From the NCBI GenBank assembly GCA_016873225.1, contig VGXS01000007.1:1-64000 (forward strand): DNA of 64,000 nt, in the 5' to 3' direction. The notes under the pieces were generated by a model. That model was not told the DNA's origin and ran no database searches. It saw only the letters and a program-made list of their open reading frames with translations. This DNA comes from Planctomycetota bacterium. Lineage in GTDB: Bacteria; Planctomycetota; Planctomycetia; Gemmatales; Gemmataceae. Each line of letters begins with the position of its first letter. Position 1 is the stretch's first letter. Position numbers and translations under genes: made by a program. Shown in pieces: positions 1-64,000 of this stretch.

Positions 1-2122
1 CGCCGCCGGCTTCCCCAAGCCGGCCTTTCCCATTTCCGTCCGAACCATTCCCGGCTCCGGCGAAATGCTCATGGTTGGCCAGCCGCGCGCCTACGGCCCC
101 AGCGCCGTCTACCGCGTCGCGGTCTCCTCGGAGGGGCCGACGCCCGCTCCCGTGAAACTCATCGACACCCCGGGAGAGGGCACCGCCTACGACATCGCCT
201 TTCATCCCCGCTGGAAGGAGAACGGCTTCGTCTACTTCGGCTGGAACGGCAAGCTACCCGGCAAGGCCGACAAGCACAGCGCCATCTCCCGCTACACCAT
301 GTCGACCAAGCCGCCGTTCACCATCGACCCGGCCTCGGAAACCACGATCATTTCCTGGCCTTCCGACGGCCACAACGGCGCCGCGGTCTGCTTTGGCAAG
401 GACGGCCTCATGTTCGTCACCTCCGGCGACGGCACCTCCGATTCCGACGGCAACCTGATGGGCCAGCGCACCGACACCCTGCTGGCCAAGGTGCTGCGCC
501 TCGATGTCGACCACCCCGCCCCGGGCAAGGCCTACTCGGTGCCCAAGGACAACCCGTTCGCCGGCGACAAGAACTTCGTTCCCGAGACCTGGGCCTATGG
601 CCTGCGGGCGCCCTGGCGCGTCTCCTACGACGCCGCGGACGACCAGTTGTGGGTCTGCCAGAACGGGCAGGACCTCTGGGAGCAGGCGTTCCTGGTGAAG
701 GGAGGCGAGAACTTCGGCTGGAGCGTGATGGAGGGGAGCCATCCGTTTTATCCCGATCGCAAGGCGGGCCCCACGCCGTTCACCAAGCCCACCGTCGAGC
801 ATCCCCATTCCGAGGCGCGCTCGCTCACCGGCGGATTGGTCTACCGGGGCAAGGCGCTGCCCGAACTCGCGGGCGCCTACATCTATGGCGACCACAGCAC
901 CGGGCACATCTGGGCCGTCAGGCACACGGGCGGGAAAATCGCCTGGCACAAAAAAATCGCGATCACCACCCTCAGGATCACCGGTTTCGCCACGGATCCG
1001 GACGGTGAGTTGCTGGTGCTGCACCACGCGGCGGAAGGGGAGGGCGGTTTCTTCCGCCTGGAGCCCAACACGGCCAAGGCCGACGCCTCGTTCCCGAGGC
1101 GGCTTTCCGAAAGTGGCTTATTCGACTCCGTGAAGGAGCACCGCATGGCCCCGGGCGTGATCCCCTATTCGGTGAACGCGCCGTTCTGGTCCGACGGCCT
1201 GCACAAGGCCCGGTTCATGGCGGTGCCGGAGGGCACGGTGGGCTGGAACCCGTCGAAGTCGTGGGACTTTCCCGAAAAGACGGTGCTGGTGAAGAGCTTC
1301 GCGCTGGAGACGAGGGCGGGCGACCCCGCCAGCCGGAAGTGGATCGAGACGCGCTTCATGACGCGCCAGGGCGGCGAATGGTACGGCTACTCCTACCGGT
1401 GGAACGACGAGGGAACCGACGCCACGCTGCTGCCGGCGGCGGGCGCCGACGCCGAGTACCGCGTCGAGGGGGGCCGGAGCGTGTCATGGCACTATCCCAG
1501 CCGCGCCGAGTGCATGGTTTGCCATAGCCGGGCCGCCAATTTCGTGCTCGGCCTGTGCGACGGCCAGCTCAACCGCGACCAGGAATACCCCGGCGGCGCG
1601 AAGGACAACCAGTTGCGGGCGCTCGAGCACATCGGCCTGCTTTCGGTGAACTGGGCCGGCCATGTCGCCGCACCCAAGGACGCCGCCCAGCGGCAGCAGC
1701 CCAACCAGCGGACGGCGAAGCCGGCGACGATGTTGCCGCGGGCCCCCGAGGGATTGGCCCGTTTCGCCGACCCGTACGACAAGGCCCAGCCTCTTGAGGC
1801 CCGGGCGCGGGCCTGGCTTCACACCAACTGCGCCACCTGCCATGTGGAGGCGGGGGGAGGCAACGCGCAAATGAAGCTCGACTTCGCCACGCCCTTGGAA
1901 AAGATGGGCATCATCGACGCCCGGCCGCTGCATCAGGCCTTCGGCATCCCCGATGCCCGGCTGATGGCGCCGGGAGATCCGGCGCGCAGCGTGCTGATCC
2001 GCCGGATCGGGGCCCGCGGCCCCGGCAGCGGCCAGATGCCGCCGTTGTCCTCGGCGGTGCCCGACCGCGCCGCGGTGGAACTGATGGAGGAGTGGTGCCG
2101 CGGCCTGAAGCCCAAGCCCTGA
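1..2122 (+). CDS. PQQ-type sugar dehydrogenase fused to a di-heme cytochrome c region (5' partial)
   Basis: The reading frame is open to the left edge, so the N-terminus is missing. Counting from the ATG at 65, the first ~330 residues resemble the six-bladed glucose/sorbosone dehydrogenase propeller (for example GHNGAAVCFGKDG and ETWAYGLRAPWR). The C-terminal part carries two heme-c attachment motifs, CMVCH near residue 482 and CATCH near residue 588. By family knowledge such fusions are exported oxidoreductases that pass electrons from a sugar or aldehyde to cytochrome c. The substrate cannot be read from the sequence. The gene ends 18 nt before an intergenic repeat region. The motifs are clear; the substrate class is inference. 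Confidence 0.8.
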   Translation, partial: AAGFPKPAFPISVRTIPGSGEMLMVGQPRAYGPSAVYRVAVSSEGPTPAPVKLIDTPGEGTAYDIAFHPRWKENGFVYFGWNGKLPGKADKHSAISRYTMSTKPPFTIDPASETTIISWPSDGHNGAAVCFGKDGLMFVTSGDGTSDSDGNLMGQRTDTLLAKVLRLDVDHPAPGKAYSVPKDNPFAGDKNFVPETWAYGLRAPWRVSYDAADDQLWVCQNGQDLWEQAFLVKGGENFGWSVMEGSHPFYPDRKAGPTPFTKPTVEHPHSEARSLTGGLVYRGKALPELAGAYIYGDHSTGHIWAVRHTGGKIAWHKKIAITTLRITGFATDPDGELLVLHHAAEGEGGFFRLEPNTAKADASFPRRLSESGLFDSVKEHRMAPGVIPYSVNAPFWSDGLHKARFMAVPEGTVGWNPSKSWDFPEKTVLVKSFALETRAGDPASRKWIETRFMTRQGGEWYGYSYRWNDEGTDATLLPAAGADAEYRVEGGRSVSWHYPSRAECMVCHSRAANFVLGLCDGQLNRDQEYPGGAKDNQLRALEHIGLLSVNWAGHVAAPKDAAQRQQPNQRTAKPATMLPRAPEGLARFADPYDKAQPLEARARAWLHTNCATCHVEAGGGNAQMKLDFATPLEKMGIIDARPLHQAFGIPDARLMAPGDPARSVLIRRIGARGPGSGQMPPLSSAVPDRAAVELMEEWCRGLKPKP

Positions 2123-2138
2123 GCCGACCCTAGGGCAG

Positions 2139-2427
2139 GCTTCAAATGGGTGAGTTGAATTGTTGAAGCTAACAGAACAAACACAAATGTGCGTTGAGCA
2201 AAACCAATAGAGCCCCGAACACAGTCGAAGGCGGAATGAGCGGGTTTGGATCCGGAATCGACCCGCTCACTCCGGCGCCACGCGCCTGCGTTCGGGGCTC
2301 TTTCGTTTCTGTTATGGCTCCTTTGGTTGTTCCTTGATCGACTCGCCCCTCACTCCGCTGGGGGCTCCTAAACGATGAACGGATCTCATTATGAAGGCCA
2401 CACAAAGGCTGACGATGCTTAGAGCGA
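2139..2427. repeat. Partial copy of the dispersed intergenic repeat, with an extra long hairpin
   Basis: This starts with the same boundary (CTTCAAATGGGTGAGTT) as the complete copy that follows at 2428. It shares the internal block around 2310-2410 (GGTTGTTCCTTGATCGA, ACGATGAACGGATCTCA) but stops before the second arm of the main hairpin. It carries an additional imperfect hairpin whose outer arms are GAGCCCCGAAC (2210-2220) and GTTCGGGGCTC (2290-2300), followed by a T-rich stretch. That hairpin could terminate the upstream gene. No coding potential is seen. Confidence 0.75.
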
Positions 2428-2797
2428 GCTTCAAATAGATGAGTTAAATTGATAATACCGATAAAAATGCAAATCGTGTCTATTTTAATATGCCCCCCTT
2501 AATTCGGCTCCACTGGGGCTCTTTTGTTTCCGCTATGGCTCCTGGTGTTGTTCCTTGATCGACTTGCCCCTCACTCCGCTGGGGGCTCCTAAGCGATGAA
2601 CGGATCTCAATATGAGGGCCAGACAAAGGCTGACGTGCTTAGGAGCCCCCAGCGAAGTGAGGGGCCCTCGCGGACATTTAACAATCTAGCGCCAGTTCAA
2701 AGGTCACTCGCGCCGTTCGACGCTTTAGCGACATGAAAGGGCTAACAGAATGATGGCGGGTGCCGGTGTCTTGAGCAGGTCAGTTATTTGAATTTTG
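2428..2797. repeat. Dispersed ~370-bp intergenic repeat, copy 1 (inverted relative to 31056-31421)
   Basis: This matches the reverse complement of 31056-31421 over essentially its whole length, with scattered substitutions. It contains a long hairpin with 28-nt arms at 2566-2593 and 2638-2665 (one mismatch, 44-nt loop). Its right end lies 3 nt from the stop codon of the minus-strand carboxypeptidase gene. No open frame with coding character and no transposase are present. Together with the partial copy it fills the whole 2123-2799 gap. Confidence 0.85.
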
Positions 2798-2799
2798 CC

Positions 2800-4032
2800 C
2801 TAGGGCTTGTCCTTGCGTTCGGCGAGGTAGGCACGGGTGGCTTCGGCCAGGTTTGATCCCACGGCCATGTAACCGGCGGTGTTGCTGTTCTTGTAGTTCC
2901 AGATCGTCTCCAGGCATACCGAGACCGTCTCCGGGTTGCCGTTCATGGCGACCCACGCGGCGCTGATCTGCTTCCATAGGGGATGGTACTTGGGGCCGGT
3001 GTATTTCGGGCGGTTGCTCATCGGGATGAGCGGCTTGATCTTGCTGATCCGGCCGTAGGCCATCTCCACGAAGCGGTCGCGGTTCAGCCTCGCCTTTTCC
3101 GTCATCAGGTCGTCGTCGAGCACATAGAAGAAGCTCGGGTCGCCCGGGGCGGGATTGTGCAGGTCGAGGAAGACATCCATCCGTCCCTTGGCGATCCATT
3201 CCGAGATCCGGGCCTTGGCCGCTTTCACCTCGTTCCAGTGGGGCTGGTCGGACCAGTCGCGGTTGTGGTCCTGGGGCAGGGCGTCCTTGCCGCCGTTGCC
3301 CGTGGCCGCGTTGTCGATGTCCATGACCGGCACTAGCACGACCTCGGCGTTCTCGCGAAGCCATGCCGCCCCGGCGCTTCCCCCGGTGAGCCAGTCGCCG
3401 AAACCCTTGGTGACCCAACTGGATCCGCTTTCCCAGGCGTGCTGCCGGGCCTGCACCCACACGCCGAGCCTTTTTCCGCCAGGAGTGTCTCCCGACATCA
3501 CCCTGAGCATGGGCACGGGGCGCCCCTCCCGCGACACGCACAGCCGCTCGACCTTCGCATGGGGACACCGTTTCGACCATTCCCGCATCCAGGTTGAAAC
3601 GGTCGAGGGAGTGCAGGGCGGGCCCCAGGCCACAAAAACGCTGTTTCCCGAAGGTTCCACCTTGTAAAGCATGGCGTCGCCATCGGGAGTTCCCGGCCCG
3701 GTTTGCCGCCAGTCGGTGCCGTCGGCGGAGCAAGCCGCGTGGCTTGGCCTCGACCAGGAAGCCGCCAGCGGCTTGGAGCCCGGCTTGTCGGCCACGGCCG
3801 TCGAGGCGATGAGCTTGAGGGTGATCGTTTCTCCCGGCTTCACCCCGTCGATCCGGAAGTACCACCAGCACGGCCATCCGCGCGCGGGGGCGCCGCCGGG
3901 CATGAAGGTGATCCGCCTGGCCTGCTGGTCGATCTCCACCACCTTGGCCGATCCGCCCTCGAAATCGCTGCGAACGGAAAGGGGATCGGGCAGGGCCAGG
4001 AGAAATCCGGCAACGGCCAACGCAATGGGCAT
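2800..4032 (-). CDS. M14-family zinc carboxypeptidase, exported
   Basis: The product is 410 aa. The start at 4032 gives a hydrophobic leader (MPIALAVAGFLLALPDPLS) and has an AAGGAA ribosome-binding site; an in-frame ATG at 4233 would add 67 residues of non-protein-like sequence. An N-terminal beta domain (about 25-130) like that of cytosolic-carboxypeptidase (CCP/AGBL)-type M14 enzymes precedes the peptidase domain. The zinc ligands are visible as HAWE (HxxE, about residue 196) and the later His in LDLHNP (about 289). NRDW is the substrate-binding motif region. It should remove C-terminal residues from peptides outside the cytoplasm. The substrate is unknown. Confidence 0.85.
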   Translation of the reverse strand: MPIALAVAGFLLALPDPLSVRSDFEGGSAKVVEIDQQARRITFMPGGAPARGWPCWWYFRIDGVKPGETITLKLIASTAVADKPGSKPLAASWSRPSHAACSADGTDWRQTGPGTPDGDAMLYKVEPSGNSVFVAWGPPCTPSTVSTWMREWSKRCPHAKVERLCVSREGRPVPMLRVMSGDTPGGKRLGVWVQARQHAWESGSSWVTKGFGDWLTGGSAGAAWLRENAEVVLVPVMDIDNAATGNGGKDALPQDHNRDWSDQPHWNEVKAAKARISEWIAKGRMDVFLDLHNPAPGDPSFFYVLDDDLMTEKARLNRDRFVEMAYGRISKIKPLIPMSNRPKYTGPKYHPLWKQISAAWVAMNGNPETVSVCLETIWNYKNSNTAGYMAVGSNLAEATRAYLAERKDKP

Positions 4033-4206
4033 GCGAGCTTCCTTAATTGCAGCGGGCCGGGCATGGCCGGCCAAGTGGGGAAGGTCGTCATCATGACTCC
4101 CAAGATTCAATGGGACCACACAATGCTTGCCGGCTTCCCGTGGCCGGTGAAAAGAAAAGCGCGAATGGCTTGGAGGCGTTGGAAATTGCGTCTTCAACAA
4201 GGAATT

Positions 4207-4238
4207 GAAAAAAAAGGGAGCGCCAAACGGCACTCCCT
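4207..4238 (-). terminator. Rho-independent terminator of the initiator tRNA gene
   Basis: On the minus strand a stem (GGGAG.GCC at 4216-4224 against GGC.CTCCC at 4229-4237, 4-nt loop) is followed directly by eight T residues. It lies six bases beyond the 3' end of the tRNA. Confidence 0.8.
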
Positions 4239-4243
4239 TGAAG

Positions 4244-4315
4244 TTGCGGCGGCAGGATTCGAACCTACGACCTCCAGGTTATGAGCCTGGCGAGCTGCCA
4301 CTGCTCCACGCCGCG
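4244..4315 (-). tRNA. Initiator tRNA-Met (CAT), tRNA-fMet
   Basis: This 72-nt cloverleaf has no encoded CCA. The acceptor stem has C1 opposite A72 unpaired followed by six pairs. The D stem is GAGC/GCTC with an A11:U24 pair. The anticodon loop is CTCATAA and the T arm GTAGG/CCTGC. The C1xA72 mismatch and A11:U24 mark a bacterial initiator tRNA rather than an elongator. The anticodon stem reads CCAGG/CCTGG, so the position 29:41 pair is A-U and not the usual G-C of the three-G-C block. The D loop is short (7 nt). Confidence 0.93.
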
Positions 4316-4329
4316 TCCTTGACTTTCCT

Positions 4330-4358
4330 ATGCTAACCCAATCTCCCGCCACGGACAA
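4330..4358 (-). promoter_or_regulatory. Sigma70-like promoter of the initiator tRNA
   Basis: On the minus strand TTGTCC (4353-4358) and TAGCAT (4330-4335) are separated by exactly 17 nt. The predicted start is about 7 nt before the tRNA 5' end. Each hexamer matches the consensus at 4 of 6 positions. Confidence 0.45.
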
Positions 4359-4415
4359 GGACTCCGGTGGGAATCATTGCTTGATCCATGAATCCAAGGC
4401 GGTTTTTGGCCATCC

Positions 4416-5561
4416 ATGTCGTCCAGCATCGCGCGAGTTCCTCCGCCTGAAAACGATTCCAGGCCGTACGCGCCGAGGATGTGGCATGGGTGCAGCGCGC
4501 CCGCTTGGTGGGGGATGCTGGCCCGGGCGGGCTTTCGGGTTCATCCGAAGTACCTGGGGATCTGCCTCGTCGCGAGCACCGTCAGCTGCTTGCATTCCAT
4601 CCTCGGACACCTTCAGGATGCCTGGGAGCGACCATCGGATTCGGAATTGCCCGCCGACCCCCTCTTCATCATCGGCCACTGGCGCACGGGAACCACGCTT
4701 CTGCATGAACTGCTGATCGAGGACCCGGCCCACTCCTACCCCACCACTTATCGCTGCATGGATCCCAACCACTTTTTGCTGACGGAGAAGTGGTTCAAGC
4801 CTTACCTCGGTTGGATGCTGCCGGAAAAAAGGCCGATGGACGGCATGGAAACCGGCTGGGAGAAACCGCAGGAGGATGAGTTCGCCCTGCTCATGCTCGG
4901 TGCGCCCTCCCCCTACCGCACCATCGCTTTTCCCAACGAACCGTCCTGGGATGCCGCGGAACTGGAGATCGATTCCCTGCCTCACCGCCTGCGCCGGCGT
5001 TGGGAGCGGCATTTCCTAAGGTTTTTGACCCGGGCCCACACTGCCAAACCGGGCCGGATGGTGCTCAAATCACCCACTCACACCTGGCGGATTCCCGCGT
5101 TGCTGCGACTGTTTCCCAAGGCCCGCTTCATTCATGTGGTGCGCGATCCCTTCGACCTTTACCCCTCGACCGTTCACCTGTGGAGGGCGCTGTCTCGCGC
5201 CCATGGGCTGCAAAAATACCGGCAGGATCTTTTGGAGGAGAGGGTGTTCGAGGTGTTCCTTCACATGCACCGGCGTTTGGACGCCACCCGCGGGCTGGTC
5301 CCGAAGGAACAATGGGCCGAGTGCCGATACGAGAGTCTCGTGGCCGACCCGGTTGAAACCTTGCGGCGGTTGTACGCGCATTTCAACCTGGGATCTTTTG
5401 AGGCGGCCGAGCCTCGCGTGCGGGATGTGGTGGCCAGGAGGTCGAGCTATAAAACCAACAGGTTTAAGGAGTTGGGAGAGAGCTTGGGCGGTGAGATCAG
5501 CCGGCGCTGGGGCGCGGTGATCGACGCGCAGGGTTATTCGCGCCGGGGTTTTGGCGGCTGA
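4416..5561 (+). CDS. Sulfotransferase family protein
   Basis: The product is 381 aa. A PAPS 5'-phosphosulfate loop is visible as GHWRTGTTLLHE (about residues 86-97). A 3'-phosphate-binding segment with the conserved Arg and Ser is visible as VVRDPFDLYPSTVHLWR (about 240-256). The order and spacing fit the Sulfotransfer_3 family, which moves sulfate from PAPS to a hydroxyl or amine. The acceptor is not predictable. No signal peptide is seen; a mildly hydrophobic stretch occurs near residues 45-62. An ATG at 4481 is in another frame and was not used. It is a single gene between tRNA-fMet and a small protein. Confidence 0.85.
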   Translation: MSSSIARVPPPENDSRPYAPRMWHGCSAPAWWGMLARAGFRVHPKYLGICLVASTVSCLHSILGHLQDAWERPSDSELPADPLFIIGHWRTGTTLLHELLIEDPAHSYPTTYRCMDPNHFLLTEKWFKPYLGWMLPEKRPMDGMETGWEKPQEDEFALLMLGAPSPYRTIAFPNEPSWDAAELEIDSLPHRLRRRWERHFLRFLTRAHTAKPGRMVLKSPTHTWRIPALLRLFPKARFIHVVRDPFDLYPSTVHLWRALSRAHGLQKYRQDLLEERVFEVFLHMHRRLDATRGLVPKEQWAECRYESLVADPVETLRRLYAHFNLGSFEAAEPRVRDVVARRSSYKTNRFKELGESLGGEISRRWGAVIDAQGYSRRGFGG

Positions 5562-5710
5562 GGGTCGTTGCGACCGTTACCAGCGGATTCTCTTGCGTAT
5601 TCCGTATTCCTGAAATAACCTTTCCTTGGAACAGCCGTGTTCACTTCTTTACGGTCGGGTTTTTTCCTCTGTATCAAGGCGGCATGTTCCTCTCGCAGGG
5701 GGAGCCGGAC

Positions 5711-5917
5711 ATGTTGAAGAAAGCTGAAAGTTTTCACCTCGAATGCGGCGCCGAAGTGACGGAATTGTCGCTTCTGGTGCCTCAGGCCCAAGCGGAGATG
5801 CTTGAACGCAAGGCCCGCAGGCACGGAATGACCTTGGGACAACTCTTGCGCCGGATGATCACGACGCACCCGGTTTTCCGCAGTCCGGAATACGACGAAG
5901 AATGCGCCAGCGCCTGA
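5711..5917 (+). CDS. Small hypothetical protein, possible ribbon-helix-helix fold
   Basis: The product is 68 aa, starting MLKKAESFHL. The start is set by a strong GGGGAG seven bases upstream; an ATG at 5684 lacks such a site. The central stretch (VPQAQAEMLERKARRHGMTLGQLLRRMI) alternates a short strand-like segment with two amphipathic helices, as in ribbon-helix-helix DNA-binding proteins. That assignment is inference. It is followed by tpx 92 nt downstream. Confidence 0.6.
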   Translation: MLKKAESFHLECGAEVTELSLLVPQAQAEMLERKARRHGMTLGQLLRRMITTHPVFRSPEYDEECASA

Positions 5918-6008
5918 AAGGCGCGCCCATTTCCAGAACACGGGGATGTGGATCCCCGGTTGTTTCACTAGAACAACAATCGATTCAATCCACCCAAGAG
6001 ACCCCGTC

Positions 6009-6536
6009 ATGGCTCAGGTTCGTTCAGGCGAAGTCACTTTCAAGGGAAATCCCATCCAATTGGTCGGCCCAAGGCTTGCCGTCGGCGCCACGGCACCCGA
6101 CTTCGCCTGCCTCAAGGGACTTGACAAGGTGACCTTGGCCGACACCCCCGCCAAGGCCCGTATTTTCAGCGTCGTGCCTTCGCTGGACACCGGTGTTTGC
6201 AGCGCCCAAACCATAAAGTTTTCCGAGGAACTCAAGGCCCTTGGCGACAAGGTGGCCAGCTACACCGTGTCGCTCGACCTGCCCTTTGCCATGGGGCGCT
6301 TCTGCACCGCCGAGAACATCACCAACACGACAACCCTGTCGGATGCGCATAACCATTCGTTTGGCAAGGCTTTCGGTGTGTTGATCGAGGGGCTTCCCCT
6401 GCCGCTCCTGACCCGCGCCGTGTTCGTTGTGGGATCTGATGGAAAGATCGTGCATGCCGAATATGTTTCGGAAGTGACAAACCACCCGAACTATGAAGCG
6501 GCGATCAGCGCCTTGAAAAAAGCCTCTGGGGCTTGA
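6009..6536 (+). CDS. tpx: Thiol peroxidase (Tpx, atypical 2-Cys peroxiredoxin)
   Basis: The product is 175 aa, the usual Tpx length. The peroxidatic cysteine is C64 in PSLDTGVCSAQT and the resolving cysteine is C99 in GRFCTAEN, the Tpx arrangement. It reduces hydrogen peroxide and organic peroxides using thioredoxin. The start at 6009 (MAQVRSGEVTFKG) matches the family N-terminus; an ATG at 5946 would add 21 unrelated residues. Confidence 0.95.
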   Translation: MAQVRSGEVTFKGNPIQLVGPRLAVGATAPDFACLKGLDKVTLADTPAKARIFSVVPSLDTGVCSAQTIKFSEELKALGDKVASYTVSLDLPFAMGRFCTAENITNTTTLSDAHNHSFGKAFGVLIEGLPLPLLTRAVFVVGSDGKIVHAEYVSEVTNHPNYEAAISALKKASGA

Positions 6537-6747
6537 GGTAAACTTTACAATTTGGGTTTGACGAGGGGGTTTGGGCGGCGAAATGGTCCGGTTATGCCGG
6601 CCTGCCGCTGAAATCCCCCGATTTTTTGCGCCACCAGCGATTGTCCGAATGGGAAGTCCGGTTTTACCGTGGAGGGAGAGTTCCGAAACCCCCATGCCCG
6701 GTTGACACGGCGGCATTGTGGTTTCGGCCCTGAAACGGAGCATCACC

Positions 6748-7755
6748 ATGACTTTCCGCGCCTTCACCCCGATCCTGGCGTGCGCGCTGGCCTTGGCGGC
6801 CGCGGGCGATGCCAGCGCCGCTTGGAACAATGTGTTTCAAGTCACCTGTTGGAATTGCCGGTCGCAGCAGGCCCGCACTTCGTACTATCAGCCCCCGATG
6901 GCCGCGTCGGCACCTGTGGCTGCCGATGGCAACTGCCAGCAGTGCAACACCAGCTATATGCAGCGCAGCTACTACGAGCCCGTCACCTCGTATGAGCGCA
7001 AAAGCTACTACGAGCCCGTGACCAGCTATCGCACCAGCTACTACTACGAACCGGTCACCCAGTGCCGCACCAGCTACTACTACGACCCCTGCTCATGCAG
7101 CTACAAGCCGGTGACGAGTCAGGAAACCACCTACGCGCTGAAGGCCCAGCAGTGCCCGGTCACGACCTATGTGGAACGCTGCTACCAGCAGCCTGTGACC
7201 AGCTACAGGCTCTCGTACTACTACCAACCCGTGACCACCTGCTGCACCACAACCACCGGCGCGCCGGTCCAGTCGGTGCCCCCGGTTACGGTTCCCGCGG
7301 CGCCTTCCCTGTCGCCCGCTCCTCCCGCGGCACCCTCGACCGCGCCGCCTCCCTTGGCGAATCCGGCCCCCGCGATCAGCGAACAACGCTCGATTCCCCC
7401 CATGACGCCAAGCGTCAACGAGTCGCGCACTCCGGGCACCTCCTACAGCAGGCCGACGGTTCCTCCCGTGGCTGTTCGCCCGGAACGGATCGCCTCGGCC
7501 AACTCGCTGGTGCCGGTAAACGGCCAACTGACGGGCGGCCTTCTCAACACGCCGGTTCGCAACGCCAATTTGTGGTTCGTGGGAACGGCCAATGAGCGGA
7601 TTCCCGCCAACACGGACAGCCAAGGCCGTTTCAGCACCCAGATACCCGCGGGTACCTGGAATGTGTACATGGCCGGGCGCGATGGCGGAGCCAAGTTTGT
7701 CAGCACCGTGGCGGCGACCGGTTCTCCCGAACCGATTCGCCTGGCCCTTCGCTAA
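6748..7755 (+). CDS. Secreted Tyr-Pro-Val repeat protein with C-terminal carboxypeptidase-regulatory-like domain
   Basis: The product is 335 aa, with a GGAG site 7 nt before the start and a cleavable signal peptide (MTFRAFTPILACALALAAAGDASA). Residues ~45-180 are built from short repeats of the type SYYEPVTSY, rich in Tyr, Cys and Gln, with many cysteines that could form disulfides. A Pro/Ala-rich linker follows. A C-terminal beta-sandwich-like segment (ANLWFVGTANERIPANTDSQG) resembles CarboxypepD_reg domains. This type is familiar in planctomycetes and may belong to the envelope, but its function is unknown. Confidence 0.75.
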   Translation: MTFRAFTPILACALALAAAGDASAAWNNVFQVTCWNCRSQQARTSYYQPPMAASAPVAADGNCQQCNTSYMQRSYYEPVTSYERKSYYEPVTSYRTSYYYEPVTQCRTSYYYDPCSCSYKPVTSQETTYALKAQQCPVTTYVERCYQQPVTSYRLSYYYQPVTTCCTTTTGAPVQSVPPVTVPAAPSLSPAPPAAPSTAPPPLANPAPAISEQRSIPPMTPSVNESRTPGTSYSRPTVPPVAVRPERIASANSLVPVNGQLTGGLLNTPVRNANLWFVGTANERIPANTDSQGRFSTQIPAGTWNVYMAGRDGGAKFVSTVAATGSPEPIRLALR

Positions 7756-7771
7756 GCCTTCATATCCGCAG

Positions 7772-7807
7772 GAAAGCCGGGAATTGGCCTCGCCTGTCCC
7801 GGCTTTC
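7772..7807 (+). terminator. Hairpin terminator after the Tyr-repeat protein
   Basis: A perfect 11-bp stem (GAAAGCCGGGA, 7772-7782, with TCCCGGCTTTC, 7797-7807) is followed by a short pyrimidine run. Confidence 0.7.
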
Positions 7808-7935
7808 TTCAATTAGAGTAATCGTATTGTATCGGGTGACCCTTCACCCTTCCTTCGTTCCGGGGCGGCGAGAGCTGTTTCGGGGCGTTTTTGTCATCAC
7901 ACCGGAGATGCCGGTTTCCGGCACCTGAAACGACC

Positions 7936-10065
7936 ATGGCCGTCAACTCGCTTAGCAATATACGCAATATCGGCATTATCGCGCATGTGGATGCCGGAAA
8001 GACCACGACAACCGAGCGAATCCTGTATTTCAGCGGCACGAAGCACAAGGTGGGCGATGTCGACTCCGGTGACACGACGACCGACTTCGACCCGCTTGAG
8101 CGAGCCAAGGGCATCACCATCAACTCGGCCGCCGTCTCGGTGGACTGGGGTACCAACCAAATCAACATCATCGACACTCCCGGCCACGTGGACTTCACCG
8201 CCGAGGTGGAGCGCTCGCTCCGCGTGCTTGACGGAGCGGTGGGTGTTTTCTGCGCGGTAGGCGGCGTGGAAGTGCAGTCCGAAACCGTGTGGTTCCAGGC
8301 CAACAAGTATCGGGTCCCCCGCATCGCCTACGTGAACAAGCTCGACCGTACGGGCGCCGACTTCTACGGCTGCGTCGCCCAGATGAAGGAAAAGCTTTTG
8401 GCCAAGACGGCGATCTGCTCGATCCCCGTCGGCGCCTACACCGACTTCAAGGGCATCATCGACCTGATTCGGATGAAGTTCGTCCAGCGCGACCCCAACG
8501 ACAAGCGCAACATCAACTTCGAATTGGTCGACATTCCCGAGAGCCACAGGGCCGAGGCCGAGCTTCGCCGCGCCGAGCTTCTTGAGATGGCCTCGCTCGC
8601 CAATGATGAGCTCGCCGAGACCCTCCTCGAGGAGAAGCCGGTTTCCGAGGAATTGCTCAAGAAGGCGCTCCGCGAGGGAACGCTCAAGGCCCTGTTCACC
8701 CCCGTGGTGTGCGGCTCGAGCAAGAACTTCCATGGCGTGCAGCAGTTGCTCGACCATGTGATCGACCTGCTGCCCGCGCCTGTCGACCGGCCTCCGGTCG
8801 AGGGACTGGTTCCCAAGAGCAAGGAAAAGGAAAAGGTGATCCGCAAGCCGGATCCCAAGGATCACTTTTCCGGGCTGGCTTTCAAGACCGTGGCCGAGCC
8901 CACGGGCGACCTCGTTTATGTGCGCGTTTACTCGGGCGAGCTTCGTCCGGGCGACACGGTGCTCAACACCAGCAACGGCCGGCAGGAGCGCATCGGGCGG
9001 ATGTACCGCATGATGGGCAACAAGCGCGAGGAACTCGAGGTCGCCGGCCCCGGCACCATCATCGCCGTCGTCGGCCTCAAGACCACCTACACGGGCAACA
9101 CGCTTTGCTCGACGGACGATCCCGTGGCCCTTGAGTCGATCAACTTCCCCAAGCCCGTCATCAGCGTGGCGTTGATCCCGGACAAGACGAACGACGAGTC
9201 GAAGCTGGGAGATGCCCTGGGCCGGTTGCTTCGCGACGACCCGACCCTCAAGGCGCACACCGACCCCGAGACCAACCAGCTCATCATCTCCGGCATGGGC
9301 GAGCTTCACTTGGAAGTTTCGGTGGAAAAGCTCCACCGGTTCCCGGGCGTCAAGGTCGCCACGGGCAAGCCGATGGTGGCCTACCGCCAGACGCTGGCCA
9401 GGCCGATCGAGATGGAAACTCGCTACATCAAGCAGTCGGGCGGCCGCGGAAAGTTCGCCGTGATCACCGTGCAGTACAAGCCGCTCACCAAGGATGAGTC
9501 CGAGGCGTGGCAGAAGAAGATGGAGGAGGAAGGCGAACCGGCCGACATCAACAACATCTACTTCACCGACAAGATTTTCGGCGGCGTGGTGCCCAAGGAG
9601 TACATCCCGTCCGTCGAGCAGGGCATCCGCCAGGGCACCGTCAAGGGCGCCAAGTACGGCTTCCCCTGCGTCGACATCCAGGCGACGCTCACCGATGGAA
9701 AGACCCACCCGGTGGACAGCTCGCAGGACGCGTTCAAGCTTGCCGGCTGGGAAAACTTCCGGGATGCCCAGGAGAGGGCCGGCATTGTTCTGCTGGAGCC
9801 CATCATGAAGGTGGCCGTCGTGGCGCCCGAGAAATACATGGGCTCGCTCACCGGCGATGTTTCCCGCCGCCGCGGCGTGATCCAGGAAACGGTCACCGCG
9901 AACAACCGCGTCACGATCATGGCGCAGGTACCGCTCGCCGAACTGTTCGGCTACACTACCGACCTGAGAGGCAGCACCAGCGGCACGGCCTCCTTCACGA
10001 TGGAGCCCAGCCATTACCAGGAAGTGAAGGAAGAACTGGCCGACCTGCCCGCCAAGGGAAAGTGA
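7936..10065 (+). CDS. fusA: Elongation factor G (translocase GTPase)
   Basis: The product is 709 aa, the usual EF-G length. GTPase motifs are AHVDAGKTTTTE (P loop, from residue 16), RAKGITI (switch I), DTPGHVD and NKLD. Domain IV and V sequences are complete through LFGYTTDLRGSTSGTASFTMEP. It drives tRNA-mRNA translocation on the ribosome. Switch I reads RAKGITI where canonical EF-G has RERGITI, which suggests one of several EF-G paralogues. No rpsL, rpsG or tuf neighbours are present, so it is not the str-operon copy by context. Confidence 0.92.
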   Translation: MAVNSLSNIRNIGIIAHVDAGKTTTTERILYFSGTKHKVGDVDSGDTTTDFDPLERAKGITINSAAVSVDWGTNQINIIDTPGHVDFTAEVERSLRVLDGAVGVFCAVGGVEVQSETVWFQANKYRVPRIAYVNKLDRTGADFYGCVAQMKEKLLAKTAICSIPVGAYTDFKGIIDLIRMKFVQRDPNDKRNINFELVDIPESHRAEAELRRAELLEMASLANDELAETLLEEKPVSEELLKKALREGTLKALFTPVVCGSSKNFHGVQQLLDHVIDLLPAPVDRPPVEGLVPKSKEKEKVIRKPDPKDHFSGLAFKTVAEPTGDLVYVRVYSGELRPGDTVLNTSNGRQERIGRMYRMMGNKREELEVAGPGTIIAVVGLKTTYTGNTLCSTDDPVALESINFPKPVISVALIPDKTNDESKLGDALGRLLRDDPTLKAHTDPETNQLIISGMGELHLEVSVEKLHRFPGVKVATGKPMVAYRQTLARPIEMETRYIKQSGGRGKFAVITVQYKPLTKDESEAWQKKMEEEGEPADINNIYFTDKIFGGVVPKEYIPSVEQGIRQGTVKGAKYGFPCVDIQATLTDGKTHPVDSSQDAFKLAGWENFRDAQERAGIVLLEPIMKVAVVAPEKYMGSLTGDVSRRRGVIQETVTANNRVTIMAQVPLAELFGYTTDLRGSTSGTASFTMEPSHYQEVKEELADLPAKGK

Positions 10066-10125
10066 CCGATCGGAATCCTCAATGGGCGGCTTGCCCCGCC
10101 CCAACCCATCCGGAGTCGATTCGCC

Positions 10126-10824
10126 ATGAAAACCCTGCTGCGCCCCGTCCTCTGCGCCCTCCTGCTGGCGGGCCTCGCCGTGTCGGCCCGGTCCGACAAC
10201 GCCTCGAAGGAGGCGCTGGCCCAGCTTCACGAATTCATCGGGAAGTGGAATGGGAACGGCAATCCGGCCGGAAAGAAGACCGTTGTTGGCTGGAAGGAAA
10301 CCTTCTCGTGGGGCTGGCGCTTCAAGGGAGATGACGCCTGGCTCACCCTCGAGGTGGAAGGCGGCAAGTACTTCAAGTCGGGCGAGCTTCGCTGGGACGA
10401 CGCCAAGAAGCTCTTCAAGTTCACCGCCGTCACCAAGGAGGGTGAAAAGCAGCTATTCGAGGGAACCTACAAGAAGGAAAACCTCACCCTCGAGCGGCTC
10501 GACCCCAAGACCAACGAACGCCAGCAGTTCACCATGAACACCGCCGCCGAGGGCATCAGGTTCAACATCAACTACAAGAAGGCTTCCGGGGGCGGCAAGC
10601 TGTTCAGCCCCGTCTACTCCGTGCAGGCCAACAAGGATGGCGAAAGCCTCGCCGCCGCCAAGGAATCCAAGAATGTGTGCGTGGTTTCCGGCGGAGCCGG
10701 CACCTCGACGGTTTCCTTCAAGGGCGAAACCTTTTATGTCTGCTGCAGCGGCTGCCGCGACGCCTTCAATGAGAACCCGGAGAAGTATGTGAAGGAGTTC
10801 AAGGCCAAGAAGGGCAAGAACTAG
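10126..10824 (+). CDS. Exported protein with C-terminal YHS/TRASH-like metal-binding domain
   Basis: The product is 232 aa. A signal peptide (MKTLLRPVLCALLLAGLAVSARS) is followed by a beta-rich middle region of unknown family (GKWNGNGNPAGKKTVVGWKE). A C-terminal ~50-residue domain has the Cys pattern VCVVSG...FYVCCSGCRDAF, typical of YHS/TRASH modules that bind metal. It lies 60 nt after EF-G on the same strand but is probably a separate function. A periplasmic role in metal sensing or sequestration is only a suggestion. Confidence 0.7.
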   Translation: MKTLLRPVLCALLLAGLAVSARSDNASKEALAQLHEFIGKWNGNGNPAGKKTVVGWKETFSWGWRFKGDDAWLTLEVEGGKYFKSGELRWDDAKKLFKFTAVTKEGEKQLFEGTYKKENLTLERLDPKTNERQQFTMNTAAEGIRFNINYKKASGGGKLFSPVYSVQANKDGESLAAAKESKNVCVVSGGAGTSTVSFKGETFYVCCSGCRDAFNENPEKYVKEFKAKKGKN

Positions 10825-10850
10825 CCTTTCCGGGCCATCATCGCGAACAT

Positions 10851-10873
10851 CACCCGGCCCATCGGCCGGGTGA
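10851..10873 (+). terminator. Hairpin terminator
   Basis: CACCCGGCC pairs with GGCCGGGTG (about 10851-10872) across a short loop, followed by ACTTCATTTT. It lies between a plus-strand gene end and the minus-strand gene end at 10876, so it may serve both. Confidence 0.65.
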
Positions 10874-10875
10874 CT

Positions 10876-11169
10876 TCATTTTGAGGGCCGGCCGCCATGC
10901 CGGGCCGCCCCCTTGGCATCCGCCGACCCATTCGGGGAGAAATTGGGCGGCTCGAGGATCACCGGCGGGTCGATCGTTTCCCCGGGATCGGTGCGGCAGG
11001 CATCCCTGCGGGCCCGGGCGTCAGCCAGGGCGGCTTCGGCGCAGTCCTGGCATGCCAGGGCGTAGGTCTTCCACTCGATGATGTGGCCGTCGGTCCACCG
11101 GGAGGCGACCTTGAGCCTGGCGGGCAGGCCGCATCGTTGGCACTTGACCAGATAGCGCAAGGGGCGCAT
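10876..11169 (-). CDS. Small zinc-ribbon-like protein
   Basis: The product is 97 aa. Two CxxC pairs (CQRCG near residue 10 and CQDCA near residue 40) suggest a zinc ribbon; the tail is Pro/Gly rich. Its ATG follows the rnc stop codon by one base (TGACATG), so it is translationally coupled to rnc. The function is unknown; a nucleic-acid role is suggested only by context. Confidence 0.65.
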   Translation of the reverse strand: MRPLRYLVKCQRCGLPARLKVASRWTDGHIIEWKTYALACQDCAEAALADARARRDACRTDPGETIDPPVILEPPNFSPNGSADAKGAARHGGRPSK

Positions 11170-11170
11170 G

Positions 11171-11911
11171 TCAGTCGTGGTCGAAAGGCGGGGGAGCGCC
11201 CTGCACGAGCGCCAGCGCGTTCATCGCGGCCCGTTGCTCCGCTTCCTTCTTGTTGCGGCCCCAGGCGCCGGGATAGGTCTGCCCGCCGATCACAGCGGCG
11301 ATCTTGAAGCACTTGCTGTGGTCGGGCCCCTTCTCGTCGAGAAGGACATACATGGGGGTTTGGCCGAAGTCGCGCTGGCCCACCTGCTGAAGCAGCGACT
11401 TCGAGTTGCCGAACTCGCCGTTTTCGAGCACGGTCTCAATCTCAGGTCCGAGTTGGCGGAGAATGAAGCGGCGGGCCTGCTCGATTCCCCCGTCGAGGTA
11501 GATCGCCGCGACGATCGACTCATACACATCGGCGAGCATGTTGCTTGGCAGGGAAGTGCCGCGGCCGTTGATTCCCTTGCCCGTGATCAGCCACCTCTCA
11601 AGGCCCAGTTCCTCGGCGAAGCGGGCGCAGGTGCGCCTGCTGACAAGGACGGATTTCATCTTGGTGAGGTCGCCCTCCTGATACTCCGGAAACCTGCGGA
11701 AGAGTTCCTCGCAAGCGACAAATCCGAGGATGCTGTCGCCCAAAAATTCGAGCCTTTCGTTTGATGAAAGGCGCGTGTTGGCTCCCGAGGCGTGAGTGAG
11801 GGCGCCACGCAGGAGTTCAGGATTTGAAAACCGGTAATCTGCGGCAATTTGGCAATTTTCGAGGGGGTCTGACACCCCTTCGGTCGGAGGTGAGGAAGGC
11901 TGAGATTCCAT
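11171..11911 (-). CDS. rnc: Ribonuclease III
   Basis: The product is 246 aa from the ATG at 11911. The RNase III signature NERLEFLGDS lies at residues 51-60, including the catalytic Glu and Asp. The second metal-site region is LADVYESIVAAIYLDGG, and a C-terminal double-stranded RNA-binding domain ends in NKKEAEQRAAMNAL. It cleaves double-stranded RNA in rRNA and mRNA processing. The start is uncertain: in-frame ATGs at 11926 and 11950 and a GTG at 12013 exist and none has a strong ribosome-binding site. The start chosen gives typical family length. Confidence 0.92.
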   Translation of the reverse strand: MESQPSSPPTEGVSDPLENCQIAADYRFSNPELLRGALTHASGANTRLSSNERLEFLGDSILGFVACEELFRRFPEYQEGDLTKMKSVLVSRRTCARFAEELGLERWLITGKGINGRGTSLPSNMLADVYESIVAAIYLDGGIEQARRFILRQLGPEIETVLENGEFGNSKSLLQQVGQRDFGQTPMYVLLDEKGPDHSKCFKIAAVIGGQTYPGAWGRNKKEAEQRAAMNALALVQGAPPPFDHD

Positions 11912-12140
11912 TATCCCCGTTTTCATGGCGTTCACACCGGGGCCTGTCATCTTTGGGACTTTGCCCACGGCCTCCTCCACACTAGCGGATGCCCTGTTTT
12001 TGTCAACGAACACGGGCTCCCGGGCGCGAACCTGCCGTGATGTCTGTCCGTATGCCTAGGAATCTGAGGATAGCGGCTTGGTTGAGGCCGGAGCGAGAAT
12101 GGTCTTGCTCAGGCAACCGGCTCTTGGAGGAACGCAAACC

Positions 12141-13622
<1,482 letters not shown>

Positions 13623-13649
13623 GCCCCGTCGGTACAGGCGGTCCCGGTG

Positions 13650-13677
13650 TCGGCCGCGGTGGTTTCGCCGCGGCCGA
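13650..13677. terminator. Hairpin between convergent genes
   Basis: A perfect 10-bp stem TCGGCCGCGG/CCGCGGCCGA with an 8-nt loop sits between the htrA-type gene and the convergent phosphatase gene. There is no T tract, so intrinsic termination is uncertain. Confidence 0.45.
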
Positions 13678-13699
13678 TGGCATTGCCGGCCCTGTGACT

Positions 13700-14161
13700 T
13701 CAGCCCGGCGGGGCGGGCCTCAGCCGTAGCTCGAATTGCTCGACGCAGCGGGCCTGCTCGGGTGTTTCCACCGATCCCCGGCGCTGGGATCGAACCTTCT
13801 GGATCGCGTCGCGGGCGGGCATTCCCGAGGCCACCAGATAGGCCGCCAAAATGGTTCCCGTCCTGCCAATCCCGGCCCTGCAATGAACCGCCACACGCAG
13901 CCTCGAATCGAGCGCCTTGCGTATCGCCTCGACGCACCGGTCAAGCTGTTCAGGCGGAGGCGCCTCGAAATCGGCGATCGGTTCATGCACCGAGAGCAGG
14001 CCGGACTGGTTGATCCAGGCCCGGGGAAGGGGATCCTCGGTGAGCGTCACGACGAGGTCGATGCCCTGGGTGCGAAGCCAGTGCAGGTCGTCGACATGGC
14101 TGGGGCGGGCCAATCCGGCCAAGCGGTCGGGATCGATCCAGGAGAAGTTCTGCGGGGGCAT
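13700..14161 (-). CDS. Dual-specificity protein phosphatase (DUSP-like)
   Basis: The product is 153 aa, a complete single domain. The catalytic P loop is HCRAGIGRTG, with nucleophile Cys94 and Arg100; Asp64 in PIADFEAP is the probable general acid. The small size and VHEPIADF context resemble DUSP23-like phosphatases. It should remove phosphate from tyrosine and possibly serine or threonine. It follows the release-factor-like gene by 14 nt on the same strand. Confidence 0.85.
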   Translation of the reverse strand: MPPQNFSWIDPDRLAGLARPSHVDDLHWLRTQGIDLVVTLTEDPLPRAWINQSGLLSVHEPIADFEAPPPEQLDRCVEAIRKALDSRLRVAVHCRAGIGRTGTILAAYLVASGMPARDAIQKVRSQRRGSVETPEQARCVEQFELRLRPAPPG

Positions 14162-14175
14162 GCTGCGACTCCCGG

Positions 14176-14679
14176 TTACCTGAGCACGGGCAGGCCGTGG
14201 CGCTGCCGGATCTGGGCGGCCTCGCGCCAGGAATCCTCATCCTGCCGCAGGAAATCCGCCAGGGCGGCCGAACCGGTTTCGAGTTCGCGCGCGGCATCGG
14301 CCACCCGGCCTTCCATGGCATCAAGCATATCGAGAACCATGGCCGCCGTAGGAAGGAACGCCGCGGATTTCGGGGTAGGCCAGCCTCCTGAAAGCATCCT
14401 CGCGGCGTCCGGGGGAGGAGGTTGCCTGTACGAGAGCCACAGGGCCCTTTTCAGCCGCTTGAGCGCCCGGGCCCTGTTGTCATGCTGCGACCTGCTTTCC
14501 TCGGCGATTACGATCAGGCCGCTCGGCGGATGCCTCAGGCGCACCGCCGAGCTGGTCTTGTTCCGCTTCTGGCCGCCGGGGCCGCTGGCCCTGTACAGGT
14601 CGACCTCGCACTGGCAAACCAGCGCGTCGTCGTCCAGGGAGGTCCAGGCGGCCCTGCCGGTCAGACCTCGATCTTCCAC
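14176..14679 (-). CDS. Peptide chain release factor-like protein (GGQ domain, ArfB/RF-1 type)
   Basis: The product is 167 aa from a GTG at 14679 that overlaps the end of the upstream oxidoreductase gene by 19 nt. The peptidyl-tRNA hydrolysis motif is [17 protein letters not shown] (GGQ at about residues 35-37). The C-terminus is a planctomycete-type helical tail rather than the basic ArfB tail. There is no codon-recognition domain, so it may rescue stalled ribosomes. A CTG overlapping the upstream stop is an alternative start. Confidence 0.78.
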
Positions 14680-16037
14680 GGGGCGCGCATCTGCCGCGAG
14701 ACCAGCGCGTTCGCCGCGGCGTCGTCGAACTTGCGATCCTTGGGCGACCACTTCAGCTTCTTGCCGAGCTGCAGGGCGATCACGCCGAGGTGGCAAACGA
14801 TCACCGAGCCGGCGCCGACGCCCACATGGCAGATCGGCTTCTTGCGCGATTGCGTGCAGCCCAGGAAGTTCGCCATGTGGTTGGTCGACACCTCGAGGCG
14901 GGTCGCGTCGGCTCCGAGCGGCTCGGAGAGCAGCTTGGGATCGCTGGCGGAGATCTTGCCGCGGCTGACGAAGATCCACTTGCCGCCCTCGCCATTGAAA
15001 AGGATGCCGTTGGTATCCTTTTCCCCCTTGGTGCCGGGCAGGGTGGTGTCCGAGGCGATCACCTTGACGCCGTCGGCGTAGGTGTAGGTCACCTTGAAGG
15101 TGGGATGGCAGTTGTAGGCGTGCGCGTCGCTGGAAGGCTTCTCGCCCTCGGCGTCCACCTCAACGGGGCCGTCGCCGTCGCGGCCGAGGCCCCACTGGGC
15201 GATGTCGAGGTGGTGGGCTCCCCAGTCGGTGAGCTTGCCGCCCGAGTACTCGTACCACCAGCGGTACTGGTAGTGGCACCTTTCGGTGACATAGTCGACC
15301 TTGGGGCATGGCCCGAGCCAGAAGTCCCAGTCGAGCCCCTCGGGCGCGGGCGAAGGCTTGAAGCTGCCCTTGGGGTTGGCGCCGATGCGGCATTCCACGG
15401 TGGAAACCTTGCCGATCCGCCCGTTGCGGACAAGCTCGCAGGCCAGCCGGAAGCGCGCGTCGCTGCGCTGCTGGCTGCCGGTGGCCAGCACGCGACCCGT
15501 CTTGTTCACGACGGCTTCCAGCGCCACGGCCTCGCCGATGGTGAGCGTGAGCGGCTTTTCGAGATAGACATCCTTGCCTTTCTTCAGCGCGTCGATGGCC
15601 ACCAGGGCGTGCCACTGGTCGGGGGTGGCGATGGTGACCGCCTGGATGTCCTTGTGGTCGAGCAGTTCGCGGAAGTCCTTGAATCCCTTGGCGCCCATGT
15701 CGCCCTTGCCGGGGAGGTCCTTCTCGACGGCGGTCTTGAGGTGCCTGGCATCGACATCGCAGGCGGCCACATAGCGCACGCCCTTGACGCGCTTGGCGTC
15801 GCCATGGATCGCGCGCCCGCGGCTTTGGGGCGACCCGATGCCGATGGCGCCCATGGTGATGTCGAGGGGCTTGGCGTCCTGGAGGGCCGCCCCGGCGATC
15901 TCGCGGGCGTTCCACAGGGGCAATCCGGCGGCCGCAAGGCCGAGGGTGGTGTGTTGCAGGAAACCACGGCGGGAAATGTTGCCACGCGGCACGGTCACGA
16001 CTCCGGGGGAGGAAGGGCCGGCGACCCTCGCCGGCAT
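14661..16037 (-). CDS. Gfo/Idh/MocA-family oxidoreductase with Tat-type leader
   Basis: The product is 458 aa. The start at 16037 ([12 protein letters not shown]) has AGGA 8 nt upstream and gives a twin-arginine leader ([20 protein letters not shown]). The nucleotide-binding fold begins around [10 protein letters not shown]. The EKPLTLT motif, conserved in this family for substrate and cofactor placement, is present, as is [14 protein letters not shown]. It is probably an NAD(P)-dependent sugar dehydrogenase acting outside the cytoplasm with a bound cofactor. Such proteins are abundant in planctomycetes. The substrate is unknown. Confidence 0.88.
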
Positions 16038-16259
16038 GGACATCATCCTACCCGCCGCCCCGGCGCGCACAACATTCCGGCCGGTGAATCCTCGGGCGGG
16101 ACGCGCGAATAACCGTTGCCCGTGGTGTGGGCGCCGCAAGCGCCGGACCCGGGGGTAAACCGTCGGGGTGACCCAGGCCGGCACGGGTCCGGTCACCGGG
16201 AATGATCAGGAAGCCTCGATGAAACCATCAACAGAAAACCCAAGCCCCCGGGTCCGGCG

Positions 16260-18842
16260 TCAGCCTGCCAACTCCCGTTTCCAGCGCGCCAGCAAGGCGA
16301 TCGCCGCCTCGCCGGTGAGCGATCGCGGGTCGATCCCCGCGATTTCAGCCAGCACCGGGTCATCCGAACCGGCGAACAGGCTCGACTGCACGAGCCTCGG
16401 GTTGCGGATGGTGCCGCCATCGGCGGCGGGCGCGCGCGCGTGCCTCGCCTCGAGTTCCGCCAGCAGCGCCCTGGCCCTTTCCAGGACGCCCGACGGAATG
16501 CCCGCCCGCGCCGCCACATGGATGCCGTAGCTCCGGTCGCTCGTGCCGGGAACAACCCGGTGCAGCAGCGTGATGTCCCGGTCGGTTTCCAGCACCTCCG
16601 CCCGGCACGCCCTGACCCCGGAAAGCCTTTCGGCCAGTTGCGCCAGTTCGTGGTAGTGCGTCGCGAAGAGGCAGCGGCAGCGGATCCGGTCGTGGAGGTC
16701 CTCGGCGATCGCCCAGGCCAGGGAGACCCCGTCGTAGGTGCTGGTTCCCCGGCCGATCTCGTCGAGGATCACGAGGCTGTTCCCGGTGGCGTTGTTGAGG
16801 ATGGTGGCGGTTTCCACCATTTCCACCATGAAGGTGCTCTGGGCCCTCGCGAGGTTGTCTCCCGCGCCCACGCGGGCGAACAGGCGGTCCGCCAGTCCGA
16901 ACCTCATCGCCCGGGCCGGGACGAAGGCGCCGGACTGCGCCATGACCACCAGCAACGCCGACTGCCTGATGAAGACGCTTTTGCCACCCATGTTGGGCCC
17001 GGTGACCAGGTGAAGCGTGCCGCCTCCGCTCCCTCCCAAAGCCAAATCGTTGGGAACCACCGTGCCTGTGGGCAGGGTCACATCGAGGACGGGATGCCTC
17101 CCCTGGTCGATCTCGAGGATCGGGCCGGTGACGATCGAAGGCCGGCAATGTCCGCGGTCGCGGGCCAGTTCCGCGAACGAGGCGAGCGTGTCGAGTTCGG
17201 CAAGCGCGTCGCCGAGCGAGCGCAGGCGGGCCGACTCCCGGGACACCGCCTCCCTGAGCGCCGTGAAAAGTTCAAGCTCCCGCTTGGCGATCCCCTCGTC
17301 GGCGCCAAGCGCCTTTTCCTGGAAGGCGAGCAGTTCGGGAGTGATGAACCGCTCGGCGTTCTTGAGTGTCTGCTTGCGCTGGTAATCCGCGGGAACCCGG
17401 GAAATGTTCGCCTGGGTGACCTCGATGTAATACCCGAAAACCTGGTTGAACCCGACCTTGAGGCTGTTGATGCCGGTGCGGGCGATCTGGGCGGCCTGAT
17501 ATTCGGCCAGCCATGAGGCCCCGCGTTGCCTGGCGTGCCGCCATTCATCGAGCGACGCGTCGAATCCCTCCCTGATGACATGCCCCTCCCCCACCACCAG
17601 CGAAGGCTCATCGGCCAGCGCGCGGGCGAGCAGGTCGGCAAGTTCGCCGCATGGGTCGATCCGCTCCGCCAGGGCCCGGAGGTGGGCCGAGCGGTTCGAG
17701 GCGGCCTGAAAGGCGGCTTCCCGCATGACGGGGACCTTCGACAGGGCCTTGGAAAGCTGGGCCAGGTCGCGGGGTGAGGCGCGCAGTGTCGCGGCGCGCG
17801 CCACCACCCGCTGAAGGTCGCCAATGGCTCCCAACTGTTCCCTCAAGGCTCCGCGAAGCGCGTCGGCCTCCACAAGCGATCCCACGGAGTCGTGCCGTCC
17901 GCCGATCAGCGCCGCGTCCGCCGCCGGTTCCAGGAGCCATTCCCGCAGCAGCCTCGATCCCATCGCCGTGCGGGCCCGGTCGACCGCGGCGAGGAGCGAC
18001 CCCTCGCGGCCGTTGTCGCGCTGGTTCCCGGTAATCTCCAGGTTGCGGCGCGTGGTCTCATCGAGGCGAAGGGCGCTTTCGCCGAGGTGGGGCCGGATAT
18101 CGAGGTGGGGAAGGCCGGTCCTGACGGTTTCCTTGAGGTAGGCGAGCAACGCGCCCGCGGCCCGAAGGCAGGGTTGCCTGTCGTCGAACCCGAAGCCGGC
18201 CATGGTGGAGACGCCGAACTGTCCCTGCAGCAGCTTGGAGGATTCCGCATCCTCAAAGTGCCAGTCGGGGCGCGGCGTCAGCCAGGGCTGGTCGCCCAAA
18301 AGGGCCAGGGTTTCCATCCGGCCGGAACGGGAGTCGGGATGCAGCAACTCGGCGGGTTCCAGGCCGCCCACCAGGTCGCGCGCGGCCTCCCGGGCCGCAT
18401 CGGCGGCGAAGACCCGGCCGCGCCCCAAGTCGACCCAGGCGACGCCGAAAGTGTCCTTGGGCCCCTTGGTGATCGCGACCAGGTGGCTGGGACGACGCGG
18501 ATCGAGAAGGTCGTCCTCCGTCAGCGTGCCGGGCGTGACAACCCGGGTGACTTCCCGCCTCACCAGGCCCTTGGCTTGGGCCGCATCCTCGACCTGGTCG
18601 CACACGGCCACCCGCTTGCCGGCCACCAGGAGCTTGCGGAGGTGGCTTTCCAGGGCGTGGTGGGGAAAGCCGGCCATCGGCATGGCGCCGTCGCGGGTTG
18701 TGAGGGTGATGTTGAGGACGGGGGCGATTTCGCGGGCGTCGTCGTCGAACAGTTCGTAAAAGTCGCCCATGCGGAACAAAACAACCATTCCGGGATACCG
18801 TTCCTTGGCCTCCCGGTACTGCCGCATCATCGGCGTCGTCAT
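16260..18842 (-). CDS. mutS: DNA mismatch repair protein MutS
   Basis: The product is 860 aa, the usual MutS length. The mismatch-recognition domain has the Phe-x-Glu motif in MGDFYELF. The ATPase has Walker A GPNMGGKS (about residue 615) and Walker B LVILDEIGRGTSTYDG. Clamp and connector regions are intact. It recognises base mismatches and recruits MutL. It is the last gene of a three-gene minus-strand group with the anti-sigma kinase (18 nt upstream) and the STAS protein. Confidence 0.96.
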   Translation of the reverse strand: MTTPMMRQYREAKERYPGMVVLFRMGDFYELFDDDAREIAPVLNITLTTRDGAMPMAGFPHHALESHLRKLLVAGKRVAVCDQVEDAAQAKGLVRREVTRVVTPGTLTEDDLLDPRRPSHLVAITKGPKDTFGVAWVDLGRGRVFAADAAREAARDLVGGLEPAELLHPDSRSGRMETLALLGDQPWLTPRPDWHFEDAESSKLLQGQFGVSTMAGFGFDDRQPCLRAAGALLAYLKETVRTGLPHLDIRPHLGESALRLDETTRRNLEITGNQRDNGREGSLLAAVDRARTAMGSRLLREWLLEPAADAALIGGRHDSVGSLVEADALRGALREQLGAIGDLQRVVARAATLRASPRDLAQLSKALSKVPVMREAAFQAASNRSAHLRALAERIDPCGELADLLARALADEPSLVVGEGHVIREGFDASLDEWRHARQRGASWLAEYQAAQIARTGINSLKVGFNQVFGYYIEVTQANISRVPADYQRKQTLKNAERFITPELLAFQEKALGADEGIAKRELELFTALREAVSRESARLRSLGDALAELDTLASFAELARDRGHCRPSIVTGPILEIDQGRHPVLDVTLPTGTVVPNDLALGGSGGGTLHLVTGPNMGGKSVFIRQSALLVVMAQSGAFVPARAMRFGLADRLFARVGAGDNLARAQSTFMVEMVETATILNNATGNSLVILDEIGRGTSTYDGVSLAWAIAEDLHDRIRCRCLFATHYHELAQLAERLSGVRACRAEVLETDRDITLLHRVVPGTSDRSYGIHVAARAGIPSGVLERARALLAELEARHARAPAADGGTIRNPRLVQSSLFAGSDDPVLAEIAGIDPRSLTGEAAIALLARWKRELAG

Positions 18843-18860
18843 GATGGAGTCGGCCCGGTG

Positions 18861-19304
18861 TCAGGCTTGCTTGGGCTTGAAGTCGCGGCGCATCCGCATG
18901 GAGTTGCCCGGGGGATAATACTCGATATCGGACATGTAATGCCTCATGAGCATGACGCCGCGTCCGCAGGGTCGCTCGAGGTTTTCAATGGCCGTCGGGT
19001 CGGGCAGGTCATCCGGATCGAAGCCCGGACCTTGATCGGTGATACGGATTTCAAATGACAACTTTTGGACATGATAACGGATGGTAACTGACTTTTCGGG
19101 ATCCATCTGGTTGCCATGCTTGATGGCGTTGACGAGGCCTTCTTCCAGGGCGAGCTTGATGCAGAAGATGTCGCGTTCGGAGGCGTCGGTTTTCGAAAGC
19201 AATTCCTCGATTCGGTCCTGAACCTCGCGGGCCAAGGCGGGGTCGCTGGCGATCACGACATCCACCGGCTCGAAAGCGCTGGGATTCTGAGCGGAATCTG
19301 TCAT
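18861..19304 (-). CDS. RsbW-like anti-sigma/serine kinase (HATPase_c)
   Basis: The product is 147 aa. The Bergerat ATP-binding fold is visible: N box EEGLVNAIKHGN, G1 box DQGPGFDP and G2-like CGRGVMLMRHYM. Such proteins bind a sigma factor or phosphorylate a STAS partner. The partner is probably the STAS gene just upstream. The start at 19304 (MTDSAQNPS) is preferred; the ATG at 19373 lies inside a hairpin arm and has no ribosome-binding site. Confidence 0.87.
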   Translation of the reverse strand: MTDSAQNPSAFEPVDVVIASDPALAREVQDRIEELLSKTDASERDIFCIKLALEEGLVNAIKHGNQMDPEKSVTIRYHVQKLSFEIRITDQGPGFDPDDLPDPTAIENLERPCGRGVMLMRHYMSDIEYYPPGNSMRMRRDFKPKQA

Positions 19305-19370
19305 ATTCCTTGGGCCGCCGTCGATGTGCTTTCCGGTCAGGTAAATCGCGACACTGATTCGATTCAAACT

Positions 19371-19393
19371 CATGGGGGGGAAATCCCCCCATG
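19371..19393 (-). terminator. GC hairpin between the STAS and RsbW-like genes
   Basis: Perfect 9-bp arms (CATGGGGGG / CCCCCCATG) surround a 5-nt loop. It lies after the STAS stop codon and 66 nt before the kinase start. With no T tract it may act as an attenuator or mRNA-stability element that lowers kinase expression relative to STAS. Confidence 0.5.
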
Positions 19394-19405
19394 AAAATGT
19401 TCTAG

Positions 19406-19768
19406 TCAGCTTGCCGCCTGAAGCGCGGTTTGCTGGTCGTCCACGATCTTGATGAGCTTGTCGAGACGGGTGATCGTGAAGACTTCCTTGATGTCATCCT
19501 TGATCTTGCAGAGGACGAGCTTGCCGCCCTCCTTCTTGACCTTGTTGTTGAGGGCGATGATCTTGCCGAGCGCAGCGGAAGACAGGTAATCGACATTGCT
19601 GAAGTCGAGGACGATCTTCTTCTTCTTGTCATTGTCGACCAAGGAGAACAATTGTTCACCGATCAACTGGATGTTCTGCTCATCCAAAATTTTCTTGTCA
19701 ATAAAACTGACAACGGCAATGTCGCCGAGTTCTTCAACTTCCAACCGTTTCTTGGGTGCGCCGGACAT
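19406..19768 (-). CDS. STAS-domain anti-anti-sigma factor
   Basis: The product is 120 aa with GGGAG 8 nt before the start. A single STAS domain carries the phosphorylation-site motif DYLSSAALGK (Ser63/Ser64). It is a typical switch partner that is phosphorylated by an RsbW-type kinase and, when dephosphorylated, releases the sigma factor. No sigma factor or phosphatase gene is adjacent. The sequence is rich in Lys, Asp and Ile compared with its neighbours. Confidence 0.9.
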   Translation of the reverse strand: MSGAPKKRLEVEELGDIAVVSFIDKKILDEQNIQLIGEQLFSLVDNDKKKKIVLDFSNVDYLSSAALGKIIALNNKVKKEGGKLVLCKIKDDIKEVFTITRLDKLIKIVDDQQTALQAAS

Positions 19769-19894
19769 ATTCAGTCTCCCGTTTCAGTCAGGAACGCAGG
19801 AACGGTCGCCCTTAACTGAGTCAATTCGATATGTTGATGCTAAAAGGGGATATGGTAAAGTCAAGGAAAATCAAGAGATCCGGTCGGCGGAAAG

Positions 19895-20452
19895 TCAAGC
19901 GCCGCCCCTAATAGCGTCTCGAGTTTCCAACCTTGAAGCCAAATCCATCTCGGCGGCCAATGACATGGACGCCAGCGGTGTTTCCTTTTTTCCCGCCAGG
20001 CAATAGAGTTCCGACCATTTCTCCTTCTTATAACCATGCTGGCGGACGAACCAATGGTCGTGGTCATCCTTTTCCAGCGGGAAAAGCGCGCAGGCTTCCG
20101 GTTTGTAGCCCATGGAGTCTCCATCCTCTGCCCCAAGGGTATGTAACACGCATCCCTTATGAAAAAAAACGCACCACCCGCCCGCGACCCGCACCATTTT
20201 GTCGCCGGCCTTCACGCGGCGACTGAGCCATCCGTCCTTCTCGATGACCGCGCGAGCCTCGGGCCTCAGAAGCGGCAACCACCTGGGCCTAAGTCCGTCG
20301 ATCACCGCCTGCTGGCTTTGATCGACGGGTGGGCGGCCCTGCTGGCAGCAGATCCCTTCGCATCCGCGCCCGAAGGTGCATTCAAACCTCGCGGACTCGA
20401 TGTTGATGACCTCGAGCGGTCGCCGCCCGGGTGAGCGCTTGTCGGACTTCAT
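19895..20452 (-). CDS. Cysteine-cluster protein (DUF3109/YkgJ-like)
   Basis: The product is 185 aa with AGGGA upstream. Conserved cysteines appear as FECTFGRGCEGICC near residues 23-36 and again in GCVLHTLG and KPEACALFPLE. This order fits the DUF3109/YkgJ group of putative Fe- or Zn-chelating proteins. The biochemical role is not established. It diverges from the sulfur-carrier genes that start at 20537. Confidence 0.6.
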   Translation of the reverse strand: MKSDKRSPGRRPLEVINIESARFECTFGRGCEGICCQQGRPPVDQSQQAVIDGLRPRWLPLLRPEARAVIEKDGWLSRRVKAGDKMVRVAGGWCVFFHKGCVLHTLGAEDGDSMGYKPEACALFPLEKDDHDHWFVRQHGYKKEKWSELYCLAGKKETPLASMSLAAEMDLASRLETRDAIRGGA

Positions 20453-20536
20453 GCAAATCGGTTCCCTTGGGCTTGGGAAAGGTTATTGGAATCGTCAGGT
20501 GTATCATGTCAACTTGATGGCGTTAAAATCCAGACG

Positions 20537-21112
20537 ATGACCGATCCAGACGAAAATGATGTTCCGCTCGAGGAACCGGCCGTTCTCCAAGCATGGCTGG
20601 CCGCCATGGATGGATGCGGCTGCTCCTCCTGCGGTGCCGCCCTGTGTGGTCACGAACGGCTCAGGTCGCGGGCCATAGCCGGGGTTCATCCACCGCGGTG
20701 CCTGTCCTGCCTGTCCAGCGGACTCGGCCGCGACCCCGGCGAGTTGGCTCGCAGCATCAACGCCTACATCCGCAGGCGCGCCTGCTTTGCCTCGGCTTGG
20801 GCCGGCATTCCTGCCTCAGGCTGTTCGCACGACATGAATGACGCCGGGGAGTGTCCACCGGATCCGGTAACCCGCGAGGCCGACTGGTCCTCGGCAAGCC
20901 ATTCGTGGGATGCCGGCGACCTTGGCTGCGGCGACCTCGTTCTGCCCCTGAGGGCCCGCATGAAGGCCTTATCGCCGGGACAGCGCCTCAGGTTGAGGGC
21001 CCTTGATCCCGCAGCGCCGGTCGATCTTCCAGCCTGGTGCCGCCTCACGGGCCACCTGCTCGTGGCCGCCGCGCCCCCCGATTACCTGATACAACGACGA
21101 TCCGGGGACTGA
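20537..21112 (+). CDS. Cys-rich protein with C-terminal TusA-like sulfur-carrier domain
   Basis: The product is 191 aa from the ATG at 20537. The N-terminal half is cysteine rich (DGCGCSSCGAALCG, then CLSCLSSG), perhaps a metal-binding unit. The C-terminal ~70 residues resemble TusA: a Cys near the domain start (DLGCGDLVLPLR), then LRALDPAAPVDLPAWCRLTGHLL. The usual CPxP motif is degenerate, with the Cys kept and the prolines lost. This domain is a clear paralogue of the N-terminal domain of the fusion protein at 21513. A sulfur-transfer role is inference from fold and neighbours. Confidence 0.62.
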   Translation: MTDPDENDVPLEEPAVLQAWLAAMDGCGCSSCGAALCGHERLRSRAIAGVHPPRCLSCLSSGLGRDPGELARSINAYIRRRACFASAWAGIPASGCSHDMNDAGECPPDPVTREADWSSASHSWDAGDLGCGDLVLPLRARMKALSPGQRLRLRALDPAAPVDLPAWCRLTGHLLVAAAPPDYLIQRRSGD

Positions 21113-21139
21113 TGATTCTGTCGATGAGGAGCCAGGGCG

Positions 21140-21502
21140 ATGTCGAAAAAGTTTGTTGTGTCGCTGACCCGTGGGCTGGATGACACCGACCGGGCGACCG
21201 TGGCCTTCGTGGTGGCCAACGCGGCGCTGGGATCGGACCGGGACACGGTGGTGTTCCTGAGCGTCGAGGGCGTGCGGTTGTCGCAGGCGGGCGCCGCGGA
21301 TGGGGTTCACGAGTCGGGTTTCGCCCCCCTCAAGGACTTGATGGCGCAATTCGCCGCCGGGGGCGGGAAAATATTGGTGTGCTCGCCCTGCTTCAAGAAA
21401 CGGGGCCTCGATGAGTCGGCGCTGGTCGCCGGCGCGCAGGTTGTGGGCGGGGCCCGGCTTGTGGAATTCATGGCCGACGGCGCGCCATCGATCTCGTACT
21501 GA
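21140..21502 (+). CDS. DsrE-family sulfur-relay-type protein
   Basis: The product is 120 aa. The fold pattern VSLTRGLDDTDRATVAFVVANAAL, then VVFLSVEGVRL, with a conserved cysteine pair in ILVCSPCFKKRGL, matches DsrE/TusD-like proteins in which a cysteine carries a persulfide. It sits between two genes with TusA-like domains, spaced 27 and 10 nt, which supports a sulfur-relay role. Confidence 0.78.
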   Translation: MSKKFVVSLTRGLDDTDRATVAFVVANAALGSDRDTVVFLSVEGVRLSQAGAADGVHESGFAPLKDLMAQFAAGGGKILVCSPCFKKRGLDESALVAGAQVVGGARLVEFMADGAPSISY

Positions 21503-21512
21503 GAGCACCTCC

Positions 21513-23036
21513 ATGGCTGAACCCGATTGGCTGGCCGCGCATGCCCATGAGCCCGATTCAGGGTTCGACGGGGGCGCGATGGATTGCGGCAACGGCCTGC
21601 TCTTGGAGATCCGCCGGCATCTCAACGCCCTGGATTCAGGGGGGTTGTTGGAAGTTCGTTCCATCGAGCCCTCGGTGGCCGGCGACCTTCCCTCATGGTC
21701 GAGATTGACGGGTAACGAACTGGTTTCCCGTGTCGGGCGCCCGGATTCGGCCAGCTACCTGATCTGCAAGGGCCGGTTCACCGGCGCTCCGCGGAAAGCC
21801 CATTCCCGCAAGGCCGTGGCCCCGCGGACCCCGGGGCCCAGGCTCGCCGTGCCCGAAGGCTTTCCCCCGCCATGGACGCCTCCGCCCCTGGCGGTCACGG
21901 GAATCGGAAGCTGGCCCCGGCCGGCCTGGATGCTCCACCTGCTTTCGGCCCACCTGGAGGACCGCCTGGCCGAGGGGGTGTTCGCCGCCGCGGCGGCCGA
22001 TGCCACCCGGCTTGCCGTTCTCGACCAGGAGGCTTGCGGCGTCGACCTTGTCACCGAGGGGGAGCAGTCGCGCGACACCTATGCCGGCTTCGTGGGTTCG
22101 AGGCTTGGCGCCTGCCGGCTCATCCCGCTTGCCGATCTGGCGGCTCATGTGGAGCATCCCGATGATTTCCGCCGGGAGCTGAAGGCTCTCGATGTGCCGC
22201 CCGGCGCCCACCATCCCGTCGCGCTTGGCCCTCTGGTGCGCGACCGCGAACTGGTGCTTCCCGACTTCCGGGCGGCGCGCGCCGCGACGAAACTGCCTGT
22301 CAAGGTGGCCCTTCCCGGGCCCTACCTTTTGGCCCGAACCCTCTGGCTCGACTGCCTGCTGGAACGCCATTACCGCGACCGGGAAACCCTCGCGTCGGAT
22401 GTGTGCCAGGTGTTGCGGGACGAGGCGGCGCACCTGCTCGCCGAGGGCGCAGCGATGGTGCAGTTCGACGAACCGGTCCTCACGGAGGTGGTGCATGGCG
22501 CCCCCGCGGCCCGGCGCAGCTTCATGTGCGGGGCGCTTTCGGAGCGGCGCGAGCCAACAAGGGAACTGGCGTTCGCGCTGGAACTTTGGCGCGAAACCTC
22601 ACGCGGGCTGCCCCGCGAATCGCTCGCGCTGCATATTTGCAGGGGGAACTGGTCTCCGGACGAGTCGGTGGCGCTTTCGGGGCCGTACGAACCCCTGCTG
22701 GAAACCCTTGGCGCGAGCCCGTTTGCAACCTTGTTTTTGGAGATGGCGACCGCCCGTGCCGGCCGTCTTGAGGATTTGCTTCCCCTGGCCGCTTCGCACC
22801 GGCTTGGAATCGGGCTTGTCAACCAAAAGCTTGACCGGGCGGAATCAACGGATATCTTAATGATTCGCATTAGGCGGGCCGCTGAACTGTTTGGTCCGGG
22901 CAGGATTCTGCTCAATCCTGACTGCGGATTCGCCACCTTCGCGACCTGCCCGCTTGCCGGCCGCGAAGCCTCGATGGAGCGTATGCGCCTCTTGGTTCGA
23001 TGCGCCGCTGAAGTTCGGACTGAATTGGGACTTTGA
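21513..23036 (+). CDS. Fusion of TusA-like domain and core-MetE (cobalamin-independent methionine synthase-type) domain
   Basis: The product is 507 aa. Residues ~20-90 form a TusA-like domain (MDCGNGLLLEIR, then SIEPSVAGDLPSWSRLTGNELV). Residues ~120-505 match the catalytic barrel of MetE/YxjG-type methyltransferases, starting TGIGSWPRP. The zinc-site residues are present: HxC in LHICRGNW (about 373-375), Glu in FLEMATARAG and Cys in NPDCGFATF (about 468). The normal role is methyl transfer to homocysteine thiol. The N-terminal MetE domain is absent. Fusion to a sulfur carrier suggests a coupled sulfur/methyl chemistry; this is inference. Confidence 0.75.
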   Translation: MAEPDWLAAHAHEPDSGFDGGAMDCGNGLLLEIRRHLNALDSGGLLEVRSIEPSVAGDLPSWSRLTGNELVSRVGRPDSASYLICKGRFTGAPRKAHSRKAVAPRTPGPRLAVPEGFPPPWTPPPLAVTGIGSWPRPAWMLHLLSAHLEDRLAEGVFAAAAADATRLAVLDQEACGVDLVTEGEQSRDTYAGFVGSRLGACRLIPLADLAAHVEHPDDFRRELKALDVPPGAHHPVALGPLVRDRELVLPDFRAARAATKLPVKVALPGPYLLARTLWLDCLLERHYRDRETLASDVCQVLRDEAAHLLAEGAAMVQFDEPVLTEVVHGAPAARRSFMCGALSERREPTRELAFALELWRETSRGLPRESLALHICRGNWSPDESVALSGPYEPLLETLGASPFATLFLEMATARAGRLEDLLPLAASHRLGIGLVNQKLDRAESTDILMIRIRRAAELFGPGRILLNPDCGFATFATCPLAGREASMERMRLLVRCAAEVRTELGL

Positions 23037-23241
23037 CCACATGCGACCGGCTTCCGCCAATTCCTCCGCATGCCGTCGCCCGGGGCGAGATTGCCCCGGA
23101 TTTTCCTGAGTGGGTTGCCGCTGAGCCGGCGTGCCCGCCTCGACTTCTCCGAATGCTGACAAGCCAACCCCCCAGCGGGTTTTGCGCGCCGACAAGGCGC
23201 GGTGCCCGTACCCCCTGATTCGCACAACCAAGGAGTTCCTC

Positions 23242-24231
23242 ATGTTTCGCAGAGTTCGCAACGGTTTCACGCTCATCGAACTGCTGGTGGTGATCGCCAT
23301 CATCGCGGTTCTCATCGGCCTTCTGGTGCCGGCGGTGCAAAAGGTGCGCGCCGCCGCGGCCAACGCCCAATCCAAGAACAACCTCAAGCAGATCGGCCTG
23401 GCCGTGCACAACGCCGCCGACGCCATGGGCAAGGCTCCCCCGATGTTCGGCGTTTACGGCAGCAGCACCGGTTCCTCGTTCTGGCACAGCCTGCTACCAT
23501 ATCTTGAGCAGGAAGCCCTGTTCAAGCAGGGGCCCGACGCCGCCAAGAGCGCCGTCATCAAGACGCTGCAGGCTCCCCTCGATGTCACCCTCGGCCAGGG
23601 CACCTTCCAGCTCACGACTTCCACTTACAACGCCGCTCCCGGTAGTCCCATTCCGGCGTGGTCGACCAACGGCAACACGACATGGGGCCTCACCAGCTAT
23701 GCCGCCAACTGGATGGTGTTTGGCGACATGGGAGTCCAACTCGCCCCCAGCGTGACCGACGGCCTGTCGCACACGATGATCGTTTCCGAGCACTATGCCG
23801 TGTGCAAGCGACCCAGTGGAACCCCCAGATCCGGCGCCATGCTGTGGGCGTACGGCTGGCAGGTTCCCCAACCTTCCCACCAATGGGTTCGCCAGCCCTC
23901 GCAACTGGCCACGCCGACCATTGTGAACAATTCGCTTTACAACGCCCCTTACTGGGCCAGGTCACTCTTCGTCAACAGCGCCGGGCCATCTCCCACGCAA
24001 TGGACCGGCACCAAGCCTTGGGAGTTCCGCTGCCACAAGGCGCCTGAATTCGCGCCTCCCGTCGACAATGTCCACCCCTACAAGGAACAGGCCTTCAGCG
24101 TCGGTTCCATCAACATCGGCATGGCCGACGGCAGCGTGGTGAGCCTCAGTTCGGCCATCAGCGACAAGAACTGGTACTTCATCGCCAGCCCCAACGAGGG
24201 TGATATCCCTGACGATCCCCAGGCCCCATGA
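23242..24231 (+). CDS. DUF1559 prepilin-like protein (type II secretion pseudopilin N-terminus)
   Basis: The product is 329 aa with AAGGAG 6 nt before the start. The N-terminal prepilin cleavage/methylation motif is [21 protein letters not shown], followed by the DUF1559 (SBP_bac_10) domain with [13 protein letters not shown] and the C-terminal NIGMADGSV motif. This family is massively expanded in planctomycetes and is exported through a type II/IV pilus-like path. The individual role is unknown. The stop overlaps the next start by ATGA. Confidence 0.93.
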
Positions 24232-24815
24232 CCTCGGGTATCCCAGCCATGCATAGGCCGCATCATCAAGCCCCCGAAAAAACCTTTCCAAGGGTACCGG
24301 TCTTGATCGGCACCCTGGCCCTGCTTTCTGTTCTTGTGCTGGCAATCGATGAGCGTGTCCCCGGAATCATCGGCCGCCAAATCGGGTTATGGAGATCCGA
24401 GATACCAGCGGGCGCGCTGCCCCGGGATGGCGACACGCTTCATCCCAAGCCCTATCCCGTGGATGATTGGGTCGCCGGCACCACCGGAACGGTCGGCCTC
24501 AAGTTCACCGTTTCGGGCCCCGGCCTGCCCGATGAGTTCTGGCTTCGCTTCACCGAGGGTTCCGGGCGCGCCACCGCCGCGGTTCGCGTCGATTGGGCCG
24601 ATGAACGCGGACTGCCCGTGGGCGTTCCATTCGAGAAACCGTTCAAGGACGATTGCTGAAAGGGCGGCACCGACCCGTACGGCGCCTCGGTCGAGGTGCC
24701 CGTGCCGGGTGATGCGCGGGAGGCCAAGGCCACCGTAACCATCCTTTTCGAGAATTGGCCCGAACCATTTGTACCCATCGTTTTCACCGTTCCCGTGAGG
24801 GTCAAAACGGACTGA
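24228..24815 (+). CDS. Membrane-anchored protein interrupted by an in-frame TGA
   Basis: The start ATG overlaps the DUF1559 stop (ATGA), so the two are coupled. The first 143 codons give a transmembrane/signal anchor ([16 protein letters not shown]) and a beta-rich exported domain ending [14 protein letters not shown] follows at 24657-24659. The same frame then stays open for 51 protein-like codons ([17 protein letters not shown] to VRVKTD) to a TGA at 24813-24815. Either a nonsense change (TGG to TGA would restore Trp), a base-call error, or recoding as selenocysteine explains this. No convincing SECIS was seen, so a broken gene is the default reading. Confidence 0.65.
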
Positions 24816-24970
24816 TCGTGGCGGATTCCATACCAATCCCCTCGCCAAGGCGCCACCGGCGCGCATTGGCGGTTTCCGCCGATTTTTCAAAGGCGTTGGC
24901 TGGCAGAACAAAGCGAATCTATTATCGCACTATCTTCGGGGTCTTCACGGAAGCTTTCGGCCGTGGCCAA

Positions 24971-26347
24971 TCAACCGATCAGTGAAGCGATCGGATTGCC
25001 CTTGGAAAGCGCGAACGGGCGACCGCCCTGATCATGCGACTCGGCGTGCGGGTCGATTCCCAGGCAATGATAAATGGTGGCCGTGAAGTCAGCCGGAGAG
25101 GTCGGCAGCGTCGCGGGCAGCGCGGCGATCTTGTCGGATTGGCCATGGACCTGGCCGCCCTTGATGCCTCCGCCGGCGAAAAGAACCGTGTAGCAGTCGG
25201 GCCAGTGTTCGCGGCCGCCGTTGGAACGGGTGATCTTTGGCGAACGGCCAAACTCCGCCGCGACAACGACCAGCGTTTCCTCGAGCTTTCCAGTCTTCTC
25301 AAGGTCGGTCATCAGGGCGTGGAAGGCCTGGTCGAACGGGGGCACCAAGTCCTCCTTGTGCGCGGAGAAGTTGTTCCAGTGCGTGTCCCAGGCGAAGCCG
25401 TTCTTTCCTTGGCGGCGCTGCCAGTTGCATTGCACCAGGCGAACGCCCGCGTCGAGGAGGCGGCTGCCAAGAAGCACCGACTGGCCGAAAAGGTTGCGAC
25501 CATATCGTTCGCGGTCGCCCTTCGACACCGCGGAGAGGTCGATCGCCTTGCGAACCGCCTCGGATGAAATGACGCTGACGGCCTTGGCCTGGCCCTCGCG
25601 AATCGTGCGGCTCATGGCCAGTTCGTTGAGGGAATCGGCCTGCGAGTTGAGTTGGTCGACGAGCGACAATCGCCGCTTCACCACATCCGTCGGCTGGTTG
25701 GCGATCAGGGGAATGTGATCGAGCTTGAAATCATCATCGTTGGGGTTGCCGCCCGTCAGCAGCGGATCGAAGCGCGGCCCCAGGGCCCCGGCAAACTGAC
25801 CGGCCCTGCGGCCCGATGAAACATCCATGCGGTGGGGAACGAGCGCAAATGGAGGCAGGGGGCCTGTCCCCGGCGCGAGCTTGGCAACGCACGAGCCCAT
25901 GTGGGGCATGTCCGACCGGGACATTTTCTCAACATCAGGCACCGAGCCGGGATACTGGTAGCCGGTGAACATCCAGTATGAACCGCGGCCATGGTCGTTA
26001 TGGTCGTGGCACATCGTGCGGACCAGGGCGGATTTGTGCATCCACTTCGAGGCATTGGGAAGGAGTTCGGAAAACCTGACACCCGGCAGCGAGGTGGGGA
26101 TGGTGGAAAATTCTCCCCGGATGTCGGCGGGGGCATCCGGCTTGGGGTCGAAAGTGTCGAGTTGGGCCGGGCCACCCGAAAGGTAGAGGAGAATGCAGTT
26201 TTTCGCCTTGCCGAATGAGCGGGACGCCGATGAGGCGCCGGCCGTCCGTGAGATCAAGCCTGACAGGGACAAGCCGCCAACCGACAAGCCGCCGGCGCGG
26301 ATAAGTTCGCGGCGATCCAGGGAGCGATGATTCCAGAAATGGAGCAT
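24971..26347 (-). CDS. DUF1501 family protein
   Basis: The product is 458 aa. It begins with an Arg-rich leader (HRSLDRRELIRAGGLSVGG), consistent with Tat export. The DUF1501 core is visible in ILLYLSGGPAQLDTFDPKP, MCHDHNDHGRGSYW and VVVAAEFGRSPKI. The fold is sulfatase/alkaline-phosphatase-like and the family is typical of planctomycetes, usually next to DUF1549/DUF1553 cytochrome genes as here. The catalytic role is not established. It is divergently transcribed from the next two genes. Confidence 0.92.
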   Translation of the reverse strand: MLHFWNHRSLDRRELIRAGGLSVGGLSLSGLISRTAGASSASRSFGKAKNCILLYLSGGPAQLDTFDPKPDAPADIRGEFSTIPTSLPGVRFSELLPNASKWMHKSALVRTMCHDHNDHGRGSYWMFTGYQYPGSVPDVEKMSRSDMPHMGSCVAKLAPGTGPLPPFALVPHRMDVSSGRRAGQFAGALGPRFDPLLTGGNPNDDDFKLDHIPLIANQPTDVVKRRLSLVDQLNSQADSLNELAMSRTIREGQAKAVSVISSEAVRKAIDLSAVSKGDRERYGRNLFGQSVLLGSRLLDAGVRLVQCNWQRRQGKNGFAWDTHWNNFSAHKEDLVPPFDQAFHALMTDLEKTGKLEETLVVVAAEFGRSPKITRSNGGREHWPDCYTVLFAGGGIKGGQVHGQSDKIAALPATLPTSPADFTATIYHCLGIDPHAESHDQGGRPFALSKGNPIASLIG

Positions 26348-26524
26348 GGTGATGATCCCTGTCGATGACTATGGCTTTCGATCGTATCAGCGAAGCGGGT
26401 CTTTTTCTTCAATCATCGGCATAATGAACAATCATTCGTGCATTAAACAAGATACCAGTATAACATTGAGCGAAATGCCAGCGAAAAGGCGCATGTTTTT
26501 CCCACCCCAAGCCCCACACCGAAC

Positions 26525-28882
26525 ATGGTTTCCACAGCTTCGCGGAATCTGATGGCGGTTCTGGCCCTGGCCTTGGCGTTTCCCGCCGGTGTGGCGGCCC
26601 AGTCGTTCGTCGAACATGTCAGCCCTCCCGTGGTGGAACGAGGCAAGACGACGCGGGTGACATTTGTGGGGAAAAACCTCGCCAATGCCTTCGACATCTG
26701 GAACTCCCTGCCCTCGGGAACCCTCAGGGCCAAGCCCGTCGAGGCCGGTTCGGAGCGCGCGGTTTTCGAGATCACCGCCGCGGATAACGCCCCCGTTGGC
26801 ATGGGCGGGATGCGCGTGGCCACCCCCGACGGGCTTAGCAACCTGCATTTGTTCCTTGTCGATGACCTGCCGGTTCATTGGGGGGGAATGAACGAAAAGG
26901 AGGCGACGCTGGCCAAGCCGGCGGCCGTATGGGGCGTCCTTCGCGAAGGGGCGAGCGACCGCTACCAGATTGAGGCGAAGGCGGGAGAGCGGGTTGGGTT
27001 CGAGGTCGTGGCCAATCGCTTTGGCAAGGACGCCGATCCCCTGGTGACGATCCGCGATGCCTCGGGCCGCTTCATCGCCGAGCGGGACAACGACGCCGGG
27101 CTTTATTTCGATTGCCGCTTCGAACACACCTTCGAGAAGGCCGGAACCTATGTCGTGGAGGTTCGTGATGCCCGGTTCAAGGGAAATGAGCATCGGCATT
27201 ATGTGTTGCGGGTGGGCCGTTTCGCCGTGGGGCGCGCGGCCGTACCCTCGGCCGTCAATCCTGGAAAAAACGAGATCGCGCTCGGGGCGGCGGGGGCTCC
27301 GCGAATCTCCCTTGATCATTCCCCCCTGGCGTTGCCCGGGCCGTTCCTCGCCTCACTGAAGCGTTCCGGCGACGATGGCTCGGCATGGGTGCCGATGACC
27401 AACTCGGAAGGTCCGGTCACCGTGGCGAACGAGAGCGGTGAACCGACCCCCGCGACTTTCCCCGGCGCGCTTTGCGGCGTGCTGCGTCAACCCGGCGCGA
27501 GGCATGTCTTCGATCTCAAGTTCGAGAAGGGGCAGAAACTGTTCCTGTGCGGGGAGGCGAAATCCCTCAACTCGCCCGTGGACCTGGAAGTGGCCCTGCT
27601 GGATAAGTCGGGAAAGGAAGTGCGCCGCGGCAGCGAGGCGAGGGGCACCGACGAGGTGACGCTGGAATTTGTTGCCGGGGCCGCCGGCGAATACCAACTT
27701 GCGGTTCGGGATGCCCTCCGCGAAGGGGGGGACGACGCCGTCTACAGGCTGTTGGCCCGCAACGATCCTTTTCCTCCCCAGCTTCTCGCCGAGGCGGAGG
27801 GGCTCGCGGTGCCCCGTGGAGACCACCAAATCCTGCCGATCACCGTGACGCGCAGTCCGGGCGCGAAGGGGGCCATCAGGCTCAGGCTTTTGGGCGCTCC
27901 GCGGGGGATCTCGCTTTCCCCGAGCTCAATTCCGGAGGACGAGGCATCGATCGTGTGCAGGCTGGAGGCCTCCCCCGACGCGCCGCTCGGGTTGCACACC
28001 TTGCAAATCATGGCCGAGCCTGGAGATTTAGGCGGACAATGGCGATCCTTGGTTCGCACGCAACCCCTCGTGGACCGGAAGCTGGTGAACATCGACCTCA
28101 TTCCGCTGGCGTTGCGTGAAGACCAGCGGCGGTTGCCTCCGTCGGTGACGGACCGCTTCGCGCTCCAGGTGACTCCGCCCTCGCCGTTCCAGTTCGAACT
28201 GCCTGAAGCCCGACTGACCTTGGTTCGCTACCAGCGGGTGCCGGTGCCGATCGTGACAACCCGGCTCAAGGAATTCGACGGGCCGATCACCTTCAGCGCC
28301 GAGGGGGGACAACTGGCCCCGAAGGAGGAGGGCCGCACCCGCGTCTACGCGGAATTCCCGCCGGCGGGGCAACAGACGCCCAAGGTCTCGGGCTTCATCC
28401 AGTCGCTGATTCTCTCGAACCTGGCCAAGGCGCGGATCAAGGTCAGCGCCGTCGGCACGCACCAGGGGCGCAGGGTGGCTTTGACGCGATGCTTCGACCT
28501 CGACCTTGTGGCCGGATTCAAGGTCGAAGGGGAACCGGCGAAGGTTTCCGCGCTTCCGGGCGAGACGGTCCGCGCCCGACTCGTTGTCAACCGTGTCGGC
28601 CCTCTCGACACGCCCGTGACGATCCGCTTCAACGCCAACTCCGGTCTCGACCTGCCCGAAACGCTCATGATCGGCAAAGGGCAATCGGGAGTCGATTTCC
28701 AGGTGCCGGTCCCCGCCGACACCAATCCCCGGAAGATCGGCATCCAGGGGGTTTCCACCGGATATGTGAACGGCTACGAGGAAGAGGTTCGCGGATTGCT
28801 TCTGGAAATCGATGTGCGGAAGCCCGAAGCGCCGAAAAAGACGGAAGCCCCGAAAAACGCCGAGACGAAGAACAAGAAGTAG
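26525..28882 (+). CDS. Exported multi-domain protein with pre-peptidase (PPC)-like beta domains
   Basis: The product is 785 aa with a signal peptide (NLMAVLALALAFPAGVAAQS). Several beta-sandwich segments follow, including PPC-like motifs (GLYFDCRFEHTFEKAGTYVVEVRDARF; YQLAVRDALREGGDDAVYRL), and the tail is Lys/Glu rich. This type of protein accompanies DUF1549/DUF1553 proteins in planctomycetes, and its stop lies 7 nt before that gene's start. It is probably a structural or binding partner of the cytochrome protein at the cell surface. The enzymatic role is unknown. Confidence 0.8.
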   Translation: MVSTASRNLMAVLALALAFPAGVAAQSFVEHVSPPVVERGKTTRVTFVGKNLANAFDIWNSLPSGTLRAKPVEAGSERAVFEITAADNAPVGMGGMRVATPDGLSNLHLFLVDDLPVHWGGMNEKEATLAKPAAVWGVLREGASDRYQIEAKAGERVGFEVVANRFGKDADPLVTIRDASGRFIAERDNDAGLYFDCRFEHTFEKAGTYVVEVRDARFKGNEHRHYVLRVGRFAVGRAAVPSAVNPGKNEIALGAAGAPRISLDHSPLALPGPFLASLKRSGDDGSAWVPMTNSEGPVTVANESGEPTPATFPGALCGVLRQPGARHVFDLKFEKGQKLFLCGEAKSLNSPVDLEVALLDKSGKEVRRGSEARGTDEVTLEFVAGAAGEYQLAVRDALREGGDDAVYRLLARNDPFPPQLLAEAEGLAVPRGDHQILPITVTRSPGAKGAIRLRLLGAPRGISLSPSSIPEDEASIVCRLEASPDAPLGLHTLQIMAEPGDLGGQWRSLVRTQPLVDRKLVNIDLIPLALREDQRRLPPSVTDRFALQVTPPSPFQFELPEARLTLVRYQRVPVPIVTTRLKEFDGPITFSAEGGQLAPKEEGRTRVYAEFPPAGQQTPKVSGFIQSLILSNLAKARIKVSAVGTHQGRRVALTRCFDLDLVAGFKVEGEPAKVSALPGETVRARLVVNRVGPLDTPVTIRFNANSGLDLPETLMIGKGQSGVDFQVPVPADTNPRKIGIQGVSTGYVNGYEEEVRGLLLEIDVRKPEAPKKTEAPKNAETKNKK

Positions 28883-28889
28883 GTGGGCC

Positions 28890-31052
28890 ATGCTTCGCGT
28901 GATCGTGTCGCTACTGCCGGTGTTCATCGCCGGCGCCGCCCGGGCGGATGATTCGCCGCGGATCGATTTTCGGACCGATGTGATCGCCGCCCTGTCGCGC
29001 GGCGGCTGCAACCAGGGTGCCTGCCACGGATCTCCGCAGGGGAAGAATGGCTTCCGCCTCAGCCTGCGCGGCGCCGACCCCGACGCGGATTTCGCGACCC
29101 TCGTCAGGGAACAGGGCGGCCGCCGTGTCAATCGCCAGTCGCCGGCGCAAAGCCTGGTCCTCTTGAAGGCGACGGGCGGCGTTCCCCATCAGGGCGGGGT
29201 GATCTTCAGCCCGCACCATCCCGCGTACCGCGCGATCGCCGGCTGGATCGGCCATGGGTGCGAAATCAAGGATGCCCCGGCCGTCACCCGCCTGGAAGTG
29301 CTCCCGGGTGACACCCGCCTGCCCCCCAACGCCCCGGGCCTCGCCCTCACCGTCCAGGCCCGCTTCGCCGACGGGTCGTCCCGGGATGTCACGGAACTGG
29401 CCGTCTTCTCCTCGAGCCACCCCGACCTCGCCCCCGTCACGCCGACGGGCAAGGTTGAATTTCGCCGCACGGGCGAGGCCTCCATCCTGGTGAGATACCT
29501 GCAGTCCATCGCGAGCGTGCGGCTGAGCCATGTGAAGTCGGATGCCGGGTTTGTCTTCCGGGGGCCCGGCCCCGCCAATTTCGTCGATGAGTTCGTCTTC
29601 GCCAAGCAGCGCGACTTGCGGCTGATTCCTGCGGCCGTGGCGTCCGACGAGGTCTTCCTGAGGCGCGCCTATCTCGATGTGATCGGAGTGATGCCGACCC
29701 CCGGGGAGGCCGCGGCATTTTTGGACTCGAAGGATCCGGAGAAGCGCGCGAAGCTCGCCGACCAACTTCTCGCCCGGGATGAGTATGCCTACCACTGGGC
29801 CCTGAAGTGGGCCGATGTGCTGCGCGGCAGCCCGGTCACGATCAGCGAGCGCGGCGTGCACAGCTTTCACCGGTATCTCGTCCGCGCGATGGCGGAGGAT
29901 CGGCCGGTCACCGCCCTGGCGCGTGAACTCCTCACCGGACTCGGGAACACATTGAACAAACCGGCGGCGAATTTCTTCCGCATCGCGCGCACGCCCGAGG
30001 ACGCCGCGGAATCCGTGGCCCAGTTGTTCATGGGGGTGCGGGTCCAATGTTCGCGCTGCCACAACCATCCCTTCGAAAACATCACCCAGGCCGACTATTA
30101 CGGCCTCGCGGCCTTCTTCGCGCGGGTGCAGTTCAAGGGCGCCCAGTTCGGGTTGGACGACGAGATCGTGTACCTCGACGCGCGCCGGGAATTGAACAAT
30201 CCTCTGACGAAAAAACCGCAGCCACCCGTGGCGTTCTCGACTCCCGCCGAAGGGCTTGGCCCCGATGACGACCGCCGGGTCAAGTTCGCCGATTGGCTGA
30301 CCTCCCCCCAGAACCGGTTCTTCGCCCCCGCCGTGGCCAACCGCGTCTGGTTCCACCTGCTCGGCAAGGGCATCGTCGATCCGGTCGATGATTTCCGCGA
30401 CACCAATCCGCCGAGCAACCCGCAACTGCTCAAGGCCCTGGCGGACGATTTCGCGAGGCACGGATACCGGATGAAGCCGTTGATCCGGACGATCATCACC
30501 TCGCGTACCTACCAGCTTGCGGCCCAGGCACCCCGGCAGGACCCGAACTCAGCCGACCCGGAGGCTTACTTCACGCATGCCGCGGTCCGGATGCTCACGG
30601 CGGAGCAGGTGCTGGATGCCATTTCCTCGGCCACCGGCGTCCACGAACGATTCAAGGGTTATCCGGCGGGCACCCGGGCCCTTGAGCTTCCCGAGGGCGG
30701 CGTGATCCATCCGTTCCTGCAGGCATTCTCCAAGCCGGTGCGGGATGTCACATGTGAATGCGCCCGGGAGGACGATCCGGGCCTGCCCCAGGTTCTCCAC
30801 ATGCTCAACAACGCCCAGGTGGTAAGCCGGATCCGCTCACCGGAAAGCCGGGTGGCCCGATGGCTCAAGAGTGGCCGGGAACCAGCGTGGATCGTCGATC
30901 AAATGTACCTGGCGACGCTCACGCGGCGACCCACGGCTAAGGAGAAAACCCTGGTTTTGGAGCATATCCGTGCCAGCGGTGATGCCGAGGGTGGCCTGCA
31001 GGACCTGCAGCACGCCCTGCTCAACCTCAATGAGTTTCTGCTGCGCCACTAG
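28890..31052 (+). CDS. DUF1549/DUF1553 (PSD1-type) planctomycete cytochrome protein
   Basis: The product is 720 aa with a signal peptide (MLRVIVSLLPVFIAGAARA). Near the N-terminus GGCNQGACHGSPQGKNGF has an unusual CX4CH heme-like motif (C40, C45, H46). An Ig-like stretch precedes DUF1549 (DEFVFAKQRDL; AYLDVIGVMPT), a canonical CxxCH in VQCSRCHNHPFEN (about residue 386) and DUF1553 (ANRVWFHLLGKGIVDPVDDF). It is a large periplasmic or surface redox protein of unknown substrate. Its stop is followed after 3-4 nt by the intergenic repeat. Confidence 0.92.
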   Translation: MLRVIVSLLPVFIAGAARADDSPRIDFRTDVIAALSRGGCNQGACHGSPQGKNGFRLSLRGADPDADFATLVREQGGRRVNRQSPAQSLVLLKATGGVPHQGGVIFSPHHPAYRAIAGWIGHGCEIKDAPAVTRLEVLPGDTRLPPNAPGLALTVQARFADGSSRDVTELAVFSSSHPDLAPVTPTGKVEFRRTGEASILVRYLQSIASVRLSHVKSDAGFVFRGPGPANFVDEFVFAKQRDLRLIPAAVASDEVFLRRAYLDVIGVMPTPGEAAAFLDSKDPEKRAKLADQLLARDEYAYHWALKWADVLRGSPVTISERGVHSFHRYLVRAMAEDRPVTALARELLTGLGNTLNKPAANFFRIARTPEDAAESVAQLFMGVRVQCSRCHNHPFENITQADYYGLAAFFARVQFKGAQFGLDDEIVYLDARRELNNPLTKKPQPPVAFSTPAEGLGPDDDRRVKFADWLTSPQNRFFAPAVANRVWFHLLGKGIVDPVDDFRDTNPPSNPQLLKALADDFARHGYRMKPLIRTIITSRTYQLAAQAPRQDPNSADPEAYFTHAAVRMLTAEQVLDAISSATGVHERFKGYPAGTRALELPEGGVIHPFLQAFSKPVRDVTCECAREDDPGLPQVLHMLNNAQVVSRIRSPESRVARWLKSGREPAWIVDQMYLATLTRRPTAKEKTLVLEHIRASGDAEGGLQDLQHALLNLNEFLLRH

Positions 31053-31055
31053 ACC

Positions 31056-31421
31056 AAACTTCAAATAAATGACCTGCTCAAAACCCCGGCACCCGCCATC
31101 ATTCTGTTAGCTCTTTCATGTCGCTAAAGCGTCGAACGGCGCGAGTGACCTCTGAACTGGCGCCAGATTGTTGAATGTCCGCGAGGGCCCCTCACTTCGT
31201 TCAGGGCTCCTGAGCATCGTCAGCCTTTGTCCGGCCTTCATATTGAGATCCGTTCATCGCTTTGGAGCCCTGAACGAAGTGAGGGGCGAGTCGATCAAGG
31301 AACAACACCAGGAGTCATAGCAGAAACAAAAGAGCCCCAGTGGAGCCGAATTAAGGGGGCATATTAAAATAGACTCGATTTGCATTTTTATCGGTATTTT
31401 CAATCCAACTCATCTATTTGA
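31056..31421. repeat. Dispersed ~370-bp intergenic repeat, copy 2 (inverted relative to 2428-2797)
   Basis: The reverse complement matches 2428-2797 nearly end to end. Its main hairpin has perfect 24-nt arms (31187-31210 and 31264-31287). Compared with copy 1, three positions differ in both arms in a way that keeps base pairing. It begins within a few bases of the stop codon of the DUF1549 gene, as copy 1 does for the carboxypeptidase gene. The rest of the gap to 31543 holds a palindrome and no gene. Confidence 0.85.
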
Positions 31422-31443
31422 AGCCCGATCTAGATCGGGCTTC
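31420..31443. repeat. Perfect 24-bp palindrome at the outer end of repeat copy 2
   Basis: The half-site GAAGCCCGATCT is followed directly by its own reverse complement. It sits between the repeat and the 3' end of convergent argJ and could be a bidirectional terminator stem or a protein-binding site. No matching palindrome flanks copy 1. Confidence 0.6.
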
Positions 31444-31543
31444 GATTGGCCAACAAGAATAATAACATCGTAAAAATCCTCTTATGGCCTGAATGGATCA
31501 TGCCGTCCCCATGGATGCCTGGAGGAGAGGAGGCGACTGCCCG

Positions 31544-32761
31544 TCAGGTCGTGTAGTCGGCGTTCAGGCTGACATACTCGTGCGTGAGGTCGCAGGTGTT
31601 GAACACGCAGCCGGCCCGGCCAAGCGTGAAGACCAGGCGGAAGGTGAGTTCGCGGTTGTTCCGCATGTGGGCGCTCACCTCGGCGGAGTCGAACGGCTGG
31701 GGTTCTCCCTTCAAGTAGAGGCAGAAACCGTCCAGCCACAGCGAAAGGTCGCGTTCCTCGAACGGCACGCCGGCGTAGCCCGCCGCGGAAACCACCCGTC
31801 CCCAATTGGGGTCGGCGCCGAACACGGCGGTTTTCACGAGGGGGCTGTCAGCGACCGCCTTGGCCATCGCCCGCGCCTCGGCCCCGGTGCGCGCCCCCTC
31901 CACCTTGACGACGAGAAGGTGGGAGGCCCCTTCGGCGTCGGCGGCGATGGCGCGCGCCAAATCGGCGCACACCTCCCCGAGCGCCTCACCCCACAAGCCG
32001 AGGTCGGCTCCCGCCAGCGGCGCGGCACCCGCGGGCATCGCCGCCCCGTTGGCCAGAACCAGAACCGTGTCGTTGGTGCTGGTGTGCCCGTCAACCGAGA
32101 CGCAGTGGAAACTTTGGTCGATGGCCGGCCCGAGGGCGGAGGCGAGGTCGCGCGGCGCCACCGCCGCGTCGGTGAAGGCGAAGGCCAGCATGGTGGCCAT
32201 GTTGGGGCCGATCATCGCGGCACCCTTGGCGATTCCGGCGACCGTGAGCGCTCCCGTCGAGGTCTTGACCGACCGGTGGGCCAACTTGGGCCTCGTGTCG
32301 GTGGTCATGATGGCGCGGGCCGCCCCGTCGAGCGCGCCATGTCCCGGGGAGAGGGCGCCGGCCGCCGCGCGGATTCCCCGCCCGACAACTTCCATCGGAA
32401 GAAGGCGTCCGATGACGCCCGTCGAGGCGACGAGGAACGATTCGGGATCGGCGACCCGGCAGGCGCCGGCGGCCTCGGCGGCCATGGCCAGGGCGTCGGC
32501 CTCGCCCCGCGTGCCCGTGCAGGCGTTGGCGTTGCCCGAACAGGCCACCACGCCCCTGAAGCCCGTCCCGGCCCGGGCGCGGATCCGGTCGCGGCAGAGG
32601 CGCACGGGCGCCGCCTGCACTTGGTTGGTGGTGAACATGCCGGCGGCGGTGCAGGGCCTGTCGGAGACGGCCAGGGCGATGTCGCGCCTGGCGCCGTCAT
32701 CGCCACGGATCCCGCAGGCCGAGTCGCCGAACGACCAGCCCGCGGGCGGTTGGAATGACAT
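31544..32761 (-). CDS. argJ: Bifunctional ornithine acetyltransferase/N-acetylglutamate synthase
   Basis: The product is 405 aa, the usual ArgJ length. The autocleavage site lies in KGAAMIGPNMATML, with Thr190 as the nucleophile that becomes the N-terminus of the beta subunit. Other family blocks are ACSGNANACTG and FGADPNWGRV. It recycles the acetyl group between acetylornithine and glutamate in arginine synthesis. The start lies 30 nt after the fabI stop on the same strand; no other arg gene is nearby. Confidence 0.95.
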   Translation of the reverse strand: MSFQPPAGWSFGDSACGIRGDDGARRDIALAVSDRPCTAAGMFTTNQVQAAPVRLCRDRIRARAGTGFRGVVACSGNANACTGTRGEADALAMAAEAAGACRVADPESFLVASTGVIGRLLPMEVVGRGIRAAAGALSPGHGALDGAARAIMTTDTRPKLAHRSVKTSTGALTVAGIAKGAAMIGPNMATMLAFAFTDAAVAPRDLASALGPAIDQSFHCVSVDGHTSTNDTVLVLANGAAMPAGAAPLAGADLGLWGEALGEVCADLARAIAADAEGASHLLVVKVEGARTGAEARAMAKAVADSPLVKTAVFGADPNWGRVVSAAGYAGVPFEERDLSLWLDGFCLYLKGEPQPFDSAEVSAHMRNNRELTFRLVFTLGRAGCVFNTCDLTHEYVSLNADYTT

Positions 32762-32791
32762 GGGATAACCCCGGTATGAAATGGCGGGGGT

Positions 32792-33670
32792 TCAGACCCC
32801 CATGGCATTGTACCCGCAGTCCACATAAAGGATCTGGGCGGTGATCGCCGAGGCCAGGGGGCTGCACAGGAACGCCGTGGCGTTGGCGACCTCCTCCACC
32901 TCGATGGCCCTGGGCAGCGGGGACTTCGCCGCCGCGTGGTTGATCATGTCGTTGATGTCGCCGATGGCGCGCGCGGCGCGGGAGGCGTACGGGCCGGCGG
33001 AGACCAGGTTGACGCGGATCTTCTTGCCGCCCAGGTTGCTGGCGAGTTGCTGGGCGTCGATCTGGAGCGCGGCCTTGGCCGTGGACATGCCGCCGCCGTA
33101 GTGCGGCACCACGCGGTCGCCGCCGAGGTAGGTGAGCGCGACGGCGTTGGGATCGGGCCGGCCCTCCATCAGCGGCGCGAAGGTCCGCAGCAGCGCCGTC
33201 AGCGAATAACTGCTGATGCTGAGCGCCGTCAGGTAGGCCGACCGGGATGTCTCCACCATGCGGTTCTTGATTTCGGGGCTGAAGGCCACGGCGTGGATCA
33301 CGATGTCCACATGCGGGGTGTGGGCCTTCACATTGGCGGCGAGGCCGGCGATCGAGAAGTCGCCGTGCTTGTTGAACCGCTTGTCCTCGCGGGTCTTGGC
33401 GTCGACATCGGCCATCGAATCGAAGCTGACATCGCAGGCGAACACCTTTTCCACTTGGATGGAACCGGTCCCGTAGGGCAGCAGGCGGCTTTCGGCATCC
33501 GCGTCGCGGGTGAGGATGCTCTCGACGATGCTCACCAGGCGCGGATGCACCGCGAAGATCAGCCGGGCGCCCGCCGCCTGGAGGTACTTGGCGATGTGCC
33601 AGGCGAACCCGACATTGTCGCCCACGCCGGTCACCAAGGCCACCTTGCCGGAAAGATCCAAGGGAATCAT
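32792..33670 (-). CDS. fabI: Enoyl-[acyl-carrier-protein] reductase (NADH), FabI, plant-like type
   Basis: The product is 292 aa from the ATG at 33670, with GAGG 9 nt upstream. Rossmann motif GKVALVTGVGDNVGFAW. The active-site region is PHYGGGMSTAKAALQ with Tyr191 and Lys199 eight positions apart, the spacing of plant-type ENR; E. coli FabI has seven. It catalyses the last reduction of each fatty-acid elongation cycle. It precedes argJ in an apparent two-gene unit and is not part of the pfa-ole operon. Confidence 0.93.
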   Translation of the reverse strand: MIPLDLSGKVALVTGVGDNVGFAWHIAKYLQAAGARLIFAVHPRLVSIVESILTRDADAESRLLPYGTGSIQVEKVFACDVSFDSMADVDAKTREDKRFNKHGDFSIAGLAANVKAHTPHVDIVIHAVAFSPEIKNRMVETSRSAYLTALSISSYSLTALLRTFAPLMEGRPDPNAVALTYLGGDRVVPHYGGGMSTAKAALQIDAQQLASNLGGKKIRVNLVSAGPYASRAARAIGDINDMINHAAAKSPLPRAIEVEEVANATAFLCSPLASAITAQILYVDCGYNAMGV

Positions 33671-33780
33671 GCGAAAAACCTCATCCGTGCGGCGCCGGAC
33701 TCCTTCCGGCGGACTAATCAACCATGGTTGTGAATACCAATTTTGGTGCCCGGCGCACAGGTCGGCCCGATTTCAATGAC

Positions 33781-33807
33781 AAGGCCCCGGTCAGGGACCG
33801 GGGCCTT
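33781..33807 (-). terminator. Hairpin terminator of the repeat protein gene
   Basis: A perfect 12-bp stem (AAGGCCCCGGTC with GACCGGGGCCTT, 3-nt loop) lies 26 nt after the minus-strand gene that ends at 33833. Confidence 0.7.
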
Positions 33808-33832
33808 GCCAATTCAGCTTGGGGACCACTCG

Positions 33833-36586
33833 TCAGCGTTTTGTCGCCGATGTCAGTTGCAGGATCGCGTTGTCGACCTCGAGGCGCACGCGGGCGTCGG
33901 TGTCCTGGCGCTGCAACTTGAGCGCCTCCACAACCTCCTGCCGTTGGGCGCCCAACCGGGCCAGCGACCTGGCGGCGCTTCCCCGCACGGCGGGAGCGGG
34001 GTCGGTTTGCAGGGCCAGGACAAGCGCTCCAGCCACCTCGGGATTGTTGGCGTAGGCGCGGTTCGCGAGGTCCATGGCCGCCATCTCGCGCTCCGAGGGG
34101 AGCAGGGCGTTCTTCAGCGTGGTGATCGCCTGGCGATGGTCGAAAACGGGGCTCGGGTTGGGCATCGACCTCATGGCCGCTTGCTGATAGGCCGCCGCTT
34201 GCTGATAGGCCGCTGCTTGCTGATAGGCCGCCGCTTGCTGGTAAGCCACCGCTTGCTGGTAGGCCGTGGCCTGCTGCTGAGGCATGGCCACCTGCTGCTG
34301 GGGCATGGCCGCTTGCTGGGGATAGGGCATCGCCATGGCTTGCGGGTAACCGGGAGGCAGCGGGCGGGGATAGCCGGCGGGAACCGGGAAACGGCCCGCG
34401 GCGACGAAGGCGTTCGCGTCAGCCGGTTGTCCGACCGGCACATCCGCCGGAATCGGCCTTTGGTTGCCCGATGGACTAAAGGCGTTGGCCAAGCCGCCGG
34501 GGACGGCGGCGCCGGGCACCATGGGCCGGGGGCCGGGCGTGTAGGCATACGCGGGAGGCACCATCACGCCGGGGGGAACCGAAGGCAGTCCCTCGGGTAC
34601 CCGAGAAGGTTCCGGCATGCGGAAATTGGCGACGGTTTCATCATCCACTCCGGCGGCGCGGATGGAGGCTGTTCCGGGTTGGCCAACACGACGCCCCAGG
34701 AAACCCCAACCTGGTATCTGAAGGCCAAGCGTGGGGCGTTGGCGACCGTCGACGGCCCGTTGGCCAGCGGTGTCGGCGCCATCCTTGACAGTACGAACCG
34801 TTCGTTCCCGCCGTTCCACCGTGGGGCGTTCCATCACGACCCGTTCGGAAGATGGTCGTTCCGTCACGACTCGTTCGGATGCGGGGCGTTCCGTGGTGGC
34901 GCGATCGAGTGGGGATGCCTCGGCTGGCGCGCGCCGCGCCACGCCCCTGTCGGAACTGGCCCGATCCGTGACTGGCCGGCTTGACGGCGTGAGGGACAGG
35001 GTGCCAAGCCGGCTGAAGAATGAGTTGCTGGAAGGCTTGGTGACCCTTTCCGCCGCCGCTTCCTGCCTGGCGACGCGCTCCTGCGCGGCCTCGATGATCG
35101 TGGGAAGCGGATCCGCTTTGGATTTATCCGCTCGAGGCAATGGTTTCACTGACATGGCGGCCTGGTCGGACGGAACAGGTTCCGATTGGCCCCATGATTG
35201 GCGCCAGTTGCCGGGGTTGGCGGCAGGCTGGGAGGAACTGGGAACCACAGCGACGCCGTTTCCTTTTCCACCATTTCCCTTGGTGCCGGGATCACCGGCG
35301 CCTTTGGAGGTCGCGCCCTTGCCGGCATCGCCCGCGCCCTTGGTACCGGGATCACCGGCGCCCTTGGAGGTCGCGCCCTTGCCGGCATCGCCCGCGCCCT
35401 TGGTGCCGGGATCACCGGCGCCCTTGGAGGTTGCACCCTTGCCGGCATCGCCCGCGCCCTTGGTGCCGGGATCGCCGGCGCCCTTGGAAGTTGCGCCCTT
35501 GCCGGGATCGCCCGCGCCCTTGGTGCCGGGATCACCGGCGCCTTTGGAGGTCGCACCCTTGCCGGGATCACCGGCGCCCTTGGAGGTCGCGCCCTTGCCG
35601 GCATCGCCCGCGCCCTTGGTGCCGGGATCACCGGCGCCCTTGTAGGTCGCGCCCTTGCCGGCATCGCCGGCGCCCTTGGTGCCGGGATCGCCGGCGCCCT
35701 TGGAAGTTGCGCCTTTGGTGCCAGGGTCTCCGGCGCCTTTTGAGGTCGCGCCCTTGCCGGCATCGCCCGCGCCCTTGGTGCCGGGATCACCGGCGCCTTT
35801 GGAGGTTGCGCCCTTGCCGGGATCGCCCGCGCCCTTGGTGCCGGGATCGCCGGCGCCCTTGGAAGTCGCGCCCTTGCCTGGATCGCCCGCGCCCTTGGTG
35901 CCTGGGTCTCCGGCGCCCTTGGAAGTCGCGCCCTTGCCGGCATCGCCTGCGCCCTTGGTGCCTGGGTCTCCGGCGCCCTTGGAGGTCGCGCCCTTGGTGC
36001 CGGGATCACCTGCGCCCTTGGAGGTCGCGCCCTTGCTGGCATCGCCCGCGCCCTTGGTGCCGGGATCACCGGCGCCCTTGGAGGTCGCGCCCTTGCCTGA
36101 ATTGCCTGCGCCCTTTGTGCCGGGATCACCTGCTCCCTTGGAAGTCGCGCCCTTGGTGCCATTCCCATCAGAACCCTTGGCGGAGGAAGCCTGATCGTCC
36201 ACAGGGGGAAGTTGGGCGGGGGGTGCGGAATTCGAAGTTTGCTGGATTTCGGACGCCGGGGTGGGAACTGGGGCGCCGGGAGGAGAAACCCTTGAAGAGC
36301 CCCACTGGTAAACCTGAACTTCTGAAAGGTTGCCTTGTTGGTATTTCTGCACCACCGTCATGCGTTGACCGGTGAAAATCGCCTGAACTTGCAGGCAGCG
36401 ATGCCCATCGGCATCGTTCCAGGTTTTCAAAACCCGGCACCTGGTTGGCTTGCCACCGTCGAGTTCAAGTGAAACAAAGCGCTCGGCGGAGGCGGCCGGG
36501 ATCACAGACTGGGCCATGAGCACCTGCCCACCGCCGAGAGCGGCCAGGGCGGCGCTCAACCAGATGGCGCGGATCGAGCGGTACAT
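33833..36586 (-). CDS. Exported low-complexity repeat protein with C-terminal HEAT-like segment
   Basis: The product is 917 aa from the ATG at 36586 (GGAGA 7 nt upstream). A signal peptide ends near GGGQVLMAQS, followed by a small N-terminal domain. About 16 units of a 20-residue repeat (KGATSKGAGDPGTKGAGDAG) occupy roughly residues 140-440. Next come a Glu/Arg/Ser repeat (ERPASERVVTERPS), a Pro-rich region with a tandem AYQQAA repeat, and a C-terminal pair of HEAT-like helices (PAPAVRGSAARSLARLGAQ). The first repeat is collagen-like in Gly spacing only in places. Function unknown; an envelope or matrix protein is likely. Confidence 0.78.
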   Translation of the reverse strand: MYRSIRAIWLSAALAALGGGQVLMAQSVIPAASAERFVSLELDGGKPTRCRVLKTWNDADGHRCLQVQAIFTGQRMTVVQKYQQGNLSEVQVYQWGSSRVSPPGAPVPTPASEIQQTSNSAPPAQLPPVDDQASSAKGSDGNGTKGATSKGAGDPGTKGAGNSGKGATSKGAGDPGTKGAGDASKGATSKGAGDPGTKGATSKGAGDPGTKGAGDAGKGATSKGAGDPGTKGAGDPGKGATSKGAGDPGTKGAGDPGKGATSKGAGDPGTKGAGDAGKGATSKGAGDPGTKGATSKGAGDPGTKGAGDAGKGATYKGAGDPGTKGAGDAGKGATSKGAGDPGKGATSKGAGDPGTKGAGDPGKGATSKGAGDPGTKGAGDAGKGATSKGAGDPGTKGAGDAGKGATSKGAGDPGTKGAGDAGKGATSKGAGDPGTKGNGGKGNGVAVVPSSSQPAANPGNWRQSWGQSEPVPSDQAAMSVKPLPRADKSKADPLPTIIEAAQERVARQEAAAERVTKPSSNSFFSRLGTLSLTPSSRPVTDRASSDRGVARRAPAEASPLDRATTERPASERVVTERPSSERVVMERPTVERRERTVRTVKDGADTAGQRAVDGRQRPTLGLQIPGWGFLGRRVGQPGTASIRAAGVDDETVANFRMPEPSRVPEGLPSVPPGVMVPPAYAYTPGPRPMVPGAAVPGGLANAFSPSGNQRPIPADVPVGQPADANAFVAAGRFPVPAGYPRPLPPGYPQAMAMPYPQQAAMPQQQVAMPQQQATAYQQAVAYQQAAAYQQAAAYQQAAAYQQAAMRSMPNPSPVFDHRQAITTLKNALLPSEREMAAMDLANRAYANNPEVAGALVLALQTDPAPAVRGSAARSLARLGAQRQEVVEALKLQRQDTDARVRLEVDNAILQLTSATKR
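34170..34285. repeat. Tandem repeat coding for AYQQAA units
   Basis: About eight near-identical units (GCCGCTTGCTGATAG and variants) encode (A/V)AYQQA. It lies inside the secreted repeat protein gene. Confidence 0.8.
35277..36170. repeat. 60-bp tandem repeat, about 16 units, within the secreted protein gene
   Basis: Units begin TGGTGCCGGGATCACCGG and recur at an exact 60-bp period over long stretches; a few units are cut to 36-39 bp, always in frame. Differences are mainly at third codon positions and between GATGCC and GATCCC, so Ala/Pro alternates in the last diad. Confidence 0.9.
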
Positions 36587-36794
36587 GTGGAGTTCTCCGG
36601 GTAGGAAGCGGTGGGAATCGGCTTGTTGTGCCGACAGTGCGGCTCCACCTTCCGTTACCGGGTTTATCGGCAATCATGGTCGTGGCCTTCATGCTGATTT
36701 CGTCAATCGTGCCGATTTTGCGGTCGACCTGGATTGCCTTGAGCGGGCTTCATTTCGATAAGTTGCAAAAAAGGATCCAAATCCAAAAACTGGA

Positions 36795-36888
36795 AAAGCC
36801 CCCAGCGGAGCCGGAGGCGGAGTGAGTGGGGTGTAATGAAGTTCACCCGCTCACTCCGGTGCTTCGCACCTCCGTTCGGGGCTCTTTT
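36795..36888 (-). terminator. Long imperfect hairpin downstream of oleC, probable operon terminator
   Basis: The outer arms AAAAGCCCCC.AGCGGAG and CTCCG.TTCGGGGCTCTTTT, plus an inner pair (CGGAGTGAGTGGGG with ACCCGCTCACTCCG), form a long stem. On the minus strand it ends in GGGGGCTTTTCCAGTTTTT, 190 nt after the oleC stop. It resembles the extra hairpin at 2210-2300. The remaining part of the 36587-37077 gap is AT-richer DNA with no gene seen. Confidence 0.6.
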
Positions 36889-37077
36889 GATTTTCAGAAA
36901 TGTTTCTTGATTTTTCGCAATCAGCAAATCGACGATTGGGTTGACGGCGAACTTGCATGATTCGGAAGTGATTTGAAGAAATTGTGTTTCTAACCAAATC
37001 AAACAATGGAGCCGCCCTGGCACGAGGCAGGTGTCGGGCGTCAACTCATGGATTGGCTGTGGAAGAGGGCTGAAGCA

Positions 37078-38619
37078 TCAGAGTTTCGCTGCCGCCCAGG
37101 CCGCGAGGGTTTCCCGCTCGATCTTGCTGTTGTGCCTGCGGTCCACAGGAAATCGCGGGTGAACCATGACGCTGGAGATGGGCAACCCCACCTTGGTGGC
37201 GCGTTCCAGCGCCATGGCGACCATCGTGTCGGGCGCCCCGGGCGCTGGTTCCAACACGAGCGCCGCGCGACCCTTCCCGCAGGCCACGAAAGCCGCGCGG
37301 GCCACTCCCGGCAAGTCAAGGAACATCGCCTCCGTGGCATCCGCTGGAATCGCCCATCCCGCCACGCTCACCACATGGGCCTGCCTGCCGAGATACCAAA
37401 GCATTCCGCGCTCATCGAGCCAACCGAGGTCGCCGGTCCGGTGCACCACCTCTCCATTGAGGATGATCTTGTGACGCTCATCGGCCTCGGGGCGGTTCCA
37501 GTAAGCCCGGGTGACCTGGGGGCCGGCCACCGCGATTTCGCCCCGGCCGCCATGGGCCAGCGCTTGTTGAGAATCCATGCCCGTGGCTCCCCCTTCCGGA
37601 AGGATCATCACCCGCGTGCCGGGGGCGGGCCGACCCAGGCAGATGCCGCGGCCTGCGCGCGTGACTTCCAAGGCTTCGCCAAGGATTTCCCGGTCGGATG
37701 CGCATGCCACCGGCAGCGCTTCGGTCATGCCGTAGGGGGTGTGCAACCGGGCGTCGGGCCGCAGAAGCGGCCTGACGCGCCGCACCAGCGTCCAGGGCAC
37801 CGGCGCCCCGGCGGAAACGAGGCGCTTGAGTCCTGACAGTCCTCCGCGTGATTCCGCGCCCGCGGCGAGGCGGGCCAGCACCGCCGGCGACGCGAACAGG
37901 TTGTCCACCCGGTGGCGGGCCGCCAAATCGAGCAGCATGCCGGCATCGACCGAGGCGGGGCGGGTGAAGTCCATGGGCGGAATGACAGCGGTCATCCTGA
38001 GGACGGGGGCGTAGAGGCCGAAAAGCGGGAAAGTCGAGAGGTCGGTTTCCCCCGGGGCGATGTCAAGCATCGATCCGAGCGCCGAAACCTGCGCGGCGAG
38101 GTTGCCGGCGGAGTAGACGGCTCCCTTGGCCGGGCCGGTGGATCCGCTTGTGTAGAGGATGGCGGCCGTGTCGCCGGGGCCCGCCGGGTGCGAAGGGGAC
38201 CCGCCCGCGGCGGCCTCGCGGAGCGCCTGGCACCCGGGCACCCAGCCGGCGCCGAGGCTGGCGACGACGCGCGCCCTTGGGCAGAGTCCAAGGGCCCAGC
38301 GGGCGATGATGGCCTTGGGAGACCCGATGAACGCGTGGCAGTCGGCCTCGCCAAGGCACTTCCTGAGCCCGGCCAGTCCCATGCCCGGGTCGACCATCAC
38401 CGCCACGGCCCCGATCCTGAACAGCCCGAAAAGGGCGGCGAAGAGGGTTGGCGAGGGGGGCGCCATCATGGCGACGCGGCAGCCGGGCCCGATGCCCATC
38501 GTCAGCATCGCCACCGCGAGCCGGTCGGAGGCCTCGGCGAGCCGCTCAAATGTCCATGACTGCCCGGCTTTGCGCCGGGAAGGGGCCATGATGGCAACAG
38601 CCCGGGGGCGGTCGCTCAC
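37078..38619 (-). CDS. oleC: OleC-type beta-lactone synthetase (AMP-dependent ligase fold)
   Basis: The product is 513 aa from a GTG at 38619. The adenylation motif reads ILYTSGSTGPAKGAVY and the downstream block TPYGMTEALPVACAS is characteristic of OleC rather than acyl-CoA ligases. RTGDLGWLDERGMLWYLGRQAHVV completes the ANL signature. In olefin synthesis OleC converts a beta-hydroxy acid to a beta-lactone using ATP. Protein-like codons (ISKLIPLLLEEA) extend upstream to an ATT at 38653-38655 with GAGG before it, so the true start may be non-standard. Last gene of the operon. Confidence 0.88.
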   Translation of the reverse strand: MSDRPRAVAIMAPSRRKAGQSWTFERLAEASDRLAVAMLTMGIGPGCRVAMMAPPSPTLFAALFGLFRIGAVAVMVDPGMGLAGLRKCLGEADCHAFIGSPKAIIARWALGLCPRARVVASLGAGWVPGCQALREAAAGGSPSHPAGPGDTAAILYTSGSTGPAKGAVYSAGNLAAQVSALGSMLDIAPGETDLSTFPLFGLYAPVLRMTAVIPPMDFTRPASVDAGMLLDLAARHRVDNLFASPAVLARLAAGAESRGGLSGLKRLVSAGAPVPWTLVRRVRPLLRPDARLHTPYGMTEALPVACASDREILGEALEVTRAGRGICLGRPAPGTRVMILPEGGATGMDSQQALAHGGRGEIAVAGPQVTRAYWNRPEADERHKIILNGEVVHRTGDLGWLDERGMLWYLGRQAHVVSVAGWAIPADATEAMFLDLPGVARAAFVACGKGRAALVLEPAPGAPDTMVAMALERATKVGLPISSVMVHPRFPVDRRHNSKIERETLAAWAAAKL

Positions 38620-38665
38620 GGCCTCCTCGAGAAGGAGGGGGATCAGCTTGGAAATGGTCCCATCC

Positions 38666-39583
38666 TCAGGGCGTAAGGAAGGCCTCGATCCGTCGAGAAC
38701 ATTCTAGCGGCTCATCTTCCATGAGCCAGTGTCCCGCCCCGTCAAGGACATGCGCCTGGGCCCCCGGCCAGGCTTTGCGCCAGTGCTCGAGGAACGGCGG
38801 GGTGAAGACGAAGTCACGAAGGCCCCAGAGCAGCAGCATGGGCTTCGACGCCAGGCAGGGCAGGGCCTCGGAGACATGCCTGACGAGATTCCAGGAAGGA
38901 TGTCCTTCGGACAGGGGGATGTCGAGGACGAAGCCGTGGATCGCCGCGCGTTCGTCCCACGAACCGTATGGCGCGAGGAAACCCCGGGCGGCCCCCTCGC
39001 CCAGCGGCCTGGTGACGCCGTGCCTGATGGCGCCCTTGACGAACAGGTTGAGCCCCCTGACAAGCCATGAGCCGAGGAGGGGAGTCCTGGCGAGGCGGAG
39101 GGAGGCGGGGATGGAGGCGCCGGGGGGCAGGCCGAACCCGGCGGTGTTCATGAGGACTAGCCTGCGCACGCGGCCGGGGTTCCTCACGGCCCAGGCCAGG
39201 GCGATCATGCCGCCCCAGTCGTGGGCGACCAGGTCGACAGGCTCGCCGGGCACGGTCATGTCGAGGAGTTCGGCGAGGTCGTCGACGCGCTCGGCGAGGC
39301 GGTGGTGATAACCGGGGGACGGGAGGTCGGAGAGGCCGCAGCCGAGGTGGTCGGGAGCGATGACGCGGTGCCCCCCGGCGAGCGCCGGAATGACGCCCCG
39401 GAAGAGGAACGACCAGGACGGGTTGCCATGCACGAGGACGACGGGCGGGCCGGAGCCCTCGTCGACATGGTGCATCCGGGAGCCCGAGGCGAGTGCGAGC
39501 CACCTGCCGCGGAAGGGGAACGAGCCGGGCGCCAGGCGGGAGAGGACCCGCGCGGCGCGGGCCGGCACCGGCGCCGTCACCAT
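38666..39583 (-). CDS. oleB: OleB-type alpha/beta hydrolase (beta-lactone decarboxylase)
   Basis: The product is 305 aa. The haloalkane-dehalogenase-like triad is visible: nucleophile Asp122 in VAHDWGGM, His285 in GAGHWLMED and probable acid Asp256 in LRDFVF; the oxyanion motif is VHGNPSWSF. OleB proteins share this HDWGG nucleophile and decarboxylate the beta-lactone to a cis-olefin. Its ATG overlaps the oleA stop by 7 nt, and oleC follows, which favours OleB over a true dehalogenase. Confidence 0.87.
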   Translation of the reverse strand: MVTAPVPARAARVLSRLAPGSFPFRGRWLALASGSRMHHVDEGSGPPVVLVHGNPSWSFLFRGVIPALAGGHRVIAPDHLGCGLSDLPSPGYHHRLAERVDDLAELLDMTVPGEPVDLVAHDWGGMIALAWAVRNPGRVRRLVLMNTAGFGLPPGASIPASLRLARTPLLGSWLVRGLNLFVKGAIRHGVTRPLGEGAARGFLAPYGSWDERAAIHGFVLDIPLSEGHPSWNLVRHVSEALPCLASKPMLLLWGLRDFVFTPPFLEHWRKAWPGAQAHVLDGAGHWLMEDEPLECSRRIEAFLTP

Positions 39584-40680
39584 GTCGCACCAAGCATGAG
39601 GCAGTTGAGGCCGCTGCCGATTCCCAGGAGGCCGACGCGCCTGCCGGGGGCGAGCAGCCGCCTCTCGTCGGCCAGGGCGACGGTGGCCGGGAGCGCCGCG
39701 GTGCCCATGTTGCCTAAAAACGGATAGGTTGAGTAGACTTGGTGGCTCGACAGCCCGAACGAGGCCAGCATGGCGTCGCGGTGCGGCGCGCCCACCTGGT
39801 GGCAGACCACCTGGTCGAAGTCGCGCGGCATCATGCCCATGGCCTGCAGGAACGCCTCCCAAGTGCGCTTGCCCAGCTCGAGGCCGTGGCGGAGGACGGC
39901 GACGGAGTCGGTGGCCATGGTCTGCACCACGGGCCCCAGGCCCGAGGCGAGGTGGACCAGAGGCGAGCCGGTGAGCGTGTCGGCCAGGCCCCAACGGCAC
40001 AGGGAGTGGAACCGGGTGTCCGACTGGCTCACGCCGCCGTGCAGCCTGGCGCCGATGCCGCGGCCCCGCCCCTCACCCACCACGACCGCCGCGGCGCCCG
40101 ACCCGCCGGTGAGCGTGGCCAGGGTCTCCCGGTAGTTTTCCATCGTGGGGCAGGCCAGCAGGTGGGAGATGGCGCGCTCGGTGATCTCGCGCGCCGACTC
40201 GCAGGCGACCACCACCCCCGAGCGGATCTGGCCCAGTTCGATCCGGTTGGCGAGGTCGATGATGCCGGTGAGGACGCCCAGGCAGGCGTTGGAGATGTCG
40301 TGAACCCAGCCGGCATGGCGGGCGCCCAGCAGGTCGGCGACACGGCAGGCGGTGGCCGGTTCGAAATGCTCGCGGCAGACGGAAGTGAAGAGGACGGCGT
40401 CGATCTCGGCGGGATCGCGGCCGGCGCGCTCGAGCGCCATGCGCGCCGCCCGGGCCGCGCTTTCCGCCAGGGGCGCGCCCGGTTCCCACCAGCGCCTCTC
40501 CCGGATGCCCGTCATCGCCTCAAGCTGGCCGCGCGGCACGCGCAGCGACTTGAGCGCCGGTTCCAGCCGCTCGTCCAGTTCCTCGCTGGAAACCACGACG
40601 GGAGCCAGGGCGCATGAAAACGACTCAAGGCGCACCCGGTCGTAGCGGGGAACCATCATCTTGCCGCCAAATTCAACCAT
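39577..40680 (-). CDS. oleA: OleA-type thiolase-fold head-to-head condensing enzyme
   Basis: The product is 367 aa. The catalytic Cys133 is in SNACLGVLTGI, His294 in VCHQVGAPHRDAML and Asn324 in FLGNMGTAALP. The OleA-specific Glu107 in FEPATAC and the GIRERRWWEP and GSGLNCLMLG blocks distinguish it from FabH. OleA condenses two acyl thioesters head-to-head to a beta-keto acid. The start at 40680 lies 9 nt after the upstream synthase stop but lacks a clear ribosome-binding site; ATGs at 40659 and 40656 are alternatives. Confidence 0.9.
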   Translation of the reverse strand: MVEFGGKMMVPRYDRVRLESFSCALAPVVVSSEELDERLEPALKSLRVPRGQLEAMTGIRERRWWEPGAPLAESAARAARMALERAGRDPAEIDAVLFTSVCREHFEPATACRVADLLGARHAGWVHDISNACLGVLTGIIDLANRIELGQIRSGVVVACESAREITERAISHLLACPTMENYRETLATLTGGSGAAAVVVGEGRGRGIGARLHGGVSQSDTRFHSLCRWGLADTLTGSPLVHLASGLGPVVQTMATDSVAVLRHGLELGKRTWEAFLQAMGMMPRDFDQVVCHQVGAPHRDAMLASFGLSSHQVYSTYPFLGNMGTAALPATVALADERRLLAPGRRVGLLGIGSGLNCLMLGATW

Positions 40681-40689
40681 AGAAACAAT

Positions 40690-43600
40690 TTAACGCATGG
40701 CGGCGGGTTCGGCCACAATCGGTTTCCAGCGGAGGCGGAACCTTTCCATGCCGTAGATCACCTTGTCGCCCACCACGAGCCAGCCACGCGCCTCCACTTC
40801 CCGGGCCGATTCATCGCGGCCGGTGATTTCCGCGGAAACCGTCACATGGCGGATTCCGGGGGTCACCTGCCCTCGGTAGACCCACCGATGCGGGGAACCG
40901 TCGACGAGGTCGCCCGTGCCGGGCCCCCAGCGGCGCAGGCAGTCGTACCACACCAACTGCAGGAACGCCTCGAGCCCCAATGAACCGGGCCAGACCGGGT
41001 CCTGGTAGAAATGCGCCTTGAAGAACCACGCCTCTGGATCGACCTCGACCCTGCCCTCGAGCCAGCCGAGGCCTTCGGGCCCGCCGGCGGGAAGCCAGGC
41101 GTAGGTGTCGAGCATGCGCCAGCGGTCGCGGGGAAGTCCCGGCCCCTCGGGAACCGGGGTGAAAACGGGAGCCTCCGCCGGCGCGGGCTTCCAGGGCTTG
41201 GCGTCGGAGAGGCCGACCTGCCGCGCCAGCGCCTCCTTGGGGAAGAATCCGAACGAGGTCTGGCCCGAATAGACCGGTTCGCCATCGAGGCGGGTGTCGA
41301 GGTCGTACTCAAGGATGATCATCCCGGCGGAGCGCGAGACCTTGGTCTGCGTCACGGTGGTGGCGAGGGTGCCGCGGCCGGGAACGACGCGGCGGTGGCG
41401 GACCGCCGAGCCGCCGAGGTTGCGGAACGACACATCCACCGGTGAGAGCAGGGCGGCGCCGCCGTGCGCCGCGAGCCAGCCGCACACCTGCAGCGCCGCC
41501 TCAAGCAGCACGGCGAACGGCACCTCCGGCTGGCCCGACTCGGCGATGTACCAGGGATCGGCGGGAACATCGTAGGCTCCGCGGGCCCTGGCGCCCGGGA
41601 GCAGCTTCCACGGTTCGGCCTTCACCGCCTCGATGCGGTCGAGGAACAGGAAAGGCGGGCCGGGCAGCCTGGCGATGACGCGGCCGGAATCGAAGATCCG
41701 GTAAGGTTCGCCGAACGCCTCGGAAGGCTTGCCGACGCAGTAGGCGAGGATCCGCCCGCGGGAGTAGGTCGCGGCGGGGCCGGGCGGGGCGGCGTCGCCG
41801 GCGCGCCACAGGGCGCTTATCGCGGACCCCGATAATCCGTTGAATGTGACCGCGAGGTTCTCCACAGAGACGATCGGCTTTCCGTCAATCAGCAGGATGG
41901 CGTCGGCCAGCGCGGAGGGGGCCGGCTCGAGGGAGCGGCCCGTCACGGTGATCTCGTAACGGAGCACGCGGCAGCCGGGCACCACCTGGCCCCGGCAGCG
42001 CAGCCGGCTGGTGATCCCGGGAGTCGGTTCCGCCGTCCACGAGCCTTCCTCGCCGAGCCAGCCCCATCGCCACATGAGCAGCCGGAGCGTCTGGGCGCAC
42101 GCCTCGTACATGAGCGTGCCGGGCATCACCCTGTCATCGACGAAGTGGCAGACCATGTGCCAATCGTCGGCGCTGATGGCGAGTTCCGCGGCGATGAAAC
42201 CGAGGCCGTGGGCCCCGCCGGCCGGGTCGATGGCCGGAACCGTGTCGAGCAGGGCGAGGCGTCCGCCGGGCAAGCGGGGGGCGCGGAGCGGGGGCAGGTT
42301 CGCGAAGGCGGCGCCGAAGGCCCCGGCGAAGTCGCCCGCGCGGAGCGCCGCGACCTGCCGCGCGTCGAGCGAACCGGCGCCCGGCGGCGCCGGCACCGGT
42401 GGCGCCAGCGAGGCGTCGACGGACTTGGTCGCCGGCATCACGAGGCCCTTGCCGCCGGCCAGTTCCGCCGGCGTGAAGAAGCCGGCGCAGCCTTCCCGCA
42501 TCGACAGGAGCGGCTTGCCGTCCACGGTGGCGTCGTACCGGAAGCGGAACAGGTGGGTTTCGCCGTGGCGGAAGAACTTGTCGACGCTGATGTCGTAGAC
42601 GATGGTGGATCCCGGCCCCGGCCGCCGGTCATGAAAGGTGATTTCAGCGTCGAGAAGGCGGTAATAGGCCAGGCCCCGCGTCTTGAAGTCGATGCCCAGC
42701 CATCCGGCCAGCAGCATGTCGGCCTGCCCGGCCTCGACCGACACGGCCAGCGGGATGGCCCCCTGGTCGAGGTACCAGGCGCCTTCCCTCACATCATGCT
42801 CGGTGACCACCCGGCCATGGCTCATCGAGCAAGGCTCGCCCTCGATCCGGGTCACGCGGTGAACAAGCAGCAACGGCTCATCGGGCAGGCGGACGCGGGA
42901 AGGGTAGCCGTCCACCGGCGCGAACCGCGATCCCATGGCATGGGCCACGCTTCCGCGGGCGAAGCTGACGCACTGCTCCCAGGTCATCGAGCGGCGGACA
43001 TCGGGAAGGGCCCCGGCTTCCATGGTCGCCATGACCGCGCCGGGGGCATCCGGTTCCGGCTGACGGGCCGCGAGGGCGCCCAGCCTTGAAAGCCGGTCGA
43101 GGGCGCCGGCGTGGGCCTCGAGCCAGGCGCCATGGGCCTCCCGGGTGGCGGCCATCGCCTCGGGCCAGCGGTCCCATGCTGCCGCGGGCTCTCCTTGCGC
43201 GACGGCGGGTGCGGATTCCGCCGCGACGGGCCGAGTGGCCGGTGTTGAAACCGGGACGGGCCGAGGGGCCGGTGTTGAAACGGGCCGGGCCGGTTCCGGC
43301 GCGGGCGCCGCCTGGCGCCTTCGGCCCGCGAACAACGGAGCGGGCCTCGGGCCGGCGGCATGGCGGCGCGGCGGGGGAGCGGCCCCGGGTTCGGGCGTGC
43401 CCGGCCATGTCCAGCCACACCGGTGAGCCACGAGCAGGGCCAGGGCCTGGGCCAGCGGAGCGAGGTCGTCGCGTCCGGGCGGATGGATCGCCGCGGTCGC
43501 GTGGGGTTTTCCGGCGAGGGTCTTGCCGATCCACCGCGACATCCCGGTGCCGGGCCCGGCCTCGAGGAACAATCGGGCGCCCTCGTCATGCATCCGGTTG

Positions 43601-46600
43601 ACGACCCTGGGCAGGTCGAGCGGCTCGAGGATTCCCCGGGTCAGGGCGTCCGCCAGCCCCGCGGGATTATGGGGTTCCGAGCGGCCCGTGGCGGTGAAAT
43701 AGACATCCACTCCGGGGCGTTTTTGTCCGTGACGGTGGTGCAGTTGGCGGTAGGCGTCGGCGCACGGACGCGCCGCGGAGCAATGACCCGCCGTCGAGTC
43801 GGCCAGCGGCGTGAAGCGCCCGATGAAGGGGGCCAGCCAGGCGGCCAGGGCCCGCACCTCCCCTCCCACGACGCACTCGCCCGGCGCGAGCGAGGCCAGC
43901 AGGAAAACCCTGTCCTGCCCGGCCAGCGATCGCAGCGCCTCCGAGGCGTCGGTGAGCAGCAGGGCGTTGGCCCAGCGGAAATCGTCATCGGGCCTCAGCC
44001 GGAAATGGATGCGCGCGGCGCGCCATGGCTCGACGAGGTCGTGGGTGAACAGGCTGGAAAGGAGCAGGTCCTGCCTGAGGCCCTCCAGGTCGGGCCAGAT
44101 GTCGGCGGCCACGAGTTGTGTCGATTCGCCGAGGCTGTAGCCCAGGGTGGCCGACCACGGCACGCCCAGCCGGTCGAGCACCCGGGCCGTGAGCCTGCCA
44201 AGCCCGACCTGGGCGAGGATTTTCTGGCATGGCGTCGCCCCCGCGACGGCGTCGGGCGAACCGCGCCAGAAGATGTCGGGCCTGACAATTTCCAGGTCGA
44301 GGTCCTCCGCGGCGATGGCGGGAAAAGCCCTGGCCAGGGCCCGTCCCATGCCGGCGAAGGCGCTTCCCGAACCGGGAAAAACCAGGGCGATCCGCCCACC
44401 GAGGGGTTCGGGCGAGGAAAAGGCGCGGCCCTCGAACCGGGCCGAAAGCGTCGCGAGGGATTCGGCTCCACCCTGCCTCACATAAGCCGCGACGGCGCGG
44501 CGCAGTTCGGAAACCGATTCCCCCGGCCGAGGCACCAGGGCCAGTCCCAGTCTCGCCGCGGGGTTTGCCGCGCCGCGTCCCGGGCCCGATCCATCCGAGG
44601 CTTCCAAGAGGGCCGCCAGTTCGTCGGCGCCATCCGCCTCGAAAGCCCGCAACGGCAACCCGGGGGCTTCCGCGGGTGTCGGGGCCGCCGACGATTCTTC
44701 CACCAGCACGGCCGCGCAACCGGCGTGCCTGTCCATCAGGCAGGCGCCGCCGGTGCGGGGTTCCATCGGGGAGGTCCTGAGCCAGGCGTCGCCGTCGCCG
44801 GGGTCGGCCAGCGGCGAGGGGCGGATTCCGGGGGGGCCGCCCGCGGGAAGCCGGTTCGACTCGAGGCAGCCGATGATTTCCACCACGCACTCGAGGCCGG
44901 CGGCGTGGTCGGGCACCCCGGTCGCGATTTTTCGGCGGGCCGTCGCCACCCCGTCGCGCCGCGTCCGCGGAGCCAGGAGTTCCACGAGGGCCTGTTCGAT
45001 CTCGGGACCGTCGGCGACCAGCCAGGCCTGCACCGTGCCCGGATGCGTCTCGCAGGGCGCCAGCGCCGATTCCACCGCCTGGCAAACCTGGGCGCCGGAA
45101 GGGTCGGGGCCACCCTCGCACGCCACCCCCTTGAGGATGGCGACGAGCGACCGGCCGGCCTTGGCCGCGGCCTGCAACCCCGCCACGGCCATCGCCACGG
45201 CGCGCGGCGGTCCGTGGGATTCATCGGCCTCCACGGCACCGACAAGCGCTAGGTCGACCTCGCCACCTTCTAGCGCGTCGACAGCCGCCTGCAGCGCCGC
45301 GACTCCCGAAAGCGGACCCGCCGAGATGGTGATCGACGGCCCGGTGAGGCGGAACTCCCTCGAGATCCGGCTTGGCGCCAGGCTCACCAGCGCCCCGAGC
45401 GTACGCTCGGCGTCCAGTGGCGGGTGGGCGTGGTCGCGGTCGGCGGGCGGCGGCACGAGGTGGCGAAGGTGGAAACGGCTGGCCCTTGGATCGAGGCCCG
45501 CGCCCAGGTACACGCCGGTCCTTTCGGGCAGCGGCCCCGAGGCTTCAAGGCGCGCCAGCAGGCGGGACGCCGCTTGCCAGGCCACGGCCTGCTGCGGAAG
45601 CATTCCCTCAAGCTCGGTGGGTGGAATCGACTGGTGGAACGCCTCGGGAAGCGAATCACCCGCGACAAGCCTTTCCTTTCCCAAAACGGCGAGCGTAGGA
45701 GGCGAGACACGGTCGAAGGCGACGGCCACGCCGCCTGACAGATGCTCCTCCACGAGCAGGTGGGCGTTGACGCCCCCGAACCCGAAGCCGCTCAGCGCCG
45801 CCCGCCTCGGAACCCCCGGCCCCCTCCGGCGCCATTCCTCCGGCGCCGTTGGCAGCCGGAATGCGCTTCCCTCAAGCGGGATTCCCGGGGCGGCCGACTC
45901 GAAGCCCGTGGCCGGGGGCAAGACGCCCTCGGAAACCGCCATGAGGACCTTGGCCAGGGCCGGCGCTCCCGCGGCGGTGAGCATGTGGCCGACATTCGCC
46001 TTCACCGAGCCCAGGACGCAGGCCCCGGCCGGCGCCCCGGACCACACCTCCTTGAGGCTGGCGAACTCGACCCGGTCGCCAAGCGGAGTTCCGGGAGCGT
46101 GGCACTCCACATAGTCGATCATGTCTGGCGACCAGCCCGCCCGGGCGTGGGCCCGGCGCATGGCGTCGGTTTGTCCGGCGGAGGAGGGCGTGAGCAGGTG
46201 GCCCGCAGGATCGTTCGACAGGCCCGCCGCGACGATGACGCCGAGGATTTTCTCGCCCCGGGCCACCGCGTCGGACAGGCGCCTCAGCGCGAACACCCCG
46301 GCCCCCTCGCCCACCACCAGGCCGTCGGCGCGGCCGTCGAACGGCGAGCAGCGTCCCGAGGGCGAGAGGGCCCTCAGCCGGGAGAAACCTGTTTGGGTGT
46401 AGAGCGGATCCGGGCAGGAGACGCCACCGGCCAGCACGAGGTCGGCGCGGCCACGAGCCAGCTCGCCCATGCCCAGGGCCAGGGCGTAGTAGGTGCTGGC
46501 GCAGGCCGCGTCGAGGGTGAGGCAGGCGCCCCGGGCCCCCACCGACGCTGCCAGGGCCCGCGCCGGGGCGAACGCGGGGTTCACGGCGTCGTCGCGCGGG

Positions 46601-47031
46601 TCGCCCGCGTCGCGGACAACGGCCCCGAGGGCTTCCAAGCCCGCGGAGGCTTCGCGCCTTTCACGCGCCATCGAGGTTTTCGTCGGCAGGGCGATGTGGC
46701 CCAGCACCACGCCAATCCGGGCCGGAGCGGGCAGCGACAGGCCACTGAGCGCCATGGCGCCGGCGCGCGCGGCCAAGGCGCGGCCGGGATCACCCGGCCC
46801 TTCGGGAAGTTCGGCCAACAGGCAGGCCCGCGTCGACAGCACGCTGTCGGCCCGGGCGCCGGACGGGTCGCGGAGCGATTCCGGATCGGCGCCCCATCGG
46901 GACGCTGGAACCGGGCCGCTGGCCGATTCCCGGGCCAGCACCATCCGCCACAGGCCGTGGGCGTCGACGCCGGGGGGGAACCATCCCCCCATGCCGACGA
47001 TCGCGACGGGTTCCTGCCGTGCCGGGGCCAT
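40690..47031 (-). CDS. pfaC: PUFA-type synthase subunit, KS-CLF-AT-DH-DH (Pfa3/PfaC-PfaB fusion)
   Basis: The product is 2113 aa. The ketosynthase (about 8-430) has Cys in LDAACASTYY (about 175), His in ECHAPGTPLGD and His in KANVGHMLTAAG. A second KS-like domain (about 440-660) has ITISAGPLSG, with Pro where the Cys should be, so it is a chain-length-factor type. An acyltransferase (about 890-1240) has GYSLGES. After a Pro/Ala-rich linker come two FabA-like dehydratase regions with active motifs HFVDDRVMPGTL (about 1631) and HFYQDPVWPGSL (about 2007), each preceded by a degenerate hot-dog domain. The order equals myxobacterial Pfa3, but no AGPAT domain follows. Confidence 0.9.
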   Translation of the reverse strand: MAPARQEPVAIVGMGGWFPPGVDAHGLWRMVLARESASGPVPASRWGADPESLRDPSGARADSVLSTRACLLAELPEGPGDPGRALAARAGAMALSGLSLPAPARIGVVLGHIALPTKTSMARERREASAGLEALGAVVRDAGDPRDDAVNPAFAPARALAASVGARGACLTLDAACASTYYALALGMGELARGRADLVLAGGVSCPDPLYTQTGFSRLRALSPSGRCSPFDGRADGLVVGEGAGVFALRRLSDAVARGEKILGVIVAAGLSNDPAGHLLTPSSAGQTDAMRRAHARAGWSPDMIDYVECHAPGTPLGDRVEFASLKEVWSGAPAGACVLGSVKANVGHMLTAAGAPALAKVLMAVSEGVLPPATGFESAAPGIPLEGSAFRLPTAPEEWRRRGPGVPRRAALSGFGFGGVNAHLLVEEHLSGGVAVAFDRVSPPTLAVLGKERLVAGDSLPEAFHQSIPPTELEGMLPQQAVAWQAASRLLARLEASGPLPERTGVYLGAGLDPRASRFHLRHLVPPPADRDHAHPPLDAERTLGALVSLAPSRISREFRLTGPSITISAGPLSGVAALQAAVDALEGGEVDLALVGAVEADESHGPPRAVAMAVAGLQAAAKAGRSLVAILKGVACEGGPDPSGAQVCQAVESALAPCETHPGTVQAWLVADGPEIEQALVELLAPRTRRDGVATARRKIATGVPDHAAGLECVVEIIGCLESNRLPAGGPPGIRPSPLADPGDGDAWLRTSPMEPRTGGACLMDRHAGCAAVLVEESSAAPTPAEAPGLPLRAFEADGADELAALLEASDGSGPGRGAANPAARLGLALVPRPGESVSELRRAVAAYVRQGGAESLATLSARFEGRAFSSPEPLGGRIALVFPGSGSAFAGMGRALARAFPAIAAEDLDLEIVRPDIFWRGSPDAVAGATPCQKILAQVGLGRLTARVLDRLGVPWSATLGYSLGESTQLVAADIWPDLEGLRQDLLLSSLFTHDLVEPWRAARIHFRLRPDDDFRWANALLLTDASEALRSLAGQDRVFLLASLAPGECVVGGEVRALAAWLAPFIGRFTPLADSTAGHCSAARPCADAYRQLHHRHGQKRPGVDVYFTATGRSEPHNPAGLADALTRGILEPLDLPRVVNRMHDEGARLFLEAGPGTGMSRWIGKTLAGKPHATAAIHPPGRDDLAPLAQALALLVAHRCGWTWPGTPEPGAAPPPRRHAAGPRPAPLFAGRRRQAAPAPEPARPVSTPAPRPVPVSTPATRPVAAESAPAVAQGEPAAAWDRWPEAMAATREAHGAWLEAHAGALDRLSRLGALAARQPEPDAPGAVMATMEAGALPDVRRSMTWEQCVSFARGSVAHAMGSRFAPVDGYPSRVRLPDEPLLLVHRVTRIEGEPCSMSHGRVVTEHDVREGAWYLDQGAIPLAVSVEAGQADMLLAGWLGIDFKTRGLAYYRLLDAEITFHDRRPGPGSTIVYDISVDKFFRHGETHLFRFRYDATVDGKPLLSMREGCAGFFTPAELAGGKGLVMPATKSVDASLAPPVPAPPGAGSLDARQVAALRAGDFAGAFGAAFANLPPLRAPRLPGGRLALLDTVPAIDPAGGAHGLGFIAAELAISADDWHMVCHFVDDRVMPGTLMYEACAQTLRLLMWRWGWLGEEGSWTAEPTPGITSRLRCRGQVVPGCRVLRYEITVTGRSLEPAPSALADAILLIDGKPIVSVENLAVTFNGLSGSAISALWRAGDAAPPGPAATYSRGRILAYCVGKPSEAFGEPYRIFDSGRVIARLPGPPFLFLDRIEAVKAEPWKLLPGARARGAYDVPADPWYIAESGQPEVPFAVLLEAALQVCGWLAAHGGAALLSPVDVSFRNLGGSAVRHRRVVPGRGTLATTVTQTKVSRSAGMIILEYDLDTRLDGEPVYSGQTSFGFFPKEALARQVGLSDAKPWKPAPAEAPVFTPVPEGPGLPRDRWRMLDTYAWLPAGGPEGLGWLEGRVEVDPEAWFFKAHFYQDPVWPGSLGLEAFLQLVWYDCLRRWGPGTGDLVDGSPHRWVYRGQVTPGIRHVTVSAEITGRDESAREVEARGWLVVGDKVIYGMERFRLRWKPIVAEPAAMR

Positions 47032-47041
47032 CGGGGGGATC

Positions 47042-50000
47042 TCAGGTCGCGCCGGCGGCGCGGAGTGTGGTGTGGCGGAATGCCCGGGCCAGCGACGCGT
47101 CGATGGTGCATTCCAGGCCGCTCACGCGCGCCGAGGCGTTCCCCGAACCGTCGAGGAATTCGGCATCGGCCACGAGCGCGTGGTCGGTCGAGCGGGTCAC
47201 GCGCATCACCAGGCGGCAGCCCTCGGCGGGAAACCGGCCGAAAAGCTCGAGCCTTCCCAGCCGCGAAGGCAGGCATCCGGCGTGGCCTCGCTCCTGCGCG
47301 CAGATGATCGCGGCCTGGAACAGGCCGTCCAGGGCCCACGGGTCGATGATCCATCGTCCCCTGAGCGGATTCTCCATCATCCTGGCCGGACTTGGCGCGG
47401 GCAGCAGCCTGGCCACCATCCCGGCCGGGCCGGCGGCCTCGATGGACTCGATCACCCTCCACTGCGTGCCGTGGAACAGCCTCGACGGATACAGGTCTTC
47501 AGCGGCGAGGGACTGGCCCGCCGGCCATTCCAGCAGGCCGCGGTGGTCGCTTCCGGGTTCGCCCATCGCGAAGGAGGCGCGGTAGCGGTCGAGCCCGGCG
47601 CGGTCGGAAGGGCAGCGCAGGGCCACATCGACATGGTCGTCGGAACTTCCCCGGCTGACGGCCTCGATGGCCGCCGATTCACCCCCGGCCAGCACGATCC
47701 CCTTGAGCACCTGGACATCGGCGACCGTGGCGACGGCCTGGCCCGGCCTGGCCAGCAGCGCCGTGTGCGCCATCCATTCCAGGGCGACGGCAAAGGGAAG
47801 AACCGCCCGGCCGTCGAGCACATGGCCCTCGAGGAAGGCGTGGGTGGACATCGCCAATGTCCGCGACCATTCGGGCCTCGCGCGCGCCGGCGCGGGCCCG
47901 GCCGGCTGGACATCGGGCAGCCGCGAACCCGCGGCCACCACCAGCACCTCGGGCGGGCCGTCGAGGGCAAGCTCCGCGGCGAGGAACGCCCCGCCGGCCC
48001 CGGGCTCGATAAGGCCCACGCCCTCGGAGTCGAACAGGCGGGCCAGGGCCGAATCCACCATGCCGCCGCGCCACGGGCCCCAGTCGATGGTGACCACGCG
48101 GCATCCGGGATGCCGGTGCGCCAGCGCCCGGCCCACGCAGGCCAGGGCGGCGTTCGCCATCGCGTAGTCGAGTTGCCCGGCGCGGCCAAGCCGCCCCGTG
48201 ATCGAGCCGAACAGCGCGATGGCTGAAAGTCCGGAAACGGGAATCACCCGCAGGAGATTTTCAAGCCCGGCGACCTTGGTGTTCCAGACGCGGGCCACCT
48301 CGGCGGCCGTCTTCGATTCGATCCGGCCATCGGCGAGCACGCCGGCGCCATGGACGATGGCGCGGGCGGGCTTGTCCGCCCCCAGCCGGGGCGCCAGGGC
48401 CGACGACAGCGACGCGGGATCGGTCACATCGGCGGCGACATATTCGGCGGATGATCCGGCTTCCCTCAGCCGGGCAAGCGTGCGCTCCACCTCGCGCGAG
48501 GCCAGCAGGCGCGCCGCGCGCGTCCGCGCCGACGGCAGGGCCAGCCCCATCGCCAGAAACGCCCGCACCAGCGACGGCTCATCGGTAAGCGGGGCCAACT
48601 CCGCCGACCCCGTGTCGATCGGCGTGCGGCCCAGCAGGATGAACCGGAGCGGCATCACGCGCGCCATGCCGACGGCCACCTCGGTGGTCACGCCGCGTCC
48701 GCCGCCCGTCACCACGACCGTGTCGCCCGGATTCAAGGGCCAGCGCCCCGCTGGCGGCTCGCCATTGTTTCTCAGCGTGGCCGCGACAAAGCCGCCGGCG
48801 CCGAGTCCGATTTCAACGGGGGCGTCGGCTCGGCCAAGGACCTCCGCGACCACCGAAGCGTTGACGCCGGGCCCGCGATCAACCAGCCTCACCGCCACAC
48901 CGGGCCATTCGCGGGCCGCCGTTTTCAGGGCGCCGGAGATCAGTCCCCGTTCGGCCATGTTGCCGCCGGCGCCGCCCCAGGCCCCGTCGATCTCCACCAC
49001 TCCGGCAAGCAGGGCCATGCCCTTTCGGGCCGCTTCGGAAAGGCCGGCGCGCGCCGCCTGCAGCCACCGGGTGGTTTCCCAGGCGAGCGCGGCGGCGGGC
49101 ATCGGGCCCGGCGCCAGCACCAGTCCATCGAACGATCCGGTCAACTGGCCGGGATCGGTGAGCATGTCGACCCGCCACCGGCAGGTCAGTTCCAGTTCCC
49201 GGGCCAGTTCGGACTGGTCACCGGCCAGCAGAACCCGCGAGCCCGGAGGGAGCAGGAGCGGCCCCGGGACGGGCGTCCAGGGCTCGAAAATCAGCTCGTG
49301 GCGCTCCAATGTCGTTTTTTTTTCCGGGGTGGCCGGAGTTTGCGGGGCCTGCGGGCCCGAGAGGTGCTGGGCGAGTTGCCTGAGGGTCCGGAGGGTTCCC
49401 ATGAGGTCGGGGGTGACTGCCGGGGCGTCGGGAAGTTTTTCGGAGACCCCGGCGAGGATTTCAACGCGCTTAATGGAGTCGATGCCGAGGTCGGCGTCCA
49501 GCGCGAGGTCCTCGCCAAGCGCCTCGACGGGGTAGCCGGTTTTCTCGGCGACCACGGACCTCAGGGTGGCGAGCGCGGAGTCGGCCGACCTGCCCGGCGC
49601 CGGGGAAACCGTCGGCGCAAAGACTTGGGGCGAGGCCGCCGCGACCGGAGCGGAACCCGAGAGGTGCCGGGCGAGTTGCCTGAGGGTCCGGAGGGTTCCC
49701 ATGAGGTCGGGGGTGACGGCTGGAGCGTCGGGAAGTTTTTCGGAGACCCCGGCGAGGATTTCAACGCGCTTGATGGAGTCGATGCCGAGGTCGGCGTCCA
49801 GCGCGAGGTCCTCGCCGAGCGCCTCGACGGGGTAGCCCGTTTTTTCAGATATCACCGATCGCAAGATGGATAAGACATCACGGCCGCCCGGGGCGCGCTC
49901 GGGCGCCGGAGCGACGGGCGAGGCCGCCCGCGCCGGGGCGGCGGCGGGAACTGGCGAGGGAACACGCGGCGCGGGGGAGGGGGCCACCGCCGCGACGGGG

Positions 50001-53000
50001 GCCGACGGGGCGGGAGGGGGCGCGTAGGCGACGGGCGCGGCGGCAACGGGGGCAGGCGCGGCCGCCGGTTGGTATTCCGCCGGGCGGCCCTCGACGAGGG
50101 CCATCAGCGCCCGTTGCGCCGATTCCTGCGTCTCGAGGAACTGCCGGTGAAGCCGGGCGTTGTCCTCATGCATGCGCGCCAGCAGGGCCATGGCCTCGCG
50201 GGCCAATCCCGCGTTGCCGGGGGAGGGTTGGGAAGCGGACATCGCGCTTGGTACCTCGGAGCGGACTTTGGTCGGTTGTCGCGTCGCGGCGGACGGGGCC
50301 GGAGCGGCGATCGGTGCCGGGTTGGCCGCGAGGGGCGGCAGGGGCGCCACCGCCGGCCGGGGCTTCATGTGGTTGGCCCCCGACAGCGGTACCGTCATGG
50401 GCGTCGGCGCGGGCGGGTCTTCCGGCGGTGATTCCCATGCCGACAGCCTCACCGGAACACCCAGGGCGGCCAGGTGGGCCAGCGCCCGGGCCAGGCGCGG
50501 CAGGCCTCCCGGTTGGTCGGGGTCGGGGTCGATGGGCACGGCGGGCTTGTCGCCCAGCCTGGCGGCAAGCCCCGAGAGGACCTTGCCCGGACCGGATTCG
50601 ATGAACAGGTCGGCGCCGTTGTCCAGCAGCCATCGCAGGCAGGAGACAAACCGGATCTCGCTGCTGAGTTGGCGCGCCAGTTGGCTGGCGGCGAGGGCGG
50701 GGTCGGCGGGATGCGGCGCGCCCGAGAAGCCGGAAAGCACCACGCGGCCCGCGGCGGGCCCGAGGGGTTCGGTGGCCAGGTGCCGGGCCAGCAGGTCGCT
50801 CGCCGGCGCCAGGCGCGGATGATGGAAGGCTCCGGCGACCTCGAGTCTCACCACGCGATGGCCCGACGACTCAATCAACCGCGCCGCGGCGTCGATCGCC
50901 GGGGCGGGGCCTGAAATCACCACCTGCTCGGGGCCGTTGTGGTTGGCCGGCACCACCTCGGCGAGCGACGGATCGGAGGCGAGCAGCGCGACCACGCGGT
51001 CGCGGGGCGCCAGCACCGCCGCCATGGCCCCGGCGAACGACTGGCCGGCGTCGCGCATGGCGCCCGAGCGCACCGCCACCAGGTGGTGCATCGACTCGGC
51101 GGGCAACCTGCCCGCCCAGGCCAGGGCGGGGAGTTCGCCGAGGCTGTGGCCGCAGGCGGCCCAGGCCCCGATGCCGAACCGTTCGAGGAGCCTTGCCGCG
51201 CCGAGGCCGGTCGCCGCGAGGGCGGCCTGGCAGGCACGGGTGTCCGTGGACAGGGTGTCGGGGGCCGGGGCGCTCACCGGATCGACGATCCTGTCGAGTG
51301 CCGGCATTTCGGGGAAGCGGGCGGCCATGGCCGCGGCGGCGGCGTCAAGTTCCGCGGCCACCTCCGGGAAGACGCACGCGAGTTCACGGAACATTCCGGC
51401 CTTTTGCGAGCCTTGCCCTGGAAACAGCAGAACCGGGCGCCGCGGGGCCGGTCCCATGCCGGCGCGCGCCGGCCCTTGGGCGGCCCGGCCTTCCCGGGCG
51501 GCGGCGATCGCGTCGCGGCAGGCCGCCAGCAGGGCGTCGCGGTCGCCATCGGCCCAGGCCACGGCCAGACGGACCGGCGACGACGGGTCGAACGATTCCC
51601 GGCACCGCCTGGCGAAGGGCGGGAACAGGGGACCCCGCGGGTCGGGGATTTCGTCGATGGACGACTCGATGCCCGCCCAGTCGGCGGCGCCCCATGCGAG
51701 GATCTCCACCGACCCGTCCCACGCGGGCGAAGCCGGCGAGCCGTGCTCCTCGAGCACCGCGTGGAAGTTGCTGCCGCCGAAGCCGAAGGCGCTGACGGCG
51801 GCGCGTCGCGGGCGCCCGCCCGCCGGCGCCGGCCAATGGCGGGCCTTGCGGGGCAGGAAGAATGGCGAGTCGGCCGCGGCGAACTCGGCCCTTTCGCTTT
51901 CCGTCTTGAGGGTGGGCGGCAGCACCCGGTGGCGCAGCGCCAAGGCGGCCTTGACGAGGCCCGCGGCGCCCGCGGCGCCCTTGGCGTGCCCGATCTGCGA
52001 CTTGACGGATCCGAGGGCGCACCACGGTCCATCGCGGCCCGACTTGCCGAAGAGGTCGAACAGGGCCGACAGCTCCACGCCGTCGCCCGCCTTGGTGCCC
52101 GTGCCGTGCGCCTCCACGAGGCCGATGTCGCCGGCGCCCACGCCCGCCTGGGCCCAGGCGCGCCTCATCGCGCGGGCCTGGCCTTCCTTCGCGGGGGCGT
52201 AGATCGCCTGGCCCCGTCCGTCGCTTGATGTTCCCAGTCCCTTGATGACCGCGTGAACGGCGTCGCCGTCGCGCAGGGCGTCCGGCAACCGTTTGAGCAC
52301 CACGAGGCCCAGCCCCTCGCCCAGGATGGTGCCGTCGGCGTCGGCGGCGAACGGCCTCGCCTCGCCCCGCCTGGAGAGCGCCGGCGTCTTGCTGAAGCAG
52401 GCGTACATGAACACATCGGTGAAGGTGTCGATGCCGCCGGTCACCACGATGTCGGCGCGGCCCGACTGGAGTTCCATCGCCGCCTGGTGAACCGCCGCGA
52501 GGCTGCTGGCGCACGCGGCGTCGACGACGCAGTTGGTTCCGTGGAGGTCGAACCGGCTGGCGATGCGCCCGGCGACGACATTGCCCAGGAGGCCGGGGAA
52601 CGAGTCCTCGGTCCATTCCGGATAGGTGGAGGCGATGCGGGCCAGGGCGTCGTTGATCCTGTCCTCGGGAATGCCGGCCTCGCGCATGGCCCGGCGCCAA
52701 CGGGGATGGTCGAGGCGGGCCCCCAGCGGGATGAGAAGCTCAAGCGCGCTCGTGACGCCCACGATCACCGAGGCGCGGTCGCGCGGCAGGGGCTTGCCCG
52801 GGTCGCGGGGAAGGGCGGCGTATCCGGCGTCGAGAAGCGCCTGCCTGGCCACATGCAGGCCCAAAAGCTGGGCCGTGTCGGTGGCCTCGAGGCTGGCGGG
52901 TGTCACCCCGTACTCGGCGGGGGAGAACGGCACCGGGGACAGGAAGGCGCCGCGCGCGGCGTACACCATGTCGCGGCGCGACGGATCCGGATCGAAATGG

Positions 53001-53152
53001 TCCGACGGCTTCCAGCGGTCGGCGGGAATGTCGCGGATCTGGTCGATGCCCTGCAGGACCGTGTTCCAGAATCCGCGGGTGCCCGGCTTGCCGGGGAAGA
53101 GGCACCCCAGGCCGGTGATCGCCAGGGGCGTGAACGGGTCGCGCTGGCTCAC
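47042..53152 (-). CDS. pfaA: PUFA-type synthase subunit, KS-AT-ACP-ACP-KR-DH (PfaA/Pfa2)
   Basis: The product is 2036 aa from a GTG at 53152 that overlaps the upstream stop by 4 nt (GTGA). KS: Cys in VDAACASSLAAV (about 213), EAHGTGTKAGD and SQIGHAKGAAG. Malonyl-type AT: GHSLGELPAL (about 668). Two ACP domains with LGIDSIKRVEIL (Ser near 1125 and 1225). KR: VVTGGGRGVTTEVA (about 1479) and LDYAMANAALA. C-terminal PKS-type DH: HVLDGRAVLP (about 1776) and DPWALDGLFQ. It carries out condensation, reduction and dehydration on ACP-bound chains. Two ACPs is a low number for the family. Confidence 0.93.
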   Translation of the reverse strand: MSQRDPFTPLAITGLGCLFPGKPGTRGFWNTVLQGIDQIRDIPADRWKPSDHFDPDPSRRDMVYAARGAFLSPVPFSPAEYGVTPASLEATDTAQLLGLHVARQALLDAGYAALPRDPGKPLPRDRASVIVGVTSALELLIPLGARLDHPRWRRAMREAGIPEDRINDALARIASTYPEWTEDSFPGLLGNVVAGRIASRFDLHGTNCVVDAACASSLAAVHQAAMELQSGRADIVVTGGIDTFTDVFMYACFSKTPALSRRGEARPFAADADGTILGEGLGLVVLKRLPDALRDGDAVHAVIKGLGTSSDGRGQAIYAPAKEGQARAMRRAWAQAGVGAGDIGLVEAHGTGTKAGDGVELSALFDLFGKSGRDGPWCALGSVKSQIGHAKGAAGAAGLVKAALALRHRVLPPTLKTESERAEFAAADSPFFLPRKARHWPAPAGGRPRRAAVSAFGFGGSNFHAVLEEHGSPASPAWDGSVEILAWGAADWAGIESSIDEIPDPRGPLFPPFARRCRESFDPSSPVRLAVAWADGDRDALLAACRDAIAAAREGRAAQGPARAGMGPAPRRPVLLFPGQGSQKAGMFRELACVFPEVAAELDAAAAAMAARFPEMPALDRIVDPVSAPAPDTLSTDTRACQAALAATGLGAARLLERFGIGAWAACGHSLGELPALAWAGRLPAESMHHLVAVRSGAMRDAGQSFAGAMAAVLAPRDRVVALLASDPSLAEVVPANHNGPEQVVISGPAPAIDAAARLIESSGHRVVRLEVAGAFHHPRLAPASDLLARHLATEPLGPAAGRVVLSGFSGAPHPADPALAASQLARQLSSEIRFVSCLRWLLDNGADLFIESGPGKVLSGLAARLGDKPAVPIDPDPDQPGGLPRLARALAHLAALGVPVRLSAWESPPEDPPAPTPMTVPLSGANHMKPRPAVAPLPPLAANPAPIAAPAPSAATRQPTKVRSEVPSAMSASQPSPGNAGLAREAMALLARMHEDNARLHRQFLETQESAQRALMALVEGRPAEYQPAAAPAPVAAAPVAYAPPPAPSAPVAAVAPSPAPRVPSPVPAAAPARAASPVAPAPERAPGGRDVLSILRSVISEKTGYPVEALGEDLALDADLGIDSIKRVEILAGVSEKLPDAPAVTPDLMGTLRTLRQLARHLSGSAPVAAASPQVFAPTVSPAPGRSADSALATLRSVVAEKTGYPVEALGEDLALDADLGIDSIKRVEILAGVSEKLPDAPAVTPDLMGTLRTLRQLAQHLSGPQAPQTPATPEKKTTLERHELIFEPWTPVPGPLLLPPGSRVLLAGDQSELARELELTCRWRVDMLTDPGQLTGSFDGLVLAPGPMPAAALAWETTRWLQAARAGLSEAARKGMALLAGVVEIDGAWGGAGGNMAERGLISGALKTAAREWPGVAVRLVDRGPGVNASVVAEVLGRADAPVEIGLGAGGFVAATLRNNGEPPAGRWPLNPGDTVVVTGGGRGVTTEVAVGMARVMPLRFILLGRTPIDTGSAELAPLTDEPSLVRAFLAMGLALPSARTRAARLLASREVERTLARLREAGSSAEYVAADVTDPASLSSALAPRLGADKPARAIVHGAGVLADGRIESKTAAEVARVWNTKVAGLENLLRVIPVSGLSAIALFGSITGRLGRAGQLDYAMANAALACVGRALAHRHPGCRVVTIDWGPWRGGMVDSALARLFDSEGVGLIEPGAGGAFLAAELALDGPPEVLVVAAGSRLPDVQPAGPAPARARPEWSRTLAMSTHAFLEGHVLDGRAVLPFAVALEWMAHTALLARPGQAVATVADVQVLKGIVLAGGESAAIEAVSRGSSDDHVDVALRCPSDRAGLDRYRASFAMGEPGSDHRGLLEWPAGQSLAAEDLYPSRLFHGTQWRVIESIEAAGPAGMVARLLPAPSPARMMENPLRGRWIIDPWALDGLFQAAIICAQERGHAGCLPSRLGRLELFGRFPAEGCRLVMRVTRSTDHALVADAEFLDGSGNASARVSGLECTIDASLARAFRHTTLRAAGAT
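49359..49566. repeat. ACP-coding direct repeat, copy 2
   Basis: It is nearly identical at DNA level to 49659-49866, at an offset of exactly 300 bp, with only a handful of substitutions over ~200 bp. It encodes the second ACP domain of the PfaA-type synthase. Confidence 0.9.
49659..49866. repeat. ACP-coding direct repeat, copy 1
   Basis: It pairs with 49359-49566. The ~90-bp spacer between the copies is unlike either copy and encodes the Ala/Pro-rich linker. It encodes the first ACP domain in protein order. Confidence 0.9.
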
Positions 53153-54720
53153 GCCGTGGCCCTCGCGCCCAGGGGGGGACAACAGCGCCTTTCGATCTCG
53201 CGGGTCTCGAGTGGTTCCACGCGCGGCGACAGGTCGGGCCCGGCGCCGCAAAGCGACGCGATTTCCGCCCGCTTGATCACGGCGGCGCCGTACATCAGGT
53301 TCAGGGAGACGGCGTACAGCGTCCGCCGCGAGGGCTCGGCGAGGAAGGTGCCGCGCGTCCACTCGTTGAACGCGCCCATGCCCGGGCCGCACCACACCTG
53401 GAAATCGGTCCGGCGCGATTCCAGGCCGGCCGTCGCCCAGCGCGAGGCCTGCGACAGGTACCACCGGAACACCAGCGCCATCTTGTGGCGGGCGTCGGCG
53501 GCGGCGCGCGCCAGTTGCGCCGGGTCGCGCCTCGAGAAGAACGACTCGCAGTCGGCCCAAACCGAGTCGAACGGCTTGCCGAGGATCTGGCCCTCAAGCT
53601 GCTGCCTCTCGTGCGCGGGCATGGCGCCGATGCCTTCGTATTGGCGATACCAATCGTAGAGTTTCTGGGCCCGCATGGCGAACATGGTGCCGCGCTTGAG
53701 CACCTGCACCTTGACGCCCATCTCGAACATGTCCGCCGCCGGGGCCATCGCGCAGTCGGCCTGCTCGGCCTGCGCCAGCATCGCGCGAACCGCCTCCGAT
53801 GTTCCCGACTCCACGCAGGCCTGGTGGATGGTGCCGGCCATCACATAGGCGGCTCCCATGGAGAACGCCGCGGCCACCGCCTGCGGCGTGGCGATGCCGC
53901 CGGCGAGGCCCACCCGCGGGGATTTCTCGTAACGGTGCTCCGCCACCATCCGGTCGCGGAGCGCCACGATGCTGGGGAACAGGGTCAGCGCCGGGCGGTT
54001 GTCGGTGTGGCCGCCGGAATCGGCCTCGGCGGTGATGTCATCGGCAAGCGGCAGCCGGGCGGCCAACTGCGCCTGCCCTTCGTTGATGAATCCGCTTTTC
54101 TGCAGTTCCCCAACCAGGCGGGCCGGCGCCGGGCTCAGGAACTTCCTGGCCACCTCCACGCGGGAAACCTTCGCGATCACCTGGCAGGCGGCGACCGGCC
54201 GCCCCTGTCCGTCGGCCCTGAGCCCCGCGAGGCGGTATTTCACCAGGGGCAAGGTCACATCGAGGTACGCCGAAGCCTCGACGCGGGCCACGCCGTGCCT
54301 GAGGATCGCGTCGGCGTGCGCCATTTCGGTGGCGGGGTCGGCGGGGGCGTGCAGCAGGTTGCATCCCCATGAGCCTTGGCCGAGCGTGCCCTTGAGGCGC
54401 GCCAGCGCCCGGTCAACCGCCTCGGGAGACTGGCCCGCGGCGCCGTAAAAGCCGAGGCAACCGGCGCGCGCGGCCGCCTCCACCAGCGATTCTGACGCGA
54501 TGCCATGCGCCATCGATCCGGCCGCGTAGGCCATTTTCAGGCCGTGGTCGCGACGGAAACCGGCATTTCCCAGGTCGCCCGGCAGGATGGCCGGGACACT
54601 CAGGGACGAGCCGCGACCCTCCGGCCCGGCCTCGTCATCAAACCTCCAGGCATGGCCTCCCGGAAGCACGCACAGCGGGCGGGCCAACTGGTTCAGGGCT
54701 TGGGCGAACGATGGCTGCAT
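53149..54720 (-). CDS. pfaD: PfaD-type trans-acting enoyl reductase (FMN, nitronate monooxygenase fold)
   Basis: The product is 523 aa from the ATG at 54720 (MQPSFAQALNQLARP). TIM-barrel flavoprotein blocks are visible: MAYAAGSMAHGIASESLVEAA, SWGCNLLHAP, DITAEADSGGHTDNRP and VGLAGGIATPQAVAAAF. This matches PfaD, which reduces enoyl-ACP double bonds during polyene synthesis. GTG codons at 54798 and 54762 are alternative starts and no strong ribosome-binding site decides. First synthase gene of the operon, 4-nt overlap with the next. Confidence 0.9.
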   Translation of the reverse strand: MQPSFAQALNQLARPLCVLPGGHAWRFDDEAGPEGRGSSLSVPAILPGDLGNAGFRRDHGLKMAYAAGSMAHGIASESLVEAAARAGCLGFYGAAGQSPEAVDRALARLKGTLGQGSWGCNLLHAPADPATEMAHADAILRHGVARVEASAYLDVTLPLVKYRLAGLRADGQGRPVAACQVIAKVSRVEVARKFLSPAPARLVGELQKSGFINEGQAQLAARLPLADDITAEADSGGHTDNRPALTLFPSIVALRDRMVAEHRYEKSPRVGLAGGIATPQAVAAAFSMGAAYVMAGTIHQACVESGTSEAVRAMLAQAEQADCAMAPAADMFEMGVKVQVLKRGTMFAMRAQKLYDWYRQYEGIGAMPAHERQQLEGQILGKPFDSVWADCESFFSRRDPAQLARAAADARHKMALVFRWYLSQASRWATAGLESRRTDFQVWCGPGMGAFNEWTRGTFLAEPSRRTLYAVSLNLMYGAAVIKRAEIASLCGAGPDLSPRVEPLETREIERRCCPPLGARATA

Positions 54721-54835
54721 GAACACGGCTGAAGGTGTTTCAAGGGCGCACAAAATGATGGAGACCACCCGGTCGCCACAACCGCGGCCTGAATCCACTT
54801 CATGCTACTGACGGATTACCGGTTCGCCAGACAGA

Positions 54836-55510
54836 TCAGGATGTTCCGGCTCCAGCGGAAGCGAGCAAGGTTCCGGTTGAAGCGGTTCCAAGGCGTGTGG
54901 CGCCCGCTTCGATCATGGCCATGGCCTGTTCCAATGTCCGGATCCCGCCCGAAGCCTTCACACCCACCTTCGGCGGACTCGCCCGCCTCAACAGCCCGAC
55001 ATCGGCCACCGTGGCCCCCCCGTCCCCGTATCCGGTGGAAGTTTTCACAAAATCCACGCCCAGACGCCCCAGCGCCTCGCATGCCCCGATTTTTTCCTCG
55101 TCTGAAAGCATGGCGGTTTCCAGGATCACCTTGAGCAACCGGCCCCGACCCCGGGTGAGTTCAAGGATGGGTGCGACTTCGTCCAGAAGGTTATTCCATG
55201 CCCTTTCCCTTATTTTTCCCAAATTAGCCACCATATCTAGTTCCACAGCACCATCGGCCAATGCCTGAACCGCCTCCGCCCGCTTGATGCCCGGATGATG
55301 CCCGCCTTGGGGAAAACCGATCACCGTTCCGACTGAAACGACGGTTCCGTTGAGTTCCCGCGTGGCCCGGGCCACCTCGCAGGGGCGCACGCACACGGAA
55401 AACACGCCCCATTTTGCCGCTTGCGCGCATCCCGACAGCAGTTCCGACTCGGTTTGCAGCGGCTTGAGCAAGGCGTGATCGATCAGCCTGGCCAGTTCTT
55501 TCGCTTGCAT
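54836..55510 (-). CDS. deoC: Deoxyribose-phosphate aldolase
   Basis: The product is 224 aa. The Schiff-base Lys156 is in VDFVKTSTGYG, Lys185 in VGVKASGGIRT and Asp92 in VELDMVANLG. It splits deoxyribose 5-phosphate to glyceraldehyde 3-phosphate and acetaldehyde in nucleoside breakdown. It lies immediately upstream of pfaD on the same strand (38-115 nt depending on the pfaD start), so it may share the operon promoter, though its pathway is unrelated. A divergent gene starts at 55623. Confidence 0.95.
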   Translation of the reverse strand: MQAKELARLIDHALLKPLQTESELLSGCAQAAKWGVFSVCVRPCEVARATRELNGTVVSVGTVIGFPQGGHHPGIKRAEAVQALADGAVELDMVANLGKIRERAWNNLLDEVAPILELTRGRGRLLKVILETAMLSDEEKIGACEALGRLGVDFVKTSTGYGDGGATVADVGLLRRASPPKVGVKASGGIRTLEQAMAMIEAGATRLGTASTGTLLASAGAGTS

Positions 55511-55622
55511 GCGGCCCTTCCCTATTCCTTCCGGCTTGCGTCCGAACCCGTTTCCCGGTTACCCGGCGACGGTTGGATGCCGATGAATGAACGGTGATAT
55601 TAGCGGAATCGGGGAGCCTCGC

Positions 55623-56717
55623 ATGACAGCCATGCTGGTCGCCTGCCTGATGGCGGGCACTTGCCCCGCCCAGAACGCGGTTCGCTACACGGCCACCATC
55701 GCGGTCGCCGAGGCGGAACTCCGCGCCGGGCCCTCCGCCGATGCCAAGTTGTATGCGACCAACAGGCTGCGCCGTGGCGAGACCGTCACGGTGGTGGAGG
55801 AGCGGACCGATGGTTGGTTGGGGGTTCGTCCCCCGGCGGGGTCGTTCAGCTGGGTGAACGCCATCCATCTTCAGCAGGTGACGCCGACGCTGCCCAACTG
55901 GGTGGTGGTGGCGCCGCAGGGAACGCGGGTGAGCGTGCTGGTGGGGAGTTCCTCGGATTCGGGGGTGAAGCCTTCGGTGGAAAGCGCGTCGCTGCAGCGC
56001 GGCACCCAGGTGAGGGCGGTGGGCGCCGTGGTGGGCAACGACGAGCAGAAGTGGTTGCCGATCGAGCCTCCGGAAACCGAAAGGCGCTACCTGCGGCGCG
56101 AGGCGATCGGTGGGGCCACGATCGATGGCGCCGCCGCTGTCACCGCCGGTGGCGCGGCCGCCGCGGTGGTCACGAGCGCGAACATGAACCCTTTGGGCCG
56201 CTGGAACGAGGCGGTCTCCACGGAGCTTTCGGGAAACTGGACTGAGGCGATTCGGCTCTATTCGCTCATCGCGCAGGATTTCGGCGAAAGCCAGCCGAAC
56301 ATGGCGACACAAGCTGCCAACCGGGCCATGGCGCTGCGCGAGGGGCTGAGGAACCCGGGGATGCGCGTGCCGCCGCCCGAGCGCCCCTGCCTGAGCGTGT
56401 TGCCCGCGCCTCGGCAGGGTGCCGGGGTGCAACTGGCTCCGCCGGTGATGCCTTCGGGAACCCTGGTGCCCGGCCAGTTGATGTCGACGAGCGGCTACAG
56501 CGGCGGGGTGCTGCGCAAATCGGGGCGCACCGTCGACAATCGTCGGGCCTATATCCTGGAGCGGGACAACCGCATCGCTGGCTATGTGGTTCCGGTGCCG
56601 CCCTTGAACCTCGACCCGTTCCTGAACCAGCCTGTCACGCTCACGGGCACCACGGAATACCGCGGCGATGTCCGCGCGAATGTGCTGCACGCCCAGACCG
56701 CCACGCTCGGGCGGTAA
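55623..56717 (+). CDS. Exported SH3-like (bacterial SH3b) protein
   Basis: The product is 364 aa with GGGGAG 7 nt before the start and a short signal-like N-terminus (MTAMLVACLMAGTCPAQ). Residues ~20-85 resemble an SH3b domain (AELRAGPSADAKLYATNRLRRGETVTVVEERTDGWLGV). A tetratricopeptide-like stretch follows (ELSGNWTEAIRLYSLIAQ) and the C-terminus again has a beta-rich OB/SH3-like part (YILERDNRIAGYVVPVP). It may bind the cell wall or a partner at the envelope. A weak promoter (TTGGAT, 17 nt, GATATT) precedes it. Confidence 0.75.
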   Translation: MTAMLVACLMAGTCPAQNAVRYTATIAVAEAELRAGPSADAKLYATNRLRRGETVTVVEERTDGWLGVRPPAGSFSWVNAIHLQQVTPTLPNWVVVAPQGTRVSVLVGSSSDSGVKPSVESASLQRGTQVRAVGAVVGNDEQKWLPIEPPETERRYLRREAIGGATIDGAAAVTAGGAAAAVVTSANMNPLGRWNEAVSTELSGNWTEAIRLYSLIAQDFGESQPNMATQAANRAMALREGLRNPGMRVPPPERPCLSVLPAPRQGAGVQLAPPVMPSGTLVPGQLMSTSGYSGGVLRKSGRTVDNRRAYILERDNRIAGYVVPVPPLNLDPFLNQPVTLTGTTEYRGDVRANVLHAQTATLGR

Positions 56718-56889
56718 TCGCCCCCCCGGCCCCCGAAGTTGCCGACCGCAACCATGCCTCCGCCGGGCCGACGCCCTGCGCGCCCATCGAGCGCTCCACA
56801 TCGGGGATGCTATCTACCCGCCAGGACCGTGTCGGAAAAAATTCGGGAAAGATACGGGGCGCCAGCCTGATTGGAATGGGAGCCGGAAA

Positions 56890-56925
56890 CTCGAGTGGCC
56901 GGGCGTTGCCGCCCGGCCACTCGAG
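56890..56925. terminator. Strong bidirectional hairpin terminator
   Basis: A perfect 15-bp stem (CTCGAGTGGCCGGGC with GCCCGGCCACTCGAG, 6-nt loop) lies between two convergent genes. TTT follows on the minus strand. Confidence 0.7.
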
Positions 56926-56957
56926 CTGGTTCATCAGGGTGGAGGTCAGGCGGGTTG

Positions 56958-59900
56958 CTAATCTTCAATCGCGCCGTTGGAACCCGCCGTGGCCACGGTA
57001 AGGACCGAGGCCAGGCGGAAGTTGCCAAGCACGGGCGATCCCGTGGCGCGGAAGATGCGCACCCTGCCGCGAGCCACGCTTTGGGCCACGGTGACGATAT
57101 CAAGCACGCCGTCGCGGTCATAGTCGTTGACACCCATGGTCACGCCACCCGTGTATTCCAGCGGGTAGGGGGTGAACTGGCTCAGGCGCTGGCCGGTCAT
57201 GCTGAAGACCCTCACCGCGGGCCGGTTGAGGTTGCCAATGCCGACGATGATCTCACGATTGCCATCACCGTTGACATCACCCACGGCAATGCTGGTGGCG
57301 GGCATCGGTTGCTGGGTGAACGCCTGGAACGAGGCCAGTGGCGCCGCCGTGTTGTTCAGGTCAAACACCCTCACGAAGGAGTTGACCAGCGAAACAACGG
57401 TGAGCACCCCGGGCTGGGTCGCCGTCTGGCTGGTCATGGCGATGTCGAGTCCGGACCTGTAGTTGGTTCCAAAGGCGTTGAACGACTTCACCAGGGAGCC
57501 TGTGATGGCGTCGTAAACTTTCACGGTGGGAGCCGAACCTGGGCCGGCCGCGACGGTGATCACGGTGCGGGCCACCCCGTTGATCGTGGTGAGCCCCGAC
57601 GACACCCTGGCCCCGCCGAGGAACTTGTTACCAAAGGCGTTGAACTGCATGGCGACCCGTCCCGTGGCGGCGTCGATCACCATCACGGTGGACAGGTTGC
57701 CCGGCGTGGCCTTGGAAACCAGCAGCGAGTCGGCGACGCCGTCGCCCGTGCGGTCGAGCGCGTTCACCGAGATCATGCCCGTATACCCGCGGAACGGCAC
57801 GATGCGCCGGGTGACGCCGCCGTTGAAGCCGCCGCTGACGGTGCTGAGCTGAACCTGGGCCGGGGTGCCATTGGTGGCTGAGGCGGTCACCCCGGGATTG
57901 GGGTTGAAAGGTTGCGTGACGACCGGGCCGGTCGGCGTTGGTATGACATGGGTGCGGATGAGCTGGACATCGTTGTTGCCGGTGCCGCCCTTGTAGGTGA
58001 TCGTGTATGCCTGATTGCCATTGAACACCACCCCGCGCTCCGGCAGGCCGGCGAAGGTGCCGGAAACCTTGTTGGGGCCGCTGTTGTCGATGATGGTGAA
58101 GCGGGTTCCAATTTGCGGATTGAAGTCAGGATTCGCCGTGGTGAGCGTGAGAATGCCTCCTAAGGTGGCGCCCGGAGCCACCAGTTGGCTGTAGCCGGAA
58201 ACCGGATTCAGGCCGTTGATCTCCACGGTGTAGGTGCTGCTGGCGCCAATGCTGATGGGCCCGCTTGAGGTGAAGCTTCCGGGGCTGTTGCCCGGGCGGA
58301 CGGTGCCGCCGCTGGAGGAGCTGAGGTTGCCGAGGTTGCCGTTGCCCCGGAGCGTGCCGCCCTGCGCGCGCACATGGCTGGTGGCCAGCGATCCGGTGAG
58401 GGTGAGCACGCCCGAGGTGATGACGGTGTCGCCCGTGTAGGTGTTGGTGCCGGCGACCGTGAGCGTGCCGGTGCCGTTGAAGGTGAGGCCGCCGGTTCCG
58501 GTGAGCGCCTGGCTGATTTGCGAGGTGCCGGGTGCCTGAAGCACCAGGCCGTTGGTGGTGATGACCGGGCCGCCGTCGGTGACACCTCCGGTGATGGCGC
58601 GCACCGAGAACAGTCCGCCGACCGATCCGCCGAAGGAGGTCGCGACGGCGTTCACCAGGGTAGCGTCGCCAACGATGGTGTCGGCGGTGATGAGGCCAAT
58701 GACATTGAGCTGGTCGAGGTTGATCTCGCCGATGCCTGTGGAATTGAACGCGGCCTTGCCCTGGGCCGAGATGGCGCCCGAATCGGTGATGGCGCCGAAC
58801 GCGGTGACATCGAGGTCACCCGCCAGGGTGCTTGCCGCGAGGATGAGACTGTTGATGTCGTTGATGGTGACATCCCCGGCGTTGGTGATACCCACGGAGG
58901 AGAAGTCATTGGCTCCGGTGAGCGACACATCGTCCGATCCGAACGATTCGAAGGTCGCGGAGCCGGCCACGACCAGCGGTGAAGTTCCGGTGATCGAGTT
59001 GCCGGCGGTCACCCCGAGCGTGCCGCTGATGTTGCCCGAGGCCATCACGAGGTCGTTGATGTCAGTGATCTGAACGGTTCCACCCGTGAGGCTAACGGTG
59101 CCCGTGAAGTTGTTGGATCCGTTGGCGAGGGTGATGTTTCCAGCGCCGGCGTTGATGGAGGAGGTGCCGCCGACGGTCAGCGCGCCCGTTTGGCTGACGG
59201 CACCGGCGCTGGTGACGGAGAGATTGACCGCGACGGTGGTGGCGCCGAAGGTTGTGGTACCGCCGTTGGTGGTGGTTGTGGTGAGGAGGCCCCCGGCGCC
59301 TGAGACCGATCCACTGGCCGTGAGGTTGCCACCGGCGATCAGGGTGGCGTCTCCTGTGGTCGCGAGGATCACGGTGAGCGCGTTCGCGTCGGTGACCTGC
59401 GTCACGCCGCCCGTCAGCGTCACAGCACCCGTGAAGTTGTTGGAGTCGGTAAGGGTGATGTTTCCAGCGCTGGCGTTGATGGCGGAGGTGCCGGTGATGG
59501 AGAGAGATCCGGCCTGGGTGATGTTCCCGCCGTTGCTGTTGGCGGTGAGAGTGCCGCCGACGGAGCCTTCTCCAAGGTTGAGGGCACCGGTGGAGGTGGC
59601 GGTGAGGTTGCCCGTGACGGCAAGGATGCCGAGCGTGAGCTCGTTGGTGCCAGTGATCTGAACGGTTCCACCCGTGAGGCTAACGGTGCCCGTGAAGTTG
59701 TTGGATCCGTTGGCGAGGGTGATGTTTCCAGCGCCGGCGTTGATGGAGGAGGTGCCGGTGATGGAGAGAGATCCGTCCTGGGTGATGTTGTTGCCGTTGG
59801 CGGTGAGAGTGCCGCCGACGGAGCCTTGCCCGAGGTTGAGCATGCCGGTGGAGTTCACCGTGAGGTCTTGCCCGATGGCCAGCGTGCCGAGCGTGAGGTC

Positions 59901-60152
59901 GTTCTTATCGGTGATTTGTGCAGTGTTACCCGTGAGGCTAACGGTGTCCAAGAAGTCGTTGTCGGAGTCGGTGAGGGTGATCGCGCTCTCGCCGGCGTTG
60001 ATGTTGGAAGTGCCGCCGACGCGAGTCGGCGGGTTTGGTTGGAGCGAATTAGTTTCCTGGGGTTCGGAGGGTTGGGAGGACCCGGCGTGTTGATGGATAT
60101 TCGAGCCGCCGACGCGAGTCGGCGGGTTTGGTTGGAGCCAGTGAGTTTCCAC
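56958..60152 (-). CDS. Large adhesin-like repeat protein with FG-GAP/VCBS-like tail, 5' end damaged
   Basis: The product is up to 1064 aa. Repeats such as SSINAGAGNITLANGSNNF and GGTVQITDINDL recur and predict a long beta-helix, as in autotransporter/hemagglutinin proteins; a passenger-associated repeat (GTLTVAGTNTYTGDTVI) is also present. The C-terminal ~300 residues resemble FG-GAP/VCBS repeats (AVGDVNGDGNREIIVGIG). No signal peptide is found. The first ~45 codons are made of two copies of a repeated DNA element (LQPNPPTRVGG twice), and the only start is an unsupported GTG. It is probably a 5'-truncated or rearranged gene of a surface protein. Confidence 0.7.
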   Translation of the reverse strand: METHWLQPNPPTRVGGSNIHQHAGSSQPSEPQETNSLQPNPPTRVGGTSNINAGESAITLTDSDNDFLDTVSLTGNTAQITDKNDLTLGTLAIGQDLTVNSTGMLNLGQGSVGGTLTANGNNITQDGSLSITGTSSINAGAGNITLANGSNNFTGTVSLTGGTVQITGTNELTLGILAVTGNLTATSTGALNLGEGSVGGTLTANSNGGNITQAGSLSITGTSAINASAGNITLTDSNNFTGAVTLTGGVTQVTDANALTVILATTGDATLIAGGNLTASGSVSGAGGLLTTTTTNGGTTTFGATTVAVNLSVTSAGAVSQTGALTVGGTSSINAGAGNITLANGSNNFTGTVSLTGGTVQITDINDLVMASGNISGTLGVTAGNSITGTSPLVVAGSATFESFGSDDVSLTGANDFSSVGITNAGDVTINDINSLILAASTLAGDLDVTAFGAITDSGAISAQGKAAFNSTGIGEINLDQLNVIGLITADTIVGDATLVNAVATSFGGSVGGLFSVRAITGGVTDGGPVITTNGLVLQAPGTSQISQALTGTGGLTFNGTGTLTVAGTNTYTGDTVITSGVLTLTGSLATSHVRAQGGTLRGNGNLGNLSSSSGGTVRPGNSPGSFTSSGPISIGASSTYTVEINGLNPVSGYSQLVAPGATLGGILTLTTANPDFNPQIGTRFTIIDNSGPNKVSGTFAGLPERGVVFNGNQAYTITYKGGTGNNDVQLIRTHVIPTPTGPVVTQPFNPNPGVTASATNGTPAQVQLSTVSGGFNGGVTRRIVPFRGYTGMISVNALDRTGDGVADSLLVSKATPGNLSTVMVIDAATGRVAMQFNAFGNKFLGGARVSSGLTTINGVARTVITVAAGPGSAPTVKVYDAITGSLVKSFNAFGTNYRSGLDIAMTSQTATQPGVLTVVSLVNSFVRVFDLNNTAAPLASFQAFTQQPMPATSIAVGDVNGDGNREIIVGIGNLNRPAVRVFSMTGQRLSQFTPYPLEYTGGVTMGVNDYDRDGVLDIVTVAQSVARGRVRIFRATGSPVLGNFRLASVLTVATAGSNGAIED

Positions 60153-60173
60153 CGGGTCGGGAGGACCCGGCGC
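60012..60173. repeat. Tandem duplication at the 5' end of the adhesin gene
   Basis: A block beginning GCCGCCGACGCGAGTCGG occurs at 60012 and 60105, and GGGAGGACCCGGCG at 60074 and 60160. The block contains the small palindrome CCGACGCGAGTCGG. Copies are about 93 bp apart. Confidence 0.8.
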
Positions 60174-60416
60174 CTAACGGCGCTCGGCTCATGGCTCCTG
60201 GCGTCGCCCGGCGCTCGGCTCATGGCGCTCGCACGGTGATTTGCCCGGTGATTTGCCCGAACGGCTCGAGAGTGATACAGTTAGGAATGTAGTCTTGTCG
60301 CCCCTGCGCGCACTCGGCTTTTCGCCAGGTTGAATCGCCTCAATTCGGGTCTTGGCCCGGGTCTTTCGCATTCGGTCCTGGGTTTTTTCCTCGACTTTCA
60401 CCCACGGACCTCCTCC

Positions 60417-61643
60417 ATGAGCGGTTTCGGCGATTTCGCATTGTCTCCCTTGGTTCTCCGATCCATCGGCGAACTCGGCTACGAGACCCCCAGCCCCGTC
60501 CAAGCCCAGGCCATCCCTCCCGTCCTCGACGGCCGCGATGTGCTCGCCCAGGCGCAAACCGGCACCGGCAAGACCGCCGCGTTCGCCCTGCCCATCATCC
60601 ACCGCCTCGCCGGCCGCGGAAACCCGCCCAAGGGCGCCGGCAGGCGCATCCGCGCCGTGGTCATGGTGCCCACCCGCGAACTCGCCGTGCAGGTGTGCGA
60701 AAGCTTTCTCAAATATGCCAAATTCGCCACGCTGCGAATTATCGCGGTTTACGGAGGGGTGAACCAGGCGCTCCAGGTGCGGGCTCTGCGCCATGGGGTG
60801 GATGTCCTCGTCGCCACGCCCGGCCGCATGGTCGACCTCATGGAGCAGGGTTTCATCAACCTCGAGAAGGTGGAAACGCTCGTGCTCGACGAGGCGGACA
60901 TGATGTTCGACATGGGGTTCGCGCCCAATTTGAACTTCATCATGGACCGCATGCCTGAAAAGCGGCAGAACCTGCTGTTTTCCGCCACCATGCCCGGCCC
61001 CATCGAGCAACTGGCGCGCAAGATCCTCAAGGATCCGGCGCGCATCGACACGGCGCCCGAGCGCACGCCGCTGGAGATCATCGACCACCGGGTGTCGATG
61101 GTGCCCCGCGAGGAGAAGGCCGACGCGCTGGTGGCGTACCTGAGGTCGGTGGAACTCGACCGGGCGATCGTGTTCACGCGCACCAAGCACGGCGCCGACC
61201 GCGTGGCGCGGATCCTGGCGGGGGCGGGTTTCGCCACCGAGGCGATCCATGGCGACAAGAGGCAGAACATCCGGCATAGGGCTCTGGCGGCGTTCAAGGG
61301 CGGGTACGTGCGGGTGCTGGTGGCGACCGACATCGCGGCGCGCGGCATCGATGTCAGCGGCGTGAGCCATGTCGTGAACCACGACATGCCGCTCGACGCG
61401 GAAACCTATGTGCACCGGGTGGGGCGCACCGGCCGGGCGGGCGCCTCGGGCGCGGCGCTGTCGCTGTGCGCGCCCGAGGAACGCAAGCTGCTTTTGGCGG
61501 TGGAACGGCTCGTGGGCAAGCGGGTGCCGGTGCTGCCCTACAAGGGAACCGGCCGGCCGCGCGGGCCGGTGGTGGAGACGCGCCGGCCGTTCGAGGAAAG
61601 CCGGCTGCCTGGCAAGGGCCGCAGCGCCCGCGCGAGGAGGTAG
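60417..61643 (+). CDS. DEAD-box RNA helicase (RhlE-like)
   Basis: The product is 408 aa. The Q motif (FGDFALSPLVLRSIGELGYETPSPVQAQAI), Walker A AQTGTGKT (about 46-53), DEAD at 158-161 (VLDEADMMFDMG), SAT, and the C-terminal motifs RGIDVSGVSHVVNHD and HRVGRTGRAG are all intact, with a short basic tail. It unwinds RNA duplexes in ribosome assembly or RNA decay. The start at 60417 matches the family N-terminus; 29 extra in-frame codons upstream do not. Confidence 0.94.
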   Translation: MSGFGDFALSPLVLRSIGELGYETPSPVQAQAIPPVLDGRDVLAQAQTGTGKTAAFALPIIHRLAGRGNPPKGAGRRIRAVVMVPTRELAVQVCESFLKYAKFATLRIIAVYGGVNQALQVRALRHGVDVLVATPGRMVDLMEQGFINLEKVETLVLDEADMMFDMGFAPNLNFIMDRMPEKRQNLLFSATMPGPIEQLARKILKDPARIDTAPERTPLEIIDHRVSMVPREEKADALVAYLRSVELDRAIVFTRTKHGADRVARILAGAGFATEAIHGDKRQNIRHRALAAFKGGYVRVLVATDIAARGIDVSGVSHVVNHDMPLDAETYVHRVGRTGRAGASGAALSLCAPEERKLLLAVERLVGKRVPVLPYKGTGRPRGPVVETRRPFEESRLPGKGRSARARR

Positions 61644-61758
61644 GGGGGAGTTGGGTTCGTTGGTTGGGTTTTGGTTGGGGTTTGGTTTGTTGATTGCACC
61701 CGGGGCCTAACGGCCCTCGGCTCAAGATTTAATCAAACGACATGAGCCGCGCGCCGTA

Positions 61759-61890
61759 AGGCGCCGGGTGAAATGAACAATCCGACACCAAAGGCGCCGG
61801 GTGAATTGAACAATCCGTGTCCCAAAACGGGTGCTTTCAACAACCCGTTACCCAAACAACGGATGAAATCAACAACCCGTGTCCCGCGCA
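61759..61890. repeat. Four degenerate ~33-bp tandem repeats between convergent genes
   Basis: Units centre on GGTGAAATGAACAATCCG, GGTGAATTGAACAATCCG, GTGCTTTCAACAACCCG and ATGAAATCAACAACCCG, with CGTGTCCC or similar following. No gene is seen in 61644-61902. Confidence 0.7.
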
Positions 61891-61902
61891 ATCGTGTGGC
61901 GA

Positions 61903-62595
61903 TTACTTCCCCGCGGGGACCATGCGGCACACCGTGTAGGTCTCGGTGACCGGAACCATGCGCGGCACGCGCACCACCACTTCCTTCGTCACCGGCCGGC
62001 ACACCATCACCACGCACTTCTCCTCGACCATTTCCATCACAGGCCGGCAGGTGGTCACGCGCGCCTTCTCGCACACCGCCTCGCGCTGCATCCGCACCTT
62101 CTGAACCGTCTGCTGCACCTTCTCGCGGTGCGTCTCGTTCACCACCACCGTGTCCGTTTGCATCACCGGGTTGGAAACCCACACGGGCTTCAGCGTCCCC
62201 TTGCAGCCCACGGGCTGGCACTCGACATGCCCCATGTCCACGCAGCGGGTGACCGTCTTTTCCACCGGGGTGGAAACCTTCACGCAGCGGGTGACCGTCT
62301 TTTCCTCGATCACCGGCACGCGCACATGACGCACCACATCCACCTCGCGGGTTTCCGGCACCATGCGGCACACCGCGCGGCGCACGAGGCGCTCCTCGGG
62401 CACCCGCTCCATCACCGTCACCACGCGCTTCTCCTCCACCATCTGGCACTTCATCACGGTGCGGGTGGCGGTGGTGTACTCGGGCACCATCGCGCACGGT
62501 TCGGGCGGGCAGGCGGGCTTCTTGTGCCCGGCGGCCAAGGCGGGAAGGGCGAGCGCCGCGGCGGCAACGGCGGCGGCAAGGGTGCGAATCGTCAT
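61903..62595 (-). CDS. Secreted Val-Pro-rich repeat protein (planctomycete type)
   Basis: The product is 230 aa with GGAG upstream and a signal peptide (MTIRTLAAAVAAAALALPALA). The mature part is a chain of degenerate repeats around VCRMVPETREV, CRPVTKEVVVRVPRMVPVTETY and KTVTRCVKVSTPVE, with regularly spaced cysteines. It is related in style to the Tyr-Pro-Val protein at 6748. Probably an envelope structural protein; no enzymatic motif. Confidence 0.75.
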   Translation of the reverse strand: MTIRTLAAAVAAAALALPALAAGHKKPACPPEPCAMVPEYTTATRTVMKCQMVEEKRVVTVMERVPEERLVRRAVCRMVPETREVDVVRHVRVPVIEEKTVTRCVKVSTPVEKTVTRCVDMGHVECQPVGCKGTLKPVWVSNPVMQTDTVVVNETHREKVQQTVQKVRMQREAVCEKARVTTCRPVMEMVEEKCVVMVCRPVTKEVVVRVPRMVPVTETYTVCRMVPAGK

Positions 62596-62617
62596 GGGGG
62601 GCTCCTCCTGAGTGCCA

Positions 62618-62652
62618 ACAAAAAAGCCAGCCCCGAGATACGGGGCCGGGTT
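62618..62652 (-). terminator. Rho-independent terminator of the propeller gene
   Basis: On the minus strand CCCCG-TATCT-CGGGG with flanking pairs is followed by TGGCTTTTTT. Confidence 0.75.
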
Positions 62653-62738
62653 TTCCTGTTAGACAGGATATGCCGATTCGGAGGACGATCAAGGGGGCAA
62701 AGATTGCGCCGGAATGGAGTTCTGGGGAAACTTTGCCG

Positions 62739-63410
62739 TCACTTCTTCGGCTGCGGCGCCGGATTCGCGGGAACCTTGAGCGCCGGCTTGGGAAACGGCT
62801 GGATCATCCGCCCCCAAACCTCGCCCTTCCGCCGCGCATACAATCCCTCGCCGTTCGTGAAGAACGCGTCCACACCGCCGCCGGGTGGCCCGGCAATGAC
62901 GCCCGACTCGCGCGCCGTGGGGTCGAACGCGTGGATCTCGTTCGGCGAGCAGGCGAAGATGCGTCCGCCGGGATCGAACGAAACGGCGATGACGCCGCTG
63001 GCCTTTTGGCCGGGCTTGAGGCGCATGGTGGCGCAGCGGTCGGCGGCGTCGAGGGTGCCGTCGGCGTTGACGCGGAACAGCCAGAGGTGCTTGCCGCCGG
63101 CGTCACCCACCACCAGGGTGCCCTTGTCGGGGCTGAGGCCCAGGCACGACGGATCGACCAGGCCGACCACGGTGACGGGCCTGGCGGGGCCCGAGGCGGG
63201 GCGGTATTCGAGCGCTCGCGCGGGCGCCTTGCCGACGATGGCGTAGGTGGCGTTGGCCGGTCCCTTGGCCACGAGGTCGGGCCCCAGCGTGGAATCCACC
63301 CGGGCCATGGGCGCGGGCTTCCAGCCTTGTCCGTCGATGAGGATGGTGGCCAGGGAGAGGTCCTGCCCGGCGAGGATGGAGGCGCAGGCCAGCGTGATGA
63401 TCGGGTTCAT
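62739..63410 (-). CDS. Exported SMP-30/gluconolactonase-like propeller fragment
   Basis: The product is 223 aa. The N-terminus is signal-like (MNPIITLACASILAGQ). Propeller-type blades are seen in GLSPDKGTLVVGDAGGKHLWLFRV and GVIAVSFDPGGRIFACSPNEIHAFDP, close in style to SMP-30/lactonase-like proteins. It is shorter than a full six-bladed lactonase, so activity is doubtful. It starts 14 nt after the esterase stop and is probably co-transcribed; in planctomycetes such domains are often joined to esterases. Confidence 0.65.
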   Translation of the reverse strand: MNPIITLACASILAGQDLSLATILIDGQGWKPAPMARVDSTLGPDLVAKGPANATYAIVGKAPARALEYRPASGPARPVTVVGLVDPSCLGLSPDKGTLVVGDAGGKHLWLFRVNADGTLDAADRCATMRLKPGQKASGVIAVSFDPGGRIFACSPNEIHAFDPTARESGVIAGPPGGGVDAFFTNGEGLYARRKGEVWGRMIQPFPKPALKVPANPAPQPKK

Positions 63411-63424
63411 GGTTGGCTCGGGTC

Positions 63425-64000
63425 TCAGGGGGTGATGGTGGTGTCGCGCCAGAGCCAGCGGAGGGAGTCGGGCAGGATGGCGCCGCCATGCTTGCCGTTG
63501 TGGCCGCCCTCGCCGTAGTCGAAGCGGTAGTCGTACTTCATGAACTTGAGCGCGGCGGCCATCTGCTGGTTGGCGAGTGGCCAGTGGCCGTGGAGGTTGT
63601 CGAGGTCGTTGCTGCCTTCCTGGAGGAAGACGCGGATGGGCTTCTTCTCGGTCTTGCGGATGAGTCCGGGGTAGGCGTCGCCGCCGCGGATGTTGGTGAA
63701 GCTGCCAACATGGCTAAGGACCTTGCCGAAGAGGTCGGGTCGTTCCCAGGCGACGGTGAAGGCGCAGATGCCGCCGCTGGAGATGCCGCCGATGCCGCGC
63801 AGGGCGGGGTTCTTGGCCAGGGGCATGGACTTGGAGACCTCGGGGATGATCTCGCTCTCAAGGAAGCGGGCGTACTGGTCGGAGAGGGTGTCGTACTCGA
63901 AGCTGCGGTTGCTGCGGGCCTTGGCTCCGGGGAGCGTGGCGGGCACGGACCCCGGGTTGAGGAAGATCGCCGCCATGACGGGGACCTCCTTCTTGTGGAT
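63425..64000 (-). CDS. Enterochelin-esterase-like alpha/beta hydrolase (5' partial)
   Basis: The frame is open to the right edge ([17 protein letters not shown]), so the N-terminal part lies outside the window. The nucleophile elbow [10 protein letters not shown] and a late His in [11 protein letters not shown] (with Asp in SNDLDN) complete an esterase D/Fes-like triad. It probably hydrolyses carboxyl esters outside the cytoplasm. It is followed by the propeller gene. Confidence 0.82.

Follow-up and report, generated by a model that had tools for sequence, protein, structure and literature searches.

A pfa-ole gene cluster of the Type I kind in the Gemmataceae and its predicted polyene hydrocarbon product

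Described systems that couple Pfa and Ole enzymes

In Geobacter bemidjiensis, which makes hentriacontanonaene (C31:9), the genes pfaD, A, B, C, oleA, B, C, D and pfaE stand in tandem, according to a 2016 review (PMC4882568). The 2011 survey of Shulse and Allen placed a "Type I" synthase in Gemmata obscuriglobus and in Geobacter, proposed that it supplies olefin precursors and described ole genes as 'often linked' (PMC3098273). Working in E. coli, Allemann and colleagues found that OleA links the Pfa and Ole pathways, the pfa genes and OleA being sufficient for a 31:8 ketone; Shewanella and Photobacterium use this same synthase to make EPA (PMC6463001). Planctomycetes are said to contain C31:8 and C31:9 hydrocarbons in a paper that cites the descriptions of Schlesneria and Singulisphaera (PMC2649909). 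C31:9 has also been reported from Desulfotalea psychrophila, whose genome is said to encode no other known PUFA pathway (PMC2649909), and because of this report C31:9 alone would not prove the pfa-ole route. A comparison of Isosphaeraceae describes type I PKS clusters with Geobacter daltonii homologues, and OleA is not named in the passages cited (PMC5352709). Our search of the literature, in which journal coverage was partial, found no paper devoted to a pfa-ole cluster in Gemmataceae.

Here we analyse a window of 64,000 nucleotides from a planctomycete genome of 81.8% completeness, in which six minus-strand genes, pfaD, pfaA, pfaBC, oleA, oleB and oleC, run head to tail from 54720 down to 37078. 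The first-pass annotation of this DNA knew of no described operon of such composition. That claim has to be given up, for the G. bemidjiensis tandem and the Type I cluster are both in print, and the locus belongs to the published Type I kind (PMC4882568, PMC3098273). Judging from gene content and order, we consider it probable (about 0.8) that the synthase feeds OleA and that the Ole enzymes join two chains into a very long polyene, probably C31:9 or a near relative.

The six genes, their products and their flanks

Table 1. Genes of the pfa-ole row, with positions in the window
Gene and product	Position	Strand	Start and basis
pfaD, enoyl-reductase-like subunit	53149..54720	-	ATG 54720; longest ORF from GTG 54798; TIGR02814
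pfaA: KS, AT, two ACP, KR, PKS-type dehydratase	47042..53152	-	GTG start; TIGR02813, Pfam
pfaBC fusion: KS, KS-like/CLF-like, AT-like, FabA-type stretches	40690..47031	-	Pfam, NCBIfam
oleA, head-to-head condensing thiolase	39577..40680	-	NF006720, structure match, residues
oleB, alpha/beta-hydrolase, predicted beta-lactone decarboxylase	38666..39583	-	Abhydrolase_1; kept oleA-oleC position
oleC, AMP-binding enzyme, predicted beta-lactone synthetase	37078..38655	-	AMP-binding; NF006754 and two olefin models

The pfaA start overlaps the pfaD stop by 4 nt, oleA and oleB overlap by 7 nt, and gaps of 10 and 9 nt separate pfaA from pfaBC and pfaBC from oleA, all of which bears out the order, strand and spacing given in the first-pass annotation. 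Between oleB and oleC, a gap of 10 nt holds only if oleC starts at ATT 38655; to the first ATG, GTG or TTG start (GTG 38619) the gap is 46 nt. At roughly the corresponding position, located by eye, locus L081 has GTG and L080 has ATC, and it appears that oleC begins at the rare start codon. The six genes likely form one operon, and we infer a single transcript.

Three of the products pass the curated NCBIfam cut-offs, namely PfaD (TIGR02814, 580.5 bits against 449.25), PfaA (TIGR02813, 1057.6 against 1010.1) and OleA (NF006720, 423.8 against 285), and OleB and OleC fall below. For OleC, the top model, NF006754, gave 465.3 bits, just under its cut-off of 478, and the next two, both of olefin beta-lactone synthetase, gave 406.7 (cut-off 900) and 329.1 (cut-off 850). 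OleB matched only dehalogenase models in NCBIfam, with haloalkane dehalogenase at the top (152.7 bits, below the cut-off of 241); the place of oleB between oleA and oleC is kept in relatives. PfaBC is a single frame of 2113 aa with KS, KS-like, AT-like and FabA parts, in which NCBIfam models of KS and FabA type matched and the PfaB model scored weakly (30.7 against 144.3). Pfam marks three FabA-type dehydratase stretches, of which two carry the His motif; the AT shows itself only by a GYSLGE motif and by models that match weakly. Thus read, the domain set of a Pfa synthase is complete: KS, AT, tandem ACP, KR, a second KS/CLF, FabA-type DH and a separate ER.

The solved structures closest to OleA are 3s21 and 3row, which we take to be Xanthomonas OleA; for OleB and OleC, solved structures matched only at the level of the general superfamily. 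As presumed catalytic residues we used Cys, Glu, His and Asn in OleA, Asp and His in OleB, three positions in OleC and a Tyr-Lys pair in OleD. When aligned with relatives from the best 80 of 545 loci, the four OleA residues are kept in 76 of 76 sequences, the OleB Asp in 74 of 74 and the His in 73 of 74 (one gap), the three OleC positions in 60 of 60 and the two OleD positions in 50 of 50. Paralogues of pfaD and oleA elsewhere in the genome were excluded, as it holds a single PfaD match and one OleA match over the cut-off. The sole match to the carrier-activating PF01648 family (71.7 bits, in a frame of about 250 residues) lies on another contig, C1.

Might the synthase mainly make PUFA for membrane lipids, with the Ole enzymes diverting only a part, as in Shewanella? 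The same synthase does make EPA in Shewanella and Photobacterium (PMC6463001), but among the six genes there is no acyltransferase-to-glycerol or thioesterase match, and the ole genes come after pfaBC at a spacing of about 10 nt, so that we hold such a division of labour to be improbable and prefer a synthase that serves OleA.

A hairpin proposed in the first-pass annotation to follow oleC does not stand out from chance: shuffled versions fold just as well as the two overlapping stretches examined (z 0.92 and -0.69), and terminator-like sites in 36600-55700 number 9 against 10.4 expected. In the second fold, about 33 bases around 36969-37001 form a stem-loop, with no T-run behind it. On the oleC side, a 946-residue frame with a long GKGA/GDPGTKGA-like repeat run occupies 33833-36673, and an enoyl-ACP-reductase-like gene (306.3 bits against a cut-off of 356) lies at 32792-33721, about 3.4 kb beyond oleC. 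On the other side are deoC (54836-55510; TIGR00126, 220.8 bits against 117.3), which immediately precedes pfaD in the three genomes of the genus, and a 1064-residue repeat protein (56958-60152) with six DUF5649 stretches and FG-GAP matches. As a candidate pathway gene, deoC was rejected: among 30 other pfaD loci, viewed with at most 1.5 kb of flank, it occurs near pfaD in one, on the opposite strand.

Conservation of the cluster and displacement of oleD

Our named loci (L numbers), the best 80 of 545 when ranked by similarity of OleA, do not fairly represent oleA genes as a whole, and carry 10 kb of flank, which puts pfaD out of reach. In 72 of these best 80 of 545, a same-strand pfaBC lies upstream of oleA; where the upstream flank is 3 kb or longer, it does so in 62 of 65 (the exceptions being L091, L119 and L152). 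No more than 100 bases separate the pfaBC and oleA matches in 49 loci, and pfaA is present in 45 of the 51 whose upstream flank is 9.5 kb or longer. Downstream of oleA, again among the best 80 of 545, loci with at least 6.5 kb carry oleB in 46, oleC in 43 and oleD in 40 of 47 cases, and an oleB match is missing from two of 73 with at least 1.2 kb. The record titles of these best 80 of 545 include Planctomycetota, Geobacter, Geomonas, Desulfuromusa, Elusimicrobia, KSB3, Hydrogenedentota, Verrucomicrobiales and a gammaproteobacterium. Two loci titled Candidatus Kuenenia stuttgartiensis, L081 and L083, carry the cluster and group with Gemmataceae, and their titles look wrong; L081 is the same genome as G057, placed in the genus of the window. 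The cluster is also present in the cultured Zavarzinella formosa (L155) and, with oleABCD, in a Singulisphaera record (L115) from a strain other than the described one.

Within the order, PfaD passes its cut-off in 71 of 102 Gemmatales genomes, OleA in 74 and both in 66; PfaD occurs without OleA over the cut-off in 5 of the 71, and OleA without an unbroken PfaD over the cut-off in 8 genomes. Distances were taken in 68 genomes, the 66 plus two (G006, G009) in which the PfaD match is in two pieces. In 29 of the 68, pfaD and oleA share a contig, always on the same strand and 11.8-15.8 kb apart. In the other 39, pfaD and oleA fall on separate contigs; we sorted these genomes by eye into six in which pfaD lies apart from oleA, with at least 19.9 kb present downstream of pfaD (G001, G004, G053, G054, G067, G068), one borderline case (G046, 17.05 kb) and 32 that are not decidable, the contig ending within 10.1 kb. 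The two genes are thus linked in 29 of the 36 genomes that can be judged; the genes are not scattered in all relatives, which the first-pass annotation would have counted against its reading, most of those judged keeping them together. Since pfaD is away from oleA in 6 or 7 of 36 and PfaD occurs without OleA in 5 of 71, the link is not obligatory.

Could the pfa and ole genes then be neighbours by chance and serve different products? The six or seven genomes with a distant pfaD would fit this, but the genes of the row overlap or nearly touch, and their order is kept in the 62 of 65 loci above, which span several phyla by record title (among the best 80 of 545). We regard a chance neighbourhood as extremely unlikely, and a joint Pfa and Ole line remains the preferred reading.

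What the operon lacks is oleD, a requirement that the first-pass annotation overlooked. The 64-kb window holds no OleD-like gene or remnant (best match E 0.094 over 40 residues). The source genome has ten 3Beta_HSD-family matches. Two of them, on contigs C36 and C2, were compared with the OleD model, to which the C36 protein reaches 384.9 bits against a cut-off of 580, a value attained in none of the 102 Gemmatales genomes; the C2 protein reaches 147.5 bits and fits a hopanoid-type model slightly better. In the order-wide search, the C36 protein is the one OleD match of the source genome at E 1e-60 or better.

OleA and OleD are both present in 70 Gemmatales genomes, on the same contig in 51. 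In 47 of these 51, oleD shares the strand of oleA and is found 2.5-4.3 kb downstream of it; oleD is 12.1 kb away on the opposite strand in G039, about 1.0 Mb away in the single-contig genomes G052 and G087, and upstream of pfaD in G057. The 19 genomes with oleA and oleD on different contigs include the source genome and G056, also of the window's genus. DNA around oleD matches among the source genome (C36), G056 (C475) and G057 (C14), and in G057 this conserved block sits just upstream of deoC and pfaD. Judged by eye, oleD of the genus (L160, 1-8334; L161, 8890-17080) is preceded by a sulfatase-like run and a cyclase-/prenyltransferase-like protein, and the sulfatase-like/oleD block is conserved between members of the genus.

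Midpoint-rooted trees were built from 76 OleA, 74 OleB, 60 OleC and 50 OleD sequences, including the window and its genus relatives; weak or short matches were dropped, and characterised OleB and OleC were not among the sequences. The genus of the window groups with L082, L100 and L109 in the OleA, OleB and OleC trees (support 1.0, 0.956 and 1.0) and with L082 and L100 in the OleD tree (0.996). L082 and L100 still have oleD at the end of the cluster. As the four trees agree on the relatives, oleD has likely moved within the genome in the window's genus, which is the simplest reading. At least G052 and G087 also have oleD outside the cluster, and its displacement is the one unusual, if modest, trait of this locus. 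That oleD left an ancient pfa-oleABCD operon to put the reduction under separate control in this genus, letting the cell switch the line between polyene ketone and olefin, is a very doubtful idea.

Without oleD, the operon alone would stop at a beta-keto acid or ketone, and an olefin therefore needs the OleD-like protein of C36. One could argue that a long polyene ketone is the main product, the beta-keto acid from OleA losing CO2 unaided and the distant oleD perhaps not being co-expressed. The absence of oleD from the window and the 31:8 ketone obtained in E. coli with pfa genes and OleA alone (PMC6463001) speak for this. However, an OleD-like gene with the presumed Tyr-Lys pair is kept in the source genome and in both genus relatives, and the operon keeps oleB and oleC, which are useless to a ketone line. 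We find a ketone as the main product unlikely, and an olefin the better prediction.

Predicted pathway and comparison with known systems

In the pathway that we favour, PfaA, PfaBC and PfaD would assemble an acyl chain near C16 that contains several double bonds, their carrier domains being activated by the PF01648-family protein from C1. OleA would then join two such chains head to head, OleD, from its other locus, would reduce the beta-keto acid, OleC would close the beta-lactone, and OleB would remove CO2 to leave the olefin. Chain length is not readable from the genes. The dedicated pfa-plus-ole line put forward in the first-pass annotation stays the best reading and agrees with the published work on Geobacter, Shewanella and Photobacterium, although not as a line complete in one operon, from which oleD is missing. 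A Geobacter-type pfa-ole line is common in one planctomycete order (PfaD and OleA together in 66 of 102 genomes), and the cluster would provide a genetic explanation for the C31 polyenes that planctomycetes are reported to contain (PMC2649909). The role of such polyene hydrocarbons could be tested, because cultured strains such as Zavarzinella formosa carry the cluster.

How does the locus compare with the known systems? The substrate of the Xanthomonas oleABCD enzymes is a straight or branched fatty acyl-CoA, and to our knowledge no Pfa synthase goes with these genes; nor do we know of a pfaBC fusion among the pfa genes of Shewanella and Photobacterium. The clustering of OleA, OleB and OleC is shared with Xanthomonas (PMC7064751). 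With Shewanella and Photobacterium the likeness is that OleA takes chains from the Pfa synthase, whereas in P. profundum the pfa and ole genes form two adjacent operons with pfaT between them and EPA is made too (PMC6463001). With the Type I cluster of Shulse and Allen the locus shares the pfaBC fusion and the planctomycete order; the text of that survey gives no detail on the ole arrangement of Gemmata, and the likeness is drawn from the fusion (PMC3098273). In G. bemidjiensis the gene order is the same, with pfaD first and the ole genes directly behind the pfa genes; there, oleD and pfaE lie inside the cluster, whereas in the source genome of the window another contig carries oleD, and C1 the one PF01648 match (PMC4882568).
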